From Candidatus Bathyarchaeia archaeon (GTDB taxonomy: Archaea > Thermoproteota > Bathyarchaeia > 40CM-2-53-6): DNA of 64,000 bases. Position 1 is the stretch's first letter, and each line of letters starts with the position of its first letter. The notes beneath the pieces are model-generated. The model was not told where the DNA came from. It ran no database searches and was given only the letters and a program-made list of their open reading frames with translations. Of this stretch, positions 1 through 64,000 are shown piece after piece. The DNA lies in the NCBI GenBank assembly GCA_035935655.1, contig DASYWW010000062.1, positions 1-64,000 on the forward strand, in the 5' to 3' direction. Position numbers and translations under genes: made by a program.

Positions 1-1
1 C

Positions 2-49
2 AAGGCGGATTTGGAGGTCGAATATCTGACTCCGAGTGCTCAGGCCTAA
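2..49 (+). CDS. Possible C-terminal end of an upstream gene
   Basis: One frame runs open from the window edge to a TAA at 47-49 and reads KADLEVEYLTPSAQA. The composition looks coding, and a gene ending here would leave a 120-base intergenic gap before the TIR gene. Too short to identify. Confidence 0.2.
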   Translation, partial: KADLEVEYLTPSAQA

Positions 50-169
50 AAGGGACCATTAGCTCCCCAGCTACCGTGCGATTGGTATAAGGAAGATGGA
101 GATAGTGTTTCAGAGCTGTCCAGAACATTCATTAGGAAACGTGACTGCTCAACGAACGAGAAACAGCCA

Positions 170-634
170 ATGCCCCGTAGAGTTTTCATCTCTACTGCTT
201 ACGAAGACGTCAACCAAGCTCGCGGATTCAAGCTTCTTCAATGGAACCCGAATGTTGATTTCGAGTTCGTAACCCGTGACCTGCTCAGTCCAGTAGACAG
301 CCGGGACCCGCAGTACATCAAATCAAGTATCAGGGAACGATTGAATGGTACTTCGGTAACATCCGTTCTAATCGGGCAGACAACTCATCAAAGTACCTGG
401 GTTCCTTGGGAAATCGAGGAGAGCGTTGTGAGGGGTAACGGAATAATAGGAATCCGACTCAAGGGTCAAGACGATGCGCCTATTCCGCAAGCATTGAAAG
501 ATGCCGGTGCAAAAGTAATCAACTGGGACCCTGATACATTCTCCGATGAGATAGAGAAGGCGGCTTTAATCGCAGGGAGGCCTGAACTTGGTCCAGCCCC
601 CGCACGTTCGGTGAGCGCAAGTGGATGTAGGTAG
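170..634 (+). CDS. TIR-like domain protein (Thoeris ThsB / DUF1863-like)
   Basis: A 154-residue single-domain protein. It opens with a hydrophobic strand (RVFIST, residues 4-9), then a long variable segment, then YIKSSIRERLNGTSVTSVLI at about 63-82 and SxWVPWEIEES, then GIIGIRLKG. This is the order of the TIR-like DUF1863/ThsB fold, with the Glu of WEIEES at the usual catalytic position. Family members make or cleave NAD-derived signals on phage infection; that role here is inferred. It converges tail-to-tail with the SLATT gene, with 3 bases between stops. A recruited effector fused to nothing else is typical of ThsB. Other TIR-like nucleosidases are possible. Confidence 0.72.
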   Translation: MPRRVFISTAYEDVNQARGFKLLQWNPNVDFEFVTRDLLSPVDSRDPQYIKSSIRERLNGTSVTSVLIGQTTHQSTWVPWEIEESVVRGNGIIGIRLKGQDDAPIPQALKDAGAKVINWDPDTFSDEIEKAALIAGRPELGPAPARSVSASGCR

Positions 635-637
635 TAT

Positions 638-1522
638 TCAGAAAAGCCTCCTTGCCTTCCAGTAGGTATGCTCTCCGCTAATTCTACCTTCGACGTTGGA
701 AACCAGCTTCTCAAGATTCTCCTGTGAGTCGGCTTCTCGTGCTACTGACTCGTAACCCGCGAGGTCGTGGGCTATCAAACCGTATGACTGCGAGAGTTCT
801 CGGTAACTTTTCGCGTTCATCCAGGATATCCCGCTGGTTGCCAGAGTTGCGACAATACCTGCAGGGCTGAATGGAAACCCAGGAAACAACGTGAACAATA
901 GCGCCATCACTCCGGACCCGCCCTGTAACACGAAAGTTGCCGCGAACCATTTGCTATAGGATTTGGAGTTTGAGACCGCCTTCTTCGAATACCAATCTTT
1001 CTGGTCCTGAATGCGGCCCATAACATAGAGGTCACGTCGCTCTCCAACAGACTTGTTGCGCTGGTCCAGCATGAATTGAGATATTTCAGTCCCTTGCACG
1101 GGCGTAGACCCAGCCACAAGCCTTGCATTCTGTTGCTCTTTGAGCATCTGCTGAACGTCCGCAACGAAATGCTCGATTACGGTGGACGTATCTGCAGAAT
1201 CCTGATAGGGAGACACCTTCATCATGAATCTCCACATCTGGACCTTCACTGACTCCGCAACCGCTCTACTCACGAACCATCTTCTATCGTACCTCTGAAT
1301 CTGGGCGAATAATTGAACGAAGGTCAGCACAATCAGAAAGGAAGCTGCAACAATGGAGACCGTTCTGAAGGCTGGAAACAACTGCCAATTGACTGCGCTT
1401 ATCATAACGATAGAAAACAGAATAGCAACCTGAAGCTTGAGAAGACGAAAATGAGTACGTTGACTATTGGCTGATGCTTCCGACATCGCCCGATAGGTAG
1501 CCGGGTAGTTGGAACGCTCCAT
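638..1522 (-). CDS. SLATT/DUF4231-type two-TM membrane protein
   Basis: A 294-residue protein with a helical hairpin membrane region near the N terminus (about residues 27-72, LQVAILFSIVMISAVNW and VSIVAASFLIVLTFVQLF) and a second hydrophobic hairpin at about 190-232 (WFAATFVLQGGSGVMALLF and GIVATLATSGISW), followed by a soluble helix. This layout matches the SLATT superfamily, predicted membrane effectors paired with nucleotide-signalling enzymes such as TIR, SLOG and nucleotidyltransferases. The neighbouring TIR gene fits that pairing. Membrane permeabilisation as the output is inferred from the family. Exact subfamily is uncertain; DUF4231 is my best match. Confidence 0.68.
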   Translation of the reverse strand: MERSNYPATYRAMSEASANSQRTHFRLLKLQVAILFSIVMISAVNWQLFPAFRTVSIVAASFLIVLTFVQLFAQIQRYDRRWFVSRAVAESVKVQMWRFMMKVSPYQDSADTSTVIEHFVADVQQMLKEQQNARLVAGSTPVQGTEISQFMLDQRNKSVGERRDLYVMGRIQDQKDWYSKKAVSNSKSYSKWFAATFVLQGGSGVMALLFTLFPGFPFSPAGIVATLATSGISWMNAKSYRELSQSYGLIAHDLAGYESVAREADSQENLEKLVSNVEGRISGEHTYWKARRLF

Positions 1523-1539
1523 TTGTGTGAACTCGAAGG

Positions 1540-1896
1540 TCAGAGCTTACGTCTTGCCTCAACAGCCTTGATGCGGTTTAGATAGACTTCTTCCAGGTCT
1601 TGGTCGAACATGTTCGCAAACTTGAGAGCAAAGATTAGAATGTCAGGAATTCTGTCGGAAACAAGTTTGTCAATATCATATGTCTCTCCATGATGCATCT
1701 TCTCGCAGTAAGTACTGAACAAGCCGGCTATCTTGTTGAGATGAAACGCACAGTGCTCAATCTGCTTCGATTTCTCCCAGTTCATAACGTCCTTGTGGAA
1801 TTTTCTATCGTGTTCCTGTTGAACTTGTTGAAGTTCACGCAGTTCCATATAGACGCAGTGACTGAAACGTAACCAAATAACCCTTCTGAGAACCAT
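1540..1896 (-). CDS. MazG-like nucleotide pyrophosphohydrolase-fold protein
   Basis: Up to 118 residues; the more natural start is the internal Met at 1848 (MELRELQQVQQEH). The protein is all alpha-helical, and the segment VSDRIPDILIFALKFANMFD followed by DLEE resembles helices 3-4 of MazG-type NTP pyrophosphohydrolases (EELADxLIYLLxLANxLGIDLEE). The first ExxE metal site is not visible in HLNKIAGLFSTYCE, and the second site reads DRIPD, so catalysis may be lost. It lies 17 bases from the SLATT gene on the same strand and could supply nucleotide processing to that module. Identification is by helix pattern only. Confidence 0.45.
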   Translation of the reverse strand: MVLRRVIWLRFSHCVYMELRELQQVQQEHDRKFHKDVMNWEKSKQIEHCAFHLNKIAGLFSTYCEKMHHGETYDIDKLVSDRIPDILIFALKFANMFDQDLEEVYLNRIKAVEARRKL

Positions 1897-1930
1897 TCGT
1901 CTTGGCTCTCGTTCTTGACCCTAAGTTCGG

Positions 1931-2293
1931 TCAAGCCAATCGAATTTTCGGCCATTGCGATTCCAACGTCTCCCAGAACCTACGGAACTCTTCAACCTCT
2001 CTACGCGAGACGCTTGTCCCTTTCTCCCTGGTCTTTGCCCAGAATCTCGCTGACAATACCAATAAAACTCCGAGCTTGTCCATTTCTTCCAGTGAAAGCC
2101 AAAACTCGGGGTACGGGCGCACTTTTTTCCCTCTACGAAAGTAAGCCGACCTAAGATATCCCATAACGTTAGATGCTTCTGGATGGTCGAAGTCAACTCC
2201 TGCAATCAGCCTGGCTCTTCCCTTTCGATAGGGTCTCGAAACCCTGTATATCCAGACTCTTCTTGGTGCTCGTGTGAGTTTCATTTGGGCCAA
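1931..2293 (-). CDS. Hypothetical basic protein of the defence island
   Basis: A 120-residue Arg-rich soluble protein beginning MAQMKLTRAPRRVWIYRVSR; the Met at residue 4 is an alternative start. It has an N-terminal basic strand-rich part, a central aromatic segment (RPYPEFWLSLEEMDKL) and a C-terminal amphipathic helix rich in Glu/Arg. I do not recognise the family. It lies upstream of and on the same strand as the MazG-like gene (34-base gap) and diverges from the helicase operon, so it probably belongs to the TIR/SLATT/MazG group. It has no signal peptide or membrane segment. Confidence 0.5.
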   Translation of the reverse strand: MAQMKLTRAPRRVWIYRVSRPYRKGRARLIAGVDFDHPEASNVMGYLRSAYFRRGKKVRPYPEFWLSLEEMDKLGVLLVLSARFWAKTREKGTSVSRREVEEFRRFWETLESQWPKIRLA

Positions 2294-2449
2294 GCTAATC
2301 CAGCACTGCTATTTGGGGAGAAGCTACGAATCGGCCTTACAGAGCCAAAGCTAGAAGTCCTTATCTTAACGACACTCGACCTTCGAAGTTGCTGTCAAAT
2401 CTGGGAGATGGCGTAGATAATCGAGCTTGAGGAAGTCAAACCCGGCACG

Positions 2450-5400
2450 GTGATAAGTGGGCCAAAATGGCCTGAGCCTGTTGAAGTGAAGAAGATAGAC
2501 AACGACGGCACTTACATTCACATCGTAGGCGCAACTACGACTACTGGCCAGCATATTGACCAGCTTATTCCAGTTAGCGAGCTCTCCGACATCCAAATCA
2601 GGACCATACGAACCGACTTCAGGAGCGAACCCTGGAAAGTCTTTCTGGCGCTTGAGACTAAGCGATACAGATTCGCTTCACTCTATGACCCTCTGTTGGC
2701 GATGAACGCGTCCAAGGTGGACCCACTACCGCATCAGATAGAAGCGGTCTATGGCTATGTGTTGAAGCTGCCTAGGATTCGCTTCCTAATTGCAGACGAC
2801 CCTGGTGCTGGCAAGACAATCATGGCGGGCTTAATTATCAAGGAGCTGAAACTCCGGAAACTTGCAAAGAGAATCCTGATTGTTGTTCCGGGTCATCTGA
2901 AGGACCAGTGGAGGAGAGAACTAAAGGACAGATTCGAAGAGACCTTTGTTGTCATCGATAGAGGGCTGTTGGGAGCCCATTATGCCGAAAACGTGTGGGA
3001 AAGAGAGAACCAGATAATCACTTCAATGGATTTCGCCAAGAGAGACGAAATTCTGCCTTCGCTGTCTTCAGCACAGTTCGACCTCGTCGTCGTCGATGAA
3101 GCTCACAAGATGAGTGCCTATAGGTACGGGGACAAGACCGTGAAAACGAACAGGTACCGACTGGGCGAGGCACTTTCCAAGTTGTCCACCCCCCATCTCT
3201 TGTTTCTGACGGCTACTCCACACAGAGGCGACCCTGAAAACTTCCGATTGTTCATGGACTTGCTAGAGCCAGGCTTCTTTGCGACAACGGAGATGCTCCA
3301 AGAGTCGATTGAGAACGAAGACAATCCGCTGTTTATTCGGAGAATGAAGGAAGACCTCAAGGACTTTGAGGGCAAACCGCTCTTTCTTCCTCGATATGTG
3401 AAAACTGTACCCTTCAGACTTTCCGATGACGAAAAGACACTATACAATGAGTTGTCTCGGTATGTCAAGGAGCAATACAACAAAGCACTGAGGAGCGACA
3501 AGAGGAGGAATGTTGCTTTTGCACTTGTGATTCTTCAGAGACGTTTGGCCTCAAGCACATTCGCGATTCTGAAATCGCTGGAGCGGAGAAAGAAACGGTT
3601 GGAAGACCTACTCAAAGGTGCCGAGAAATCACAGCCCAAAGAGAACGTGTTCGACTTTGAAGAGGTGGAAGACCTTAGCGAGGAAGAGAGATGGCAGGAG
3701 GAGGAGCTCTGGGAAACGCTTAGTGTTGCAGAAAATAGGCAAGAACTCGAAGCAGAAATTAGAACCATCAGCGGCCTCATCGAGAAGGCTCGGTCAATCA
3801 TTCAAAAGGAGTCAGAGGTCAAGGTAAATCAACTTAAACGGACGATGGAGGAGCTCAAACAGAAGTTTCCGAAGAAGAAAATTCTCATCTTTACAGAAGC
3901 AAAGGACACTCTGGAATATCTTGAGAAGAAGATACGGGCCTGGGGCTATTCTATCAACACTATACACGGGAGCATGAAACTGGAGGACAGGGTCGAAGCA
4001 GAGAAGATATTCAAGAACGAGACTCAGATAATGGTGGCAACGGAAGCTGCAGGCGAAGGAATCAATCTCCAATTCTGTCACCTGATGATAAATTACGACA
4101 TTCCATGGAACCCCAATCGTCTAGAGCAAAGAATGGGCAGAATCCATCGATACGGACAGACCAAAGAGGTCTACGTCTTCAACCTTGTAGCAGAAGACAC
4201 CCGAGAGGGTAAGGTGCTCGTCAGGCTGTTCGAGAAATTGAATGAAATCAGAAACGCGCTCAAGAGCGACAAAGTCTTCGATGTTATCAGCGAGGTTCTT
4301 TACGGCAAGAACTTGTCCCAACTAATGGTAGAAGCTGCCGCAAGCGCGAGAGACATCAACGAAATTCTGAAGGAAATTGACATAACAATAGACGAAGAAT
4401 ACATCTCCAGGGTCAAGGAGAATCTTGGAGAAAGCCTTGCAACGAGATACATTGACTACACGCGTCTAAAAGAAATGGCAGAGAAGGCCAGGGAAAACAG
4501 ACTCATTCCAGAGTACACAGAATCGTTCTTCAAAAAAGCGTTTCTCAGGGCCGGCGGAAAGCTAAGGGAGCGCAAAGACGAGTATCTTGCAATAGAGTCA
4601 TCACCGTATGAAATTAGGACAATCGCAGGCGAGGACAACTTCAAGAAACGATATGGGCCGCTGCTCAAAGCCTATCCTAAGATAACCTTCGACAAAGACA
4701 TCGGATTCAGAAACCCGGACGTAGAGTTCGTTTCCTTCGGCCACCCACTGTTCGAGGCGGTTCTAGAGTGGGTTGACAGGGAGCTTTCTACCGAACTGAA
4801 GAAGGGTGCGGTCTTTACCGACCCTGAAGGGAACCTCGATGGTTACGTTCTGTTCTATGAAGGCGAGGTAAAAGATGGAACAGGTTCAATTGCGGGAAAG
4901 TCGCTCTTCGCCTACTACTTCGATTCGAGAACCGCAGAAATCAGAACGATATCTCCGACAATTATGTGGGACCTATCTGAGGGAAAAGACGGAGGGGTGC
5001 AAGGCGATGTCGATGACCTCAAGAAAAGAGTTCTCCAACAAGTCATTTCTGGTCTGAAGACCTACATGAGCAAATTGCAGACCGACCGAAACCGCCAGGC
5101 TCAAATCAAAGAGAAATATGGCGTCAAGTCTCTCGACCAGCTCGTTATCGGGCTCGACGGTGACCTAATTGGCCTTTACAACAGAAAGGACACAGGGGCC
5201 AACGTAGACCTGGCCATCAGGAACAAGGAAGAGCAGAAGAGAAAATACGAGAAGGGTAGAGAGGAGCTACAGGACATAATCAGTAAAGAAAGAAACCTCA
5301 CCATGAGCATGCCCGTGTTTCTAGGAACTGTGAGAGTTAAGCCAGCGCTCCAGGTTGGTGAGGCCATGCAGCGGGACGAAGAGATAGAACGGTTAGGAAT

Positions 5401-5749
5401 GGAGATTGCAATGAGGTACGAGAGAGAAGCTCATCGAGAGCCTGAGGACGTGTCGAAGGAAAACCTCGGATTCGACATCCGCTCAAAAGAACCAGAAGGA
5501 AAGACCCGCTACGTTGAGGTCAAGGCCAGAGCCGGTATAGGACCTGTCGCTCTGACGCAAAACGAGTGGTTCAAGGCACAACGCTTAGGCAACGACTATT
5601 ATCTTTACGCTGTCTGGAATGCAGCCAAGGACCCTAACGCCAAGCCCAGAGTCGTACAAGACCCGGCCCGAAATCTCAAGGTGGAAGAGAAGATAGAAGT
5701 GGTGCGCTACATTATCCCAGCTTCAGAAATCGAACAGAAATCACGATAG
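2450..5749 (+). CDS. SNF2-family helicase with C-terminal DUF3883 (Hma-like helicase)
   Basis: A 1,099-residue SF2 ATPase. Motif I is DDPGAGKT (about residue 115), motif II VVDEAHK (about 215), motif III LTATPHRG, motif V ATEAAGEGIN and motif VI RLEQRMGRIHRYGQ. A coiled helical insert separates the two RecA lobes. The C-terminal 100 residues (LGFDIRSKEPEGKTRYVEVK) match DUF3883, a nuclease-like fold. It is the first gene of a helicase-methylase-ATPase defence operon and probably translocates on DNA. The conserved N terminus IELEEVKPGT lies upstream of the GTG at 2450: the frame is open from 2417 (ATA, with GGGAG nine bases before), so a non-standard start is possible. Confidence 0.9.
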   Translation: MISGPKWPEPVEVKKIDNDGTYIHIVGATTTTGQHIDQLIPVSELSDIQIRTIRTDFRSEPWKVFLALETKRYRFASLYDPLLAMNASKVDPLPHQIEAVYGYVLKLPRIRFLIADDPGAGKTIMAGLIIKELKLRKLAKRILIVVPGHLKDQWRRELKDRFEETFVVIDRGLLGAHYAENVWERENQIITSMDFAKRDEILPSLSSAQFDLVVVDEAHKMSAYRYGDKTVKTNRYRLGEALSKLSTPHLLFLTATPHRGDPENFRLFMDLLEPGFFATTEMLQESIENEDNPLFIRRMKEDLKDFEGKPLFLPRYVKTVPFRLSDDEKTLYNELSRYVKEQYNKALRSDKRRNVAFALVILQRRLASSTFAILKSLERRKKRLEDLLKGAEKSQPKENVFDFEEVEDLSEEERWQEEELWETLSVAENRQELEAEIRTISGLIEKARSIIQKESEVKVNQLKRTMEELKQKFPKKKILIFTEAKDTLEYLEKKIRAWGYSINTIHGSMKLEDRVEAEKIFKNETQIMVATEAAGEGINLQFCHLMINYDIPWNPNRLEQRMGRIHRYGQTKEVYVFNLVAEDTREGKVLVRLFEKLNEIRNALKSDKVFDVISEVLYGKNLSQLMVEAAASARDINEILKEIDITIDEEYISRVKENLGESLATRYIDYTRLKEMAEKARENRLIPEYTESFFKKAFLRAGGKLRERKDEYLAIESSPYEIRTIAGEDNFKKRYGPLLKAYPKITFDKDIGFRNPDVEFVSFGHPLFEAVLEWVDRELSTELKKGAVFTDPEGNLDGYVLFYEGEVKDGTGSIAGKSLFAYYFDSRTAEIRTISPTIMWDLSEGKDGGVQGDVDDLKKRVLQQVISGLKTYMSKLQTDRNRQAQIKEKYGVKSLDQLVIGLDGDLIGLYNRKDTGANVDLAIRNKEEQKRKYEKGREELQDIISKERNLTMSMPVFLGTVRVKPALQVGEAMQRDEEIERLGMEIAMRYEREAHREPEDVSKENLGFDIRSKEPEGKTRYVEVKARAGIGPVALTQNEWFKAQRLGNDYYLYAVWNAAKDPNAKPRVVQDPARNLKVEEKIEVVRYIIPASEIEQKSR

Positions 5750-8459
5750 AGCTCAAGACCGACGGTTTATCGAGGAAACGTTCCCGATAAAAGAAATTGG
5801 TGACGAGTCGGCCAGGGAAAAGAGTATTCGACACGGCCACATATCGACCCTTCATACATGGTGGGCTAGGCGTCCGCTAGCGGCATCGAGAGCAACGAAT
5901 TTTGCGTCGCTAATCTCTGCGTCCGGAAATCCAGAAAGAAGGCAAAAAACAAAGGACTTGATAGTCGAACTCGGCAAGTGGGAAAACTCTCTCAACCAAA
6001 CTCTCCTTGCTGAGGCCAGAAAGGCAATTTCTGAGGCTAACGGTGGCATGGTTCCAAAGGTTCTGGACCCATTTGCAGGAGGAGGCTCAATTCCACTGGA
6101 AGCCCTTCGTCTGGGGTGCGAAACATACGCCAGCGACTACAACCCTGTCGCTGCGCTGATTCTAAGATGCACACTTGAGTATCCGCAGAAATTCGGACAT
6201 AGAGTATCGAAGACTGCCAAGGGTCTGATATCCGAACAGAAGGCGAACAGTCTTCTGAGCGACGTCAACAAATGGGGAAGTTGGATTCTAGAAGATACTA
6301 GGAAAGAACTCGAAAGATTCTATCCTAGGGAGAGAGATGGTTCAATCCCCGTCGGTTACGTCTGGGTCAGAACTATTCCTTGTCAGAACCCTTCATGTCA
6401 CGCCCAGATTCCCCTGTTGCGGCAGTTCTGGCTAGCGAATAATTCGAGAAGGAAAATTTCTCTCTATCCTCACGTTTCTGGGAAGTTGGTCGAGTTTCGA
6501 ATTATCGGAACTGGTTACTCCAATAAACCTGCGAATTTTGACCCTGAACATGGGACTGTTTCCAAGGCGGTCGTTACATGTCTGATTTGCAACTCCCGCA
6601 TTGATGGTGACACTACCAGAAAGCTCTTCGAGAAACGCGAATCCGATGAGAGGATGGTTGCCGTAATACTCGCCAGCGAGGGTGCAGGAAGGAAGTTCCG
6701 AATAGCAAGCGATGAAGACAACCGGGTCTTTGAGAAAGCACACGGCTTTCTGAGTGAAAAATGCAAGCTGCTTGAAAAGGAGTGGGGAGTAGACCCGATT
6801 CCAGACGAGGCAACTCCCGAAGGGAAAGGAAGAGGTGCAGAGCGAGCATTCTCGATAAGAAACTACAACATGAACACTTGGGGCGACTTGTTCAATTATA
6901 GGCAGAAACTTGCACTGATATGCTTCGCAGAACGGGTCCGCCGCGCGCACTCGCATATGCTGGAACAAAGATACGACGCTGAATACGCCCTCGCAATAGC
7001 GACCTATCTAGCAGTCATTTTGGACAGGCTTGCTGACAAGAACTCAACCCTCGTTCTTTACAACTCAATTCGTGAAACTGTCGAACACGTGTTCGGGCGA
7101 CAGACCCTCGGGATGATTTGGGATTATGTCGAAGTGAATCCGTTTACAGACGTTGGGTGGCTGAATATGCAGAAGTGGGTTGGAGAGGTAATCGACCATT
7201 GTTCGAACATTTTTCCACCCGAACTACAGCCTATTGTTCCACGGGTCAACCAAGCGTCCGCAACTTCCTTGTCATTCCCAGACGAATTCTTTGACGCAGT
7301 GTTCACGGACCCTCCCTATTATGACAATGTGCCGTACTCCTACCTTTCGGATTTCTTCTATGTCTGGCTGAAGCGAACCATAGGGCACCTCTATCCAGAT
7401 TATTTCGCGACTCCCTTGGCACCTAAGAGACAAGAGATTGTTGTCTACTCAAACATCGAGGGAGGTTTCGAAGAGGGGAAGAAGTTCTTCGACCAGATGC
7501 TGGGAATATCATTCGCGGAGATAAACCGAGTTCTGAAACCGAAAGGTATCTCGGTTATCGTCTATGCTCACAAGTCCACTGCAGGGTGGGAGACCCTCGT
7601 CAATTCCCTCCTACGTTCTGGACTCGTCGTCACAGGAGCTTGGCCCATACATACTGAGCGACCGGGAAGATTGCGTTCTATGAAGAGCGCAGCTTTGGCA
7701 TCATCTATCTACATGGTCGCTCGAAAACTGAGTAAGGAGCAAGTCGGATTTTACAAAGAAGTGAAGGATGCCCTACAGCGGCATCTTAACGAGAAACTTG
7801 ACAGGCTTTGGAATGAAGGCATCTCGGGAGCAGACTTCTTTATCGCAGCCATAGGCTCAGCCATCGAGGTATTCGGTAAGTACGAAAGGATTATCGACGA
7901 TGCCGGCAACGCCATCGAAGTGACTAGGCTTCTTGAAGATGTTCGCAGGATAGTAACTGACTATGCTGTAAAACAGGTTCTTCATGACGGAATCGTTGGA
8001 GAAATAAGCCCTCTCACGAGATTCTACGTTCTGTGGAGATGGGCATACGGAGAAGCCTCAATGGAGTACGATGACGCTGGGAAGTTGGCCCAAGGCATTG
8101 GAATAGACCTTGCAAGGGAATGGAACAAAGGCTTCATTCTGAAGGACAAAGAGTTCGTTTGTGTCTTAGGTCCGGAAGATAGAGAGACGGAAGAGCTCGG
8201 GCAATCCAAGGAACTAATTGACGTTTTGCACAGGGTTCTCATCCTCTGGAAAAATGGGAAAAACGAGGATGTCCTCAGTGTGCTGAAAGAGGCAGGGTTT
8301 GGTAGGGGAGACCATTTCTACAAAGTCGCAGACGCAATCTTGCACTCGCTCCCGGATAGCAGCAAAGAGAAGAAACTGTTGGAAGGATTTCTACAAGGCA
8401 GAAACAGAATTTCAGAAGACCTTAGAAGGCAAGCCGAACAGACGAAGCTGTTTGAATGA
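5748..8459 (+). CDS. DUF1156-family DNA methyltransferase (Hma-like methylase)
   Basis: A roughly 900-residue methylase. The SAM site DPFAGGGSIPLEALRLG and the catalytic DPPYYDNVPYSYLSDFF identify an amino-methyltransferase (N6A or N4C) of the DUF1156 family. A zinc-like CxxxxC / CLIC pair lies in the insert. The family-conserved N terminus (RRFIEETFPIKEIGDESARE then HGHISTLHTWWARRPLAASR) reads in frame from about 5757, yet this frame is open only from 5697 and has no ATG, GTG or TTG before the Met-equivalent TTG at 5958. The start is therefore unresolved: a frameshift relative to the helicase end, a rare start, or a sequence error. The stop overlaps the next ATG. Confidence 0.85.
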   Translation, partial: RAQDRRFIEETFPIKEIGDESAREKSIRHGHISTLHTWWARRPLAASRATNFASLISASGNPERRQKTKDLIVELGKWENSLNQTLLAEARKAISEANGGMVPKVLDPFAGGGSIPLEALRLGCETYASDYNPVAALILRCTLEYPQKFGHRVSKTAKGLISEQKANSLLSDVNKWGSWILEDTRKELERFYPRERDGSIPVGYVWVRTIPCQNPSCHAQIPLLRQFWLANNSRRKISLYPHVSGKLVEFRIIGTGYSNKPANFDPEHGTVSKAVVTCLICNSRIDGDTTRKLFEKRESDERMVAVILASEGAGRKFRIASDEDNRVFEKAHGFLSEKCKLLEKEWGVDPIPDEATPEGKGRGAERAFSIRNYNMNTWGDLFNYRQKLALICFAERVRRAHSHMLEQRYDAEYALAIATYLAVILDRLADKNSTLVLYNSIRETVEHVFGRQTLGMIWDYVEVNPFTDVGWLNMQKWVGEVIDHCSNIFPPELQPIVPRVNQASATSLSFPDEFFDAVFTDPPYYDNVPYSYLSDFFYVWLKRTIGHLYPDYFATPLAPKRQEIVVYSNIEGGFEEGKKFFDQMLGISFAEINRVLKPKGISVIVYAHKSTAGWETLVNSLLRSGLVVTGAWPIHTERPGRLRSMKSAALASSIYMVARKLSKEQVGFYKEVKDALQRHLNEKLDRLWNEGISGADFFIAAIGSAIEVFGKYERIIDDAGNAIEVTRLLEDVRRIVTDYAVKQVLHDGIVGEISPLTRFYVLWRWAYGEASMEYDDAGKLAQGIGIDLAREWNKGFILKDKEFVCVLGPEDRETEELGQSKELIDVLHRVLILWKNGKNEDVLSVLKEAGFGRGDHFYKVADAILHSLPDSSKEKKLLEGFLQGRNRISEDLRRQAEQTKLFE

Positions 8460-11002
8460 AGCCATTTCACACCATTGCAGTACCTCACCGAGACATTCTC
8501 GATGGCAAACTCACTATGGAGGTTTTCGCCGCAGACCTCTGGGAGACATACCAGGGTAGGGCACCAGAAGAATATCGTGACTCGACGACTTTCTTCAAAA
8601 AGACATACCTTACCCAGGGTTTGAAGAATCTGCTCGATGTGGTTGGAAAGCGACTACAAGGAGAGCGTGGAGACCCTGTCATTCAAATTCAGACACCGTT
8701 CGGAGGCGGCAAGACTCACGCGCTAATTGCAATGTTCCACCGAGCCAAGGAATGGAAGGCCAAGCCCGTCGTAATCGTCGGGACCGCCCTCAGTCCTCAA
8801 GAGACGATTTGGGGAACTATCGAGAAGCAACTTACCGGTAGTGTCAGAAAACTGTCGGGGAATGTGTCTCCAGGGCGCGAGGCTTTGAGAGAGGTACTTC
8901 AGAAAAACCAACCTGTGTTGATTCTAATGGACGAGGTCCTAGAATACACCACGAAGGCTGCTGGGGTTGCTGTCAAAGACACTACGTTGGGAGCTCAAAC
9001 TATTGCGTTCATGCAAGAATTAACCGAGGTCGCGGGCACTCTTGACAAGGTCTGTGTGGTCATAACGCTGCCTTCCAGTCTGCTGGAACACTATGACGAA
9101 AAGGCCGAGCGACTCTTCCAGCAACTTCAGAAGGTCGCGGGTCGAGTTGAGAAAATATACACACCGGTTCAAGAGAACGAGATAAACAAGGTTATTCGAA
9201 GAAGATTATTTTCCGAGGTTAACGAGGCAAAAGCCAGGACAACTGTCTCAGAATTTGTGGATTATGCGGAGAAAGAAAGCGTACTCCCGGCTGGCAAAGA
9301 GCCGTCCGAGTATAGGGAAAGCTTCCTTGAATCCTTCCCATTCATGCCGGAGGTAGTGGAGGTGTTGTATCATCGCTGGGGAAGCTATCCAACATTTCAG
9401 AGGACTAGGGGCGTCCTCAGACTCCTCTCGCTCGTAATCTACTCGTTGAAGATGAGTGGGAGGCCCTACATTTCATTGGCAGATTTCGACCTCAATAATG
9501 AGGAGACCAAGCGAGAACTGATAAAACACATAGGTGCAGAGTTCGACAGCGTAATCGCCAAAGACATAACGAACAAGGACTCAGGCTCCAAAGTCATCGA
9601 CAGAACCATCGGAACGTCCTTCCAGGGTCTAACACTCGGAACAAGAGCAGCAACAACGACTTTCCTCTACTCATTCTCTGGGGGCCCGGAGAAAGGAGCA
9701 CACATTGGCGAAATCAAACGGGAAGCGACTACCACCGAGAATCCATCCAGCGTGGTGACTGAAGCCCTTGAGCAGCTAAAGGGTAAGCTCTTCTTTCTTC
9801 AGAGCCTGAATGACAAATACTTCTTCTCCAACCAACCCAACCTGAATCGCATACTGCTCACCAAGATGGAGAACATCAAGCCTGCAGAAGCCATTGATGC
9901 AGAAAGACATCTGATTGGGGAGCAGATTGACGGAAGAAAGCTCAAGGTCTGGCCATGGCCCGACAAACCGAAGGACATTCCGGACACAGAAGAGCTGAAG
10001 TTGGTAATAGCTCGTGACAAGGACCTTGCTTTCATGCAGAGAATCCTTGAAACTAAGGGAGACTCTCCAAGAATTCACAAGAACACAGTTTTCTTTCTCT
10101 GTCCTTCTGAAGCCGAGAAAGCATCGTTCCAAGAGTTGGTTAAACGAAAAATTGCGTACGACCAAATCTCAGCAGACACGACTCTTAGACTCACTGATGA
10201 CCAGAGAAAAGAGATTAGGAAAAACCTGGAAAGGCTGAACGAAAACCTGAAGGATGCTGTGGGGCGAACCTACCGTCTAGTTTACGCACCGGCTAAGGAC
10301 GGAGTGAAGGAAATTGACATTGGAATCCCTACTTATGGTGAGAACAAGAAAATCGATGAGGAAGTCTACGAGCAGCTGCTGGCAGAGGGAGAGTTACTTG
10401 AGAAAATCGCCCCGGTTATCATCAAGGAAAAATACCTGAAGGAACGAGACTTCGTAAATCTGCGTCAGTTGAGGGATGCCATGTCTAAGACGCCTGGAGA
10501 AAGGCGGGTGGTCAACTCTGGGGTCCTTGAAGATAGTATTCGGCAAGGCGTGAACCAGGGACTCTTTGGATTAGGAGAAGTAAAAGAGAGTGGGAATCTG
10601 GTCTGCCAGTTCTTCAAAGAAGACCCGGTCATATCTTTTGGGGAAACCGAGTCACTAATCAGAGACATCGTTTGCACTGCGCAAAGAGATGGCGCAGGCA
10701 TAGAGCCCTCAGCTCCCACGGTCGAAGGGACTATTGACACTCTTGGAGGCACTGACCAGACTGGCGTTTCTTCGCCTGCAATCGGACGTATCATGAAGGA
10801 TGTTGATTTAAGATTCAGAATACCACGAGGGAAGGTTTCTCAAGTCATGGGTGTAATGAACTACCTTCAAAGCAAGTTCCAAACTCTGGACTTGGAACTC
10901 AGAGCAAAAGATGGTTCACTTTCGGAGGAGGAATATTCTAGCAAGATAAGAGAAGCACTTCGGCAGTTGGGAATTCGTTTGGAAGCTAATCAAAAGGAAT
11001 AG
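8456..11002 (+). CDS. DUF499 ATPase (Hma-like ATPase)
   Basis: An 848-residue P-loop ATPase. Walker A is TPFGGGKTHA (about residue 80) and Walker B VLILMDEVLEY (about 155), the DUF499 signature. The rest is AAA+-like with a long helical C-terminal region and DxxK/EEEY motifs near the end. The start ATG overlaps the methylase stop (ATGA), so the two are translationally coupled. DUF499 ATPases occur with DUF1156 methylases and SNF2/DUF3883 helicases in archaea and bacteria, catalogued as helicase-methylase-ATPase defence. The ATPase probably senses or regulates the DNA-processing partners; this is inferred from the context. Confidence 0.87.
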   Translation: MKPFHTIAVPHRDILDGKLTMEVFAADLWETYQGRAPEEYRDSTTFFKKTYLTQGLKNLLDVVGKRLQGERGDPVIQIQTPFGGGKTHALIAMFHRAKEWKAKPVVIVGTALSPQETIWGTIEKQLTGSVRKLSGNVSPGREALREVLQKNQPVLILMDEVLEYTTKAAGVAVKDTTLGAQTIAFMQELTEVAGTLDKVCVVITLPSSLLEHYDEKAERLFQQLQKVAGRVEKIYTPVQENEINKVIRRRLFSEVNEAKARTTVSEFVDYAEKESVLPAGKEPSEYRESFLESFPFMPEVVEVLYHRWGSYPTFQRTRGVLRLLSLVIYSLKMSGRPYISLADFDLNNEETKRELIKHIGAEFDSVIAKDITNKDSGSKVIDRTIGTSFQGLTLGTRAATTTFLYSFSGGPEKGAHIGEIKREATTTENPSSVVTEALEQLKGKLFFLQSLNDKYFFSNQPNLNRILLTKMENIKPAEAIDAERHLIGEQIDGRKLKVWPWPDKPKDIPDTEELKLVIARDKDLAFMQRILETKGDSPRIHKNTVFFLCPSEAEKASFQELVKRKIAYDQISADTTLRLTDDQRKEIRKNLERLNENLKDAVGRTYRLVYAPAKDGVKEIDIGIPTYGENKKIDEEVYEQLLAEGELLEKIAPVIIKEKYLKERDFVNLRQLRDAMSKTPGERRVVNSGVLEDSIRQGVNQGLFGLGEVKESGNLVCQFFKEDPVISFGETESLIRDIVCTAQRDGAGIEPSAPTVEGTIDTLGGTDQTGVSSPAIGRIMKDVDLRFRIPRGKVSQVMGVMNYLQSKFQTLDLELRAKDGSLSEEEYSSKIREALRQLGIRLEANQKE

Positions 11003-11048
11003 GAAGATAGCTTTGCTTGACCATCTTGGCGCTTTGAAACAGTGGGCC

Positions 11049-12040
11049 TCAGGTAAATTCCGGAATCTCTGGAAGCTTTGGAGTTGTCGACAGCCATCTC
11101 ATAGCGGTTGAAAAGACAAAATCCAACACTTCAATGGCATCCTCCTTTGAGGGATTCCAGTTTTCTCTTCCATGAACGTTGTAGGTGCCACCTGCTGTGA
11201 TAACAATCGTCGGTGTTTTCTCTTTGAATCTCAGATATCTCCTGTAATCCGCTCCGATGGAGAATACCAAGACTTGGTCCTCAAGGTTTTCGATTCGTCT
11301 TACCAACCTGTCCAATTCATCCACGTTAAATCTTGACGGGAACTTGTCGTAGCCGCCTCCCTTCTCAAATTCAATTCTCTCCTCTAGGAGGATTAAAGTC
11401 CGAAAGGCCTTTGCTGACGCGATGCAACTTTCCTCGTATTTGCCGGATGCAAGGCTCTGCTCAGCCTCTCGGATGAAAGCCTTCATTTCCTTATGAGGAA
11501 TCATATCGCTTAGGAGAATTTCGTCCAAATCCTTAGCAAAAACGTCCCCAATTACGGCTCTCACGAAGCTTTCAGCTTGAATTGTCATCTTGCTCACGTC
11601 TTCGGCCGAAGGTGTAGTTCCTTGATGCTGCACGTCGTTCCTTAGGTCGTGAAGGTTCTGCACCTCTGTTCGTAACGGTGGGCCGTCCTTCGAGATGCCC
11701 TTGTCGGGGTCTCTGTATAGAGCAACTACCTCATCGAAAAGTCGCGGAAAGTCCATCCTTTGGTCGTATTTCTGGGCGTCGAGTTGGGGAATTTTGTAGG
11801 TGTATCCTCTTTGCGGGCTTGGATAGCGAGTTGCGGGTCCTAATGCAGATACAACTATTTCAGAAGAGTTTCGACGCTGAAGTCCAACTGAAGGATGGCT
11901 AGTATTCGGCTGATGTCAGTGACATCCCTCGATAATGAGACCGCGTTGTAGAAGACTTGTTTCGTCAAAACAAGCCTACGGCCTATTGCCTCATCCACAG
12001 GTCCTGGAACCTTTGTCATGCTCAATACTGGTTCACTCAA
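11049..12040 (-). pseudogene. HEPN-type protein gene, frameshifted
   Basis: Two overlapping frames make one protein. The first (12040 down to 11855) reads MSEPVLSMTKVPGPVDEAIG to DFSVETLLK and stops. The second continues in the -1 frame with IVVSALGPATRYPS, reaches MDFPRLFDEVV at 11756 and ends at 11049. The break is at the AAA of 11858-11860; one extra A would restore about 330 residues. The motif LHDLRNDVQHQG carries the R-x4-H signature of HEPN RNases. The gene converges on the DUF499 gene and probably served the same defence island. It could be real decay, programmed slippage or a sequence error. Confidence 0.62.
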
Positions 12041-12157
12041 TCGAGGCGCGACCAGGATAAATCCTCAACAGGTAATCCTTTTTCTAGGGACTGTTGCTTC
12101 TCTGGACAAGTCGCAAGGGGAAAATCTGAATAGGGACACGAAGGCACGCACTCTATC

Positions 12158-13786
12158 ATGCCTCGTCTCGAAAGTAAACTGGATTCTTTAGCCGAGGGCG
12201 AAAAAAGAGAACTAATCCGAAGACTGCACACGAGGCAAGGCCAAAAATGCTACATCTGCGGTAGAGAAATCAACCTGACGATAGACAAGGTCGATATCGA
12301 CCACATCAAGAAGCTCGGAGTGGGTCCCGACGAGGAACAAAACTGGGGCCTAACTCATGAATCTTGCAACAGGTCGAAGGGAGCCCGGGACCTCCAGTTA
12401 ATGCAATACATCTACGATTTCAGGTTGCTAAAAGACGCCTACGTTAACGTTAACAAGGATTTCACCGTCGGCGATGCTTTGGAAAAGCTGCAACCCCAGA
12501 GACAAGAGGTTGTGGCAAGGATAGATGATAGTGCCATCAAACTATCCTATCGAGGCAAGGACGGCATCTCAGTAACCGAGAGCTTCAAGCTTTACACCGA
12601 AAACGGCGACCATGGGTTCACTTTTTTCACCGGCTTGATACCTTTTCAACTTCTGTATCATGATTCCTCCATCAATCCCAGGTCTCTGGTAGACTTGGAG
12701 CCAATGATTGAGGAGTTCTACGATGGATACCCTCAGTTACAGCCAAGTTTAGGTCATATGGAATTTAACTTCCCGGAAGGGAGAGGACGTGTTCTGCTAT
12801 TCGACGGGCAACACAAAGCAGCGGCCCAACTATTCAACCGGAAGGAACGCCTCTTTGTCCGCGTTTTTGTTAACGCCGCACTTGACAAGCTGAAAGCGGC
12901 GAATTTCAGGGCGCACACAATTGTGGCACAGATTCATTTTCCAGACATGATAAGAGATAAGGTTGGTCATGATATCTTCAAACTTGGCTTCGACGCCTTC
13001 AAGTCATCTGCCACCCCAACGGACAGCGAAGAAAGATTCCTGTTCAGAACAGAAACGGGAGAAGATTACAGGGACTACCTCAAGAATTTCGTTAAGTACG
13101 CGGCCCTCTTCAGCGGAGGGCAGAGACACAAGATTCTAAATTACGTCGAGACAATCAGCGCCCGGTCGCGCAAGTTCCCGATTTCGTACGATACCCTTGA
13201 GAAAACGTTCCTTCGATTTCTCTACCTTCAATCAGCGGAAGAGCCCCTCAGCGTAAGCTCCGATTACCGGGAGCTCGAACGAAGAAATCTTTCGACTCTT
13301 ATGGACATATTCGTTGAGGAGATTCTTGAAAACCGATACAAGTTTGAGAAAGGCGTCTATCGAATCGAAGAGCAACTGTCAAGCGACCCGAACCTTATTG
13401 AAAATAACCATTTAGCCGCATATCGGATATGCCGCCAGGCTGCGATGATAGTGTGGCTAACTCAGTTCAAGATGGCGGTCATACGACTGCTCAAGACGCG
13501 TAACAGGTACCTTACTAGGGAATGGGGTGACGAGAGACCTCTCTGGGCAGAGTTCAAGGAAGAGGATTGGAAGGCAGTTCGCAGAATGTTTGGGGTGGTC
13601 CGCGACCACCAAATTTGGATTGAGAAACACGACAAGAACATCATTCAAGCGATTGAGTCTACGAAGCAGAAGGATTGGAAGCAGATTCTTCTTGAGGGTC
13701 GTTTGCCCGACAGACCGGAGAAGTTGTTTCCACCTTTAGATGATAACACGATTTTCAATACAATATTCGAGTCGAGGTTCCGCTAA
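12158..13786 (+). CDS. HNH nuclease fused to DGQHR (DndB-like) domain
   Basis: A 542-residue protein. Residues 30-75 form an HNH/zinc nuclease: CYICGREI, VDIDHIKKLG, LTHESCNRSKGARD. A central domain contains VLLFDGQHKAAAQL (about 225), the DGQHR motif of DndB-type and ParB-related proteins, followed by FVRVFV and a long helical C-terminal region. DGQHR proteins act in phosphorothioation (Dnd) and other DNA-modification defence systems; the fusion to HNH suggests a modification-sensing nuclease. No dnd genes are visible nearby. The nuclease call is firm; the DGQHR assignment rests on the motif. It is the last gene before the zinc-finger-rich element. Confidence 0.7.
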   Translation: MPRLESKLDSLAEGEKRELIRRLHTRQGQKCYICGREINLTIDKVDIDHIKKLGVGPDEEQNWGLTHESCNRSKGARDLQLMQYIYDFRLLKDAYVNVNKDFTVGDALEKLQPQRQEVVARIDDSAIKLSYRGKDGISVTESFKLYTENGDHGFTFFTGLIPFQLLYHDSSINPRSLVDLEPMIEEFYDGYPQLQPSLGHMEFNFPEGRGRVLLFDGQHKAAAQLFNRKERLFVRVFVNAALDKLKAANFRAHTIVAQIHFPDMIRDKVGHDIFKLGFDAFKSSATPTDSEERFLFRTETGEDYRDYLKNFVKYAALFSGGQRHKILNYVETISARSRKFPISYDTLEKTFLRFLYLQSAEEPLSVSSDYRELERRNLSTLMDIFVEEILENRYKFEKGVYRIEEQLSSDPNLIENNHLAAYRICRQAAMIVWLTQFKMAVIRLLKTRNRYLTREWGDERPLWAEFKEEDWKAVRRMFGVVRDHQIWIEKHDKNIIQAIESTKQKDWKQILLEGRLPDRPEKLFPPLDDNTIFNTIFESRFR

Positions 13787-13804
13787 ACAAGAGTTCCAGG
13801 TTAG

Positions 13805-13951
13805 ATGGCAGCAAAGTGTAGGTTCTGTGGTCAGCGCGCCGCCATAGAGATACGAACGAGTGGTCCGCACAAAGGGGAATACTGCTCCAGCTGCGGACAC
13901 TGGCTGAGATGGATTCCTAAGAAAGTAGCGAAGAAACGAGTGGGTAGCTAA
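13805..13951 (+). CDS. Small zinc-ribbon protein (48 aa)
   Basis: A short frame from ATG 13805 reading MAAKCRFCGQRAAIEIRTSG, then CSSCGHWLRWIPKK and a basic tail, stopping at TAA 13949. Two CxxC knuckles 18 residues apart make a complete zinc ribbon. It starts 18 bases after the HNH/DGQHR gene, so it may be co-transcribed with it, or it may be the first gene of the neighbouring element. A nucleic-acid-binding accessory role is inferred from fold and charge. Confidence 0.6.
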   Translation: MAAKCRFCGQRAAIEIRTSGPHKGEYCSSCGHWLRWIPKKVAKKRVGS

Positions 13952-14004
13952 TTCAAACGACCGGAAGCCTTAGAAAAAAAGGTAGAGGATAAAACGACCC
14001 ACAA

Positions 14005-14250
14005 TTGAGCATAGTTCAGAAGACTTGTCAAGTCGCTTCTTGCGATAGAAAAGCAACACCACATCATATGCTTTACACTGATTATTTGAAAGCAGGTGAG
14101 AAGGACACCGTTCTATATCTCTGCGAGTGGCATCACAAACTGATTACCAAGACATCCTTCTTGAAAACAATGGAAATGATGTTTGAAGACACTTGGCATA
14201 ACTATCGAAGATACTTGGACGAGAGAAGCAGAGAAAGGGAGAAGAGATGA
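14005..14250 (+). CDS. Small HNH-like Cys/His protein
   Basis: An 81-residue protein starting with TTG (MSIVQKTCQVASCDRKATPH). Cys and His residues are arranged CQVASC, PHH, then YLCEWHHKLI, like the zinc-coordinated core of small HNH endonucleases, followed by a helical basic tail (RRYLDERSREREKR). It converges with the leftward small-gene operon. The HNH assignment is by pattern; the protein could be structural zinc-binding only. Confidence 0.55.
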   Translation: MSIVQKTCQVASCDRKATPHHMLYTDYLKAGEKDTVLYLCEWHHKLITKTSFLKTMEMMFEDTWHNYRRYLDERSREREKR

Positions 14251-14265
14251 TTTAACTCTCGGCGC

Positions 14266-14436
14266 TCAAGCCTCGACTGCTCTCTGCTTGAACTGTTCAA
14301 TATTACCATTTGCGATTCCGACTCTCAAACACAACCGACAAACGAGTATCGGCAATTCGTCTTCGGTCCACGAGTCAACCTGAACTAAGTAACCGACAGC
14401 CTTGCAGTAGAAACAGTGCGGTGGAATCTGGGGCAT
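14266..14436 (-). CDS. Zinc-finger protein (56 aa)
   Basis: Starts at ATG 14436, which overlaps the preceding stop (TAATG), and reads MPQIPPHCFYCKAVGYLVQV, then LVCRLCLRVGIANG and a helical end. Two CxxC pairs (CFYC and CRLC) 22 residues apart make a complete zinc site. It is the last gene of the leftward operon running from 16095. The function is unknown; DNA or RNA binding is likely. Confidence 0.62.
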   Translation of the reverse strand: MPQIPPHCFYCKAVGYLVQVDSWTEDELPILVCRLCLRVGIANGNIEQFKQRAVEA

Positions 14437-14591
14437 TACGTTTCACCGTGACTCAGTTTCTTGTGCAGTTTCAGGCTGTAAGCCAACTTCTTCTCTGAGA
14501 GAGCGGTTAGCTCCTTTCCGCACTGAGGACACTTTGTGGAGAACTGTGTTACCGTGATTTCCTTCTGTCCGACTTTCAAAGGATTCGCCAA
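14436..14591 (-). CDS. C2H2-like zinc-finger protein (51 aa)
   Basis: Starts at TTG 14591 (a second TTG lies five codons on) and reads MANPLKVGQKEITVTQF, then STKCPQCGKEL and a helix ending LHKKLSHGET. The CxxC followed by HxxxxH after a helix is a C2H2-like finger. An overlapping ORF in another frame (14443-14625) is less convincing because it destroys the Cys/His pattern. A near-palindrome TCGATTATCGA lies 9 bases upstream of the start, where a regulator could block translation or transcription. Confidence 0.58.
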   Translation of the reverse strand: MANPLKVGQKEITVTQFSTKCPQCGKELTALSEKKLAYSLKLHKKLSHGET

Positions 14592-14599
14592 ATCGACTG

Positions 14600-14610
14600 T
14601 CGATTATCGA
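14600..14610. repeat. TCGATTATCGA near-palindrome (element motif)
   Basis: An 11-base odd palindrome. Identical copies lie at 14600-14610 and 15571-15581; CCGATTATCGA is at 16291-16301 and a 10/11 copy occurs on the other strand near 17083. The copies sit in front of small genes of the element or in the divergent control region, suggesting an operator for an element-encoded DNA-binding protein. Confidence 0.4.
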
Positions 14611-14621
14611 AGATAAAAGGT

Positions 14622-14888
14622 TCATGTTCCATCGAGCCTCAAGCCTTCAACGTTGTAAGTCAGAAGGTTTGACCAGTTCTGTTTCGACACGTCCCAGATT
14701 TTGTCTCGACCATAATTGCTCTGAAGATGTTTCAACGAGTTGTATCCCCACTCTGCAAACTCAGGCATTGAATAGAGTCTCGCGTAACAGAAGATTTCGT
14801 CACCGTTCGATTCACTAATAAAATACAAGTCACCGTTGAAGGTTTCTAGGACACGGATAATCTCTGTCTCTTTGATGAAAAGCTTCAT
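14622..14888 (-). CDS. Hypothetical protein (88 aa)
   Basis: Reads MKLFIKETEIIRVLETFNGD, then LYFISESNGDEIFCYARLYS and a C-terminal helical part with conserved-looking aromatic residues. It looks like a small alpha/beta protein, with no zinc site and no membrane segment. It belongs to the leftward operon, 8 bases after the 54-residue membrane protein gene. I do not recognise the family. Confidence 0.55.
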   Translation of the reverse strand: MKLFIKETEIIRVLETFNGDLYFISESNGDEIFCYARLYSMPEFAEWGYNSLKHLQSNYGRDKIWDVSKQNWSNLLTYNVEGLRLDGT

Positions 14889-14896
14889 GTCTCAAT

Positions 14897-15061
14897 TCAC
14901 TTCCTCCACTTGTCCAACTCAGAGAAGTCGGGTAGTGACTCCGAATGACTGAGAAAGAATCCGTGTGACGCAAAGAAGCGAGCAATCCTTTCTCGAAGAA
15001 GGAACAAAACAACGTCTACACTCAGAACCGCAATAAGAATCTGCCAGAATAGACCAATCAT
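14897..15061 (-). CDS. Small membrane protein (54 aa)
   Basis: The ATG at 15061 overlaps the stop of the previous gene (ATGA). It reads MIGLFWQILIAVLSVDVVLF then LLRERIARFF and an acidic-basic tail ending ELDKWRK. It has one membrane helix with the charged tail probably inside the cell. Together with the two genes upstream it makes a trio of small membrane proteins, a set typical of virion or egress components in archaeal viruses; that role is inferred. Confidence 0.6.
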   Translation of the reverse strand: MIGLFWQILIAVLSVDVVLFLLRERIARFFASHGFFLSHSESLPDFSELDKWRK

Positions 15062-15252
15062 TTCTTGAACATCTTCTTGACTACTGAAGCGACCGCTCCA
15101 ATTCCAACGATTACAAACGTCAAGACGTAGCGAATGTCGAATCCGAAAACAAACGGGAATATTGCGAACCGTTCGTCAAGTAGAAGCATGAATGCATTCA
15201 GAGCTAAGACTGAACTCGCTCCAATTGCAACAAGCTTCTCGGTTGACGACAT
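15058..15252 (-). CDS. Small two-helix membrane protein (64 aa)
   Basis: Reads MSSTEKLVAIGASSVLALNA and continues FMLLLDERFAIFPFVFGFD, then RYVLTFVIVGIGAVASVVKK and MFKK. Two membrane helices (about 7-25 and 42-58) end in a lysine-rich cytoplasmic tail. It lies between a coiled-coil gene and another small membrane gene in a tightly coupled leftward operon. A holin-like or virion membrane role is possible but not shown. Confidence 0.6.
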   Translation of the reverse strand: MSSTEKLVAIGASSVLALNAFMLLLDERFAIFPFVFGFDIRYVLTFVIVGIGAVASVVKKMFKK

Positions 15253-15253
15253 T

Positions 15254-15520
15254 CTACATGTCCGCTTCTTGTTCGAGCCACTTCAGTCCGTCATCGAACG
15301 CTCTGAAGCTTGCAACGATTCCGCTTCCGACGAAGACAAGTCCATGCGCTACTTTGGTTAGCTTCGAAGGCTTGACCTGTCTACGAAGGTCTTTGACCTG
15401 TCTCTCAAGCTTCTGTCGTTCGAGTTCTTCCTGCAGTTCCTTCAGTTCTGCCTGAAGTTGAGCTTTAGACTTCAATCTTCCATCCTCGATAATAGAGTGT
15501 CCAGACTCGAATATAGGCAT
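15254..15520 (-). CDS. Coiled-coil protein with hydrophobic segment (88 aa)
   Basis: Residues 16-47 form a strongly charged coiled coil (KAQLQAELKELQEELERQKL then ERQVKDLRRQ), followed by KLTKVAHGLVFVGSGIVASF, a short hydrophobic segment, and an acidic end. It is the first small gene downstream of the nuclease gene. A TCGATTATCGA copy lies 51 bases upstream of its ATG, so an internal promoter or operator is possible. The family is unknown. Confidence 0.55.
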   Translation of the reverse strand: MPIFESGHSIIEDGRLKSKAQLQAELKELQEELERQKLERQVKDLRRQVKPSKLTKVAHGLVFVGSGIVASFRAFDDGLKWLEQEADM

Positions 15521-15574
15521 GCCGGAAACCTACGGTTGTAGGTCCAAGTTACAGCTTCGAGGGTCGACGCTCGA

Positions 15575-16095
15575 TTATCGAGGCTTGTCCTTAATCAGCC
15601 TGTCTTCGAGTTGTGCCTGCCAGTATTCCTCTGTGATGAAGATTTTCCAACCCCTCTCTGAAGGTAGGACCGCTCGAAGGACTTGACGACTTGGAAACAG
15701 TGATGTCCTATCTCGTTGCACCGTTGTCCGGTCGCGTTCCAATGTGGGTGTTGCCCTTCGTTCTTGAAGTAGCGTAGCAACACTGCCAAGTCAGAATTTG
15801 GCTTGACGGGTATCTCCTCGGTGAACCACTTGCTCCGAACTTTGACATCTATCTTCCTGCCGTCTTCTGGGTCTTCAGCGTCGAACAGTAAGACGTGAGG
15901 TCGATTACGCTTCCACTTGTTGACTCTGCTCAAAACTAACTCTCCCAAGAATCCTTTGAATTTTCGTTCGATTTGCTGTCTCTCAGTGCTTCTTTCGACT
16001 GAAGTGTCATCAGTATCGAGTTGGTGAATTTCCTCTGCCTCTCTCCGAGCCTGCCTGACTTCCTCTTCGGTAGCACAATAGACATAGGTCGCCAA
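15575..16095 (-). CDS. PD-(D/E)xK nuclease-like protein, probable C-terminal frameshift
   Basis: The first gene of the leftward operon. KGFLGELVLSRVNKWKR (about residue 47) followed by RKIDVKVRSKW (about 79) gives the E...D-V-K pattern of PD-(D/E)xK nucleases. In the annotated frame (stop 15595) the end reads VGKSSSQRNTGRHNSKTG, which looks non-coding. In the -1 frame the same DNA reads WKIFITEEYWQAQLEDRLIK and stops at 15575, which looks coding. A frameshift near 15655, at the GGGG run, is likely. It may be a Holliday-junction-type or restriction-like nuclease of the element. Confidence 0.52.
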
Positions 16096-16771
16096 CCGAA
16101 AATTACACCGATTCCGAGCACTCTGTAACTCGGTATCCTTTTCGACTTGTTGAACTACTGAGAATCAAAGTCTTACCGTGTGTGTGTTGGGGGAGTGTTC
16201 TATGTGTTGTAGTAGTGATTGTTACGAGCGCTCCTATGGAGTAGGACAAGTGCAAACGTACAACCTACCTAATCATTCCTCTACACGAACCCGATTATCG
16301 ACACACACACACACGAAATTCTCAGTAATTCGTTCAATTGTGCGACCGACGTTCTGGATTTGTCGATTTTCCATTCTCGGAGTAGCCAATTAGTCAGGTA
16401 GACGTGGTAAGCTCTCCGTATGCAGTAGTACTTGCAGTGACACACGCGAAAATGATACCGCATTCTATGGTCCATGAGAGTAGGGGTCTTTTTCGAATTA
16501 TTCCTTCACAATGGGTGTCTATTCGTCGATTGGTCGCCAGATTGAAGGATAAATGTCTCCGACTGCCCTACAAATTGAGAGTAGTTCACGCTCGCAAGAA
16601 TCACCGTTCACGCTCGCGATTTCACTTTTTGTAGCGAGGTTTCGTGAGAGTCGGAGTCTCGAACGGAAAGAAGGTTCGACTTAGTCCTCAGGGAACGATT
16701 AGTGAACAATAGCGGATTAGAGGTCAATCTGCTATAATTCGCTCACGCTCTGATTATTGGGTTGTAGAGCA
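16096..16771. promoter_or_regulatory. Divergent intergenic control region / candidate element origin
   Basis: 676 bases with no convincing gene between the leftward and rightward operons. It holds GTGTGTGTGT (16178-16187) facing ACACACACACACAC (16301-16314), a CCGATTATCGA motif, two direct repeats GTTCACGCTCGC 22 bases apart (16584, 16606) with a related GCTCACGCTC at 16741, and CTATAATTCG (about 16731) as a TATA-like box upstream of the rightward operon. Iteron-like repeats between divergent operons are where plasmid and virus origins usually lie; the origin role is inferred. Confidence 0.5.
16584..16617. repeat. Direct repeats GTTCACGCTCGC (iteron-like)
   Basis: Two exact 12-base copies, at 16584-16595 and 16606-16617, are 22 bases apart, about two helical turns, so a bound protein would sit on one DNA face. 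A shortened copy GCTCACGCTC is at 16741. They lie about 150 bases before the rightward operon. Confidence 0.5.
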
Positions 16772-17071
16772 ATGACAATGGAAGACACTGTGGACGAATA
16801 CAATCTGAAGGCTACGAAGAACGGTTACAGAACTTACTCCGTTGAAGAGATTCAGCAACTCCTCGACTCAAGAAAGGCTATCATGTGTAATTTCTGTGGC
16901 ATTCTGATTCTTAGGGGCAATTCTTCACTTCAGAACAATCTTTCACGTCACCAATTGGACAACATCAAGTGTCTCCGTTCACAATTGCAACTCTACGGAG
17001 TTGATTCGAGAGAACGGGAAGTTGTTGCGAAAATCTTGGCACAATCTCCCGAAGAAGGAGTAGTTAGCTGA
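16772..17071 (+). CDS. Zinc-finger protein, first gene of rightward operon
   Basis: About 99 residues from ATG 16772 (MTMEDTVDEYNLKATKNGYR); a TTG at 16757 is possible. CNFCGILILRGNSSLQNNLS then RHQLDNIKCLRSQLQ gives a CxxC...H...C finger, with a helical C-terminal half. It could be the operon's regulator or a DNA-binding accessory. Its stop TGA overlaps the next ATG (TGATG), so the two are coupled. Confidence 0.6.
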   Translation: MTMEDTVDEYNLKATKNGYRTYSVEEIQQLLDSRKAIMCNFCGILILRGNSSLQNNLSRHQLDNIKCLRSQLQLYGVDSREREVVAKILAQSPEEGVVS

Positions 17072-18132
17072 TGCCGCTAAGAGATAATCGACCGAACTGG
17101 TCAGAGCGACCGTTGTCGGGTTACAAGAAGTTCTACCAACCATTGACGTTTGAAGAGGTCAAACGTTTGCTCGGAATAATTATTGGTTCGAGATTGCTAA
17201 CTGCAATTACTTACGTTGACAGTCGTGGACAAATTCACGTCTTGAAACGTGCGTCACTTAACGGCATTCTAACTTCACCGATTCACAACTTCAAATCGTC
17301 AATGCTGAAGGCAGTCGAAGATGCAATCAATTCTTCTAACTGTGCTCGTGTAGAAGACTTGACGTTTGCGGGAGCGATTGGAGCAGTTCAAAAGGAAACG
17401 AAGACCGCTACGACTCCGTTCTTCTGGGAAGCGAATCGACGTGTTGCTTTGATTGACGAATACCAACCCGACGAACACGGACAACTATCTCAAGGCTTTC
17501 TCAAAGTGATGGAGTGGGAGCCTTTCTCTCGACAAACCGCTTACGAAGTTCTACAGAAGAAGAATTCACATGGTCAACTTGGGACTTACTTCCGTGTCAA
17601 GAAGGGAAAGATTGAGATTCTGTCGAAGAGCGTCTTCATTATCGCAACAATGGACTCTCCGCAATTTATTACTCGCTCGAAGCGTGGTCAAGCACTCGGT
17701 GACCGTTGTCTAATCATGCGTTACGAGGTCACTAACGAAGAATCTGATTCGATTCTTGGATTCGCTGAGAAAGAATCCGACGTTACTATTCCAATTGTGA
17801 CTCCGAAGGAGTCTGAAGTGCACATTTCGAAGGAAGAGAGTCAGCGAATCTTTGACATCTACAAGACTCTCTACGGAGAGATTCAGAATCCGAGAATGTT
17901 CGAGGACATGGTTCGTGCTTACGCTGTTCTCGGTTATCTCGACACGAATGTATGTGGCTTGATTGCTAAGGCGAAGAAACCACTTTGGAGAAGACCGAAA
18001 GAGAACGAGAGCGTAGAAAAGAAGTCTACCGTTCTCGAATCAGCCGACGAAGTTGAAGAGGATTCTACTTCTGACTTGCAGATTGTTGAGATGAAAGGCA
18101 GAGATGATGCGGGAGTGGGAGTAGGGCAATGA
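17071..18132 (+). CDS. AAA+ ATPase with degenerate Walker A
   Basis: A 353-residue protein. Residues 66-77 read TSPIHNFKSSML, at the position of a P-loop but without its glycines; Lys-Ser is kept. Walker B is clear at RRVALIDEYQ (about 128), sensor 1 at SVFIIATMDSP (about 190), and an Arg-rich segment RSKRGQALGDR follows. The C-terminal tail is acidic and disordered. The order fits a replication-type AAA+ ATPase (helicase loader or MCM-like). It sits two genes before the primase-polymerase-like gene, supporting a replication role. No close family is recognised. Confidence 0.55.
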   Translation: MPLRDNRPNWSERPLSGYKKFYQPLTFEEVKRLLGIIIGSRLLTAITYVDSRGQIHVLKRASLNGILTSPIHNFKSSMLKAVEDAINSSNCARVEDLTFAGAIGAVQKETKTATTPFFWEANRRVALIDEYQPDEHGQLSQGFLKVMEWEPFSRQTAYEVLQKKNSHGQLGTYFRVKKGKIEILSKSVFIIATMDSPQFITRSKRGQALGDRCLIMRYEVTNEESDSILGFAEKESDVTIPIVTPKESEVHISKEESQRIFDIYKTLYGEIQNPRMFEDMVRAYAVLGYLDTNVCGLIAKAKKPLWRRPKENESVEKKSTVLESADEVEEDSTSDLQIVEMKGRDDAGVGVGQ

Positions 18133-18470
18133 CATTTGGAGATACTATTGGACTTCCCAACGAAACTCCCGAGGAAAAAGCACTGAGGAAGAAGTATCAT
18201 TTCAAGAAAGGGCGTTACGTTTCTTTCAAGTGTCCAATTTGCAAGCGTTACAACTTTACGAAGAATTGTGCTCGAATCACGGAGATTCCATTGGGTTTCA
18301 AGTGTCCACGCTGTGATTCTGACTTCTATCTGCAATTTGTCGGCGAAGACATTGTTCTTGGTTACGTCAGTTCGGTAATGACTAAGACCAAGATTGTCTC
18401 AGAGAAGCACGAAGATATTCTGACTCTTGAGGAAAGAATCAGAGAAGCGGAGAAGGGGTTCGAGGAATGA
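18129..18470 (+). CDS. Zinc-ribbon protein (113 aa)
   Basis: The ATG overlaps the AAA+ stop (ATGA). A basic N-terminal segment precedes FKCPICKRYNF and GFKCPRCDSDFYLQF, two CPxC knuckles forming a zinc ribbon (about 34-67), then a beta-rich part and an acidic C-terminal helix. It is placed between AAA+ and primase-like genes, so a single-strand or template-binding helper is a reasonable guess. The family is unknown. Confidence 0.6.
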   Translation: MTFGDTIGLPNETPEEKALRKKYHFKKGRYVSFKCPICKRYNFTKNCARITEIPLGFKCPRCDSDFYLQFVGEDIVLGYVSSVMTKTKIVSEKHEDILTLEERIREAEKGFEE

Positions 18471-18955
18471 CGGGTGTTGTAGGTGGCTCAAAGTTTTCGA
18501 GAATCTATCATACACGGGAATCGAGACAGCGAGAACTTGACGGTTGGTCACTTGAAGAAGCGCACGAGTATTTCAGACCATCCGCGGGTCCATACGAGGA
18601 TTCTTCTGTTGACTCCGTTTTCGATAAGATTCACGATTGGGGTCGTGAGCACGGTGGTTGGACAAGTCATAAAGCGTTGAAAGAGCTTCGGGAGCATACT
18701 GTATACACTCTGTCTGACGAGCAGAGGGATGAAATCGTCAGAGATGTCAACCTGACGCTTGAGCGAGAACTTGCCGTTAAGAAAACAACTCTCAAGAAGA
18801 CGGGACAAGTTGTGTATCGTGACTCTCGCTCGGGTAGGTTTAGACGACTTTTTCCTATGACTCGGAAAGAGCAAGACACTATTGATAGGTTGGAGAGAGA
18901 ATCGGAATCGGCTCGTGTAGCCCAAAGTTCAACACGAGGTTCTCCGAAAAAGTAG
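18467..18955 (+). CDS. Hypothetical protein (162 aa)
   Basis: Overlaps the previous stop (ATGA). It is a hydrophilic protein with a central helix pair (EQRDEIVRDVNLTLERELAV) and a C-terminal basic segment GQVVYRDSRSGRFRRLFPMT that resembles DNA-contacting tails. No zinc site or membrane segment. Not recognised; the position next to the primase-like gene suggests a replication or virion accessory. Confidence 0.5.
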   Translation: MTGVVGGSKFSRIYHTRESRQRELDGWSLEEAHEYFRPSAGPYEDSSVDSVFDKIHDWGREHGGWTSHKALKELREHTVYTLSDEQRDEIVRDVNLTLERELAVKKTTLKKTGQVVYRDSRSGRFRRLFPMTRKEQDTIDRLERESESARVAQSSTRGSPKK

Positions 18956-18958
18956 ATT

Positions 18959-19630
18959 TTGAGAGACGTAACTTCTTGGAAACGCATTTACAAACCATTT
19001 CGGTTTAATCTGATAACGATTGTTCCTCTAAGCAAAGAAGACTATCGGGACGCTCCCGTGTGGGAGTCTTTTGCCGACGGAAGCAACATTGCGGCTAACT
19101 ATGACGGTATGCGTCACATCTTCGCGGATATTGATACTCTTCGACCTAACCGTCGAATGCGTAGAATTCTGAAGCGAACTTTGTCATGGAGAACTCCCAA
19201 AGGGTTCTGTGCCGTTTTCTCGGGACCACTTGAGAAACGATTCTATGACGCAATCTACGCCGTGCGCTGTGCGGACTTAGTGAAGGATAAGAAGGGAAAA
19301 TGGCTCTGGGGCGAAATTGACCGAGACGATTTGCGCTTCGGTCTTCGACTTCGGAAGAAATTGATTGCGCTCGGTCTTACTGACCAGTTGGCTTTGCATG
19401 GAATTTTCAAAGACCTCGACAACTTGACCTACGTTCTCATTCCACCTTCTATTACTTGTAAATTCAATGGTTGGAAAGGTCAACATGTCAGAAAGCACAC
19501 GTCACAAATTTCTTACTGTAATCAGTCACCGAATTCTGACCATAGACACGTCTTAGTCGCTCGACGCTTCTACAACTACACAGCGGACTTGATGTCGGTA
19601 AATGAATTTCTGAGATTAGTGTTGCGCTAA
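18959..19630 (+). CDS. Archaeo-eukaryotic primase/polymerase-like protein
   Basis: A 223-residue protein starting with TTG. HIFADIDTL (about residue 50) has the hDhD of AEP primase motif I, TPKGFCAVFSG (about 78) resembles motif II (sxGxHxxF) and LTYVLIPPSI (about 154) resembles the conserved YVVxPPS strand of Prim-Pol domains. Spacing is plausible for a minimal catalytic domain. It lies in the rightward operon with a AAA+ ATPase and zinc-ribbon proteins. The call is by motif only; the third acidic residue is not certain. Confidence 0.45.
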   Translation: MRDVTSWKRIYKPFRFNLITIVPLSKEDYRDAPVWESFADGSNIAANYDGMRHIFADIDTLRPNRRMRRILKRTLSWRTPKGFCAVFSGPLEKRFYDAIYAVRCADLVKDKKGKWLWGEIDRDDLRFGLRLRKKLIALGLTDQLALHGIFKDLDNLTYVLIPPSITCKFNGWKGQHVRKHTSQISYCNQSPNSDHRHVLVARRFYNYTADLMSVNEFLRLVLR

Positions 19631-19818
19631 TGTCAACTTCAGAGCTTCCTTTGGGTTGGTTCGAAAAGGTTATGCAGATTGCTCGGGAGAAAGGCACGCC
19701 GCTTAGTTCTCGCTCGCAAATCGGCAAAGTTGTTGCTCAAACACTGCCCGCGAGTCGTTGTGTTCGCAAGATTCTGATTGACAAAGTGCTTGAAACTTTA
19801 GGGCGAGAGCGAGTGTAG
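19630..19818 (+). CDS. Hypothetical small protein (62 aa)
   Basis: The ATG overlaps the preceding TAA (TAATG). It is a helical, basic protein (MSTSELPLGWFEKVMQIARE to RKILIDKVLETLGRERV) with the feel of a single helix-turn-helix or replication-accessory protein. The SxSQIGKVVAQTLPASRCVR segment could be a recognition helix. No family is recognised. Confidence 0.5.
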   Translation: MSTSELPLGWFEKVMQIAREKGTPLSSRSQIGKVVAQTLPASRCVRKILIDKVLETLGRERV

Positions 19819-19821
19819 GAT

Positions 19822-20694
19822 ATGGCTCCAAGACTCCCAACTAACAACGGTTCTTACACCGACAACAATCTGAACTTCATCTATGGTTGTCGAAAAGTTG
19901 ACGCTGAAGGTGGTTGTAAGCACTGCTACATCTCTCGATTTTGGGAGCACTACAAAGACCAAATGCATGAAGTCGGAGCCACCACAGCTTTCGACGGGAA
20001 ATTCATAGAGTTCAATGAAGAGTTGCGACTAAGTGATTGTGATTCTCAGCCCGACAACTCGGTTCACTTTGTCAATGGACTAAGCGATACTTTTGCAGAA
20101 TTCGTTTCTGATGAACAGCGAAATCGTTGGTTCGGATATTTGAAGGATAGACCATTTTTCCAGTTTATGCTTTGCACGAAGCGCACTGGAATGATGTGGC
20201 TCTATTTTTCAAAGCACAAAGTTCCAGGGAACGTTTGGGTTGGAACATCAATATGCAGAAAGAAAGACTTGTTCCGTCTTCCAATACTCAAGAAGATAGA
20301 TGCTAAGGTTCGTTGGATTTCTTTCGAACCACTACTCGAAGATTTAGGTGAAGTAGACTTGAGTGGTATCTCTTTCATTTGTCTTGGTGGTGAAACAGAA
20401 CCGAGACACAATTATCGACCGTTTGATGTCGAATGGGGAAAATCTATGCTTCTGAATGCTCGACGCTCTGGCACGAAGTTTTGGTATGATGGTGGCAACG
20501 GAACCAACGATTCGAGAAATGGAGCGTTATATTCTGAGCACTATCCAGATAGCGGAGTGCTACCGCAGGAGCGTTTCGAAGACTATCCCCGATATGTCGG
20601 TGATTCTGTGGCTCTTCGAAGAACACTTCACAAAGCGTTCAGTTTCCTACGAGACAATCCAACACAGCAAACTCTCGTAGGTTTGAGTGATTGA
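19822..20694 (+). CDS. Phage Gp37/Gp68-family protein (DUF5131)
   Basis: A 290-residue protein. FIYGCRKVDAEGGCKHCYIS (about 15-34) is the three-Cys signature of the Gp37/Gp68 family, a radical-SAM-like fold. FMLCTKRTGMMWLY, VWVGTSI, VRWISFEPLLEDL and ICLGGETEPRHNYRPFDVEW follow in the family's order. These proteins are common in phages and mobile elements and may modify nucleic acids or nucleotides; the reaction is unknown. Its length matches the family. It is embedded in the rightward operon and supports a viral origin. Confidence 0.82.
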   Translation: MAPRLPTNNGSYTDNNLNFIYGCRKVDAEGGCKHCYISRFWEHYKDQMHEVGATTAFDGKFIEFNEELRLSDCDSQPDNSVHFVNGLSDTFAEFVSDEQRNRWFGYLKDRPFFQFMLCTKRTGMMWLYFSKHKVPGNVWVGTSICRKKDLFRLPILKKIDAKVRWISFEPLLEDLGEVDLSGISFICLGGETEPRHNYRPFDVEWGKSMLLNARRSGTKFWYDGGNGTNDSRNGALYSEHYPDSGVLPQERFEDYPRYVGDSVALRRTLHKAFSFLRDNPTQQTLVGLSD

Positions 20695-21569
20695 GTCTTT
20701 CTATCTTTCCTGAAAAAGACGAAAATGAAGAAGAAGTCTCGATACGGGAACAGTTCAATCCAGATTATCGCATTGCTAAAGCAATCGACCGGTCGAATCT
20801 TGTCAAACGTGCGAAAGAAAATCTTGAGAACATGATTGAGCACTACTATCGACAGATAGAGAAAGCCAAAGAAAATTCTTCGCTCGGTTTCAGTCAGACA
20901 ACTTACGAAATGGACCAATCACGAGTTGCAATCTGGTTCTACAGAAACGTTGAGGATTGGATTCGATTGATGGTTGGTTGGGACGCGGCAGCTTTTTGGA
21001 GTCACATGATTTTTCGTGGTGTCTTCGAAGAGATGCAAAGTCTTGGTTTTCGACCAATGCGACCTTCTGACTGGTGGACACCGAAACAGAAAAGGCAATT
21101 CAGAAAGAAAAAGTTGGGTCTCTTGAGTGATATTGCGAATGCGAATCCTGATTGGTTGAAACCTGAAGAGAAATTGGAAATGATGTCACTCGTTCTCGCT
21201 CAAAAAAGGGACAAAAGGTCTGACTGGACCTATTTCTTCTACGGTTTTCGGGATTACTTCGGTCGTCGGGAATGGACCATCCGATACTCGCACAATTGGG
21301 CTTTTCAGTGGCTCTATGCGGGCGACGAGGAGTGGAGACAGGCATTCGGTGAAGTTCTTGCAGAATACACGGAACTTGCATGCATGGTAATCATTTCTGA
21401 CTTGGAGACAGGCGTCTTCGAGCAGAACATGGAAGGTCTTGACATGGAAAACGAGATTCGTGCTTCGTTAATTTACAATCGTGTGAAGACAGAGATGAGG
21501 AACATTGACGCAAGAAGAATCATGGCGGGGGAGGAAACTCTGTTCAATCTACCGATTTTCGGAATCTGA
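20691..21569 (+). CDS. Hypothetical protein (292 aa), possible structural protein
   Basis: Starts at a TTG that overlaps the previous TGA. It is rich in Trp, Tyr and Phe (DWTYFFYGFRDYFGRREWTI, SHNWAFQWLYAGDEEW) and mostly helical, with a charged N-terminal coiled segment and no Cys-zinc site or signal peptide. Not recognised. As one of the largest unknowns just before the packaging-type ATPase, it is a candidate virion or portal-like protein, but nothing proves this. Confidence 0.5.
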   Translation: MSLSIFPEKDENEEEVSIREQFNPDYRIAKAIDRSNLVKRAKENLENMIEHYYRQIEKAKENSSLGFSQTTYEMDQSRVAIWFYRNVEDWIRLMVGWDAAAFWSHMIFRGVFEEMQSLGFRPMRPSDWWTPKQKRQFRKKKLGLLSDIANANPDWLKPEEKLEMMSLVLAQKRDKRSDWTYFFYGFRDYFGRREWTIRYSHNWAFQWLYAGDEEWRQAFGEVLAEYTELACMVIISDLETGVFEQNMEGLDMENEIRASLIYNRVKTEMRNIDARRIMAGEETLFNLPIFGI

Positions 21570-22615
21570 TGTCAGAACTCGAACCTGAAATCGAACTCGA
21601 AGTCGAGATGGACGAACCACTTGACCTTACCAAGAACGTTGACCTGCAAATCAGGTTCGGTCGCTTTTTCGGTCCGAGTGGTCGAGGAAAAACTCTGTTC
21701 ATGGTTGGAGAAATCTATGCGGCTTGCATCGCATACGGAGCAAACCTCATCATAACAAATCTCAAACTCTTCAATCCACCCAAAGGTGTCGAAGTGTTTC
21801 AGAGCGGTGACATTCGAGTAATCATGGAGCGAATGGAACTTGCTTTCGAACGTGGTGAAGTCTTCGTTGTAGGAATTGACGAACTCGACAAGTCGGTGAA
21901 CTCTCGTGCAAGCAAATCAAACTTCAACTTGTGGGTTGTGCGTCTTGCAGGAGATGCGAGAAAATCTGGTTGTCGAGCACTTTACTACTCCGCACAACCG
22001 AGAAAAGGCGTCGATTCGCTAATCAGAGCCAACGATTCGTTCGTAATTCTGCCTCGACATCTTTGTGACATTAACGATTGTCCTATGGCTTACTTGTGGC
22101 GTGACCCTGAAGCGTTCGAGAACGACTTCTTGCGGGGTGAAGAAAACTATCGTGACGCAATCACCTACGCTTCAATGTTCAAACTCGACTTCTTGCGGAC
22201 TGGCTACGATACGAAACAGAAAATTATCTTGGCTCTCGACCCTACAATTCCTGAATCTGATGCTCCAGGACTAACGAAGAAGTTCTTGGACTGGTGTGCG
22301 GAGAAGAAAGTCGAACTTCCTGGTGAATCTTCTACTAACGTCATGAAGTTCATGTCACGCTGGAACTCTGCAACGTTTCTAATTCCTTACAGCAAGAAAG
22401 GACTCGACGTTATCTATACTGAACTGCTCCGTCTCGGAGCATTGAAGTTCGAAGCACCTGAAACTCCCGAGCCTAAAGCGGTTTCTAATCCACAGAAAAC
22501 TCTTCTGAAATGTGTGAAGTGTGGTAACGAATGGCGTTCTCGCGTTGCAACTCCGAAGAAGTGTCCTCAGTGCCAATCAGCGAAGTGGAATGACTCTTTG
22601 GGAGAGCAGAAATGA
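21569..22615 (+). CDS. Zot/HerA-like P-loop ATPase with zinc ribbon
   Basis: A 348-residue protein. Walker A FFGPSGRGKTLFMV is at about residue 31, followed by a Walker B VFVVGIDELDKSV (about 100) and ALYYSAQPRKGVDSLIRAND (about 138), like the sensor strand of Zot-type phage-assembly ATPases. The C terminus has CVKCGNEWRSRV and KKCPQCQSAKW, a zinc ribbon. Such ATPases package or extrude DNA in filamentous, pleomorphic and other membrane viruses, or mobilise plasmids. Start and stop are coupled (TGATG, ATGA) to its neighbours. Confidence 0.7.
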   Translation: MSELEPEIELEVEMDEPLDLTKNVDLQIRFGRFFGPSGRGKTLFMVGEIYAACIAYGANLIITNLKLFNPPKGVEVFQSGDIRVIMERMELAFERGEVFVVGIDELDKSVNSRASKSNFNLWVVRLAGDARKSGCRALYYSAQPRKGVDSLIRANDSFVILPRHLCDINDCPMAYLWRDPEAFENDFLRGEENYRDAITYASMFKLDFLRTGYDTKQKIILALDPTIPESDAPGLTKKFLDWCAEKKVELPGESSTNVMKFMSRWNSATFLIPYSKKGLDVIYTELLRLGALKFEAPETPEPKAVSNPQKTLLKCVKCGNEWRSRVATPKKCPQCQSAKWNDSLGEQK

Positions 22616-23064
22616 GCAGTCCATTCAAGAAAGAAACTACTTGGCGAACTAATCGTCGAACTAAGAAACCCTTTCCAAATCCACTCGGGAGTGATTTAGA
22701 CCGTGGTGCTTCGAGACAGGAAAAAGTTGATGCTCCTACAGAAAGTTCTGCTTCTTCCTACTCCGATTTTTTCTTCTGTGAAGTGTGCGAGCAAAATAAA
22801 TCTGGTTCACACTACACTGTTTCGGGACATCTTTGCTGTCGAGAATGTATGTCCGACTACAAATCGGGCAGAATGCAAGCCGAAGCAGATTACGCACGAG
22901 CGCAAGAACTAATGACGTATTCAACTTCTTCGACGGGAGATTCAGAGCACACCCACATGGGAATTTGTTCTGTTTGCAATGCTCCACACCAACGAAATCT
23001 TTGCAGTGACGGACATAATGCCTGCTATAGTTGTCGTCCACCTGGTTGTAGGTTCAGAAGATGA
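22612..23064 (+). CDS. Multi-Cys zinc-binding protein (150 aa)
   Basis: A disordered basic N terminus is followed by FFCEVCEQNKS and CCRECMSDYK, then GICSVCNAPHQ and CSDGHNACYSCRPPGC, about ten Cys in two zinc modules. It overlaps the packaging-type ATPase stop (ATGA). It may be a nucleic-acid-binding partner of that ATPase; the family is unknown. Confidence 0.58.
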   Translation: MSSPFKKETTWRTNRRTKKPFPNPLGSDLDRGASRQEKVDAPTESSASSYSDFFFCEVCEQNKSGSHYTVSGHLCCRECMSDYKSGRMQAEADYARAQELMTYSTSSTGDSEHTHMGICSVCNAPHQRNLCSDGHNACYSCRPPGCRFRR

Positions 23065-23222
23065 ACACGTGGGAATGTCCTCGTTGTTCCGTTGTGATTG
23101 AATTCCTTGGTAAGGACTACTCGAAGATTCAACAACACGTGTCTTCGCACTCTTCAGAAGCAGAACTTGAAGCACGAAAGCAAGAGTTCGACCTGAAATA
23201 TTTCGGCAAAACGCTTAGTTAA
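23061..23222 (+). CDS. C2H2 zinc-finger protein (53 aa)
   Basis: Starts at ATG 23061 inside the previous stop (ATGA). MNTWECPRCSVVIEFLG is followed by a helix with IQQHVSSHS, giving CxxC-x16-HxxxH, a classic finger, then an acidic-basic helix. Short archaeal-virus fingers of this form often bind DNA as transcription regulators. Confidence 0.65.
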   Translation: MNTWECPRCSVVIEFLGKDYSKIQQHVSSHSSEAELEARKQEFDLKYFGKTLS

Positions 23223-23223
23223 G

Positions 23224-23502
23224 ATGAATCCAACTGACTGCAATCTCGTTGAGTGGCTTAATGCTGAAGTGCGAGACTATCTTGCTTCAAAGTCCGAAGA
23301 CTTGGACCACTTAGGGATTTACACACTTCCTGTCTTTTGGTGTGAAGACGAACGTGGTTACTTTGAACACTTTTCTACGCTTCCACGAATCGACTATCAA
23401 CGACTCAAACGGTTGGAGCGTCGGCAACGAATGTTTCAGTTTGCTGTCTCAGTCTACTTTGTTGCGCTTGCAATCATCATTTGCGTTACAGGAAAAATCT
23501 AA
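23224..23502 (+). CDS. Single-pass membrane protein (92 aa)
   Basis: Soluble N-terminal 70 residues with an acidic helix and a basic stretch (RLKRLERRQRMFQ), then the membrane helix FAVSVYFVALAIIICVTGKI at the very C terminus, so a tail-anchored protein. It starts one base after the zinc-finger gene stop. It may be a virion membrane or regulatory protein; unknown. Confidence 0.55.
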   Translation: MNPTDCNLVEWLNAEVRDYLASKSEDLDHLGIYTLPVFWCEDERGYFEHFSTLPRIDYQRLKRLERRQRMFQFAVSVYFVALAIIICVTGKI

Positions 23503-23505
23503 AGT

Positions 23506-23721
23506 TTGCAACGAGATTCTCAACCAAAACACTATCAACAATGTGACCGTTCAAGCTGTTATCACTGCTCTGTTTGTGATGAGCCTCTTCTTCACTGCTC
23601 TAACAAGGGTATCGAGATAGCAAGCACTTGTGTCAACTTGTCTTGTAAAAACTTTGGAATCCGTGAAGACTTCGGACTTTGTTTCTTTAGAGATTTCTGG
23701 GAAGAGACAATGAAGGTTTGA
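23506..23721 (+). CDS. Cys-rich small protein (71 aa)
   Basis: TTG start three bases after the previous stop. CYHCSVCDEPLLHC and STCVNLSCKNFGI give a zinc-ribbon-like set. It is the last gene of the rightward operon and converges with the leftward integrase operon. A competing frame (23342-23620) lacks the Cys pattern. Moderately supported. Confidence 0.45.
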   Translation: MQRDSQPKHYQQCDRSSCYHCSVCDEPLLHCSNKGIEIASTCVNLSCKNFGIREDFGLCFFRDFWEETMKV

Positions 23722-23792
23722 CAGCTAAAGATTTGACTGACTTTACTACGATTGGTTCTCCCTCGCACTGACTCTTATTTCTCGGTCTGAAC

Positions 23793-24899
23793 TTACTCTT
23801 CGTCTGACTCCTCGACATCTTCGCCTTCTCTGTAACGTCTTGCACGGTCAGAGAGGTCGTGCGTCTTCTCGTGACGCTCCAGGACTTCTTTGTTCTTAGT
23901 TGTGAAATCGCAACCAAGATACTCGAACTTACAGTAAAGTGTCGGATTCCCGCGTCGAAAGCGTGAATCAGATTCGAGACACTCTTCGCAAAGTTTCAAA
24001 GGCGTTCCTGTGTAATAATTGTAACCGTTCTTCAACTCCGCAAACTTCTTACAGTTAGCGCATTGCTCTTCGATTTGCGGAACTTCTATCTCTCTATCTT
24101 TGTCTTGGTAGCGTCTCTCTCCGCTCTCTCCCGCATACGGATTCCGAATTCTTGGATAACTGTCTCTCGAACCTTTCGTTCTACCTGGACCACGAGGTCT
24201 TCCGTTCTCAATCAGAAACCAGAAGTTACCGAACCATGATACTGTTACGATTTTCTTGTGGTGTCTATGATATCGTTTCTTCCACTGCTCTCGTCGGTAA
24301 GCTTTCCACTTCTCGTATTCTTGTTTCGCAACGACTTGAAGTTTCCAAAATACAGGGTCAGCGAGACGTTTCTTCCCAACTTCTTCGAAGAACAACTTCG
24401 GATTGCTGACACCATTCCAACCTTCGACTTCGAAGAGTTCATTCCAATACTTGAAGCGATTCCAAAAGCGATTGTGTTTGTCCCACTTTCCCTGCAGAGG
24501 GTTGAAGCTTTTGAATGGGTCACGGGTGAAGTCCTTCGGACTAACGTCATGGGTTCCTTCTCTTCCGAGATACAAACCAGAAACCCATGCGCTCTGTTTC
24601 TCGACGTTGCGAAAGAGATAGGCTAACTCTTCGAGTTGAACGAACTCCCAGAACTCAAGTGCTGGAACAATTGTCTTGGGAGAAGTTCGAAATGCCACAA
24701 GTTTCTTCTGGAGTTCTCGGTATCTTGTGATGAGAGCCAGAATCTTTGCTTTCTCTGTCTCGTAATCGACCGCTCCTTTTCGAAGTTTCTTCTTGAGTTC
24801 TGCTAAGATAGCCTGAGTTCGAAGGTCGAGAACTTCTTCTATCGGCTGAACAGCTTGAAGGTCTTCCTGAGTTGCAACTTTAGCAATCTGTGCTGTCAT
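23793..24899 (-). CDS. Hypothetical protein with C-terminal zinc fingers (368 aa)
   Basis: An N-terminal helical and charged part, a Trp/Phe-rich middle (EEVEGWNGVSNPKLFFEEV-like, RFKYWNELFEVEGW), a basic linker (KKRYHRHHKKIVTV, RGPGRTKGSRDSY) and C-terminal CANCKK, LCEEC, and TLYCKFEYLGCDFTTKNKEV then HEKTH, a C2H2 finger. The ATG overlaps the integrase stop (ATGA), so they are co-translated. It may be a DNA-binding recombination or virion protein. Not recognised. Confidence 0.55.
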   Translation of the reverse strand: MTAQIAKVATQEDLQAVQPIEEVLDLRTQAILAELKKKLRKGAVDYETEKAKILALITRYRELQKKLVAFRTSPKTIVPALEFWEFVQLEELAYLFRNVEKQSAWVSGLYLGREGTHDVSPKDFTRDPFKSFNPLQGKWDKHNRFWNRFKYWNELFEVEGWNGVSNPKLFFEEVGKKRLADPVFWKLQVVAKQEYEKWKAYRREQWKKRYHRHHKKIVTVSWFGNFWFLIENGRPRGPGRTKGSRDSYPRIRNPYAGESGERRYQDKDREIEVPQIEEQCANCKKFAELKNGYNYYTGTPLKLCEECLESDSRFRRGNPTLYCKFEYLGCDFTTKNKEVLERHEKTHDLSDRARRYREGEDVEESDEE

Positions 24900-26236
24900 T
24901 GTTCCTCGCTTTCCGAATTGTCGGACTTGTCTTCGAGTAGTTTGTCGATTTCTTGCCTCGTTAGTTCAGCAATCTTCCCTTTCATTCCTGTGCGAGCCAA
25001 ACTTTTCAGTAGTTCAGGTGTCAGCAGTCCGTTCGCTTCAAGAATCGTAAGCAGTAACTCGTTCTGTTTTCTTGCGATAGGGTCTACAACTTCTTTCACA
25101 ACTTCGACTTTCGGTTCACCACGCTTCGTAATCAGATTCAGTCTCGGTCGAAGTTTTCGGAATAGTTCTCGGATACCGTTCTCTCCGTCGGCAGTCCACG
25201 GAGACTTGTCATACTTGAGAGGGTCTACAGTGTGACCGAGACAGAACTCTCCATAGTTTCTTTCTCTCTCTTTCAGTTCGAGATTTCCGAGCAACGTTTG
25301 AAGTGTGTCTCTTCCCATTTCGTGAATCCGTAATCTCTCAGGATTCTCGATTCCTGACTCTTTCCGCAAGTCACGAATCTGTTCCTGTGCTCTGTGGTCA
25401 CTCATGGGCTTGCCTCGTGTAGTGACAAAGAGCGAATCGTCTTTCGTAAGCGGTCTTCCGAGTTGGCTCTCTCGCTCTTCTAACAGGTCAGCGAGAGCGT
25501 CGATTTGGTCGTCCACAAGCATAGTGTAGAATTTGACATTGCGCTTCTTTCGAATCAGGTAACTGTTCTTGTCTCCTTTCGGAATTCTGACAGGCTCGAT
25601 TTCCTCTTTCCAACGAATCTCAGGTGTCCGAGACTTGAGAACTTCGTAGATACTGAACCACTTCCGATTTAGGTCGAGGAATTCACCTGCTCCAAGTCCT
25701 GACAGAATTGTCAGAACGAGTGCTTTGTCTCGTTTGCTCTTGGTAGAGTTCACGAGTTGCCGAATTTCGTCGTAATCTACCGTGGTAGTGTCGGATTCGG
25801 CAGGCTCTCCGTTCTCTTTCTCTTCGACAGTCTCGTAAGTGAACTTGTAGTTGCGAGCGTTCTGTCTTCCTATCTTTAGTTCGAGAAACGATTGAACAGC
25901 CGCAACGTAACCCCGACGTGTGCGAGAATCCCATTCAGAATGAGAAAGAACCCACTCTTCAACTTCCTTAGCCCAGGCGGTTTGAGTCTCGAAGTCTCGT
26001 TCACCCTGAGCCTTCTTGACCGAATCAACCCAATCCGAGAATGCTCCGAACTTCCTGCTCAGGACATCAGCCCAATATGTGCGGAGTGCTCCGAGATACT
26101 TCCGAGCGGTCCCTGTCTTCTTCTTGGTAAGTAGAACTTGGAGAACGGGATTGTCCTTAGTCCACTGTTGCACGTCTACTTTGACGTTCCCGTGTCCCGA
26201 CGGGAATCTGTGTGCGGTCACTTTGGAACACTCCAA
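24896..26236 (-). CDS. Tyrosine recombinase (integrase)-like protein
   Basis: A 446-residue protein with a SAM-like helical core-binding N terminus (ARKYLGALRTYWADVLSRKF) and a catalytic half: RDKALVLTILSGLGAGEFLD, RIPKGDKNSYLIRKKRNVKF, RLRIHEMGRDTLQTLL and LGHTVDPLKYDKSPW. These match boxes of tyrosine recombinases (Lys strand, HxxR, GH...Y). The first catalytic Arg, normally in SGLRxxEL, is Gly here, so activity is in doubt. A long charged C-terminal tail follows. It is the best candidate for the element's integrase, transcribed toward the element's interior. Confidence 0.62.
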   Translation of the reverse strand: MECSKVTAHRFPSGHGNVKVDVQQWTKDNPVLQVLLTKKKTGTARKYLGALRTYWADVLSRKFGAFSDWVDSVKKAQGERDFETQTAWAKEVEEWVLSHSEWDSRTRRGYVAAVQSFLELKIGRQNARNYKFTYETVEEKENGEPAESDTTTVDYDEIRQLVNSTKSKRDKALVLTILSGLGAGEFLDLNRKWFSIYEVLKSRTPEIRWKEEIEPVRIPKGDKNSYLIRKKRNVKFYTMLVDDQIDALADLLEERESQLGRPLTKDDSLFVTTRGKPMSDHRAQEQIRDLRKESGIENPERLRIHEMGRDTLQTLLGNLELKERERNYGEFCLGHTVDPLKYDKSPWTADGENGIRELFRKLRPRLNLITKRGEPKVEVVKEVVDPIARKQNELLLTILEANGLLTPELLKSLARTGMKGKIAELTRQEIDKLLEDKSDNSESEEQ

Positions 26237-26463
26237 AGCGTCTCTCGCTTCGCTCTCCGTCTCAGTAACTCGTGGACAATCTTTTCGTGTCGGTGCTGCG
26301 GACTCGCTCCGACGTAGATTACTTTCTCGACTTTCGCTCGAAGACTCTTTGCAACTTCACTCGATGCGGTATCAAGGTAGCAATACCAACAGATTCCTTC
26401 GTAAGGCAGTAAGTCAACTGAACTCGTGACTTCTGCGCAAAGAGCGCAACGTTCACGAGGCAT
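26218..26463 (-). CDS. Zinc-finger protein beside the integrase (81 aa)
   Basis: MPRERCALCAEV and GICWYCYLDTA form a four-Cys zinc site (about 6-28), followed by a basic helical C terminus (HRHEKIVHELLRRRAKRETL). It overlaps the integrase start by 19 bases and its ATG overlaps the stop of the 35-residue gene upstream (TAATG). A recombination directionality factor or regulator would be a reasonable guess. Confidence 0.57.
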   Translation of the reverse strand: MPRERCALCAEVTSSVDLLPYEGICWYCYLDTASSEVAKSLRAKVEKVIYVGASPQHRHEKIVHELLRRRAKRETLWSVPK

Positions 26464-26570
26464 TAGGCAACACTCCCTAAGACCTGACCGACGAAGAACC
26501 CTGTAACCGCTCTGAGTCCGAGTGGTGAGAAGACTCGGAACACTACGTTTAGAAATCTCGTTGATTCCAT
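26463..26570 (-). CDS. Small hydrophobic peptide (35 aa), first of integrase operon
   Basis: From ATG 26570 it reads MESTRFLNVVFRVFSPLGLR then AVTGFFVGQVLGSVA and TAA, overlapping the next ATG (TAATG). It is amphipathic to hydrophobic, a possible membrane peptide. Its start is only 7 bases from the divergent orc1 ATG, so the orc1 promoter would lie inside it. Supported by the translational coupling, not by homology. Confidence 0.42.
   Translation of the reverse strand: MESTRFLNVVFRVFSPLGLRAVTGFFVGQVLGSVA
26518..26538. other. Hairpin CCGAGT...ACTCGG
   Basis: A perfect 6-base inverted repeat with a 9-base loop inside the small gene beside the element's right end. It could be an integrase arm site or an RNA hairpin. 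No matching copy was seen at the left end. Confidence 0.25.
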
Positions 26571-26577
26571 AGGAAAA

Positions 26578-27888
26578 ATGCTACAAGAACCCTTAATTCC
26601 ACTGGAAGCCGGCTCGCAGAAAACCGGACCGATTCAGGACTTGTCACAGCAAGGATTAGATCTCATCTTCGAAAGGGTCCTTTCAGGAGGAGAAGTCTTT
26701 CGCGACAGAAATCTCCTCAGGCACGACTACATGCCCGCGACCCTTCCCCACAGGGAAGAACAGATCAAACGGCTAGGATCTGTACTCGCTCCCGCCCTAA
26801 CAAAGGATCACGTGTCGAACCTGTTCGCCTACGGCAAGACTGGAACAGGAAAAACAATAGTCACTAGATTTGTCCTCGACCGGTTGCAACGCAAGGCTCG
26901 CGAACATGGGCGAGCTCTCGACACGTGCTACGTCAATTGCCGACTTGCCGGGACAAACTATAGGGTAATCGCTGATCTCTGCAGGTCTCTCGGCCGCGAG
27001 GTTCCATTTACCGGACTCGCCGTAGGCGAGCTCTTGGACCGGTTCAGAAGCGCGCTCCAGTCACGTGGCTCCGCCTTCCTTGTCGTCCTCGACGAGATAG
27101 ACGCGCTCGTGAAGAGGAGCGAAGACGACAGCCTGCTCTATGAGCTGACAAGGATAAACGAGAAGCTGACAGATGGCTGGATCGGGCTCATAGGAATCTC
27201 CAACGATCTCCACTTCAAAGACTTCCTCGACCCGAGAGTCCTGAGCTCGCTTGGAGAGGAAGAGGTCGTCTTCAAACCATACTCATCAGACGAACTATTC
27301 GACATTCTAAAAGAGCGAGCCGAGCTCGCCTTCCGCTCCGGAATCCTAGATCAAGGAGCCCTGCGCCTGTGTGCAGCCCTGGCCGCAGGAGAACATGGTG
27401 ACGCTCGTCGCGCGCTTGACCTGCTGAGGGTGGCCGCTGAGATTGCTGAGAGATCACGCGAGCTACGCGTCCTAGAGAATCATGTCCGTGAAGCACAACA
27501 GAAGGTCGAGCATGACCGCGTCACAGAAGCCCTGTCATCCCTCCCCCTCCACTCTAGAATCCTTCTAATCTCGGTCATGCAACTGGAGAATGCTAGGAAA
27601 GAGAGTTCTGTTACAGGTGACGTGTACGAGGTATATCGAGAAATATGCGCTGCCGGCTCCGTCGAACCTCTCACCCAGAGAAGAGTCAGTGGATTGCTCA
27701 ACGAGCTGGATATTATGGGCGTCCTAAACGCGCGCGTAGTAAGCTTTGGCAGGTATGGTCGTACAAAGAAGATCCGGCTAGGCGTCGAAGCCCGGTCAGT
27801 AACTGCGTCCTTCAACCAAGACGAGATGGTTCGAGGACTCCTCAATTATGCTCCGCGAAGCGTCCTCAAACACCAAACCAGCCTCTAG
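26578..27888 (+). CDS. cdc6: Orc1/Cdc6 replication initiator
   Basis: A 436-residue AAA+ initiator. LPHREEQIKRLGSVLAPAL leads to Walker A NLFAYGKTGTGKT (about residue 82), Walker B FLVVLDEIDALV (about 168), sensor 1 LIGISNDLHF and sensor 2 GDARRALDLLRVA; the C-terminal winged helix (TQRRVSGLLNELDIMGVLNA) binds ORB DNA. The protein binds the replication origin and recruits MCM. The ATG at 26578 fits a leaderless transcript from a TATA-like TTTAGAAAT at about 26549; TTG 26641 is an alternative start nearer the family N terminus. An ORB-core dyad TTCCACTGGAA lies at 26597. It flanks the mobile element directly. Confidence 0.93.
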   Translation: MLQEPLIPLEAGSQKTGPIQDLSQQGLDLIFERVLSGGEVFRDRNLLRHDYMPATLPHREEQIKRLGSVLAPALTKDHVSNLFAYGKTGTGKTIVTRFVLDRLQRKAREHGRALDTCYVNCRLAGTNYRVIADLCRSLGREVPFTGLAVGELLDRFRSALQSRGSAFLVVLDEIDALVKRSEDDSLLYELTRINEKLTDGWIGLIGISNDLHFKDFLDPRVLSSLGEEEVVFKPYSSDELFDILKERAELAFRSGILDQGALRLCAALAAGEHGDARRALDLLRVAAEIAERSRELRVLENHVREAQQKVEHDRVTEALSSLPLHSRILLISVMQLENARKESSVTGDVYEVYREICAAGSVEPLTQRRVSGLLNELDIMGVLNARVVSFGRYGRTKKIRLGVEARSVTASFNQDEMVRGLLNYAPRSVLKHQTSL

Positions 27889-28444
27889 ATGCATTGGCAT
27901 AGATGATGGCCCGTTTCCACCGGAAACGGATGACACGATCAGGTATGCTCCTCTCCTAGCCGTCTGGTTGAAAGGACCTCATCTACACCAATTCAGAGCC
28001 GGCTGGATTACAGTGGACGGACTGGATGCAACCAGAAAGGCTGAGCATCTCCTCAAAGGGTCCACGCATACTCCTGTCTTACTGTCCGGCGTAACATTCG
28101 GAGGGTTCAATCTCATCGACCCATGGAAGATCCAGAAACTATGCAAAGCACCAGTAATCGTGGTTGTCGGTTCTCGGCCTGATAACAGGGCTGTGAAGCG
28201 CGCCCTGACTCGACACTTTCCCGATTGGAAGCGGAGATGGGACTTGATCAGGTCACTCGGCCCAATACAAAGGGTCAGGGCGATGATCGGCGAGGGTCCA
28301 TTGTTCTTTGAACGGTTCGGATGTTCAACTCGAGAGGCTAGATTGATCCTGAAGACCTCGGCGTTCGTTTCGCGAGTCCCTGAACCGTTGCGGGTTGCGG
28401 GAGTTCTTGCTAGAGGTCTGTTCTTTTCCGAACCCTCTGGCTAG
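27848..28444 (+). CDS. DUF99 family protein (endonuclease V-like fold)
   Basis: A 198-residue protein. The start ATG lies inside the end of orc1 (41-base overlap); the first conserved stretch is CIGIDDGPFPP, then VDGLDAT, LLSGVTFGGFNLID and APVIVVVGSRPDN, as in COG1628/DUF99. The fold is related to endonuclease V, but its substrate is unknown. It is coupled to orc1 and probably belongs to the same operon. A palindrome GTTTCCACCGGAAAC at 27913, ORB-like, lies within its first codons. DUF99 is archaeal, supporting the domain call. Confidence 0.83.
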   Translation: MLREASSNTKPASRCIGIDDGPFPPETDDTIRYAPLLAVWLKGPHLHQFRAGWITVDGLDATRKAEHLLKGSTHTPVLLSGVTFGGFNLIDPWKIQKLCKAPVIVVVGSRPDNRAVKRALTRHFPDWKRRWDLIRSLGPIQRVRAMIGEGPLFFERFGCSTREARLILKTSAFVSRVPEPLRVAGVLARGLFFSEPSG

Positions 28445-28510
28445 CTACTAGGTTACAGGAGGCTTTAGTCGTCCCGTTGAGGTTGCTGTGGACAGTCAAC
28501 GGAATAATTC

Positions 28511-28723
28511 ATGGATTTTGGATTGGGAGAGTTTTGCATGACTGGAAAAAAGGCCGCCAGAGAGAACCAGTTGAATGATTATTTCCGCAGACGTTGTTGC
28601 AATTACGAGAACTTCACTTGTGACCGTGTCTGGGAATGCGCGTTGTGTGCACGTCAGTCCGTGAAAGTTGAGCCGCTAATGGACGAGATGGAGTCGACTA
28701 CAGTGGCTTCTCGGAGGAGGTGA
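28511..28723 (+). CDS. Small Cys-rich protein
   Basis: Up to 70 residues; ATG 28538 is preferred because GGGAGAG lies 7 bases before it. RRRCCNYENFTCDRVWECAL followed by CARQSVKVEPL has five Cys in a zinc-like spacing, with an acidic tail. Its stop is 14 bases before the start of the coiled-coil gene, so the two are probably co-transcribed. Unknown family. Confidence 0.5.
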   Translation: MDFGLGEFCMTGKKAARENQLNDYFRRRCCNYENFTCDRVWECALCARQSVKVEPLMDEMESTTVASRRR

Positions 28724-28737
28724 GTTGACTGGAGACT

Positions 28738-28950
28738 TTGAGACAGGAAGAGGTTGTACGGCTTGAAGAGGCTCTTCTGAAGAAGATGGAAGAGAGGCTC
28801 ACTCCTCTGATGGAGCAGGCTGCACGAGACGCGGCGCGAACGGCAATGCAAAGACTGCGGCTGGACATGATGGCTCACATCAGTAGACATGAGGAAACTA
28901 TACAGAGGCTAGCGAAAGAGGCACTAGCCGCAAATCACGTTCCAAGATAG
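28738..28950 (+). CDS. Coiled-coil protein (70 aa)
   Basis: TTG start with GGAG five bases upstream. One long charged helix, EEALLKKMEERLTPLMEQAA followed by RDAARTAMQRLRLDMMAHIS, with heptad spacing, ending QRLAKEALAANHVPR. It is paired with the preceding Cys-rich gene. It may be a small nucleoid or scaffold protein; no family is recognised. Confidence 0.5.
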   Translation: MRQEEVVRLEEALLKKMEERLTPLMEQAARDAARTAMQRLRLDMMAHISRHEETIQRLAKEALAANHVPR

Positions 28951-29056
28951 CTGCCTGTTTCCTACCCTCATACCGGATGGATGCAAGTCTGCCTAGTCGT
29001 TACTAGGTGCGCCTCAGCGGTTCTATGCCATTCGGTGGGAGAAGATCTGGTTCTTT

Positions 29057-30163
29057 CTAGGCGTTCTTGCATGTTGGGCAAAGCGGAATCTTGTTGACAA
29101 TTCCCTTTGTCACAACGCAGTCTGTGCAAAGGTGCTTGCGGCAGGAACTGCAAGTTCTCTCATGCGCAGAGCAAACTGTCCCACCACAGACTTCGCATAT
29201 CGCCTTGGACTTGAGGTCGCAAAGTGAACACTTCTGAGTATCATCCCAGATCATCTTTCCAGTAGCAGCCTGGATGATCTTGCGATAGGACTTACCCGCG
29301 GCAAGCATCTCCACGGTCACAATCGGAACATGCAGCAGTTGAACTCCGGTTACGGTTGCTTCGTCATGACCGCTGACCGCCTCCTTTGCCTTAGCTCGAA
29401 TCATCTCCTCAGTTACCCCGGCAGGCGCAACTGTCACAGTGTTCTTCATTTCGAGTTCCGGAGGCAGTTTCGGCATGGATCCTGTTGATGGCTCTATCTC
29501 GAGGCAGTCGACAAAGAACCCTGTCGACGGGAGGTTTTCTACATGTCCCTCGAAGAGCAATGCGTCGCAGGCGCGACCATCAACCCCGTCAAACACGAGA
29601 ACTCCAACGGCGAGTTTTTTCCGTCCATCATCAATCTGGAAGCTGGCAAAAAAATACGGTCGAAACTCAAGCCTCGGCATGGAAGAGAGCTTTAGGAACG
29701 TACCGTTTACCAGACCATGAGCCAAGATACGGGATGCGACAGCCCTCGCGACAGGTAGTGTCCCAGGGACCTTATGCCTCTCCGGTGCCTTGATGCTCTC
29801 AACTCTTTCCTTGAGTTTGGCTAGATCCCAAAGCTCGACGCCAAGCTTGCGAGCCATGAACTCCGCGTTCCCCGCGAACCCTTTTGGGGAAACGTAGATT
29901 CCGCTCTGAATGCCTAGACTCTTCAGGCGGGCCGCGAACTTCTCAACCTCTCGGCCATCGACCTGACTAGTGCCTTCCCAGCACTCAAATGCGACTTTCT
30001 GGATTTTCTTGCCTTTTTTTCTGGATGCGAGAATGTCTACAAAATAGCTTCGCGAATCCCCAGTCTGCGCATTCTTTTCAACCTCAAAACCCTCGACCCG
30101 ACAGACGTCACAGACCATGTCCACTACAAAGTTGCCTGACTCGGCTCTTGCGTTCGTGGTCAT
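29057..30163 (-). CDS. Restriction-endonuclease-like protein with zinc C terminus
   Basis: The natural start is ATG 30163 (MTTNARAESGNFVVDMVCDV), giving 368 residues. The N-terminal 130 residues resemble the Mrr/REase fold (SYFVDILASRKKGKKIQKVAFECWEG), but the usual QxK is ECW, so it may not cut. The middle is beta-rich and the C-terminal 60 residues contain CSLCDL, CEVCGGTVCSAHERTCSSCR and LCPTCKNA, a double zinc module. It diverges from the 30285 gene. An archaeal DNA-associated role near the origin is inferred from context. Confidence 0.55.
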   Translation of the reverse strand: MTTNARAESGNFVVDMVCDVCRVEGFEVEKNAQTGDSRSYFVDILASRKKGKKIQKVAFECWEGTSQVDGREVEKFAARLKSLGIQSGIYVSPKGFAGNAEFMARKLGVELWDLAKLKERVESIKAPERHKVPGTLPVARAVASRILAHGLVNGTFLKLSSMPRLEFRPYFFASFQIDDGRKKLAVGVLVFDGVDGRACDALLFEGHVENLPSTGFFVDCLEIEPSTGSMPKLPPELEMKNTVTVAPAGVTEEMIRAKAKEAVSGHDEATVTGVQLLHVPIVTVEMLAAGKSYRKIIQAATGKMIWDDTQKCSLCDLKSKAICEVCGGTVCSAHERTCSSCRKHLCTDCVVTKGIVNKIPLCPTCKNA

Positions 30164-30284
30164 GTGGGACCCGCGTGTATTCAATTTGAAGGTGCCAAAA
30201 TTGTGGAATAAGCATGGTGTAACTATCACGGTCGTTGAGCGTGGGCAAGCAAGACTCAATAGCAATGGATACAAAACCGTATCC

Positions 30285-30776
30285 ATGGGTAATCTGTACC
30301 CTCCAATGGATTGGCACGAAGGAACCCGCTCGGTTATCGACGAAACCCTTCGAGATCGAATACTACTCGCGCTGTTGCAACGCAGCAACCTCACTAAAGC
30401 GCAGTTCGAAACGCTTCTCGTAGACCAGTTGGGTCATGATATGGCGAATAAACGCCTAACAAGGAATGATATGGCTCAATTACGCCGAGATCAGAAGGGA
30501 ATAAGCCGCGGATCCTTCAATAGAACCCTAAAGCAAGCGAGGGAAAATGTTGTGGAAGCAATTCACACTGTTCTTCTGCTCGGCTACTGCGGGATGACGG
30601 AGTCGCCAAGTATCGCTCCATTCTTGGAGGCCTCAGAACGTCTTAAGGGGCAGACCTCTCAGCTCCGAGAATCCGCCCAGAACGAACCAGAAGTCTATCA
30701 AAGAACCGTGGACTCCATAATTGAGGACCTCGAGCAAGCCTTCAAAGCACTTTTCGGAAGAAATCGTGACATGTGA
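30285..30776 (+). CDS. Conserved helical protein near the origin (163 aa)
   Basis: Starts at ATG 30285 (MGNLYPPMDWHEGTRSVIDE), avoiding overlap with the divergent gene. TLRDRILLALLQRSNLTKAQ then FETLLVDQLGHDMANKRLTR looks like a helix-turn-helix domain; GISRGSFNRTLKQARENVVE could be a second. The C terminus is a coiled coil. I do not recognise it by name. Its stop runs into the palindrome array at 30775, suggesting the operators regulate the next gene rather than this one. Confidence 0.5.
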   Translation: MGNLYPPMDWHEGTRSVIDETLRDRILLALLQRSNLTKAQFETLLVDQLGHDMANKRLTRNDMAQLRRDQKGISRGSFNRTLKQARENVVEAIHTVLLLGYCGMTESPSIAPFLEASERLKGQTSQLRESAQNEPEVYQRTVDSIIEDLEQAFKALFGRNRDM

Positions 30777-31032
30777 CGTCACGTGAGTGATTAGATTATC
30801 ACACCTATCACATCTATCACTTACGAAGCGGGTGGGGCAGAATTTGTTCGAGGGGCAAGAGTAAGTGTAACCGGCCTCGTCATGTGCTTGACGTCATAAT
30901 GCAACGGGGGAGTCACGTCTCCATCACTTGTGATAGAGCTATGGAGGTGTCCCACCTCACAATCGTTAGTGTTAAATGGGTTCGCTGAGCATACCGTGAC
31001 GTCACACGTTCGACAGGTGTGATGTCACAAAG
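30775..31032. promoter_or_regulatory. Palindrome-rich operator array
   Basis: A 256-base intergenic stretch with GTGACGTCAC (30775), GACGTCAT (about 30890), GTCACGTC (about 30912), GTGACGTCACAC (about 30997) and GTGTGATGTCACA (about 31017), plus TATCAC repeated three times at 9-11 base spacing (about 30797-30820) and ATCACTTGTGAT. Such repeated dyads are typical operators for a winged-helix regulator or an archaeal origin. The last palindrome ends 5 bases before the ATG of the 31033 gene. Confidence 0.55.
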
Positions 31033-31710
31033 ATGTTTGGCGTCGGGAAACGAGAGGAGAAAAGAACGGCCAAGAACTCGATTGAGAACCAGGATATTGC
31101 AAAGCTCTTCTTCGACACTTTTTCAGACAAACTCAGCTCTTTTGAATCACGCTTGAAGAACCTGGTCTTTGAAGTTGAAAGGCTCAGGGCTTCGGGCGAT
31201 CAGTCCAAGCTATCCGATCTTGTATTGCTGGAGCGTCTGCAGAGAACGGAAGAGCGTCTCGGCGAATCACTAAGTTGGATCAAACAGCTCGCAGATGCAG
31301 TCCCTCGTCCTCCAACGCTGGATCCGGCGAAGAACGAAATGGTTGAAGATGAGCCTGAGCTGGTAAGATCCGACCAACAGGTGCCCGTGAATCAACCTGC
31401 GGCTCTCACTGACCCTTCAATGGTACAGCCCGGCTCTTTGAACTCGATAACAACGCCAACCGAGCTTCAAGTGCTTACCCTTCTCGCCAACGAGGGCCCT
31501 AAGTCCGCACCAGAGATAGGGAGGTTTGTAGGGCGTTCCAGGGAGCATACTGCTCGTTTGATGAAGAAACTCTTTGATGAGGGATACGTTCGGCGGGACC
31601 AGACTCGAATCCCGTTTCGATACTCCACCGTAGAACGTGTCAAGCAGAGTTTCACGAGGTCTGAAGGGAAGAATCAGGGGCAAGAGATTGTTTCTGCAAA
31701 TCAAGCTTGA
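31033..31710 (+). CDS. Winged-helix regulator with coiled-coil N terminus
   Basis: A 225-residue protein. The first 90 residues form a coiled coil (DKLSSFESRLKNLVFEVERL), then a Pro-rich linker, then a winged helix at about 140-205: TPTELQVLTLLANEGPKSAP, EIGRFVGRSREHTARLMKKL and FDEGYVRRDQ. The recognition helix SREHTARLMKKL is clear. It is preceded immediately by the palindrome array, so self-regulation is likely. It overlaps the opposite-strand regulator gene by 59 bases at its 3-prime end. Confidence 0.68.
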   Translation: MFGVGKREEKRTAKNSIENQDIAKLFFDTFSDKLSSFESRLKNLVFEVERLRASGDQSKLSDLVLLERLQRTEERLGESLSWIKQLADAVPRPPTLDPAKNEMVEDEPELVRSDQQVPVNQPAALTDPSMVQPGSLNSITTPTELQVLTLLANEGPKSAPEIGRFVGRSREHTARLMKKLFDEGYVRRDQTRIPFRYSTVERVKQSFTRSEGKNQGQEIVSANQA

Positions 31711-32077
31711 CACGGTACGCCAAACCTAACTTTTCCTGTTCTCTCTCAAGAACTCCCCTATCTGCTAGTCTCATTAGATACGTGGATACTGTGCTCAATG
31801 GGATCTTTTCCCTGAAAGTGGCTTCAAACGCCTTTCTCGCTTCACGTGAGCTGAAGCTTCTGCCTTTCAGCTGGGATACTATCGCGCTGGTTAATCGGTC
31901 GAATTTTCGCGGGGAGAGCCCCAGGGTTGTCGCAGATGATTGCGGGGTTCCGGACATCAACTCGACGAGATCCAATATTCTGCCCACTTTCTCCCTCGTT
32001 ACGGGACCGTCAATGGCGATCGAGTGTCGGGCCCCGTCAGTGTCGTAGAATTCTACCTTCAATCGCCGTGGTCTCAT
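31652..32077 (-). CDS. Winged-helix protein (141 aa)
   Basis: Starts MRPRRLKVEFYDTDGARHSI, with an N-terminal beta segment, a helical middle (VGRILDLVELMSG) and a winged helix KAFEATFREKIPLSTVSTYL then MRLADRGVLEREQ at about 83-120. It converges with the coiled-coil winged-helix gene, ends overlapping. Their joint position between the palindrome array and the candidate ORB suggests origin or cell-cycle control; inferred only. Confidence 0.6.
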   Translation of the reverse strand: MRPRRLKVEFYDTDGARHSIAIDGPVTREKVGRILDLVELMSGTPQSSATTLGLSPRKFDRLTSAIVSQLKGRSFSSREARKAFEATFREKIPLSTVSTYLMRLADRGVLEREQEKLGLAYRVKLDLQKQSLAPDSSLQTS

Positions 32078-32200
32078 GCTTGTTTCCTCAGCAAACCGTT
32101 GAGTTCACAGTTCGCTGTTCACATGTAGAAAAGGCTCACGCATCATCCTCCATGTTAGGAGTAGACTTGGCGTCCAATCGATCCTGACATGTTCCATAGG

Positions 32201-32220
32201 TTCCAGTGGAAATGAAGGGG
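32201..32220 (+). promoter_or_regulatory. Candidate Origin Recognition Box (ORB)
   Basis: TTCCAGTGGAAATGAAGGGG matches the Orc1/Cdc6-binding ORB layout: a TTCCANTGGAA dyad followed by a G-rich tract. It lies in the 260-base gap between a winged-helix gene and the large membrane protein gene, 4.3 kb from cdc6. Weaker dyads without the G tract are at 26597 and 27913. Confidence 0.55.
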
Positions 32221-32253
32221 TCCTAGAACGAATTCACAGGTAGTGAAGCGATT

Positions 32254-32317
32254 ATGGGGGCAAGAGCGGGAAACAATCGCAGTATGAGCCTTTGTTTTGG
32301 CCGAGAATTGCCCCCAT
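32254..32317. repeat. Inverted repeat ATGGGGGCAA / TTGCCCCCAT
   Basis: Two perfect 10-base arms (32254-32263 and 32308-32317), 44 bases apart, 34 bases downstream of the ORB. They could frame a duplex-unwinding or initiator site, or act as a terminator for the leftward membrane-protein gene end at 32338. The spacer is not notably AT-rich. Confidence 0.4.
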
Positions 32318-32337
32318 CTAGGGGATGTGAAGGAGGC

Positions 32338-34953
32338 TCAAGAACTTGAGGTACTTGGAGTGCCGGCAGGTTTGTCGGGTTCCGTTTGCGCGCTTGCGGG
32401 TGGCAGAGTGTTTTGCGGCTCTGCTGGCGTGTTAACCCAGGGCTCCGTTCTCTTCTTTCGATGTCTCGTGACTAGTTTCATTGTTTCAATGATTGGGGTG
32501 AGGAGAAGAGGGAGAAGCAAGAGATACGAGTAGGGTTGAAGATCATTGAACGTTCTTGTGAACTGCGTCCAGGGACCACTTGATGATGAGATCAAGGGTT
32601 TGTCTGTGACAACTGTGTATCGGATTTGTGTTCCGTTTGGTGCTTGCCAAACAAATTCTGCGGATGCCGGTGATAGAACATACGTTCCACTGCTTTCCGT
32701 TGTTGCTGTATAGCTGAGAGATTGTGTTTGGCCTGGAGTGAGGCTGGCGAACCGGCTGGTTTGCAAGCCACTAGGCGAGAGCTGGAGCGTCTTCTGATAC
32801 GCAGATGGTGCTTGATCATCGGTCACATTGAGATTTGTGACGGTGACATTGTCGAAGTTCTGGATCATAGCGACGACGTTATGGCTAGTCCCCAGAGGTC
32901 CACTAGATGGATTCGCGGTTTTCTGTAGGGTTATGTTCGGGGCGAACGGATACGTGAAGTTCGCCACAAAGTCTGCCCTCGCTGTAGCGGTGGCGTTGTA
33001 CATGTATGTCGAAGTGAAATTATTGTAGATTGGATTGGAAGGCGGTATCTGGCCGAGCGGGCTGTAGAGAACCGTTCCTCGCTGAAATGAAATGGAGACG
33101 ATGGAGGCGTTTGAATTGGTATCGCCAGCGATTCCGGTCTGGAATCCAAGGAGTGATTTCAAGCTCAGATAGTGTTGTCCGGCTTTGTAGAATACTCTTG
33201 GAAACTGGGAGTTTAGGAGGAAGCTGAAGGCTCGGGTTGGTGTCTTGTTGAGAGCTGTTGGGAGGCTTATCGTCGCGAGGCCTAACGCTGCGAGGTAATG
33301 TAGGTTTTGGAAGGTCGCTGGGTTGATGAGTGTAGAGAAGCTTGAGCTGGGTAGAATTCCGAGGACTCGTGTTAACGCGTCGTTGTTTGTGAGTTCGGGG
33401 GTTGGTGCGTAGATTGTGACGGTGCCTTGGCCCGAAGGTATAGCAAGGGCTTTGGTGAAGGAGACGCTCAGGGCGCGGAAGAACTGGGCTGCGACATTAT
33501 CTGACTCTCCGCGAGGGTCTCCCGTGTAATAGGTGATCAGTGCAGGCTGAGAGAATAGTCCAAGGATGAAGCTTGGAATTCCCAGGCTGGAGCCTGTGTC
33601 GAGGGATTGTGAGTAGTTGTTGTCGATTATGAAGATTGAGAAGTTGTTCCCTGCGTAATTGTTGTCGAGAACGAGGCCTTTGCTTGAAAGATCGAGGTTT
33701 ATCATTCGTAGGCTGGCGCTGGGGGCGCCTAACATGTCCATTCCGATCGCCAGGTTCTGTTGGTATGGTCCGCCTGGTGGAGCTTGTATGATTGTTGAGG
33801 GCCGCGTTGTGTCTGGAATTGGGATGAAGAGGAGGATTGTGAGTATGAGTAGGAGGATTCCCTTCTTTGGGATGTTGGGATTGCCTGTGCCCGGTTGCAG
33901 GACGGTTTTCTTTGTCTTTATCATTCTCCAGAATGTCTTGAGGATGAACGCATCTCCTTGCCAGAAGAGGGATGCTGCGCGACCTGATATCGTGGCTGTG
34001 GCGAAGACGAGGCCTGCGTTTCTCATCATTGTCAGTACGATGTCTTGAATGACCATCGGGCTTGTTGGGGATGAGCCTTGTAGGAGGATGGGGATGATGT
34101 CACCTGCTACGGGTCCTGTGGTGGCACTCATGATCGAGAAGCCCGGAGGTGGAGGAGGAATATTCGGGAGAGATGACAAGCTGACGTTTTGGTAGATTGC
34201 GAGAGCTGCGAGTCCTAGTGCTCCGAGGGTTGACAGGAACACTGTCATGCCCACTAGGAAGCCGCGTCTGATTTTTCCGCCGGCGATTAGCCCGCCTAGG
34301 AATCCTGCGAATGTCCAGAGGTAGAGTACTGGTGGATAGGTTAGCGGGTTGGTGAAGATGAGGAAGAGGGCTACGATCATAGTGTTGAAGTGAACACCGA
34401 AAACTGGGGAGAGCCAGTCGCTTACTTCTCTAAGGCCTGGTGATAGTTGCGTGTAGCCGATGTAGAGGACGAGGAGGTATGCCGCGATCCATCCGAGGTA
34501 TCGGCCGAGAAACATTCCCTCGCTCGGATGTGGAAGGAGGTAGACTGTTTTCGGATCGTCGGGGGTTCGTTTGACCAAGACGTCGCCGATCCGGGTGTAG
34601 AGGTAGATGTAGAAGATTCCCGGGAGGAGTCCACCGATTATGAATCCTAGGATGGCGGTGGTGAATGTGGAGCTGCGGGCTTTTTCGAACTGTCTCTCCG
34701 CGATCTCTTCTCTTATCAGGCTGCCTTTGCGTGAGACGATGACGGAACCGATTGCAAGGACGATTAGGGCGACTGGAATTGTCTGGTGGGCTTGTATTCC
34801 TGGGACCCACGTGGGCAGGGTAGCTATGATTAGGGTGGTGAACAGTATTCCGAGGGCGCGGGCAATGCTGATGGAGACTTGGGCTATGGTGGCGGCCCGC
34901 CGAATCTCCTTCGGAGCGTCCTTCAAGGCCATGTAGGGCATAGGCTGGGCCAC
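32338..34953 (-). CDS. Large multi-TM membrane protein with extracellular domains (871 aa)
   Basis: The N-terminal 350 residues hold about nine membrane helices with small-residue-rich loops (VSISIARALGILFTTLIIAT, FTTAILGFIIGGLLPGIFYI, FAGFLGGLIAGG). Residues 350-800 are an exported, Asn/Thr/Ser-rich region with a DUF11-like repeat (NPSSGPLGTSHNVVAMIQNF, then YVLSPASAEFVWQAPNG). A final helix YSYLLLLPLLLTPIIETM precedes a Pro/Lys tail inside the cell. Surface or transport-related, unknown. No homologue is recognised. Confidence 0.62.
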   Translation of the reverse strand: MAQPMPYMALKDAPKEIRRAATIAQVSISIARALGILFTTLIIATLPTWVPGIQAHQTIPVALIVLAIGSVIVSRKGSLIREEIAERQFEKARSSTFTTAILGFIIGGLLPGIFYIYLYTRIGDVLVKRTPDDPKTVYLLPHPSEGMFLGRYLGWIAAYLLVLYIGYTQLSPGLREVSDWLSPVFGVHFNTMIVALFLIFTNPLTYPPVLYLWTFAGFLGGLIAGGKIRRGFLVGMTVFLSTLGALGLAALAIYQNVSLSSLPNIPPPPPGFSIMSATTGPVAGDIIPILLQGSSPTSPMVIQDIVLTMMRNAGLVFATATISGRAASLFWQGDAFILKTFWRMIKTKKTVLQPGTGNPNIPKKGILLLILTILLFIPIPDTTRPSTIIQAPPGGPYQQNLAIGMDMLGAPSASLRMINLDLSSKGLVLDNNYAGNNFSIFIIDNNYSQSLDTGSSLGIPSFILGLFSQPALITYYTGDPRGESDNVAAQFFRALSVSFTKALAIPSGQGTVTIYAPTPELTNNDALTRVLGILPSSSFSTLINPATFQNLHYLAALGLATISLPTALNKTPTRAFSFLLNSQFPRVFYKAGQHYLSLKSLLGFQTGIAGDTNSNASIVSISFQRGTVLYSPLGQIPPSNPIYNNFTSTYMYNATATARADFVANFTYPFAPNITLQKTANPSSGPLGTSHNVVAMIQNFDNVTVTNLNVTDDQAPSAYQKTLQLSPSGLQTSRFASLTPGQTQSLSYTATTESSGTYVLSPASAEFVWQAPNGTQIRYTVVTDKPLISSSSGPWTQFTRTFNDLQPYSYLLLLPLLLTPIIETMKLVTRHRKKRTEPWVNTPAEPQNTLPPASAQTEPDKPAGTPSTSSS

Positions 34954-35181
34954 GCGTCCCTCATCTCGGAAAAACAGTTCTTGGAACTGGCGAAGAAAGG
35001 GGTTCTGATACCCTAGTTAGTCGTTCAGAAGCGCTGGCCAAGCAGGTTTTGGCACGGTTTCACGAAGGGCTGGGCACGGGAAAAATCGACCCCCCGGGGG
35101 CCTATGAAAAAGAATGCTTGGACAATAGTTAGCCGAAAAGAAAAGTTGGAGGAAAAAATCGTTAGCGGGAATGAAAATGCG
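34954..35181. other. Intergenic region before the thioredoxin gene
   Basis: No gene is seen. It contains the palindrome CCCCCGGGGG (about 35092-35101), which could form a stem in RNA. Confidence 0.3.
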
Positions 35182-35348
35182 CTATTTTGAGCTTGATGCT
35201 TCCTTCCATGTCGATCCGCAGTAGCGGCAGTCATGGTATCTGAAAGCAGCATTGGACTCGGGTCCGGTAAAGATGCATGGGCTTATGCTTCCGCATATTG
35301 GACAAGTATGGCTCAGGTCTACCGCCTCAATGTCGGCGTACTTGTTTC
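35182..35348 (-). pseudogene. Zinc-ribbon reading frame after thioredoxin
   Basis: In the frame shifted from thioredoxin, the DNA reads NKYADIEAVDLSHTCPICGS, then HDCRYCGSTWKEASSSK to TAG at 35182, a complete CPIC/CRYC zinc ribbon. The thioredoxin frame instead ends RRLETSTPTLRR. No start codon precedes the ribbon, so it may be a C-terminal zinc-ribbon extension of thioredoxin lost to a one-base frameshift near 35340, or a read-through product. Confidence 0.35.
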
Positions 35349-35705
35349 CAAGCGTCTGGTGCTCAGTGCATGGTCGATGCGTTGCTTGTAAATGGATGCC
35401 GGGTATGCGCCTATGAGACTGTCCTTGACGGTTCCGTTCTCGAAAAGCATGCTCGTCGGGATACTCATGATGTCATATTTCATGGACAGTTGCTGATTCT
35501 CGTCCACGTTGATCTTGACGAACTTGACTTTGCCTTCGTACTCTTGTGATAGTGCTTCAATTGTGGGGGCGATCATGTTGCAGGGCCCGCACCAGTCAGC
35601 ATAGAAATCGACAAACACCGGAGTATCTGATTGGAGAACCGTGGAATCGAAATCGGTCTCGTTTACCTGAATGACCTTTCCCTTACCGGCTTCTTGTGTG
35701 TTCAT
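35319..35705 (-). CDS. trxA: Thioredoxin
   Basis: A 128-residue protein. The active site is FYADWCGPCNMIAP (about residue 36), with conserved KFVKINVDEN and IMSIPTSMLFENGT containing the cis-Pro. It reduces disulfides in the cytoplasm, and no signal peptide is present. It diverges from an ArsR-family gene. Its promoter has a TATA box TTTATATTA on the minus strand (about 35727-35735), placed for a leaderless transcript and overlapping the operator at 35731. Regulation by the adjacent ArsR protein is likely. Confidence 0.93.
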   Translation of the reverse strand: MNTQEAGKGKVIQVNETDFDSTVLQSDTPVFVDFYADWCGPCNMIAPTIEALSQEYEGKVKFVKINVDENQQLSMKYDIMSIPTSMLFENGTVKDSLIGAYPASIYKQRIDHALSTRRLETSTPTLRR

Positions 35706-35730
35706 ACCCTTTGGATCCAGCTGTTGTAAT

Positions 35731-35754
35731 ATAAACGTATTGATGAATGTCTAT
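35731..35754. promoter_or_regulatory. ArsR operator 1 (thioredoxin promoter)
   Basis: ATAAACGTATTGATGAATG then TCTAT: an imperfect dyad with ATARACGT half-sites facing inward. The same 24 bases, 23 of 24 identical, recur in inverted orientation at 36170. It overlaps the thioredoxin TATA box, so binding would repress it. Confidence 0.62.
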
Positions 35755-35852
35755 ATGTGTTTCATAGACAGGATCGGCGATTGAGAATCGCAATCGAACT
35801 CATAGATACATATCGACATGTTAATACGCACGCTCGCCCCTCAAATAGAGTA

Positions 35853-36161
35853 ATGAAGCTCGCAACAGAGGAATTTGACAGGATCAGCAAAGCGCTGGCG
35901 GACCCCCAGCGACGCGAGATACTTCAGAAACTTGTCGCAAGACGGATGAATTGTTCAGATGTTCATGCGATGTTCAATGTTTCTCAGCCGACTGTGTCCC
36001 ATCATCTCAAGGAGCTGGCCGTCGCGGGCATATTGGATAAGGAGAAGCAAGGTCAATTCTGCTTCTACCAGGTTAAGGCGGAGGTCTTGTCAGCTTACGT
36101 GACGGAGTTACAGAGACGGTTGGGCCTGGGAGCGATCGCGGTTGCTCCAAGGCTGAAGTAA
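35853..36161 (+). CDS. ArsR-family winged-helix regulator
   Basis: Starts at ATG 35853 (MKLATEEFDRISKALADPQR); an earlier in-frame start is less likely. ADPQRREILQKL and FNVSQPTVSHHLKELAVAG are the ArsR helix-turn-helix, followed by KQGQFCFYQVKAEVL, the wing. Only two Cys are present (one near the helix-turn-helix start, one in the wing) and no CxC metal site, which would suit a redox-sensing member. It is flanked by two matching operators, controlling thioredoxin on one side and a small gene plus MFS exporter on the other. Confidence 0.87.
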   Translation: MKLATEEFDRISKALADPQRREILQKLVARRMNCSDVHAMFNVSQPTVSHHLKELAVAGILDKEKQGQFCFYQVKAEVLSAYVTELQRRLGLGAIAVAPRLK

Positions 36162-36169
36162 GAGCGTAC

Positions 36170-36193
36170 ATAGACGTTCATCAATACGTTTAT
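36170..36193. promoter_or_regulatory. ArsR operator 2
   Basis: ATAGACGTTCATCAATACG then TTTAT: the reverse complement of operator 1 with one mismatch. It lies directly after the ArsR stop and its right edge merges with TTTATATG, the TATA box of the 36219 gene, whose ATG is about 25 bases downstream (leaderless). Confidence 0.62.
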
Positions 36194-36218
36194 ATGATTA
36201 CTCCACACATAGCGGGGC

Positions 36219-36425
36219 ATGTCGGAACATTCAGAGCATCACGAATCTTTACACCTGACAGTCGTGCAGGAATCAGGCAAGAATTACAATTCATTCCTCC
36301 GGAAGAGGAAGATCACAGATGAGAAGCGGTCGTTCTTTTCCTCATTGAGGAAATTTTTCACTGAAGAGTTAGAACCGAACAGGCAGCAGCATCCACACAC
36401 TGCGGACGCTGCAGGGTTCAACTAA
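36219..36425 (+). CDS. Small protein of the ArsR regulon (68 aa)
   Basis: Reads MSEHSEHHESLHLTVVQESG and continues with charged helical sequence KITDEKRSFFSSLRKFFTEE, ending NRQQHPHTADAAGFN. His-rich ends could bind metal, but no known motif is visible. It is the first gene after ArsR operator 2 and is followed 28 bases later by the MFS transporter, so the two are likely co-transcribed. Confidence 0.55.
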   Translation: MSEHSEHHESLHLTVVQESGKNYNSFLRKRKITDEKRSFFSSLRKFFTEELEPNRQQHPHTADAAGFN

Positions 36426-36453
36426 GAATCCAGACTCTATTGAGTGAACCGAG

Positions 36454-37932
36454 ATGGAACAGGTAACAATTCAGAGGAGCGAAGACCCTCAACCTGGAGT
36501 CTCCAATCTCACTAGGTCTAGATCCCGACTAATTCTTGTATTGATTATAGCCGCAGGATTCCTAGACGTTATCGACTTCTCTATTGTCCAAGTGGCACTG
36601 CCCACGATACGGACGGAACTGATGATTTCTCTCGCAGAAAGCCAGTGGATCATAGGAGCGTACGGACTCACATTGGCCGGCTTCCTCTTGCTCAGCGGTA
36701 GAGCAGGCGACATCTACGGACAAAAGAAACTCTTCGTCTTTGGCGTCGGACTGTTTACAATTGCATCGTTTACTGGAGGATTAGCCCCATCCCTTCTCTC
36801 GCTGATCATATCTAGGGCTGTTCAAGGCGTAGGCGCTGCCATCTCCACCGCTACAGCCTTCGCGATTCTAGTAACAACCTTCTCTGAGGGAAGAGAAAGA
36901 AATCGCGCACTAGGCATTTTCGTCGCAGTATTATCTGCAGGCTTCGCCGCAGGATCTATCTCCGGAGGAGTCCTCACCGCCGCGTTCGGCTGGAGGTCCG
37001 TCCTTTTCGTCAACGTCCCTATTGGCATTGTCGCGGCTGTTCTCTCCCAGAAATTTCTAGTAAATCACCCCGGACGCGCAAAAGATAGGCATCTGGATCT
37101 TCCTGGCGCTCTGTCAGTAACGAGTGGGCTTGTCTTGCTTGTGTACGCGCTGACAAACGCTGCGACCGATGGCTTCGTGTCAGTTCAGACGATTCTGCCC
37201 CTCGGACTCTCTGCCCTAATACTGGCAGGGTTTCTAGCCATAGAGCATCGTTCCGAGTCGCCGCTCATGCCACTGGTTTTCCTCCGACGCGGCACCGTAT
37301 TTACCGCGAACGTCCTAGCCCTGTTACTGACAGCAACTGCCGGAGGAGTAGTCTTCATACTGACCACCTTTCTTCAGCAAGTATCAGGCTACTCTGCACT
37401 AGATGCTGGCCTTGAATTTGTTCCTGCAGCAATGATCTTCTTCTTTGTGGGAGGCTGGGGCTCATCACGACTCGTAAACCGTTTCGGGTTGAAACCCGTC
37501 TTGGTAACTTCGATGGTTCTGATCACTTTGGGTTCTGCCCTGCTAACCCAGATCACGGTCAACAGTGGCTATGTCGGCATACTACCGGGCATGCTTATCT
37601 GGTCGCTTGGGGCCGCCATTGGATTTCCCGCACTGAACATCGCTGCGCTCGCAGGAACGAGGCCGGGAGAAGAAGGCCTTGCTTCCGGAATAATCGGTAC
37701 TTCTCAACGCATAGGCTTTCCACTCGGACTCGCGATTCTGCTTACCATTGCAACTGTTACGGACCCCCCGCCGGTTGGACCCGCGAGCCAGCTAGGCATG
37801 TTGACAGGGGTCGTGACGGGATTCCAATACGCCTTCTTCGCCTCCACAATAATTAGCGGGATCGGACTCTTGATTGCCCTGCGCGTCAAGAACGTTAGGG
37901 TGAGAACTAATCTACCGATCGCGATCAGCTAA
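36454..37932 (+). CDS. MFS drug transporter, DHA2 (EmrB/QacA) type
   Basis: A 492-residue protein with about 14 membrane helices. Motif A-like GRAGDIYGQKKLFVFG is in loop 2-3, motif C-like FAAGSISGGVLTAAFGWRSV in helix 5, and LDVIDFSIVQVALPTI in helix 1 carries the DHA2 acidic signature. It exports drugs or metabolites by proton antiport. It follows the small gene of the ArsR regulon, so expression probably rises when ArsR leaves operator 2. Confidence 0.9.
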   Translation: MEQVTIQRSEDPQPGVSNLTRSRSRLILVLIIAAGFLDVIDFSIVQVALPTIRTELMISLAESQWIIGAYGLTLAGFLLLSGRAGDIYGQKKLFVFGVGLFTIASFTGGLAPSLLSLIISRAVQGVGAAISTATAFAILVTTFSEGRERNRALGIFVAVLSAGFAAGSISGGVLTAAFGWRSVLFVNVPIGIVAAVLSQKFLVNHPGRAKDRHLDLPGALSVTSGLVLLVYALTNAATDGFVSVQTILPLGLSALILAGFLAIEHRSESPLMPLVFLRRGTVFTANVLALLLTATAGGVVFILTTFLQQVSGYSALDAGLEFVPAAMIFFFVGGWGSSRLVNRFGLKPVLVTSMVLITLGSALLTQITVNSGYVGILPGMLIWSLGAAIGFPALNIAALAGTRPGEEGLASGIIGTSQRIGFPLGLAILLTIATVTDPPPVGPASQLGMLTGVVTGFQYAFFASTIISGIGLLIALRVKNVRVRTNLPIAIS

Positions 37933-38188
37933 CCAGAGTCAATTTGCATCGAACTGAGGTGCGCCAGTTCTAGCTTTGGTATAGAATATTGGAGACATAA
38001 TCCACGAAGGAATTATCGCACAATCCTTCCGAGCTTTGATGAACGCCCATAAACAAAAACGAAAACTGGGTTTCAGCACGAATATGAGCCGGAGAAGCCG
38101 GCCATGTCAGATCTTTTCATCTTACTAGGAATAACAATATTGTGGGAAAGACTATGAACGAGCACGAGAGACGTTAGAATGAGCTTCG

Positions 38189-38971
38189 TTGTCCTCGCCC
38201 ACGCGCTCTCTGAGCTTCATTGTAACAGCCGCGGGCTTGACCTATTTCATTCTGTTCGCATCGGTTCAGATAGTTACCGACTGGATTAGTGGCAACGTAC
38301 CATTCTACGACTACATTCACATACCGTTCATGATTCTCTTCGCTCTCTCTATCTTGGCGACTTGGGCCAAGCCAAAGGTCGGCTACATCATGGGAGTGAT
38401 ATCTGGCGTTGTGGGTATTGCTGTGCTTTCTCCTTTTACCTTCGTTAAGGGTGTTTCAAGCCCAGCAGACTTTGGTCTCTTTTTCTATGCGATTACGATT
38501 TTTCCGATTATGCTGGCCGCAGCGTTGTATTCGCTGATGGCCTTCATGGATCTGAGAAAGTCGAGTAGGCCGATTTCTTTGAATCGTATGTACTTGCGAC
38601 GACTCATCATCATCTTGATCCTCGGTTTCATGATTGGTGGCGTGACTGTTGGCTCATTGGCCGCGGGGACGGAAAACCCGCTTCTCGCGTCAGCAAGCAG
38701 TAATGCTGACATCACGATTCCTCGCGGAGCAGCGGTCCAGGGCAACACTGCCTACAGTCCAGGTAACTTCACTGTCTCAGCAGGAAAGACTGTAATCTGG
38801 GTGAACAAGGACACAACTGTGCATACCGTAACTAGCGTGAGTGGATCATTTGATTCCTTGAACCTCAACCCGGGACAAACATATGGCCACGCGTTCGCTC
38901 AAAGTGGCGTTTACAAGTACTATTGCACGCTTCATCCGTGGATGAAGGGAAATGTCACGGTCACTCCCTAA
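38189..38971 (+). CDS. Membrane protein with C-terminal cupredoxin domain
   Basis: TTG start; 260 residues. Five hydrophobic helices in the first 170 residues are followed by an exported domain: GAAVQGNTAYSPGNFTVSAG, TVIWVNKDTTVHTVTSVSGS and YYCTLHPWMKGNVTV. The His, Cys, His and Met set (THTVT, YYCTLHPWM) is the blue-copper site of plastocyanin/amicyanin-type cupredoxins. Probable electron carrier attached to the outer face of the membrane. The fusion of a multi-helix anchor with a cupredoxin is uncommon. Confidence 0.8.
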   Translation: MSSPTRSLSFIVTAAGLTYFILFASVQIVTDWISGNVPFYDYIHIPFMILFALSILATWAKPKVGYIMGVISGVVGIAVLSPFTFVKGVSSPADFGLFFYAITIFPIMLAAALYSLMAFMDLRKSSRPISLNRMYLRRLIIILILGFMIGGVTVGSLAAGTENPLLASASSNADITIPRGAAVQGNTAYSPGNFTVSAGKTVIWVNKDTTVHTVTSVSGSFDSLNLNPGQTYGHAFAQSGVYKYYCTLHPWMKGNVTVTP

Positions 38972-39058
38972 CCTCGGGCTGGGACGAAGTAAGTACTCGA
39001 TCATCCAGGCAAGAGTGGCAAGTTCCTGAAATCAGGCTGAACTCCTTTCTAGGGTTCT

Positions 39059-39544
39059 ATGCAGTTCCCGATATACTCCGCATTCCGAGGCCTGAAGATC
39101 GGAGCCATCGGTGGCGTAGTAGGTGCTCTTGTTCTAGGCGTCCTAGCAGGTCTGAGCGCGTTCGTTCTTGACCAGGAAGTGTTCTACGTGACTATTGCAA
39201 GAAAACTAGGCCTAGCTTCTCCTCTCTTGAGCGGCTGGGTCTTGCACCTCCTTGTCGGCCTCGTTGCCGGCGGAGTTTTCATTGCGACAACTGCTTTGTT
39301 CAAACGGTTCGCTCTTGATACAACACGAAAGAGCTTCTGGGTAGGGCTATTGGGAGGAATAGCCGTCTGGACACTGGTCTATGTTCCAATTACGGATCTT
39401 CTCGCCCCAGCAAATCTTTCGAACTTGATGTTTGACGGAGGAAGCTTCGTTTTCCATCTCGTCTATGGGGTTGTGACGGCTCTCGTCTCCCTTTCGCTGA
39501 TACGTCGGAGCATCAGGACAAGACCAGCGTCGCTAACTCGCTAG
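39059..39544 (+). CDS. Four-TM membrane protein (161 aa)
   Basis: Helices at about 10-35 (KIGAIGGVVGALVLGVLAGL), 58-80 (SGWVLHLLVGLVAGGVFIAT), 93-110 and 130-150 (FVFHLVYGVVTALVSLSLIR) alternate with charged loops; the C terminus is basic. A small integral membrane protein of DUF1440/YagU-like appearance. It lies 87 bases after the cupredoxin gene, so a shared operon is possible. Confidence 0.55.
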   Translation: MQFPIYSAFRGLKIGAIGGVVGALVLGVLAGLSAFVLDQEVFYVTIARKLGLASPLLSGWVLHLLVGLVAGGVFIATTALFKRFALDTTRKSFWVGLLGGIAVWTLVYVPITDLLAPANLSNLMFDGGSFVFHLVYGVVTALVSLSLIRRSIRTRPASLTR

Positions 39545-39553
39545 TCGTGCAGG

Positions 39554-39952
39554 CTAAGTCACTTTGATAGTGACTACTTCGAGTGAGTCTACTTTGTTTC
39601 CTTCAGCGTCGAAAAGTGTTGCCGTATCCCCTTCATTGTTCCAGACAAAACTATGTCTTCCCCAGTGAAGTGTCCATTTTGACGGATTTCCCCGATCGAA
39701 CGAGTCCTTGCCCGGTCCTGTGTGAACGTAGGCTTTCTCCCGTGAAGAGAGGGAGATTGCTTGGGGAAATTTGTACACGTGCTTTCTCGCGCCGGTCGCG
39801 GTCTCGTCCGTCAAAGTCCAGCCTGCGAGGGTGACTTCTTCGGTTCCTTCGTTTTGAAGGACGACAAACTCCTCGTTTAGTTTGTCAAAAGTGTCTTTTC
39901 CGGGTGGATTGTGATTAATGTGCTCTATGATAACTCGGCTTGTTGTCTTCAC
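39554..39952 (-). CDS. Lamin-tail (LTD) domain protein (132 aa)
   Basis: A single LTD beta-sandwich: RVIIEHINHNPPGKDTFDKL, NEEFVVLQNEGTEEVTLAGW then TLTDETATGARKHVYKFPQA, GDTATLFDAEGNKVDSLEV. The EEFVxLxNxGxxxVxLxGWxLxD pattern is the domain signature. No signal peptide is present, although most LTD proteins are exported. It may bind DNA or act as a surface adhesion module; unknown in archaea. Confidence 0.78.
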   Translation of the reverse strand: MKTTSRVIIEHINHNPPGKDTFDKLNEEFVVLQNEGTEEVTLAGWTLTDETATGARKHVYKFPQAISLSSREKAYVHTGPGKDSFDRGNPSKWTLHWGRHSFVWNNEGDTATLFDAEGNKVDSLEVVTIKVT

Positions 39953-40026
39953 GTCGTGAATATTGGAGAAAACCGATATAAGAGTTGAACGGGCGAGCGC
40001 TTGCTCAACTAGATATTATGATCGAG

Positions 40027-40947
40027 TTATGTTTCAGGTCCCTTGATCCAACCCGAGATTCCGAGTCCAGTCTTCTTCCGAGGCTTATCATCCACAGTTG
40101 AGACAAGCTCCTTCTTTCCGAGAAAGCTTCTCACTTCGGACACGAACTTGTGCCAGGCAGGGTCGCTTCCCAACAGGAGATGGTTTCTGGTTTCGAGTGC
40201 AACCAAACGGGAGTTCGGGATACCCGCTGCTACAAGCCGCCCCTCTTCAAATGGGACAGATGCGTCTCCTCGAGAATGGATTACTAGCGTCGGAGCCTTG
40301 ACCTTGGGAAGGTCCATGGACACATCAACCGTGCCGAACACTTCTTGGAATCGGACCGCGTTCTCAGGAGAGCAAGAGGCTCGCTGGAGGTCGTTGAACC
40401 ATCGCATCTGTTCCATCGTGCCGTCGGGAATGAACTTGGAGGTGAAATACTGACGAATAGCGGGATCGTCACGGCCCCAGCCATGTTTGATCAGGGTGAT
40501 CGTCGCACGGCGCTCTGCGATTGTCTCGCTCGATCCCCGATAGCCCCATCCTCTCGCATATCCTCCATACACTACGAGCTGGGTCACTCTCTCTGGATGG
40601 CGGACTGCGTATTCGATAGCAACTGCTCCACCTTGCGAAATTCCTAGCAGTGGAAATTGTTCTATGCCGGTTGCGTCGACGACTGTTTCTAGATCTCGGA
40701 CCCACGCGTCGAATGAGAAGTCATGAGGGTCCCAGTCGGATAGGCCGCATCCTCTCTCATCATATCTGATAAGCGTGCTATCTGTTGATAGAGCATCGAG
40801 AAAGTGGCGCCACACAGGGCTTTGCCAGTCGAACTCCAAGTGGCTGAGATAGTTGGCAGCCTTGACTAGTGGCGGTCCTTTGCCAGTTATGGCGTAAGCG
40901 ATGCGTACATTATCGGGTGTTGTACAGAACCGGGTCTCCTGTTTCAC
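40027..40947 (-). CDS. Alpha/beta hydrolase
   Basis: A 306-residue protein. LLGISQGGAVAIEYAVRHPE contains the nucleophile GxSxG; an oxyanion-side RYDERGCGLSDW precedes it. VIHSRGDASVPFEEGRLVAA supplies the catalytic Asp region and LVALETRNHLLLG the His. N-terminal FCTTPDNVRIAYAITGKGPP is the typical start. A soluble esterase, epoxide-hydrolase or lactonase relative; the substrate is unknown. Upstream sequence shows nothing clear. Confidence 0.85.
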   Translation of the reverse strand: MKQETRFCTTPDNVRIAYAITGKGPPLVKAANYLSHLEFDWQSPVWRHFLDALSTDSTLIRYDERGCGLSDWDPHDFSFDAWVRDLETVVDATGIEQFPLLGISQGGAVAIEYAVRHPERVTQLVVYGGYARGWGYRGSSETIAERRATITLIKHGWGRDDPAIRQYFTSKFIPDGTMEQMRWFNDLQRASCSPENAVRFQEVFGTVDVSMDLPKVKAPTLVIHSRGDASVPFEEGRLVAAGIPNSRLVALETRNHLLLGSDPAWHKFVSEVRSFLGKKELVSTVDDKPRKKTGLGISGWIKGPET

Positions 40948-41235
40948 ATCGCTTCAACTCATGCGTGTCATGATGAAAAGAGCCAATGATTGAGGCGATT
41001 GAGGGTAGGTCCTAGATATAAGTGGGTAGGTCTGAAAACGCGCTTATCTTGGTCGGTGGTCCTTTCCTTGCTCTGCTATGTCACCGGGTTGGTTCGCGAG
41101 AAGGCGATCTGCCTTGCAGAACTGCTGCGTCAGGCGAAGCTGGGTCCGCTAGTATAGGCCCGCGGTTCTACGTTGCTTAAGTAGCTCACACCAGAAAAAC
41201 GAGATGGTCCGTACTAGATCGGGGTTTATCGCGTT

Positions 41236-41799
41236 TTGTCCAAGGGCTTCAGCAAATGGGTCTATCGATTAACACTGGCTCGATGGTACTACAATTATGC
41301 GTGGGGCTGGGTCATTGGATATTTTCTCAGCACCTTCACGATGATTGTCACGATCTATTATCTGATACCTGGCTTGCGTGACCTGGTCTCGTTTCCATTA
41401 TTTCTCGGAGGCGCAGGAATCTTTCTGGTCGGGGGCGGTTGGATATTGGGGAAAGTGTTGGTGAAACGGTTCAAGATCCAGCCGATCGAGAACTATATCT
41501 CAAGCGAGATTAACCCGTTTACGAATGCGGCGTTGACAGCAAAGGAGCGCGTGTACTGGAATGCCATGGTGGTCTTGCTGAAGAAGGAAATGGCACGAAC
41601 ACCCGACGCTGAGGTGCAAAAATGTGTAGAACAGATGAAGATGTACATCAACGGTCAAGTCCCCTTCAACTTTGACGAACTCGACAACTTCCAACTTGGC
41701 GAGCAACTGGACCTTGATGCTCCTCTGTCGAAGAACGTGACGAAATTGTCTGTTTCCGCAGAGCTTGACGAAGCTTCAGGGACTGCGGTCTCAAACTGA
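41236..41799 (+). CDS. Membrane protein with cytoplasmic tail (187 aa)
   Basis: TTG start. Two helices at about 25-45 (WVIGYFLSTFTMIVTIYYLI) and 52-73 (FPLFLGGAGIFLVGGGWILG), then 100 soluble residues with a conserved-looking EMARTPDAEVQKCVEQMKMY. Not recognised. The upstream 288 bases (40948-41235) show no gene. Confidence 0.5.
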   Translation: MSKGFSKWVYRLTLARWYYNYAWGWVIGYFLSTFTMIVTIYYLIPGLRDLVSFPLFLGGAGIFLVGGGWILGKVLVKRFKIQPIENYISSEINPFTNAALTAKERVYWNAMVVLLKKEMARTPDAEVQKCVEQMKMYINGQVPFNFDELDNFQLGEQLDLDAPLSKNVTKLSVSAELDEASGTAVSN

Positions 41800-41811
41800 A
41801 GATGACAGTTG

Positions 41812-42228
41812 TCAGCCGCTGAACAGTGGAATGAGAGGCGTTGCCAACATGCTGAAGAGTAGAATCGCTAATACAGTTGCTGTCAAGTAGACAAACATCC
41901 GGTCCTTCTCAGCCGCGAAAAGGAACAGGGAAAGCGCGACTCTAGCGACAGGTGTCGCCAGCAATACGAGGAAACCGAATTGAATTATTGACGAGGGATC
42001 GAGAGATAGGAGTCCTGAGGCTATACTGGTAAGGCTGACCGGGAAGTTGCCGTGAGGAATCACGCCTGGATTGTAGACAAGATACGCTGACGTGACATCG
42101 AGGGAATGGTTCGCGATGAATAGTGCCGTTCCGATTGCGATTATGGTGCCGGAGAGAACGACACCGGATCTCAAGACTATTCCGAGGATGCTGTTCATCG
42201 AATTAGGATCTCTCAGATTCAACCTCAT
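41812..42228 (-). CDS. DUF1634 membrane protein
   Basis: A 138-residue protein with three or four helices, including GIVLRSGVVLSGTIIAIGTA and IIQFGFLVLLATPVARVALS then LFLFAAEKD, the hallmark of DUF1634. It lies 31 bases after the TauE/SafE gene and is usually its partner, so a two-component anion-transport unit is likely. The partner role is inferred from recurrent pairing. Confidence 0.8.
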   Translation of the reverse strand: MRLNLRDPNSMNSILGIVLRSGVVLSGTIIAIGTALFIANHSLDVTSAYLVYNPGVIPHGNFPVSLTSIASGLLSLDPSSIIQFGFLVLLATPVARVALSLFLFAAEKDRMFVYLTATVLAILLFSMLATPLIPLFSG

Positions 42229-42259
42229 TCTCTCCAGGTGGTTTGTTCTCGCATCGAGA

Positions 42260-43096
42260 TCAGAATCCTAGTGCTCGGATGATCATTTCGATGGCTGAGG
42301 CTGCGAGGACGATTGCGAAGATCTTTCTGACCGCCGTGTTCTTGGCCTTCACCAGAAGATGTGTTCCAGCGGATGCTCCGACGAGTATGCCTAGGGCGAC
42401 TGGCGCCGTTATCAGCGGGTTCACGTCTCCCCGCGCGAAGTAAATTCCCGCACTAGCGGCTGCGGTGACACCGATCATGAAGTTGGAGGTTGTCGTAGAG
42501 ACCTTCATCGGAAGCCTCATCGTGAGATCCATGGAGAGAACCTTGAAAGTCCCGCTTCCTATTCCGAGGAGTCCTGAGATGAGTCCGGCTACGATCATGC
42601 CCGCGAGACCTTTTCCAGGGTTTGCAGCGTTGTACTCGATCTTCGTACCATCACGCTCGATGTAGTCGCCTCGAAGATTTAGTTTCTTTGCAAGTCCTTC
42701 GAATTGCTGTTTCGGGGGATATTCCTGGCCGATCTTGCGTACGAGGGGAACGAGTGAGATGATGAGGATGGTTCCGAATACGGCTTCGAGTATCGTGGCG
42801 CTGAGGTATGCGGCTATTGCCGCGCCGATTATGGCCCCTGTGGTCGTGGCTGTTTCAAGGAACATGCCGATTCTCAAGTTTGTAATCCGGTCCTTAACGT
42901 ACGTGGCTGCGGCGCCGCTGGAGGTTGCGATTATAGATACGATGCTGGCGCCGATGGCGTAGTGGATGTCAACACCTAGGAAGAGGGTGAGGATCGGTAT
43001 GACGATCAGGCCTCCACCGATTCCAACAATGGAACCCAGAGCGCCGGCTGCTATTGAGACGACGAGGAGGATCAGGAAGAATTCGAGCACGATCAT
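42260..43096 (-). CDS. TauE/SafE-family transporter
   Basis: A 278-residue membrane protein, about eight helices with two related halves. GSIVGIGGGLIVIPILTLFL (about 20-39) and LISGLLGIGSGTFKVLSMDL (about 172-191) are the paired G-rich TauE/SafE motifs. Members move sulfite, sulfonates or organic acids; the substrate here is unknown. It is followed by a DUF1634 gene, the frequent partner. Confidence 0.87.
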   Translation of the reverse strand: MIVLEFFLILLVVSIAAGALGSIVGIGGGLIVIPILTLFLGVDIHYAIGASIVSIIATSSGAAATYVKDRITNLRIGMFLETATTTGAIIGAAIAAYLSATILEAVFGTILIISLVPLVRKIGQEYPPKQQFEGLAKKLNLRGDYIERDGTKIEYNAANPGKGLAGMIVAGLISGLLGIGSGTFKVLSMDLTMRLPMKVSTTTSNFMIGVTAAASAGIYFARGDVNPLITAPVALGILVGASAGTHLLVKAKNTAVRKIFAIVLAASAIEMIIRALGF

Positions 43097-43373
43097 TGGA
43101 GAAGAGCCGGGTCCACGGTTTCTTAATTAAGCCAAGGCAAGCAAACCAGGTTACTTTCCTTGACCAGTCCGGACTTGCCTCTCATACGGCGCGAGAGGTA
43201 CTCGCTAGTACCCCCCTTTTCGTCGAGACGATCTGCTGTCTGGCTAGGATATTGGGCGAGACAGGCTGATCAGGGCTTAGTCTGGGCTCGGATGGAAATC
43301 TATTTGCTAGGGTTCTCTAGCTGATTCCCGAACGATTCTCAGGCGAAATCTAGGGGATGCGCTAGATTCGATA

Positions 43374-43610
43374 TCAGGCTTGATAATGGGCGATTTCTCG
43401 AATCGAGCACCCGACAGGTAAACCGTCTTTCTCGGCGATGAACGATCCTCCCTTGTTGAGATACGGTCGGGTTACCTCAGCCTTTACGCGGGGAAGATAT
43501 TCCAATGATGCGAAAGAATTTTTCAAGAGTTCGAGGAATATGTTCTCATCTCCAGGTTGGAAACCTCTAACGGTTATCCCTGGAATTTCCCGAGCTTCCA
43601 TCACTGTCAT
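43374..43610 (-). pseudogene. Truncated GNAT acetyltransferase
   Basis: A 78-residue protein reading ITVRGFQPGDENIFLELLKN then GGSFIAEKDGLPVGCSIREI and stopping. It contains the N-terminal half of a GNAT domain; the acetyl-CoA-binding motif QRRGxGxx is missing and no continuation is seen in the downstream 275 bases in any frame. Probably a decayed gene. Confidence 0.5.
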
Positions 43611-43672
43611 GGCCTAATCAGATCGGTCCCCATGATAATAATAGAACCGCGACGTATCATCGTTGAGGGCAG

Positions 43673-44608
43673 ATGTTCGTGATCGAGGCAGCAGGTGGAA
43701 GCAAGCGAAAGACCCAGCTTCCAGACTTTGACAACCTCTGGGATTATGATCATCCCGGTGGGACCGAGAGAAAGTTTCGTGAACTTCTTCCCGCGGCCTT
43801 AGACTCACTAGACCTCACATATCTTTCACAACTTCTCACCCAGATAGCAAGAACAGAGGGCCTACAGCGAAAATTCCAAGATGCTCACAAGACGCTGGAT
43901 CGCGTCCAAAAGGCCCTAGACAAGACAGATGACAAGACGAGGGTCCGGTATCTACTTGAACGTGGAAGAGTATTGAATTCGTCGAGGAAGCATGATGAAG
44001 CGCGGCCGCTATTTCTCGAAGCGCTGGATCTCGCTCAAAAGTCCAAAGACGACTTCAACACCGTTGACGCGGCTCACATGATGGCGATAGTCGAGCCAAC
44101 GGAGAAACAGTTGCAATGGAACCTGAAGGCCCTAGGCATTGCTGAGAACTCAGCGGAAGAAAAGGCGAGAAAATGGAGGGGCAGTCTCTACAACAACATA
44201 GGCTGGACCTACTTCGAGCAACAACAGTACGAAGAGGCATTGCTCATGTTCGAGAAAGCATTGGAGTTCCGAAAACAAGAGGGCGACCCAAGCAAAGTCA
44301 TGATCGCAAACTGGTGTGTTGCCAAGGTTCTCCGGATGATGGATCATACAGAGGAGGCATTGGAAATGCAGCGAAACCTGTTTGAACAAAATCAGGCCGC
44401 TGGAAAGAAGAGCGGATACGTCTACGAGGAGATCGCCGAATGCTTGCTGATCTTGGGTCAAGAACAAGAGGCTCGGGGATGGTTCGCGGCCGCGTATGAG
44501 GAGCTTTCACAGGATCCCAGGCTCGCAAACGAACAAGAAAGGCTGAATCGACTCAAGGAGTTAGGAAAAGTTGGCAGGCCGGAACCACATGGAACCTTCA
44601 ATGGATAA
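43673..44608 (+). CDS. TPR-repeat protein (311 aa)
   Basis: Tandem helical repeats: RVRYLLERGRVLNSSRKHDE, SLYNNIGWTYFEQQQYEEAL, IANWCVAKVLRMMDHTEEAL and VYEEIAECLLILGQEQEARG, each about 36 residues with TPR-like small residues. The N-terminal WDYDHPGGTERKFRELLPAA is the capping helix. A soluble adaptor; no effector domain is visible. Confidence 0.8.
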   Translation: MFVIEAAGGSKRKTQLPDFDNLWDYDHPGGTERKFRELLPAALDSLDLTYLSQLLTQIARTEGLQRKFQDAHKTLDRVQKALDKTDDKTRVRYLLERGRVLNSSRKHDEARPLFLEALDLAQKSKDDFNTVDAAHMMAIVEPTEKQLQWNLKALGIAENSAEEKARKWRGSLYNNIGWTYFEQQQYEEALLMFEKALEFRKQEGDPSKVMIANWCVAKVLRMMDHTEEALEMQRNLFEQNQAAGKKSGYVYEEIAECLLILGQEQEARGWFAAAYEELSQDPRLANEQERLNRLKELGKVGRPEPHGTFNG

Positions 44609-44656
44609 GTTACAGTAGACTCACAAACTCCCAATTGCAATGCGAGGTCTTCGCCA

Positions 44657-45650
44657 ATGGTGATTCTTGGAATACTGACTGTTGAAGAGATAGGCTTGGC
44701 AGCCCTCTTCGCGCTAGCTTTCGCCAATGGGGGCGAACGACGCGGGAAAGAGCGTGGCATCGTTGATTATGCCGAGCTTATCGGGGGCGCCTCCAGAGCG
44801 AAGGGCTTTGCTGTGGGGAGGCTTCTTCACAGGAGTCGGAAGTGTCACAGCGATTCTGATCTCAGGCAGGCTCTTTTCGGTCTTCACTCCGCAGAGTCTT
44901 TTGCGGAGCACGCCTGAATCCACTTTTGTCTTGGCTGCGCTTGCCGGCGCAACGTTGTGGATTCTTGCAGCTACTCTTCTTCGGCTTCCTGTCTCCTCGA
45001 CGCATGCAATTGTCGGCGCCATTGTTCTGCTTGCCGTCTATGTCTTTGGAGTATCAGGGGTACAGTGGGGGTTCTTGCTGTACAGGGTCGTCTTGCCCTT
45101 GGCAGCGGGACCTATTGGAGCGATGATAGCAGTCTACATTCTAGATCGGCTGACTCGCCGACCGACAACTCCGGGTAAGGTGAGACCCCGGCTGACGCGA
45201 ATTGAACACTGGACCTCTGGGGCAGCAACTGCTTATGCTCGAGGGATTAATGATGCTCCGAAGATGGCGGCGCTGGGAGCGTTCTTTCTCCTCGCGAACC
45301 CTTCCGAGGCGGTCTGGCTTCCTTACTCAGTAGTCGCGGTAGCAGTGTTCTTCGGTTCACTTGTACTAGGGCATCGAGTGGCAGTGACTGTCATGGGAAA
45401 GCATACCTCCCTTGACCAGCATCAGAGGTCTAAAGCTGGAGCAGCAACCGCGCTGGTGGTGTCTGCGGGAGCCTTTTTCGGAGCGCCCTTGTCTACGACT
45501 CAGGTTCACGAGGGCTCGAGCGCGGGAATAGGAGGGCGAGTAAGCGTTGTCAGGTCAACGTTGAAGGGAATGCTCTTGGCTTGGCTCGTGACCTTGCCAG
45601 GCGCAGGCATCCTCGCGATCGCAATGTCATATCTCGCAGCAATGATCTAA
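44657..45650 (+). pseudogene. PiT phosphate transporter with one-base frameshift
   Basis: The N-terminal frame from ATG 44657 reads MVILGILTVEEIGLAALFAL then AFANG; the next frame, open to 45650, reads ANDAGKSVASLIMPSL, restoring the PiT signature NGANDAGKSVA only if one G is removed from the run GGGGG at 44729-44733. The rest has SSTHAIVGAIVLLAVYVFG and ARGINDAPKMAALG, both PiT-typical repeats. Inorganic phosphate uptake coupled to Na+ or H+. It may be real inactivation, slippage or sequencing error at the homopolymer. Confidence 0.82.
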
Positions 45651-45725
45651 GCACGGAATTGGCCCCAGTTTTTGATTATCAATCAGAAGTCTTGAGAAAT
45701 GTTCCAAGTCTAGCCGGGATCTCAA

Positions 45726-46235
45726 TTGGCGTCTTCGAGTGAGATGGTAATCGGATACTTTCTGGCTGGAGGCTTGGTCAAAGGGTCAACGGTGTACGTG
45801 ACGACCGAACGAATTATTGTAAACAAGGGCAGAGGACAGCTGAGCCTCAGGGCACACTTCCTAGTGGCGATATTGGTATTGTTCGCACCTGCGCTTCCAG
45901 CGATCGTTGCAGTAGCAATTCTTCTCGCCATTGCTGGTGTAATCGCATTTCTCTTGGTGAGAAGGAAGAGTTTTCGTCGGAAACTGTTTACGATAGAAAA
46001 CGCTGAGAAAGGACATAGGCAGTTCGAGGTCAAGAGAGGGCAGGTTCTCAGCATTGAGCTAAGGCCGCCGGGAAGATTTCGGAGTGGACACACGGTAATC
46101 ACGTCTCTGTCGAGTGACCAGATCGACCTGAAGATTCTAGGAGGAAAGGTCTTCAAAACCGCTCGAAGCCTGATGGTGCGATTCGAAGCAACCAAGGTGA
46201 AATTGACCAAGGGTCAATCGGGAAGAGTTCTGTGA
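45726..46235 (+). CDS. PH-like membrane protein (169 aa)
   Basis: Two hydrophobic helices in the middle (FLVAILVLFAPALPAIVAVA then ILLAIAGVIAFLLVRR) flanked by beta segments STVYVTTERIIVNKGRG and a C-terminal DQIDLKILGGKVFKTARSLM, resembling the split PH-like bPH/DUF304 family. Function unknown; bPH proteins act in membrane stress. Confidence 0.5.
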   Translation: MASSSEMVIGYFLAGGLVKGSTVYVTTERIIVNKGRGQLSLRAHFLVAILVLFAPALPAIVAVAILLAIAGVIAFLLVRRKSFRRKLFTIENAEKGHRQFEVKRGQVLSIELRPPGRFRSGHTVITSLSSDQIDLKILGGKVFKTARSLMVRFEATKVKLTKGQSGRVL

Positions 46236-46337
46236 TTCTAGCGGCGGTGACGAATTGCTGAAATCTGATAAGGTCGAGTCCAAGAGAGTTACGCAATAAT
46301 CCGGCCACATCTTAAGCGAGATCATGAGTGATCGTGC

Positions 46338-46799
46338 TTGGTATTCGGTGCTCTCATCGATGTTCCGCTGATCGTAGGAGGATTCCTTCTCATGTTTCGC
46401 TACAGGAAACAACTTGCGCGGGCCATACTCAAAGTGAAGCTGCCGCCTCTAGCACTCTATCTGATACTGTCTGTTCCGTTGATCATTTTTGAGGAGCAGA
46501 TCGATTGTATGCCCGCTTGGTGCGGTATGGTGGCGATACCGCCTACACTTCCGTTTCTCTTTGTAGAATTGTTGGTTCTTGGAGGGATAGTGTTGTGGCG
46601 GCACGCGAAAGATGTCTTACGTATTACACTTGTCTACAGCGTCTTTGGGGTATTGTGGGAGACATTCCTGGGCGGCCTCGCCGGAGCTCCCCTCATCATA
46701 ATAGCGATCTTTGCTCCCTATGTTGCGATAGGCTACGCGTTCGTATCGATGCTTCCACTCGAAGTTCTGGTCGAAGGAAAAGCAACCCTTGAGGCTTGA
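46338..46799 (+). CDS. Four-TM membrane protein (153 aa)
   Basis: TTG start. About four helices, LIDVPLIVGGFLLMF, LALYLILSVPLIIFEEQID, LFVELLVLGGIVLWR and IIIAIFAPYVAIGYAFV, with small loops containing CMPAWCG. No family is recognised. It stands alone; the upstream gap holds an unremarkable promoter. Confidence 0.5.
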   Translation: MVFGALIDVPLIVGGFLLMFRYRKQLARAILKVKLPPLALYLILSVPLIIFEEQIDCMPAWCGMVAIPPTLPFLFVELLVLGGIVLWRHAKDVLRITLVYSVFGVLWETFLGGLAGAPLIIIAIFAPYVAIGYAFVSMLPLEVLVEGKATLEA

Positions 46800-46844
46800 A
46801 AGCCGAGTCTGCCAGCACCCGTCAGTAGTGCCCCAGGCGCATTG

Positions 46845-47303
46845 TCACTGAACTCTTCTTGCCTTTGATTCGCCGTACAATCGGAAAAGCCCGCCTTGTT
46901 TGGAGACTTCTAGGCCTGTCCCGATCTCGTTCTCCGAGTATCTGTGGATGAAGCTTCGCCATTTGAGTCCCTTGAAGTAGTCTGGCTCTCCGTCCATTGA
47001 GACTACGTCGAAGGTTAGCCTGTCGTTGTGGAAGTCGCCTACTTCGTTGTTGATCCAACCGTACGAGAACATCGATTTCCGTACGTACTTGTTGATGTTC
47101 GCGTCCCATGTGAGATAGGACGCGCCCTTGTTTACCGGTTTTCCATTACTCCGAGATTCACCAATCGTGGCGATGAACATCTCGCTGGGTTCGTGTGAGC
47201 ATTCAAAGATACTGTCGATGATGCCTTTTTCGCCGAACTGGCCCTCGGCCCTTCCTTTCCACTTTCCAATCAGAAATTCTAGACGCTTCAGAGCCTCACT
47301 CAT
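46845..47303 (-). CDS. Calycin-like beta-barrel protein (152 aa)
   Basis: RLEFLIGKWKGRAEG is the first strand of the DUF1579/nitrobindin-like group; GASYLTWDANINKYVRKSMF then GWINNEVGDF and LEVSKQGGLFRLYGESKA continue the barrel. The His residues that would ligand heme cannot be placed confidently. It diverges from an HxlR gene (63-base gap), so regulation by that protein is plausible. Confidence 0.5.
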   Translation of the reverse strand: MSEALKRLEFLIGKWKGRAEGQFGEKGIIDSIFECSHEPSEMFIATIGESRSNGKPVNKGASYLTWDANINKYVRKSMFSYGWINNEVGDFHNDRLTFDVVSMDGEPDYFKGLKWRSFIHRYSENEIGTGLEVSKQGGLFRLYGESKARRVQ

Positions 47304-47378
47304 AGCGACTTCTATAACTTCCCCTAGGAGCCAAGAATAAAAGTAGAAAGGGGCAGAAATTGATAGTTGATCAGAGCC

Positions 47379-47735
47379 ATGTGTGACTATACTGAGTTTC
47401 TGCGCTACCCCATCGATGACTCGTTCAAACTGTTTGGCAAAGAGCGGGCGGGACCCGTACTAATGGAGCTCTTCAGAGGGACAGACCGTTTCAACACTTT
47501 GCTGAAGACTCTTCCAGGAATTAGCCCTAGAACGCTTTCAATGAGACTCGACGATCTCGAAAGAGCGGGCCTTGCACAGCGAGTGGCGAAGGATTCCAGT
47601 TCTCGGCGGATTCGTTATCGGTTGACTTCCAAGGGCGAGGACATGCGCCGTCTTGTTCGGGAAATAGCCAGTTTCTCTCTAAGATGGTTTGGGGAGAACG
47701 CACAAGAAATGAACCAATTCAAACGTAATCTTTAG
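47379..47735 (+). CDS. HxlR-family regulator
   Basis: From ATG 47379 (MCDYTEFLRYPIDDSFKLFG), 118 residues; a TTG 12 bases earlier is possible. LFRGTDRFNTLLKTLPGISP then RTLSMRLDDLERAGLAQRVA is the HxlR winged helix. Such proteins sense small molecules or redox state. It diverges from the beta-barrel gene. Confidence 0.85.
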   Translation: MCDYTEFLRYPIDDSFKLFGKERAGPVLMELFRGTDRFNTLLKTLPGISPRTLSMRLDDLERAGLAQRVAKDSSSRRIRYRLTSKGEDMRRLVREIASFSLRWFGENAQEMNQFKRNL

Positions 47736-47747
47736 CGGTAGAGACTT

Positions 47748-49745
47748 CTAGAGTGTTTCTGTTACTTCTACAGGCCTAAGAGCGGCCTTCGCGCCCGCGG
47801 CGTCCAGGTTTTCTATCTTGACTGGTTCTACTTGGTCGGCGAGATTGAACTGGAATATTCTCGAATAGAAGTACAGCTCAGCCTCATAGGATCGTTTGAT
47901 GTTCTCAGCTCGACGGAAGCCATGTTGCTCCCACTCATATGCGATGTACGCGACAGGGAGGCCTTTCGCTCTTACTGCCTCAAAGATCTTCTTCGATTGG
48001 TCAGGAGGGACGACCTTGTCCTCTAGGCCCTGGAACAGGATTAGTGCGGAGGATATTCCGTCAATGTGGTATATCGGTGATCTCGCGCGATAAAGGTCGC
48101 GGCGTTCAGGGTAGGGCCCGACTAGCTTGTCCAGGTATCGTGACTCGAACTTGTGTGTGTCCTTTGCCAATAGTTCTAGGTCGCTGACGCCGTAGTAGCT
48201 TGCTCCAGCCTTGAATGTGTTTGTGAAGGCGAGGGCGCAGAGAGTAGTGTAGCCTCCAGCGCTTCCTCCACGGATGCCGAGTCTCTCTCCATCGGCTTGC
48301 CCCTGACTGGCGAGGTGTCGGGTGGCGTTGACGCAGTCTTGGACGTCAACTATTCCCCATTGATCGTTGAGTCTCTTTCGATATTCTCGACCGTATCCGG
48401 TGCTTCCGCCGTAGTTGACGTCTACGACTCCGATTCCACGGCTTGTCCAGTATTGTATTTCATATCGTAAAATGGATGGGCTGGCGCTGCTGGGACCACC
48501 GTGACTGACGACTAGGAGAGGCGGCTTCTCGCTTTCAGGCGCGTCGAAATCAGGGTTCTTGGGGGGATAATATAATGCGAAGGCGGTTCGTTCATTCGCT
48601 GTTTGAAACTCGATCGTGCTCGGGATCGAGACGTATTTTTTGTCGACGGTGATTTCTCGGGACCGGTGAAGGATCTTCGTCTCATTCGCTGAGAGGTCTA
48701 TCTGTGCGATGGAAGAGGGTTCGGTGGGTGATCCTCCTATGAGGAAGATCTTTCCATTTCTTGCGGCTAGATTTCCCCAGAGGAGATGGCTGATTGGTGT
48801 CTCGATGGTTTTGAGGGTCCGACTCGTAAGATCAAGTCTGGCTAGCTTCCACAAGCCGTTCTTCGTGTAAGCGCAGATGATTTGGTCTGGGGACTCGAAA
48901 ACGAAGGTGCGAGTTCCGAATTCCCATTGGGGGAGGCCGAACTCAGCCTCCATTGGGTGAAGGGATTCTATATGGTTGTAGCGCCAGCGGTAGAGGTTCC
49001 ACCAGCCTGTCCGGTCGCTGCTGAAGTATAGGATGCCGTCTGGTGACCATTCTGGTTGGTAGATTGACTCGTCCGGTCCGCCGGCTAACTTTTCTGAATG
49101 TCCCACTGAGCCGTCAGCATGGATATGGCCGACCCAGAGCTCTGTCCCGTCCCACGGCATATTGGGATGGTTCCAGGTGAGCCAGGCAAGCCTGGACCCG
49201 TCAGGGTTGAGACGTGGGGTCGAATAGAAGTCGTTCCCGGAAACGAGGATCCTACCTTCGCTCTCTTTCTCTAGATCAAGGCTGACGATAGTGTTGACAG
49301 CTTGCCCGGTCTTGACAGTATGGTCTTCGCGTACAGCGATGATTCTGTTTCCATGATGGTCGATGATGCCGTCGGCATATCGCATGTCCACCGGCGGTGT
49401 TAGGGGCCTTGGAGCTGAGCCAGGGTCTTGCCGGTAGAGACGCTGGTCGGTATAGTTGGAAAAATAGGCTACTCCACTCTCGACGAGATAGCATCCGCCG
49501 CCGTACTCGTGGACTGTTGTTCGGGCGCTGAAGCCTGGCGGGGTGATGTTGTTCAGCGTACCGTCCAGTTTTCTCTTGACGATGACGTTGCGGCCTTTGT
49601 CTGCTGCTCGGAGTTCGTTCCAGTAAACATCGTCGCCATCAAGTCTAAGCTCGTCAAGAGTGACATAGGTGGAAGCGAGGATGTCAGCGGTAATGGGTGA
49701 CTTCCAGGCACCGTAGGGCGCTACACGTTTAGGCATTTGGAACAC
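47748..49745 (-). CDS. S9-family prolyl oligopeptidase/acylaminoacyl-peptidase
   Basis: A 665-residue protein with a beta-propeller N-terminal domain (RLAWLTWNHPNMPWDGTELW and PEWSPDGILYFSSDRTGWWN) and a hydrolase domain: VVSHGGPSSASPSIL, NYGGSTGYGREYR, RLGIRGGSAGGYTTLCALAF (nucleophile Ser), LILFQGLEDKVVPPDQS and EWEQHGFRRAEN (Asp and His). A cytoplasmic peptidase that trims short or blocked peptides. Its 3-prime end converges with the HxlR gene. Confidence 0.9.
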   Translation of the reverse strand: MFQMPKRVAPYGAWKSPITADILASTYVTLDELRLDGDDVYWNELRAADKGRNVIVKRKLDGTLNNITPPGFSARTTVHEYGGGCYLVESGVAYFSNYTDQRLYRQDPGSAPRPLTPPVDMRYADGIIDHHGNRIIAVREDHTVKTGQAVNTIVSLDLEKESEGRILVSGNDFYSTPRLNPDGSRLAWLTWNHPNMPWDGTELWVGHIHADGSVGHSEKLAGGPDESIYQPEWSPDGILYFSSDRTGWWNLYRWRYNHIESLHPMEAEFGLPQWEFGTRTFVFESPDQIICAYTKNGLWKLARLDLTSRTLKTIETPISHLLWGNLAARNGKIFLIGGSPTEPSSIAQIDLSANETKILHRSREITVDKKYVSIPSTIEFQTANERTAFALYYPPKNPDFDAPESEKPPLLVVSHGGPSSASPSILRYEIQYWTSRGIGVVDVNYGGSTGYGREYRKRLNDQWGIVDVQDCVNATRHLASQGQADGERLGIRGGSAGGYTTLCALAFTNTFKAGASYYGVSDLELLAKDTHKFESRYLDKLVGPYPERRDLYRARSPIYHIDGISSALILFQGLEDKVVPPDQSKKIFEAVRAKGLPVAYIAYEWEQHGFRRAENIKRSYEAELYFYSRIFQFNLADQVEPVKIENLDAAGAKAALRPVEVTETL

Positions 49746-49876
49746 TGTCTGGTCTTCGTGTCTCGGAAATAAGAGTGTACCTGAGAACGCACCGACGTAG
49801 TCTAATCTAGCCGGGACTCCTTGGGTACAATCCGCTTAACTGGCTGAAACCGATCGCGTTCTATGGTGGACGGCCG

Positions 49877-50611
49877 TTGGAGCCGACTGGGATCAAGGTC
49901 CTCGATGATCTTCTAGGAGGCGGGTTTCCTAGGCCTTCGGCTGTGGGAATAACGGGTCCTGTGGGTAGCGGCAAGTCGACGCTTGTGAAGCAGATAGCTG
50001 CCGCGGCGCTAGAACGTGATTTTCGCGTTCAATATTACGCTGTTGATGAGTCAGCTGAGGATGTAAAGGCGAGCATCGCCAACTATGGAGCGGACGTAGA
50101 CAAGTACGAGGCAGAGGGCCGCCTCTCTTTTGTGGACATGTTTGCCCTGGGAGTTGAGAGGCTTGCAGAATCGTTTCCCATGGACCAGCCTGAACAGATT
50201 GTTGACGCTACAATGAGGTTCTCCGACCTTATCGCTCAGGGCCGAAGCTTCACACTCAAACATCTAGGCAAGAAGACAATGGGAATAATGGACTCTCTGA
50301 CCCCCTTCTTTCTCATGGTCGAGGCGAAGAAGGTCTTCCAGTACGGACAGGTTCTGAAATACGCTACACGATTCGCCAAGTCCATTGGTATAGCGACTCT
50401 TCACACCCACGTCCTAGAAGAAACGATTGAGAATGCCATGGTCAACTTTGCCGATATCGTCTTAGACATGGAGAAATGGAAGGGTGAAGGGTCCAGCCGT
50501 GGCGGGACCTTGCGGCTTGTCAAGATGGGCAAAACATTCGTTCCCTCCAGAGGCTACTACTACGACATGACCCAGAACGGAATCAACATCAGCACCGCAC
50601 CAATGATATAG
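49877..50611 (+). CDS. KaiC/ArlH-like RecA-superfamily ATPase
   Basis: TTG start, 244 residues. GGGFPRPSAVGITGPVGSGK then STLVKQ is Walker A; TMGIMDSLTPFF supplies Walker B; HTHVLEETIENAMVNFADIV then LDMEKWKGEG is the KaiC-like C-terminal core. Not fused to a second lobe. Related to ArlH and to circadian/kinase regulators; with no archaellum genes adjacent, a signalling ATPase is more likely. Confidence 0.82.
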   Translation: MEPTGIKVLDDLLGGGFPRPSAVGITGPVGSGKSTLVKQIAAAALERDFRVQYYAVDESAEDVKASIANYGADVDKYEAEGRLSFVDMFALGVERLAESFPMDQPEQIVDATMRFSDLIAQGRSFTLKHLGKKTMGIMDSLTPFFLMVEAKKVFQYGQVLKYATRFAKSIGIATLHTHVLEETIENAMVNFADIVLDMEKWKGEGSSRGGTLRLVKMGKTFVPSRGYYYDMTQNGINISTAPMI

Positions 50612-50657
50612 TAATCTGTCTCGACAGGGAACAGGGAACGACCATTTCGTAGGGGAG

Positions 50658-51416
50658 CTAGTTGAGATGCGCTCTCTCAAATCTAGTCGTAAGCCGTTCA
50701 TATTCTGCTAGAGCATCGATTTCGATATCATACTGAGAAAAGTAACGGGCCACGTTTTCCAGGTCCCGAAGCAGTAACGGTTTGGCCTCTTCGAATCGTC
50801 GGTACCGGTTGGGCCGCGACGAGAGATCGACTGCCTGAGGGAAATCAATGACGAAGACGCGATCTCGGTAAAGTAACAAGTTGTACTCTGACAGGTCGCC
50901 GTGAACGATGAAAGCGTCAAGAAGCTTCTCCACTATCTCGAGTGTTTGTTTTGCGTACTGTTCAGGTTCGTCAAGATCCATGTCCTTGAGTGGACGAGCG
51001 CTGGTCTCGTCGCCGAGGAACCTCATCGTAAACACGTTGTCAACTCTTCTTGCAGGAGTCGGCACAGGCACGCCAGCGCGATAGGCCTTTTCGAGTATTG
51101 TAAACTCGTTCGCCGCGATCTGGCCCATGAGGTCTACCGAGTACCCGATCTTGGTCTTCTTCTTGTGAGGGGTCCTGTGCAACCGGTATACTTTCAGCGC
51201 TAGTGGAACGTTCTTCCATAAACCGACGTACAAGTCAGCCTCTTTGCCAGTTGCTATGACCGATACGACTTCGTCGACTAGTCCGGCTTCTACAGCGTCC
51301 GCTCGCAAACTGTTGAGGGAGACCTCCTCCACCTCGATATACCGGCTTCTGCGTCCATCCCGGAGATTCTTGCGTTTCCAGAAGCTCCGAGCAGACGCGA
51401 GTTCTTTTGCTGACAT
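50658..51416 (-). CDS. rio1: RIO1-type serine kinase
   Basis: A 252-residue protein. VVSVIATGKEADLYVGLWKN (nucleotide loop STGKEA-like), ALKVYRL (Lys), IVHGDLSEYNLLLYRD (catalytic loop) and VFVIDFPQAVDLSSRPN (metal-binding Asp) match RIO1. It acts in small-subunit ribosome maturation in archaea and eukaryotes. The N terminus (residues 1-35) is charged. It converges with the KaiC-like gene. Confidence 0.94.
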   Translation of the reverse strand: MSAKELASARSFWKRKNLRDGRRSRYIEVEEVSLNSLRADAVEAGLVDEVVSVIATGKEADLYVGLWKNVPLALKVYRLHRTPHKKKTKIGYSVDLMGQIAANEFTILEKAYRAGVPVPTPARRVDNVFTMRFLGDETSARPLKDMDLDEPEQYAKQTLEIVEKLLDAFIVHGDLSEYNLLLYRDRVFVIDFPQAVDLSSRPNRYRRFEEAKPLLLRDLENVARYFSQYDIEIDALAEYERLTTRFERAHLN

Positions 51417-51675
51417 GGTCTGGATTTTCTAATCAAGTCTGGTAACCACATGCAAAGAATCCAGGAATTCAACCAATACTCCAATGGCTCGAAAGGGATG
51501 CTCTCGTTGCCTTAGGCAGACTGGAGATTGTGGACATACACTGAGAATTCGATCAGGCTCATAACGCACAACCTCACCGGGACCTTTCTGAGCAGCGAAT
51601 ATTAGACCTTTCGATCTGGGACGCGTTGGCTAGGGAACAATCTTCCCAATTATTTGACCTCACTGAAGATGATGC

Positions 51676-52143
51676 ATGGAAAAAGGGGTAGGATGTTGGG
51701 CGCAGTGGTCAAGTAATGAAAGAGTCGCTGCAGTAATCCTCGTCTCAGTGCTTGCAACATCCATTATTCTCTTGGGCCTGGTACTCTATGAGCCGCCCAC
51801 CGGCCCCGGGCTCTGCGGAGCGTTTGAAGCGAGCCCTTGCCCTGGAAGAGAAGCTCTCAACGTAACTTCCGCAACAGTGAACTCGCCGACAAACATGAGT
51901 ATCCAGATCGTAAACACAGGATCCGTCGCAATCTTTCTGACGTCTTACTACGTCAGGAATCCATACAGTCAACCTTACGCGAACAGCAACTGGTCAAGCC
52001 CAACGGCACCGCCTGGTCGAGTCATCACTACTAATTTAGTGATAGACGGGAACGCTTTCACATTCAGTTCCGGTACCTACTACACGATAACACTGATCTC
52101 ATCGCGCAATACTCAATTCACTTTCTCAATCCAGGCCTCGTAA
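51676..52143 (+). CDS. Secreted or membrane-anchored protein with pilin-like N terminus
   Basis: A 155-residue protein with one N-terminal helix ERVAAVILVSVLATSIILLG, then a Ser/Thr/Asn-rich beta domain (NMSIQIVNTGSVAIFLTSYY, FTFSSGTYYTITLISSRNTQ). The shape is that of archaeal pilins or surface beta-proteins. Cys at 47 and 54 may form a disulfide. The preceding 260 bases show no gene. Confidence 0.55.
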   Translation: MEKGVGCWAQWSSNERVAAVILVSVLATSIILLGLVLYEPPTGPGLCGAFEASPCPGREALNVTSATVNSPTNMSIQIVNTGSVAIFLTSYYVRNPYSQPYANSNWSSPTAPPGRVITTNLVIDGNAFTFSSGTYYTITLISSRNTQFTFSIQAS

Positions 52144-52213
52144 CTCTATCACGACAACTCAAAGAGTTCTTTCCAGTCACCCTTTTATCGAGCCACGATG
52201 ATTTCTCCTCAAC

Positions 52214-52681
52214 ATGCAATCTGTTACTAGCAAAGTGAAACCTATCCCTGAGGGATATCATTCGATCACTCCAATTGTGAGTGTTGAAGGAGCATCGAGT
52301 CTGATAGAATTCCTCAGAAACGTGTTTGACGCCGAGGAGGATGAGAGATTCGTCGGTTCCGATGGTCGAATACGTCACGCCGAGGTGAGGATTGGCGACT
52401 CAATCATAATGATAAGTGACGCAACTCCGGAATTCCCGGCATTTCCTGCCATGATCAATGTCTACATCGAGGATGTCGATGAAGCCTACAAACGAGCGCT
52501 CGCGGAAGGCGGGACCTCGCTGAGGGAACCGTCGAACCAGTTCTATGGAGACCGGACAGGAGGCGTCAAGGACCAGTTCGGAAACCAATGGTGGATAGCT
52601 ACACACGTAGAAGACGTGCCCCAGGAAGAGCTGGAAAAGCGAATGAAGGCTCGCGAATCCCAAGAGACAAGGCCGGCCTGA
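52214..52681 (+). CDS. VOC/PhnB-like glyoxalase-fold protein
   Basis: A 155-residue protein. EGYHSITPIVSVEGASSLIE and FLRNVFDAEEDER, AEVRIGDSIIMISDATPEFP, INVYIEDVDEAYKRALAEGG and YGDRTGGVKDQFGNQWWIAT are the full set of VOC beta-alpha motifs of the PhnB/YdcE-like branch. Metal-dependent but substrate unknown; many of these bind drugs or modify small molecules. Confidence 0.87.
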   Translation: MQSVTSKVKPIPEGYHSITPIVSVEGASSLIEFLRNVFDAEEDERFVGSDGRIRHAEVRIGDSIIMISDATPEFPAFPAMINVYIEDVDEAYKRALAEGGTSLREPSNQFYGDRTGGVKDQFGNQWWIATHVEDVPQEELEKRMKARESQETRPA

Positions 52682-52740
52682 AGGTCTCGTTGGTGAAGCT
52701 TTCCGGAAAAGCCCGCTAAGTGGTAGGGCTCATTGTAATC

Positions 52741-53163
52741 TTACGCTGGCACATTCCCTAATGGGGCTGTCTTAGTTTGGATGTGTGCGGTAGTGGAGGC
52801 CTTGTCGGCGCTGTCTGCGAAACTGATTAGATAGGTGATGATGACGGCAAGAGCGAAAGCGTTGGTAAGATGGATGACAACTGCGATGCTCGATCCCAGG
52901 GCGATCAGTCCCAGTACTATTTGGATGGCGAAGTCGGCGATTGCAGCGATCGCTACCTTGAACAAGGTGGAGGAGGTTCCGAAATCTCGACGGGCCAGAA
53001 CGGTTGCGGCTATGAGCACTATCAATGTTAGAGCGCCCCAGACGATGTGATAGATGATGTTCGGGTAGCCTAGTACTGTTGCGCTTCCTCCGAGAATGAC
53101 CTGGATGAATATCATCATTCCGACAAGATTCGCGGTTATCCGGGTCTGCCGAGTATGCTGCAA
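52741..53163 (-). CDS. Four-TM protein, possible half-size heme A synthase (CtaA/COX15-like)
   Basis: A 140-residue protein. Helices ANLVGMMIFIQVILGGSATV, IIYHIVWGALTLIVLIAATV, VAIAAIADFAIQIVLGLIAL and AVVIHLTNAFALAVIITYLI. His residues sit at the entry of helices 2 and 4 (IIYHIVWG, VVIHLTNA), where the heme ligands of four-helix archaeal CtaA lie. Located 30 bases after an HxlR gene on the same strand. Without oxidase genes nearby the call stays tentative. Confidence 0.45.
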   Translation of the reverse strand: MQHTRQTRITANLVGMMIFIQVILGGSATVLGYPNIIYHIVWGALTLIVLIAATVLARRDFGTSSTLFKVAIAAIADFAIQIVLGLIALGSSIAVVIHLTNAFALAVIITYLISFADSADKASTTAHIQTKTAPLGNVPA

Positions 53164-53193
53164 GGCTAAGCTGAGCCTGCCTTGGTTAGGATT

Positions 53194-53646
53194 TCAGTTT
53201 TTCCCTTTTGCGAGGTTGGCGACTGAGAGTGTAGCCTTTACCTTGGGATACGGCAGCGGGTGGACGATGCTTGGAGTCCACTTCTCTCCCCATCTCCGGT
53301 AAGCGGACAGGATATCAGCGAGGTCTTGTCCTTTCTCTGTGAGACTGTAGACGACTGAGAAGGGTTCTGTGCCGGTCACTCTCCTCTCAACGATTCCCAT
53401 ATTCTGCAAATACTTCAGAGTTCGAGAAAGAGTTCGCGCGTTAAGATCGTCGGGCTTGCCCTTCCGGAGTAGATCGTTGAATCGGAGGGGATTGTCGAGA
53501 AGATAATACGAGATCAAGATTCTCCATTCCGAGCCGAGCTTCCTTACCGCTTTGATGACCGCGCAGATGTCTCTCCTGCAAAGCTCGCTCTTGCCCGAAA
53601 TAATGCTTGAGATATCGGGTAGGCAGCTGGACGCCAGCTTACTCAA
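53194..53646 (-). CDS. HxlR-family regulator
   Basis: A 150-residue protein with an HxlR core: KLGSEWRILISYYLLDNPLR, LNARTLSRTLKYLQNMGIVE and RVTGTEPFSVVYSLTEKGQD. Six Cys near the N terminus and helix 1 (SSCLP, ELCRRDICAV) could give redox control. TTG start. An inverted repeat and TATA box upstream suggest self-regulation. It lies upstream of the CtaA-like gene and may control it. Confidence 0.86.
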   Translation of the reverse strand: MSKLASSCLPDISSIISGKSELCRRDICAVIKAVRKLGSEWRILISYYLLDNPLRFNDLLRKGKPDDLNARTLSRTLKYLQNMGIVERRVTGTEPFSVVYSLTEKGQDLADILSAYRRWGEKWTPSIVHPLPYPKVKATLSVANLAKGKN

Positions 53647-53648
53647 TG

Positions 53649-53684
53649 TTACCTGATGAAAGCAAGGTAAGCCGGGGATATAAG
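53649..53684 (-). promoter_or_regulatory. HxlR promoter with dyad
   Basis: On the minus strand ACTTATATC (TATA, about 53676-53684) is followed by TTACCT-N10-AGGTAA (53649-53670), a perfect 6-base inverted repeat ending 2 bases before the TTG start. A bound HxlR dimer would block initiation. Confidence 0.5.
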
Positions 53685-53765
53685 TAGCGAGGGGACATTG
53701 ACGTTACTTGACGACGCTCTCCTACCAGTGTCACTTTCGAAAAAATGGGGACCAGGTGCTGGTGC

Positions 53766-56700
53766 CTAATTCGCAGGTGTAGCGTAGTATTGAGCCATTT
53801 GGACTCCGTTGTCGAAAACCCGGATTAGGTACTGGGTTCCAGCCGTTAGAGCGGGACTCCACGTGCTAGTTATTGTTCCGCCGTTAATTGTGACGCCGCC
53901 TGTGATTGTGGTCCCGAGGTTACCGTCAGCGTTGATGACGGAGGCCGTAGCCGTGATCATGTGTCCGGGTGGTGTGACTGGAAGACCTGTCGAAGTTGAG
54001 GTTGCACAGTTCACCAGTAATAGCGTGCTGGCGCCGGTCGTGGTTGTTTGGTAGTAGACGCAGGCGTTGCTTCCGGCGAGCTGCATGGAGTAGGGGTCGA
54101 TTTGCGGGTCGAGTGCGTTAAGCTGGCTAGATGGATTGGCGTTATTTCCTCCGAACGGAGCGGTCAATCCCTGGTCGAAGCTAACGAGGAGTGCTGAGAT
54201 ATCACAGATGTCGACAACGCTTGCTGTCGGACTGCAGGAGTACTGTGGATGGGCCCAGTAGTTGTTAGTCTTATCGAAGAAGAAGGCAGCATTGCTAGCA
54301 TCGAGAATATTGACCATACCATCATCGTTGACGTCAGCCCAGCTCTCCTTTTGCAGACTATTGCCCTGACCACTTCTGAGACCTCTCATATAGTTCGCGT
54401 AACCCGTGAGAAACACTCGACTACCTGTGCTCATCGCTCCCCCACCGATGAGCCCGCCCCCGGGGGGACCAGTAACGCAGGAACCTCCTGGCTTACCAAA
54501 GGCCTGACTCGTACTCGGACCGGCATTATAACAGGCCCGGGGTCCGCTACCAGTGAATATCCCTTGGAAGCTACCGTCGGGGAACGATGTTCCGCAACCC
54601 GCGACCAAACCCGCCGTTCCTGTACACGTTAACGGGTCAAAGTTCGGGTCAGCACAAGCTGATGCTGGTCCGTTCAACACAGCGTTCTCCGGTCCTGCTG
54701 GCGTGGTGACGCTAGATATGCTACCGCAGATCGAACCGCTAGGACCCTGCCACAAGTGTTGTGGAATGATAGGTATGCTGCCGATGTTCTGTTCATAATA
54801 CGCACTGTTCAATTGAAGCTTCACTTGGACGGTTCTAGAATCCAAGGCGACGGCGTTCGTCACAAAGGCAGTATTGCTGAACAACAACGCCGCTGGATCA
54901 TCTCTGCTTGTGAGAATCGAATACACAACATCCTGAGCTGTAACCGGGATGCCATCCTGGAATAGCAGATCGTTGCGAAGGTGCCAGGTTTGCGTCGTGA
55001 TGCCCCTTGCGCAACTGGTGGCTGCTACGCTTGGGGGAGTTAGGCAGCCCAGCTCGTCAGGGTTGAAGCTTGAAGCGTGGCTGGTCGTCATCCAGTCAAT
55101 GACCTGTTGGTTAGCGCCCGCAGTCTGCGGATTGACCTGGAGCAACGTGTCGAACACCTGACCGATAATCGCAAAGTCCCAGATGGTAGTTGCTTGGTAC
55201 GGGTTTACTGTGTCAGGGTCTTGGGAGAAGCCCTGCCTGATAAGATTGGGGTTTCCACCTCCCCCTGCGAGCATCGGGCTTGTCGGTACGTAGCCTGGTA
55301 ATTGCCGCATGTTCAGGAGTGCCCAGAACGGGTTCTGGAAACCGTGGCCCTTTTGGGAAACGAGACTGGAGCCCTGGCCGGTGCGGGCTTGTTGCCAGTT
55401 CCAGGCGTTCAATGCGGCGAACTGCTGGATGCGAGTGTATATTGCGACGTTGATAGGAGTATCGTAAGTTCTCAAGGCTGCTTCAGTGAAGATCTGAGCC
55501 GAAGCGCTCAGTGTTGGGTTGGAGATTGCCTGGAACTCGCCAGCATTAGTGAGAGCGTCGAACTGCGGATCACAGTGCTGAACGTAGTTGGATGGAAAGT
55601 CGTTGAACGGTCCACCGCAGAATGTCGAAGCGAACTGGCTGTGGAAGGTGGCGAAGAGAGAGTCCGGTGTTGAACTGAGCAGGGTGCCACCCGTGTAGAG
55701 GTTCCATAATGTGCCACCTTGGAAGATGAAGGGAGGGCAGAAGAAAGTAGGGAAAGAGGTAGTAGAAGTTGGCTGAAGAAATCCACAATTGCGTACGTAT
55801 AGGACAGTGGCTGTTCCGCTGGAGTTCTGAGTGCAAGGCGAAGGGCAGGTCCCGGAGTCGTTGGGGGATCCGAAGAGCATGTTGAGACTGTCTGCAACTA
55901 TTTGGCCGAAGTGGTCTCTGGGAGGGTCAGTGCGGAGGCTTATGACAACGTGGGTGCCTGATGGTGCGATGAGATGTGGGTAGGTTGCAGGTTGAGTGGT
56001 TCCAATGCTTGCCTGAGCTAATTGGGCGCAGTTCGATCCGCTCGGCGTCAGGCTAAAGCCCGCATTTAGAAAGTATTGACAGGCAGCGTCAATATCGGCT
56101 GGACCAGAGTAGCCTACTGCTACGCTACCTCTCGCGGTTCTTCCTGGTACACCCCACCATACTGCGCTACTGCCGATGTTATCATCCACAAGATTGTACG
56201 CCGAAACAGGACTGCACGATGCGATAACCGTGTCCAGAGAGAGATTTGCACATTCTCTCGTCAGCACGGAGGTTGGAAACGGTGATCCAGGTTGGCCAGG
56301 AAGAGGAGCCACGCACGGTGAGCCCGGAATGAGGAGGGCTGGAGCTAGCATGATGTCGTCGCAGGTCGCGTGTCCGTTGAGGAACGCATCATGTTGGACA
56401 AACTCTCGTTTGTCAACCAGATGTGCAAGTGCTTTCATGATGTTTGGAGATGCAGCGGCTGGTGTGATGGTGCTGGGACTGCTCCAGACAACATTCCATG
56501 TAGCCGAGATCGTTGCTCCGAGCCCGCTGCTCCCGGGAGGAATTGTAAGGGTGCAGCCTGTTTCGCTACCGCAGCCGAGGTGTGTTCCTGTGGTGGCGTT
56601 GCCCGTGACGATGGTGCTGGTCAGCAGGTAAGTGCCTGCGAGGATGCATGGGAACTTGTAAATTCCCGTGGGACTTGAGCCGCCGCTGTCGCTAACGGTT

Positions 56701-57239
56701 ACGCTGGGGGTGCGACTAGGCTGGTTAGAGATCGTTATGAAGTTCAGCGGGTCCTTGAATGGTTGGGTATTGTTCTCAGCGTTCACGACACTCAATGTTA
56801 GCTGACCGAGACCATTAGCACAAGCATTGCTGATGGTCGATACAATGCCGCTCACTGAGCCGACAAGCGAAGGTCTAGCGACCTCCATCGACTGTCCCAG
56901 AAACGGCGCACGATTATTTACGTCAAGCTGAAAGATGTCCAAACCTGGTTCGGGGGCTGTACACCACATGTCCGGGTTGTTGCAGATACTCGGAATGTCC
57001 GGAGCTTGGACAGGCCAGTCAGTTATGTCGACCTGTCCGCTCAGGAAAGCGGTGAACATCGTGCCGAAGTCGGAATAATCAAATATGCGCAAGTTTGGCG
57101 TGGCCGGACCGAAAGGGGACCAGCTCGTTGGCCGTGTCACATCCTGGGTGAGAGCATGAACCTGAACGTTCGTCGGCATCGCCATCAGAAATGCTAATGT
57201 GATTAGAAGGGTGAACGAAAACGAGGTTCGATTTCGCAA
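53766..57239 (-). CDS. Secreted solute-binding protein, permuted SBP_bac_5 with dockerin
   Basis: A 1,157-residue protein with a signal peptide (SFSFTLLITLAFLMAMPTNV). The first 650 residues hold C-lobe elements (MKALAHLVDKREFVQHDAFL, VVISLRTDPPRDHFGQIVAD); the N-lobe (FSQDPDTVNPYQATTIWDFA, LLFQDGIPVTAQDVVYSIL) follows at about 665, the reverse of usual order. Then comes WADVNDDGMVNILDASNAAF, a dockerin-type Ca-binding repeat, a weaker second repeat, and a beta domain. Binds peptides or glycans outside the cell; no permease genes adjoin. Confidence 0.75.
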   Translation of the reverse strand: MRNRTSFSFTLLITLAFLMAMPTNVQVHALTQDVTRPTSWSPFGPATPNLRIFDYSDFGTMFTAFLSGQVDITDWPVQAPDIPSICNNPDMWCTAPEPGLDIFQLDVNNRAPFLGQSMEVARPSLVGSVSGIVSTISNACANGLGQLTLSVVNAENNTQPFKDPLNFITISNQPSRTPSVTVSDSGGSSPTGIYKFPCILAGTYLLTSTIVTGNATTGTHLGCGSETGCTLTIPPGSSGLGATISATWNVVWSSPSTITPAAASPNIMKALAHLVDKREFVQHDAFLNGHATCDDIMLAPALLIPGSPCVAPLPGQPGSPFPTSVLTRECANLSLDTVIASCSPVSAYNLVDDNIGSSAVWWGVPGRTARGSVAVGYSGPADIDAACQYFLNAGFSLTPSGSNCAQLAQASIGTTQPATYPHLIAPSGTHVVISLRTDPPRDHFGQIVADSLNMLFGSPNDSGTCPSPCTQNSSGTATVLYVRNCGFLQPTSTTSFPTFFCPPFIFQGGTLWNLYTGGTLLSSTPDSLFATFHSQFASTFCGGPFNDFPSNYVQHCDPQFDALTNAGEFQAISNPTLSASAQIFTEAALRTYDTPINVAIYTRIQQFAALNAWNWQQARTGQGSSLVSQKGHGFQNPFWALLNMRQLPGYVPTSPMLAGGGGNPNLIRQGFSQDPDTVNPYQATTIWDFAIIGQVFDTLLQVNPQTAGANQQVIDWMTTSHASSFNPDELGCLTPPSVAATSCARGITTQTWHLRNDLLFQDGIPVTAQDVVYSILTSRDDPAALLFSNTAFVTNAVALDSRTVQVKLQLNSAYYEQNIGSIPIIPQHLWQGPSGSICGSISSVTTPAGPENAVLNGPASACADPNFDPLTCTGTAGLVAGCGTSFPDGSFQGIFTGSGPRACYNAGPSTSQAFGKPGGSCVTGPPGGGLIGGGAMSTGSRVFLTGYANYMRGLRSGQGNSLQKESWADVNDDGMVNILDASNAAFFFDKTNNYWAHPQYSCSPTASVVDICDISALLVSFDQGLTAPFGGNNANPSSQLNALDPQIDPYSMQLAGSNACVYYQTTTTGASTLLLVNCATSTSTGLPVTPPGHMITATASVINADGNLGTTITGGVTINGGTITSTWSPALTAGTQYLIRVFDNGVQMAQYYATPAN

Positions 57240-57719
57240 GAAATTCCGAGATGTTCTGAGATTGCTCTAGATGAATTAAGCTTATTCCATTTTCCAAAGC
57301 GTTAGGGCGGGCATTTTGCGGCAGAAGTGCTTTCTCGAGATAACATTCTTGTCCGGTGTGGACTTGGGTTTCCGCTTAGAATTATTAGCTCTGATGCAAA
57401 TTGTTGCCACTGAGAAAAAATGAACAATATTTGTGTGGGACCGTGTGCCCATAACGTAGGTTACAAGAGGGCTGGATTAGATTCATGCGGACCCGTGGCT
57501 CACGAAACAAAGCTCTTGAACAAAATACGACCGATCTCCAACGCTCCGAACTCCACGCGATCCAAGTTCTTTCAAGAAGGATCTCAGACTCACTCGTTTC
57601 GTGATTTCCATAGTTCGCGCATGATGAACAGAATGCGACTGCGAATAGAGTACTGGAAATATTCCGCTCAGCGGTACGCGTCGAGAAACTCGATCAGATA
57701 AGAAAGGTGATCTTGAGCA
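57240..57719. other. 480-base intergenic region, possible small decayed ORF
   Basis: Divergent promoters are expected for the two flanking genes. A short frame at 57485-57604 (ATG) encodes MRTRGSRNKALEQNTTDLQR then SELHAIQVLSRRISDSLVS, and after TGA and TAG the same frame continues FAHDEQNATANRVLEIFRSA then VRVEKLDQIRKVILSS, which looks coding. It may be a degenerate regulator gene. The 57420-57701 frame in another phase is probably not real. Confidence 0.3.
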
Positions 57720-58955
57720 GTGAGCACCAAGACCAGCGCAAAATGGCCTGTCATGCCTGGAACATACCAGGTTGGCGATCCCAACGGCCCGGTGGCCGTA
57801 TGCGCCCTTACCTCGGAGCGTCTCATCAGTCCGCTTGTAGCTCTTCCCGGAGTCGCTATTGCGGGCATGGTCTACACGGCCAATCTCGGCATCACCAGGA
57901 TTGTCGTCAACATCACGTCTAATCCTGCGATTCGTTTCCTGCTCATCTGCGGCAAAGACTCCGCGCTATTCAAGCCGGGACAATCCCTGGTCGCTCTGGC
58001 CGAGAAAGGTGTAGACGACAAGAAACGGATAGTCGACGCAGCAGGTTATGATCCAGTCTTACCGTCAATTGATCCTGAGCAGGTGGCGCAGTTCCGGAAA
58101 CAGGTAGAGATTCTTGACTGGACTGGTGAGGAAGATTTACAGGTCCTGCAGGAACGTGTGAAGAGTCTCTCGGATCGTAACCCAGGCGTTTTCGTGACCG
58201 GACAGAAAGAAACTAGTATGACTAGAAAGCAGGAGGAGTTTGAGTCTATTCGGCCGGGTGGTCAGCGTGAGCCGTTGTTGTATGACCCGAAGGGATACTT
58301 TGTCATAACTATCGAGCCTGAGCAGAAAGAAATTCTGCTAAGACACTATTTGCCTGATCATACGCCATCTCACGAGATGAGGGGTCGCGGTGCAACCTCG
58401 ATGCTCCTCGGACTATTGCGTGACGGTCTTGTGACACAGCTGAGCCATGCAGGTTACCTGGGAGAAGAACTGGCGAAAGCTCAGACAGCGCTACAATTTG
58501 GGTTGCGATATGATCAGGACAGGCCTTTGAGGGCCAAGGAGACAGTGACTCCTCCACCATTACCGGAGACAAAGGCTGCTGAACCCGCGGCTCCAAAAAT
58601 AACTCCAAGCCAGGCCTATTCTCTGAAGACATTTGGAGAGATTGGTCCCGGGACCCTGGTCGATCTGTTCTTCTCGGTCACTGATACGCCACGGGACCAT
58701 ATTCTGGGAGGAGTGTTCCTCGACATGGATGAGAGTGGCGCCGCCCGGGTATACACTCGAACCTCTCAACGACTCGAGGTTGAATGGACGGGGTCGAGTA
58801 AGCTGATCATGGGCGGTGCAGCCGACGTTGTCGTGGGAGCAATATTGCGGGTTTTTGGTAAGCTGAACGAGAAGAAACTGGTCCACGCGGAGACACTCAT
58901 AATTCTGACGAGCGTGGCCAAGATCACCGAACCCGACCCGGGAAAAGGCGAATGA
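57720..58955 (+). CDS. MtrA-like methyltransferase-domain protein
   Basis: GTG start; 411 residues. WPVMPGTYQVGDPNGPVAVC then ALTSERL, VAIAGMVYTANLGITRIVVN and ITSNPAIRFLLICGKDS and FKPGQSLVALAEKGVDDKKR match the corrinoid domain of H4MPT S-methyltransferase subunit A. A middle region follows, then a beta-barrel C terminus (DLFFSVTDTPRDHILGGVFL). No membrane anchor or other mtr genes are visible, so it likely acts in a soluble methyl-transfer or folate-like pathway. Its exact role is unknown. Confidence 0.8.
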   Translation: MSTKTSAKWPVMPGTYQVGDPNGPVAVCALTSERLISPLVALPGVAIAGMVYTANLGITRIVVNITSNPAIRFLLICGKDSALFKPGQSLVALAEKGVDDKKRIVDAAGYDPVLPSIDPEQVAQFRKQVEILDWTGEEDLQVLQERVKSLSDRNPGVFVTGQKETSMTRKQEEFESIRPGGQREPLLYDPKGYFVITIEPEQKEILLRHYLPDHTPSHEMRGRGATSMLLGLLRDGLVTQLSHAGYLGEELAKAQTALQFGLRYDQDRPLRAKETVTPPPLPETKAAEPAAPKITPSQAYSLKTFGEIGPGTLVDLFFSVTDTPRDHILGGVFLDMDESGAARVYTRTSQRLEVEWTGSSKLIMGGAADVVVGAILRVFGKLNEKKLVHAETLIILTSVAKITEPDPGKGE

Positions 58956-58961
58956 TCTAGT

Positions 58962-59135
58962 ATGTCCGATGTTGTGATAAAATCAAATGAGAACGGTCCC
59001 AACCTTGTCATAGTCGATGGGAAGGTTATTCAGGCTTGGTGCCGATGTGGAGCATCTACCCTGATGCCTTTCTGCGATGGTTCACACAAGAGGACAGGGT
59101 TTGTGGCTAAAACGCACGAGGTCAAGGTCCGTTGA
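58962..59135 (+). CDS. CDGSH iron-sulfur protein (57 aa)
   Basis: MSDVVIKSNENGPNLVIVDG then AWCRCGASTLMPFCDGSHKR. The CxC...CDGSH set binds a 2Fe-2S cluster through three Cys and one His, complete here. It starts 6 bases after the MtrA-like stop, so the two are co-transcribed; a redox role for that enzyme is suggested. Confidence 0.9.
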   Translation: MSDVVIKSNENGPNLVIVDGKVIQAWCRCGASTLMPFCDGSHKRTGFVAKTHEVKVR

Positions 59136-59284
59136 TAGAAGCCCTTGTGGAATGTCGCGACTAGAGATGTCGGGCCGCGAAAGCCGGTTCTGAGAAAAAA
59201 ACGGTCTAGTCCTCATCGTCTGACGAAGATAGGAACACAGTAGCCATAACGGCCTCACGCCTGCTCGTCGTAAGTGTTCTCGCA

Positions 59285-61216
59285 ATGACTGGCATAGCCG
59301 GCGCCCGGACTAGATCTGTGGCTTTGTTGTTTCTTGGGCTTGCTCTCACCTCGACTAGTCCTATATGGGTTCATGCAGATACTGCGCCTACTGGAATTTT
59401 CAGGATAACGCTGATGGTTCCTCAGCCGAATCAAGCCCGACAGGATTGGTCGCTGCTCGTCCAGAGCAACCTTCAGGCTTTAGGCATTGATGCGCAGAGG
59501 GTTGTTCTTGACTGGCCCACGATATACGCTAGGGCGCTTACGCCTGGCTCAGATGTTATCGGGAGAAGCTATGACAATGGTGGCTTTGACGCTGTTTTTC
59601 TCGGGTATGCTCTTGGGATAGACGCGGATCCATGGTCCTACTATCACAGTTCACAGTATGCTCCGATCGGTTCCAACTATTATCTATGGAATAACAGCCA
59701 GAACGATCAGCTGACCACACAGATCAAGCAGACACTCGACAAAACTCAGCGGTTAGACTTGGTCAGGCAGTGGCAGGCGCTTGCCTACGACCAACAACCC
59801 TCCGCCACAATACTCTACACGAAAGAAATTGTCGCCTTTGATTATACCATGCCGAATGCCCAGTACGTGTTCAGCACCTACCACTCACCGTACTGGCCGC
59901 CGATCGAACAATTATCGATGCTAGGCGGGGCTATGATGGGCTCGATAACGTTGGCCCAGACTGGACCGGCTCCGTCGGAGGGTTTCAACCCGACAACGAG
60001 CAGTTCCTATTACGACCAGACCGTGTACGGAGCACTGTTCAGTGCGTTGGCGCAGAGGAACGATACGATCTTCAAGAATATGATTCCTCAACTGGCGACT
60101 GGATGGTCTGTCGGGTCGGATCAGAAAACCTGGACCGTGTCGTTACGTCCTGGGGTGACATGGCATGACGGGGTCGCGTTCAACGCGACAGATGTGAAAT
60201 TCACATTTGACGCGCTCCAGGATAATACTCTGGCAGCGGACAATGAGGCGTTCATCAAAGGAATAGTCGGTGGAAAAAGCGACGTAACAATCGTGGATCC
60301 GTATACTGTCAAGTTCACTCTACCGAATCCCTACGCGTACTTCGTCGAGAACATTCTCACAACACCAATCATTCCCGCCCACGTGCTGGCAAGTGTTCCC
60401 TATGCAAACTGGAGGACGAACCCATTCAACACCGGGATCGGGGGTGGACCTATCGGAACAGGGCCCTACAAATTTGTCAGCTATAATGCCACGACTGAGA
60501 CAAATCATCTGACAAGGAATGATAACTATTTTGATTTCCCGCAAAACGGGAAAACCGCTCTCCAGAGCAGGGGAGCTTTCCAAGTCAAGGACTACTACGT
60601 GAAACACATACCGAGTTCCGACAACGCTGTCTCCGCCCTCAAAACAGGCTCGGTAAACGTTCTCGATTCACAGTACAATCTGGAAACCCAGACGAGTTTT
60701 CTCGCAACCTGGCCGTCGAACCAGTGGACGTCCTACAACGCGTTCGGGGTCCAAGAACTAGGCTTCAACATGCAACACGTAATATTCGGAACAGGCGTCA
60801 ACACCCCACTAGGCCATAGTGATCCTTCGAAAGCCGCTCTTGCCGCAAAGTATGTTCGTCAGGCTATCAGCTACGCGATCCCGAGAGACCTGATAATACA
60901 ACAGCTTCTGGCCGGATACGGTAATCCTGGAATAACAACTCCGGTCGTCGGCGACTACCGGACGGGATTCGCGGCCACCGACGGGTTCAACGCGGCTCTC
61001 ACTCCGTACAGTTTCAACCTCACAAAATCGCGACAGCTATTGCAAGCCGCCGGCTTCTTCCCAGCTGCCCCTCGAACTATCTGGGAAACCTGGGGATTCG
61101 CTCTTACAATCATGCTGTCGGCAACGGCCTTGGCGCTCATGGCTATCTACATAACCGAACTGAGAAGAAACCGGTTGGTTCGCGGGTACAAAGCGCCAAC
61201 GCTACCCACGACCTAA
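59285..61216 (+). CDS. Secreted solute-binding protein with permuted lobes and C-terminal anchor
   Basis: A 643-residue protein with a signal peptide (SVALLFLGLALTSTSPIWVH). The mature N terminus reads RITLMVPQPNQARQDWSLLV then YALGIDADPWSYYHSSQYAP, normally the C-terminal half of the C-lobe. The N-lobe begins at about 220 (GFNPTTSSSYYDQTVYGALF, GVTWHDGVAFNATDVKFTFD), then the remaining C-lobe (YVRQAISYAIPRDLIIQQLL, SRQLLQAAGFFP) and a membrane helix. A circularly permuted SBP_bac_5 lipoprotein-like receptor. Confidence 0.72.
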   Translation: MTGIAGARTRSVALLFLGLALTSTSPIWVHADTAPTGIFRITLMVPQPNQARQDWSLLVQSNLQALGIDAQRVVLDWPTIYARALTPGSDVIGRSYDNGGFDAVFLGYALGIDADPWSYYHSSQYAPIGSNYYLWNNSQNDQLTTQIKQTLDKTQRLDLVRQWQALAYDQQPSATILYTKEIVAFDYTMPNAQYVFSTYHSPYWPPIEQLSMLGGAMMGSITLAQTGPAPSEGFNPTTSSSYYDQTVYGALFSALAQRNDTIFKNMIPQLATGWSVGSDQKTWTVSLRPGVTWHDGVAFNATDVKFTFDALQDNTLAADNEAFIKGIVGGKSDVTIVDPYTVKFTLPNPYAYFVENILTTPIIPAHVLASVPYANWRTNPFNTGIGGGPIGTGPYKFVSYNATTETNHLTRNDNYFDFPQNGKTALQSRGAFQVKDYYVKHIPSSDNAVSALKTGSVNVLDSQYNLETQTSFLATWPSNQWTSYNAFGVQELGFNMQHVIFGTGVNTPLGHSDPSKAALAAKYVRQAISYAIPRDLIIQQLLAGYGNPGITTPVVGDYRTGFAATDGFNAALTPYSFNLTKSRQLLQAAGFFPAAPRTIWETWGFALTIMLSATALALMAIYITELRRNRLVRGYKAPTLPTT

Positions 61217-61235
61217 ACGTTGCCGACACACACGA

Positions 61236-62282
61236 TCAATTACTTGCTAAGTCCAAGTAACTCGACAAATTGTCGAAGTAGGAAATCTTTTCGAGGCTCA
61301 TGATATTCTTCATTCTATTCCTGGCATCTTGGTCAGGGCTAACAAAGTCAATTTCAGGCGCTTTCGGTTGCCGAGCTCTGAATCTTCTCATAAGGGACAA
61401 CATATCGAAGTCCGTATAGGGGAAACTGTATCCGATGCAAACGATATGGGAGATATTCTTCATCATGACATCTGCCTGGTACCAGAGGAACGAAATATTC
61501 TCATCTTGGTAATCTTTTGATTGGGTCGGAGGTATCATCAACCTCTGAGCAAAGGTGTCGCCTGCTTTACATCGCGGGCAATGAAATCTTATCGCTCCGT
61601 AGCGAACCTGTTTCTGGAGGTGGTAAAGCACGATGACTCCGCATCTGCCACACTTCGTCCAATTCAAAGACCCATGAAGTTTGAGCAACGTTACGTCAGA
61701 GACCGCATCATTCGTCGGGATCCATGTCTCATCTTCGTTGGCTTGGAAGAAATTCATCCAGTAGCCAGAGTCTGTGAGCTTTCCAGTTCGGAACAAGGCG
61801 TTGTCCATGAGTATATCATAGTTGAAGCTCAAAACCAAATCCCCTGGTCTCATTTGTTTGGCTAGGGCCAAGTGCTTGCGGCAAAGAGGCCCGATTAGAG
61901 CCTCGTCGAGTGTCCTGGCCAGTATGTCCTTGAGCACTCTCGTCTGGCGGCTTTCGTATTGCCCGAACTTTCCCGGCATTGATCCAAAAAAAAGCTTGGA
62001 ATCTATATCGAGCAATGTCATTACTTCCTCAAGTCCCAAGTCCCGAGTGTCGAAGAAACTCAGATCTCTCTTGGTGCTACCATACATTGGCGCGACAGTC
62101 TTAATGAGAAGCTCGACCTCATCCATGAAGGAAGCATCCGACTTCATCCCAGTATTCTCGATTACCAACCTCGCCATCTTGAAGAAATCTTGATTCAATG
62201 GGCTCTTGAGGTTCGCAACTTCACTAGTTGACTGAGTATAGTTCCGGGAGGATCCGGCTCCTATTATGTAGACTTGTTTCAG
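61236..62282 (-). CDS. SIR2-domain protein with zinc ribbon
   Basis: A 348-residue protein if read from CTG 62282 (MKQVYIIGAGSSRNYTQSTS), which contains the NAD-binding GAGSS; a TTG at 62198 would lose it. Then LVLSFNYDILMD, LLKLHGSLNWTKCGRCG, RFHCPRCKAGD and IVCIGYSFPYTDFDMLSLM match SIR2-family defence-type proteins (NADase/deacylase fold) with an inserted four-Cys zinc ribbon. Role unknown; standalone SIR2 proteins are common phage-defence effectors. Confidence 0.78.
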   Translation of the reverse strand: MKQVYIIGAGSSRNYTQSTSEVANLKSPLNQDFFKMARLVIENTGMKSDASFMDEVELLIKTVAPMYGSTKRDLSFFDTRDLGLEEVMTLLDIDSKLFFGSMPGKFGQYESRQTRVLKDILARTLDEALIGPLCRKHLALAKQMRPGDLVLSFNYDILMDNALFRTGKLTDSGYWMNFFQANEDETWIPTNDAVSDVTLLKLHGSLNWTKCGRCGVIVLYHLQKQVRYGAIRFHCPRCKAGDTFAQRLMIPPTQSKDYQDENISFLWYQADVMMKNISHIVCIGYSFPYTDFDMLSLMRRFRARQPKAPEIDFVSPDQDARNRMKNIMSLEKISYFDNLSSYLDLASN

Positions 62283-62306
62283 GGTCTCCTAGGTCTCCTT
62301 TGCTTT

Positions 62307-62396
62307 TCAGGGGATTCGAGCACCGGTGGTCAAGAGCCGTTGTCTTACATAGCGAAAGGATCGAGTGATTCTCTCGGATTGTTCGTTGTCCTTCAT
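62307..62396 (-). CDS. Small ORF upstream of SIR2 (29 aa)
   Basis: From ATG 62396: MKDNEQSERITRSFRYVRQR then LLTTGARIP, TGA at 62307, 24 bases before the SIR2 start. Basic amphipathic helix. Only weakly supported, by position and composition; may be a regulatory leader peptide. Confidence 0.25.
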   Translation of the reverse strand: MKDNEQSERITRSFRYVRQRLLTTGARIP

Positions 62397-62529
62397 ACTA
62401 GAAGCGGTTGCAGCTGATCTGAGGGTCAGAAGTGCTTCGTGAAGTCGAGCGTCACAATCTTTGCTGTGCCTTTTAGTTCTATTTCCGTTCCAATTGCATT
62501 CTACGGCGGGGAGGGGCCGAAAGTATGGG

Positions 62530-62862
62530 TCAATATACAGTTGAAGAGCGTCGTCGAGGCTGAGCTTGTCTCAGTTTCTTCGGCAAAACGTAGACATCCT
62601 TGATTTCACTCATCCAAAAGCTAGGTAGGGAATCTCTTACAAGCTTGTTTTCAATTCTGATGTAGATATCATGATCCACCCACCTGCGCTGTTTTTTATC
62701 GATTAGTTTGGGGGAATAGAGCGAGATAACGGCCCGGCCATCATAATAATATTCGTCAAGCGCTCCACCATATATTCTGCCGTCGAGCAATTCAATGATA
62801 GCTGTATCGTCGAACATCTCACCAACCTGGCTTTTCCTTCCCTTGACTCTTTCAAAAGACAT
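62530..62862 (-). CDS. Hypothetical beta-rich protein (110 aa)
   Basis: Reads DDTAIIELLDGRIYGGALDE, YYYDGRAVISLYSPKLIDKK and IKDVYVLPKKLRQAQPRRRS. It is beta-rich with a basic tail, no zinc site or membrane segment. The Asp/Tyr pattern recalls Sm-like or SH3-like barrels but is not diagnostic. Unknown. Confidence 0.45.
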   Translation of the reverse strand: MSFERVKGRKSQVGEMFDDTAIIELLDGRIYGGALDEYYYDGRAVISLYSPKLIDKKQRRWVDHDIYIRIENKLVRDSLPSFWMSEIKDVYVLPKKLRQAQPRRRSSTVY

Positions 62863-62915
62863 TGTTTGGAGCAGATCTATCTCTGAGACTCATCTAGTCT
62901 TGCGTGTAATCATTT

Positions 62916-63218
62916 ATGCAATTGTGGCATCATAATTTTGAGCGATATGAGTTGAGCGACGAGGCCGGACCGAAATATCCAGTATCGAAACAGTTCAAGG
63001 TGCTGGAAGGTCACGACATTTATCGAAGCGGGAATCTGATAGTGGCCCTCGTAGCTGTCGAAACCGAGAAAGGAAATGATGTTAGGCTCTACCGCTGGCA
63101 AAACAGGCAGGGCGCTTGGAAGGTCGATCTTTGCAGAATGAGTGTTGCTAGGTGGTCCTGGGACGACTTGGCCGATTCCGCCAAGCGACTAATATCGAAA
63201 TACGGCTCCCGCAAGTGA
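62916..63218 (+). CDS. Hypothetical protein (100 aa)
   Basis: Reads MQLWHHNFERYELSDEAGPK then YPVSKQFKVLEGHDIYRSGN, LIVALVAVETEKGNDVRLYR and a C-terminal helix SWDDLADSAKRLISKYGSRK. A small alpha/beta protein with a conserved-looking WRW-type aromatic pair (LYRWQNRQGAWKVDL). Unknown. Confidence 0.45.
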   Translation: MQLWHHNFERYELSDEAGPKYPVSKQFKVLEGHDIYRSGNLIVALVAVETEKGNDVRLYRWQNRQGAWKVDLCRMSVARWSWDDLADSAKRLISKYGSRK

Positions 63219-63296
63219 TACTGGAAAGAGATTGACGTAATTCCCAATCTCCATTAGCTATCGTCAACTCATGCTTGACTCAATACCCACAACGTT

Positions 63297-64000
63297 TTAC
63301 GCTTTGGACGTCAAAAGGTCTAGGTACGAGTGCGTTAGGATTTTTGTGACGCTCACTAGGTCGTTTATGCGTACGTGTTCGTCTATTCCGTGGATGTTGC
63401 TGTCGTGTCGCGTTGCGCCTATCACGGCTACGGGTATGCCTAGTTGGCTGACAACGGCCATGTCCGTCGACCCCTGACTACCAGCGGGCGATACATCCCG
63501 TCCCAGAACCTTTCTCGCCTGTTTCCTGACGACCTTGACAAGCTTGTGGTCGGGAGGTGTGACCATCGAATCAGTTCCGAGGATCTTCTTCATCGAAAAT
63601 TTCGCTGGACTGTTCTTTGCGAACTCTCTGACCACCCTGCCTATTTCCCTCTCGGCTTCTTCCTTCTTCTCTTCTGGAATGTACCGTCGATCGATAAGGA
63701 CCTCACACGTGTCGGGTATGATGTTGCCCTTCAACCCGCCCTTTATCATGTTCACGTAGAGGCCCGGTCGCATCTTCTTGGTCCCGTAGAACGCCTCCGC
63801 CGGTATCTTGGACCTTCTCTTCCCAATTTCTTTACCGAGAATTTTCAACCTCTCGATCAAACTGGCTGCCTCCTCTATCGCGTTGACACCAGACCAACCC
63901 CGCCCCGAATGAGCCGCCACACCTTTCACAGTAATGACGATGTTGGAATCGCCTAGACTCGCAACAACAAGAGACTCGATCCCACTATCAGTGGATATAC
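63297..64000 (-). CDS. M20-family peptidase/deacylase (partial, 5-prime end beyond window)
   Basis: The C-terminal 235 residues of an M20 metallo-enzyme (ArgE/DapE/carboxypeptidase type). Visible are the lid domain GVAAHSGRGWSGVNAIEEAA, IIPDTCEVLIDRRYIPEE (Arg for substrate), GSQGSTDMAVVSQLGIPVAV and the metal-binding HDSNIHGIDEHVRINDLVSV. The frame runs through the window edge. It may remove an N-acyl group from an amino acid in lysine or arginine synthesis; substrate not decidable from this fragment. Confidence 0.88.
   Translation of the reverse strand, partial: ISTDSGIESLVVASLGDSNIVITVKGVAAHSGRGWSGVNAIEEAASLIERLKILGKEIGKRRSKIPAEAFYGTKKMRPGLYVNMIKGGLKGNIIPDTCEVLIDRRYIPEEKKEEAEREIGRVVREFAKNSPAKFSMKKILGTDSMVTPPDHKLVKVVRKQARKVLGRDVSPAGSQGSTDMAVVSQLGIPVAVIGATRHDSNIHGIDEHVRINDLVSVTKILTHSYLDLLTSKA

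Follow-up and report, generated by a model that had tools for sequence, protein, structure and literature searches.

A predicted origin recognition box beside a winged-helix gene, probably an outer arm set apart from the origin core, in a Bathyarchaeia genome

Does the best initiator box of an archaeal genome mark its replication origin? The question arises at 32.1–32.3 kb of a 64,000-base stretch of DNA, here called the window (bases 1–64,000 of the 337,016-bp contig C62), from a Bathyarchaeia genome of 2,504,272 bases in 65 contigs (G000). In the archaeal oriC1 origins of Pyrococcus, Sulfolobales and haloarchaea, origin recognition boxes (ORBs) flank an AT-rich unwinding element upstream of orc1/cdc6. 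A preliminary description of the window had proposed a chromosomal origin here, on the strength of an ORB-like box close to an inverted repeat of 10 bases in the neighborhood of cdc6.

The box and its surroundings

Archaeal ORBs have the form of a TTCCA-N2-GGAAA dyad, an A/G-rich spacer and then GGG(G)T. The window box, ORB-A, lies on the plus strand at 32201..32221 (TTCCAGTGGAAATGAAGGGG at 32201–32220, with T next) and has this form, which we also saw in the relatives studied here. A scan of all 2,504,272 bases with the pattern TTCCANNGGAAANNAANGGG gave the window box as the sole exact match, and one further site when one mismatch was allowed. Using a weight matrix trained on 20 boxes, the window box among them, ORB-A scored 34.9 bits, compared with 20.3 for the runner-up on the 337-kb contig and 10.3–22.6 for the best scores per strand in simulated DNA (five 0.5-Mb sequences). 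The proposed ORB-like box is thus present, and it is a real, conserved motif of the kind bound by the archaeal replication initiator, whose binding here is predicted.

Conservation in relatives had been suggested as a check of the box, and it bore the box out. In a genus alignment of 14 loci (the window and 13 others), pairwise identity is 0.91 across the ORB, against 20-column means of 0.36–0.52 in the unconserved stretch on the side of the winged-helix gene wH (32142–32191) and 0.40–0.58 past the neighboring dyad, from 32252. In these loci the box lies 5.5–6.0 kb from the start of the cdc6 match (5.6 kb in the window). The wH side of the ORB holds a conserved block, TTCACAGTTCGC-GTTCACATGTAGAAAAG, and just past the ORB lies a conserved dyad, TTCAC-N5-GTGAA (32233..32247), in a stretch with a 20-column mean identity of 0.84 and the conserved form TTCAC-N5-GTGAAG. 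The box adjoins wH at one mismatch or less in 15 of the 18 genus genomes, the exceptions being G010, where wH is at a contig end, G017, with a box two mismatches from the strict pattern, and G011, with an interrupted box. Two TTCACA boxes on the plus strand (32104–32109 and 32118–32123) lie where the wH promoter is expected, 27 and 41 bases from the start of this gene, among four copies in 32078–32337. Counted over the 300 bp that precede wH in 20 class genomes, TTCACA occurs 62 times; 200 shuffles averaged 5.3 and never exceeded 12.

The inverted repeat fared less well. Its arms (32254–32263 and 32308–32317) are indeed perfect over 10 bases around a 44-base spacer, but the relevance to an origin did not hold: the 64-kb window contains 3 such pairs with a gap of at most 60, compared with 11, 3 and 2 in three shuffles, and in the 14 genus loci the arms have identities of 0.40 (columns 32255–32264) and 0.48 (20 columns from 32302), far from the 0.91 of the ORB. 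A G-rich repeat that acts as an enhancer at Haloarcula oriC1 looks similar, but it sits between two inverted ORBs and the window repeat is beside a single one (PMC3936714, in excerpt).

The genes named in the preliminary description were all confirmed. The cdc6/orc1-1 gene (26578..27888, plus strand) is an Orc1/Cdc6 by both Pfam (Cdc6_C, 4e-27) and TIGR02928 (3e-126) and ends 4.3 kb from the box; upstream indels among relatives suggest that its true start is near 26641. Of the named loci retrieved with this cdc6, the nearest belong to Bathyarchaeota MAGs from soil. Both winged-helix regulators are present between cdc6 and the box: wH (31652..32077, minus strand; 141 aa), found by alignment and class survey to be origin-linked across the class, and a MarR-type protein of 225 aa (31033..31710, plus strand; Pfam MarR 1e-7) that by synteny moves with wH. 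The same wH block includes a conserved 219-aa protein without a Pfam match, g30117 (30117..30776, plus strand; synteny). The palindrome array reported between cdc6 and the box is real and, with 11 loci aligned, conserved. It consists of GTGA/TCAC palindromes (30777..31032, upstream of the MarR-type gene), and nowhere else on the 337-kb contig is TCAC/GTGA as dense (12 in the best 256-bp intervals, mean 1.7). TGA-N2-TCA palindromes were also seen upstream of the MarR-type gene in five of six distant loci, the sixth, L049, having been examined over 98 bp only.

The AlphaFold2 model of wH (mean pLDDT 73) shows an N-terminal beta-hairpin plus helix and a C-terminal winged helix, with pLDDT of 86–92 by ten-residue blocks over residues 61–110. 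The predicted winged helix matches winged-helix folds of a general kind, chiefly Fur-family DNA-binding domains, with Z up to 11.4 over 71 residues; the absence of other families among these matches excludes nothing. Foldseek gave no match to the model at E 0.001 or better, and a wH profile found none at E 0.01 in 34 cdc6 loci outside the class (frames of at least 70 aa in the available flanks). The function of wH cannot be read from the modeled fold.

Of the proposed origin neighborhood, the genuine ORB and the origin-derived surroundings stood, and a likely origin core did not, as the box is alone and without an AT-rich stretch. An oriC1 has two or more inverted ORBs and adjoins orc1/cdc6; the window site has one ORB only, 4.3 kb from the end of cdc6 with at least five genes between, and with the weight matrix no second ORB reached 9 bits within 24001–34000. 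An AT-rich unwinding stretch was sought in 32078–32337, where AT content peaks at 57% per 60 bp (50% overall) and falls short of the 95th percentile for such stretches on the contig (58%). In Sulfolobus islandicus, oriC1 needs the inverted ORBs on both sides of its unwinding region in order to fire (PMC12141716, in excerpt), which disfavors a lone ORB as an origin. Cumulative GC skew was computed for the 337-kb C62, for C60 and C62 joined near the attachment site described below, and for G017:C35 and G015:C13. It was noisy in all three genomes, with similar-sized local rises and falls throughout, and likewise in the one-contig genome G130, sampled as 20 stretches of 15 kb. The minima of these noisy curves lay upstream of cdc6 by 9.2 kb in G017, 5.1 kb in G015 and ~95 kb in G000. 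There is no minimum at the window box, and since comparable rises and falls occur everywhere, we conclude nothing from skew, which was uninformative overall.

Further initiator genes were noted along the way. G000 has a second Orc1/Cdc6 with 30% identity (C39:878–2008) and a partial third match (C15:116455–116964); no ORB-like box reached 14 bits in the first 12 kb of C39, and upstream of the second cdc6 (C39:878) a search for origin-like repeats gave weak two-copy repeats only. G012 carries a near-identical cdc6 pair (C12:68742–70010 and C25:726–1982) with 94–95% identity to the window cdc6, either a recent duplication or a mixed bin.

Ancestral layout of the class and a candidate core

We detected wH in 142 of 201 class genomes, and in 94 of the 114 with a completeness of 90% or more and a contamination of 5% or less, making it a common origin-linked gene among those examined. 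A sample of 20 of the 142 was hand-picked from 10 families for enough contig around the gene; two of these genomes, G156 and G145, are apparently those of loci L053 and L058. In all 20, cdc6 is divergent from wH at 495–1102 bp (extrapolated start). The usual order is wH(-) / ORB-A(+) / ORB-B(-) / AT-rich core / ORB-C(+) / cdc6(+) over ~0.5–1.1 kb. All three boxes score at least 17 bits in 17 genomes, the misses being G039, without A, and G163 and G062, without B; a plus-strand box lies 155–215 bp upstream of wH in all but G039 (19/20). Among the best 30 of 34 wH matches at the level of the order, 18 of them from the window's genus, a plus-strand box is found 115–152 bp upstream of wH in 27 at two mismatches or fewer and in 23 at one or fewer. 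The box is near wH in 10 of the 12 non-genus loci; the three misses are L149, with no upstream sequence, L154, with only 156 bp, and L147, with a full 400 bp and no box. Five loci from other families (L053, L055, L057, L058 and L059) have the order g30117 / MarR-type / wH(-) / intergenic / cdc6(+), their intergenic stretch holding ORB-A(+), ORB-B(-), an AT-rich core and ORB-C(+). The comparison shows the window box to be ORB-A, the outer, wH-side box of the oriC1 that sequence conservation predicts for the ancestor of the class, and it gives a concrete map of a likely replication origin, three-box layout included, for a large uncultivated archaeal class.

This layout has come apart in the window's lineage. 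The spacing of ORB-A to the wH start is near-fixed wherever wH sits (124 bp in the window). All three boxes remain with wH in family f3 (L049), at 2.9–3.2 kb from cdc6; L048 has an inverted wH block that includes ORB-A; and in the window's genus, the wH block and ORB-A are on the far side of cdc6 and B, core and C stayed upstream of it. In sister species, B and C adjoin cdc6 on its upstream side; each of them scores at least 18 bits in five (L043, L044, L047, L061 and L073), and B alone does so in two (L045 and L046); the core of the sister species is at about -300/-120 relative to cdc6. From these layouts it follows that ORB-A travels with wH and not with the core. Natural rearrangement has thus separated the roles of the boxes, one being kept with a regulator gene and two with the unwinding core. 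Among close relatives, L035, L037, L039, L040 and L051 have an inverted pair 2.2–2.6 kb upstream of cdc6 with the boxes 185–190 bp apart. These five make up half of the 10 loci with enough upstream sequence to look for a B/C pair at 18 bits or more; of the others, L052 has one box, L033 and L038 each show only a more distant box without a partner, and no box was seen in L036 or L041.

With the weight matrix and these close relatives we located the corresponding core of G000 on contig C60, where an inverted ORB pair surrounds a conserved AT-rich core at ~9376–9573, the arrangement of an oriC1. ORB-B (C60:9551–9573) scores 22.2 bits, and ORB-C (C60:9376–9397) is degenerate, at less than 14 bits, and was placed by alignment, so that a scan of C60 at 14 bits passed ORB-B alone. 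Scores of about 20 bits arise by chance (up to 22.6), and the case for this core therefore rests on the paired spacing and the alignment, in which the core block at ~9493 is conserved in 7/7 sequences (its own and those of six relatives). The core has an AT peak of 67% per 60 bp, above the 99th percentile of its contig (62%) and compared with 57% at the window site. Adjoining it is a gene with Pfam domains DNA_pol_E_B (4e-14) and Metallophos (C60:9596–11104), which from this domain pair we take to encode DP1, the small subunit of DNA polymerase D. Origin DNA of the sister type, from L061, was also tried as a probe for the core in G000 and matched the cdc6 leader only. Given the single box, the lack of an AT-rich stretch and this homologous inverted pair elsewhere, the window site is not a likely origin core. 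Sequence comparison points to the C60 locus rather than the window site as the likely working core, and the window site is probably an origin-derived initiator site, the outer arm of the former layout. The best single ORB of a genome, then, need not mark its origin.

C60 and C62 are separate in the assembly, a MAG with an estimated contamination of 4.5%, and we infer their link, through one integrated element, from uninterrupted relatives such as L037. The sequence of L037 matches C60:7354–8371 and then C62:26582–26678, with 19 query bases overlapping. Host sequence on C60 stops after AGAACCCTTAAT (the left attachment copy, C60:7357–7368, minus strand, read 7368–7357), and C62 resumes host sequence at the same word at 26586 (the right attachment core, 26586..26597, plus strand), in the conserved cdc6 leader. 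The element would span at least ~34 kb (C60:1–7356 plus window 1–26585) and, with ~2 kb of host DNA, separate cdc6 from the C60 core. It carries a tyrosine integrase (24896..26236, minus strand; Pfam Phage_integrase 6e-7), an Hma-type defense system (HmaA-like 2450–5749, HmaB-like 5958–8459 and HmaC-like 8456–11002) and a SLATT-domain protein (638–1522). A 19-base repeat at 6086 and 26592 was considered as the attachment pair; its left copy is inside the methylase-like frame 5958–8459, and the pair was dismissed because the left end of the element is on C60.

Other insertions and repeats were seen in the same region. By eye, L033 and L038 differ too in what precedes the attachment point in the cdc6 leader, and a dispersed repeat of ~200 bp, with ~40 matches in G000, has one copy between the core and cdc6 (C60 ~7446–7655). 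In G011, a provirus-like insertion of 15.8 kb (G011:C155:43040–58893; L217) lies within ORB-A, flanked by the direct repeat TTCCAGTGGAAA. Its left junction carries an integrase frame, and its products include a prohead-protease-like protein (E 1.5e-4) and a TIR/CAP12-type protein. In G011 the initiator box itself appears, from the flanking repeat, to serve as the attachment site. When the integrase of this insertion was compared with that of the window element, no alignment reached significance (best E 0.076). Integrated elements are thus seen entering at the origin box or in the cdc6 leader; in haloarchaea, integrases or transposases are near 42 of 102 potential origins (PMC3528665, in excerpt).

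Possible roles of the retained box

The reading we favor, and hold to be reasonably probable, is that of a broken-up oriC1 in which ORB-A is an initiator site coupling wH to the initiator or to replication. Orc1/Cdc6 would bind ORB-A in the control region of wH, and wH would bind its own TTCACA boxes over the wH promoter; the joint occupancy could then couple wH expression to the level of the initiator or to replication, with firing at the C60 core. If so, sensing of the initiator and firing would take place at different sites in the window's genus. Proteins of the Orc1 family can regulate transcription, Orc1-2 being a DNA-damage-responsive regulator (PMC9738581, in excerpt). A distance of 124 bp to the wH start puts ORB-A beyond the bounds of a typical archaeal core promoter, so that direct control of wH is not compelled.

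A wider and considerably more tentative idea extends this to the whole class: wH on iteron-like TTCACA boxes and Orc1/Cdc6 at ORB-A might form a module acting as a second origin factor or switch, uncoupled from the core yet kept in the window's genus, with the MarR-type protein and the palindrome array possibly being an origin-linked segregation or centromere-like element.

The main rival to the favored reading, which we consider rather unlikely, is titration or negative control, with ORB-A binding Orc1/Cdc6 away from the core and so lowering firing, comparable to the initiator-titrating datA site of bacteria. The genus box is indeed downstream of cdc6 and strongly conserved without a core, and Haloarcula hispanica offers a precedent in an ORB-rich region downstream of cdc6E; that region has 11 boxes, however, and the window has one (PMC3936714, in excerpt). 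The fixed tie of the box is also to the wH start, even where the box sits inside the origin.

The first proposal, by which the 32.1–32.3 kb region would be an active (second) chromosomal origin in its own right, we regard as improbable. The best ORB of the genome, cdc6 at 4.3 kb, the conserved dyad and the TTCACA boxes would all suit an active origin. Against it stand the single ORB, the lack of an AT-rich stretch for unwinding, the inverted pair and its conserved core at another locus, and an inverted repeat no commoner than chance; skew, uninformative overall, showed no minimum here. Lower still we place DNA looping, by which ORB-A would aid B, core and C as the distal part of one extended origin: ORB-A belongs to the origin in the class sample and was retained after the separation, but in G000 at least ~41 kb would lie between it and the core, and box and core have parted repeatedly and in different ways. 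A passive relic without function is very improbable. The interrupted wH-side copy of G011 (15.8-kb insertion), the two mismatches to the strict pattern in G017 (L040) and the missing box of L147 would fit it, but identity is 0.91 in surroundings of 0.36–0.58, and 15 of the 18 genus genomes keep a box next to wH at one mismatch or less.

Comparison with known systems

ORBs and oriC1 are known kinds, and what we describe shares with archaeal oriC1 the ORB sequence, the linkage to orc1/cdc6 and the inverted B/C pair around an AT-rich core, which in G000 adjoins a DP1-type polymerase gene. Unlike in archaeal oriC1, the window box is without a partner or unwinding element, lies past the end of cdc6 at 5.6 kb from its start and keeps its tie to a winged-helix gene. 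We found this origin described nowhere in the literature searched, outside which were most subscription papers and all preprints; within it, the split layout, the class-wide linkage of wH and the retained stray box appear undescribed. A close parallel to the stray box is oriC2D of H. hispanica, where initiator boxes likewise lie downstream of cdc6 and apart from the origin, whereas the window has a single box whose fixed partner is the wH start rather than cdc6 (PMC3936714, in excerpt). WhiP at Sulfolobus oriC3 is likewise encoded by a winged-helix gene adjoining an origin; the likeness is one of gene position, wH differing in its 141 residues and in its place at an ORB-type origin (PMC4010727, in excerpt).
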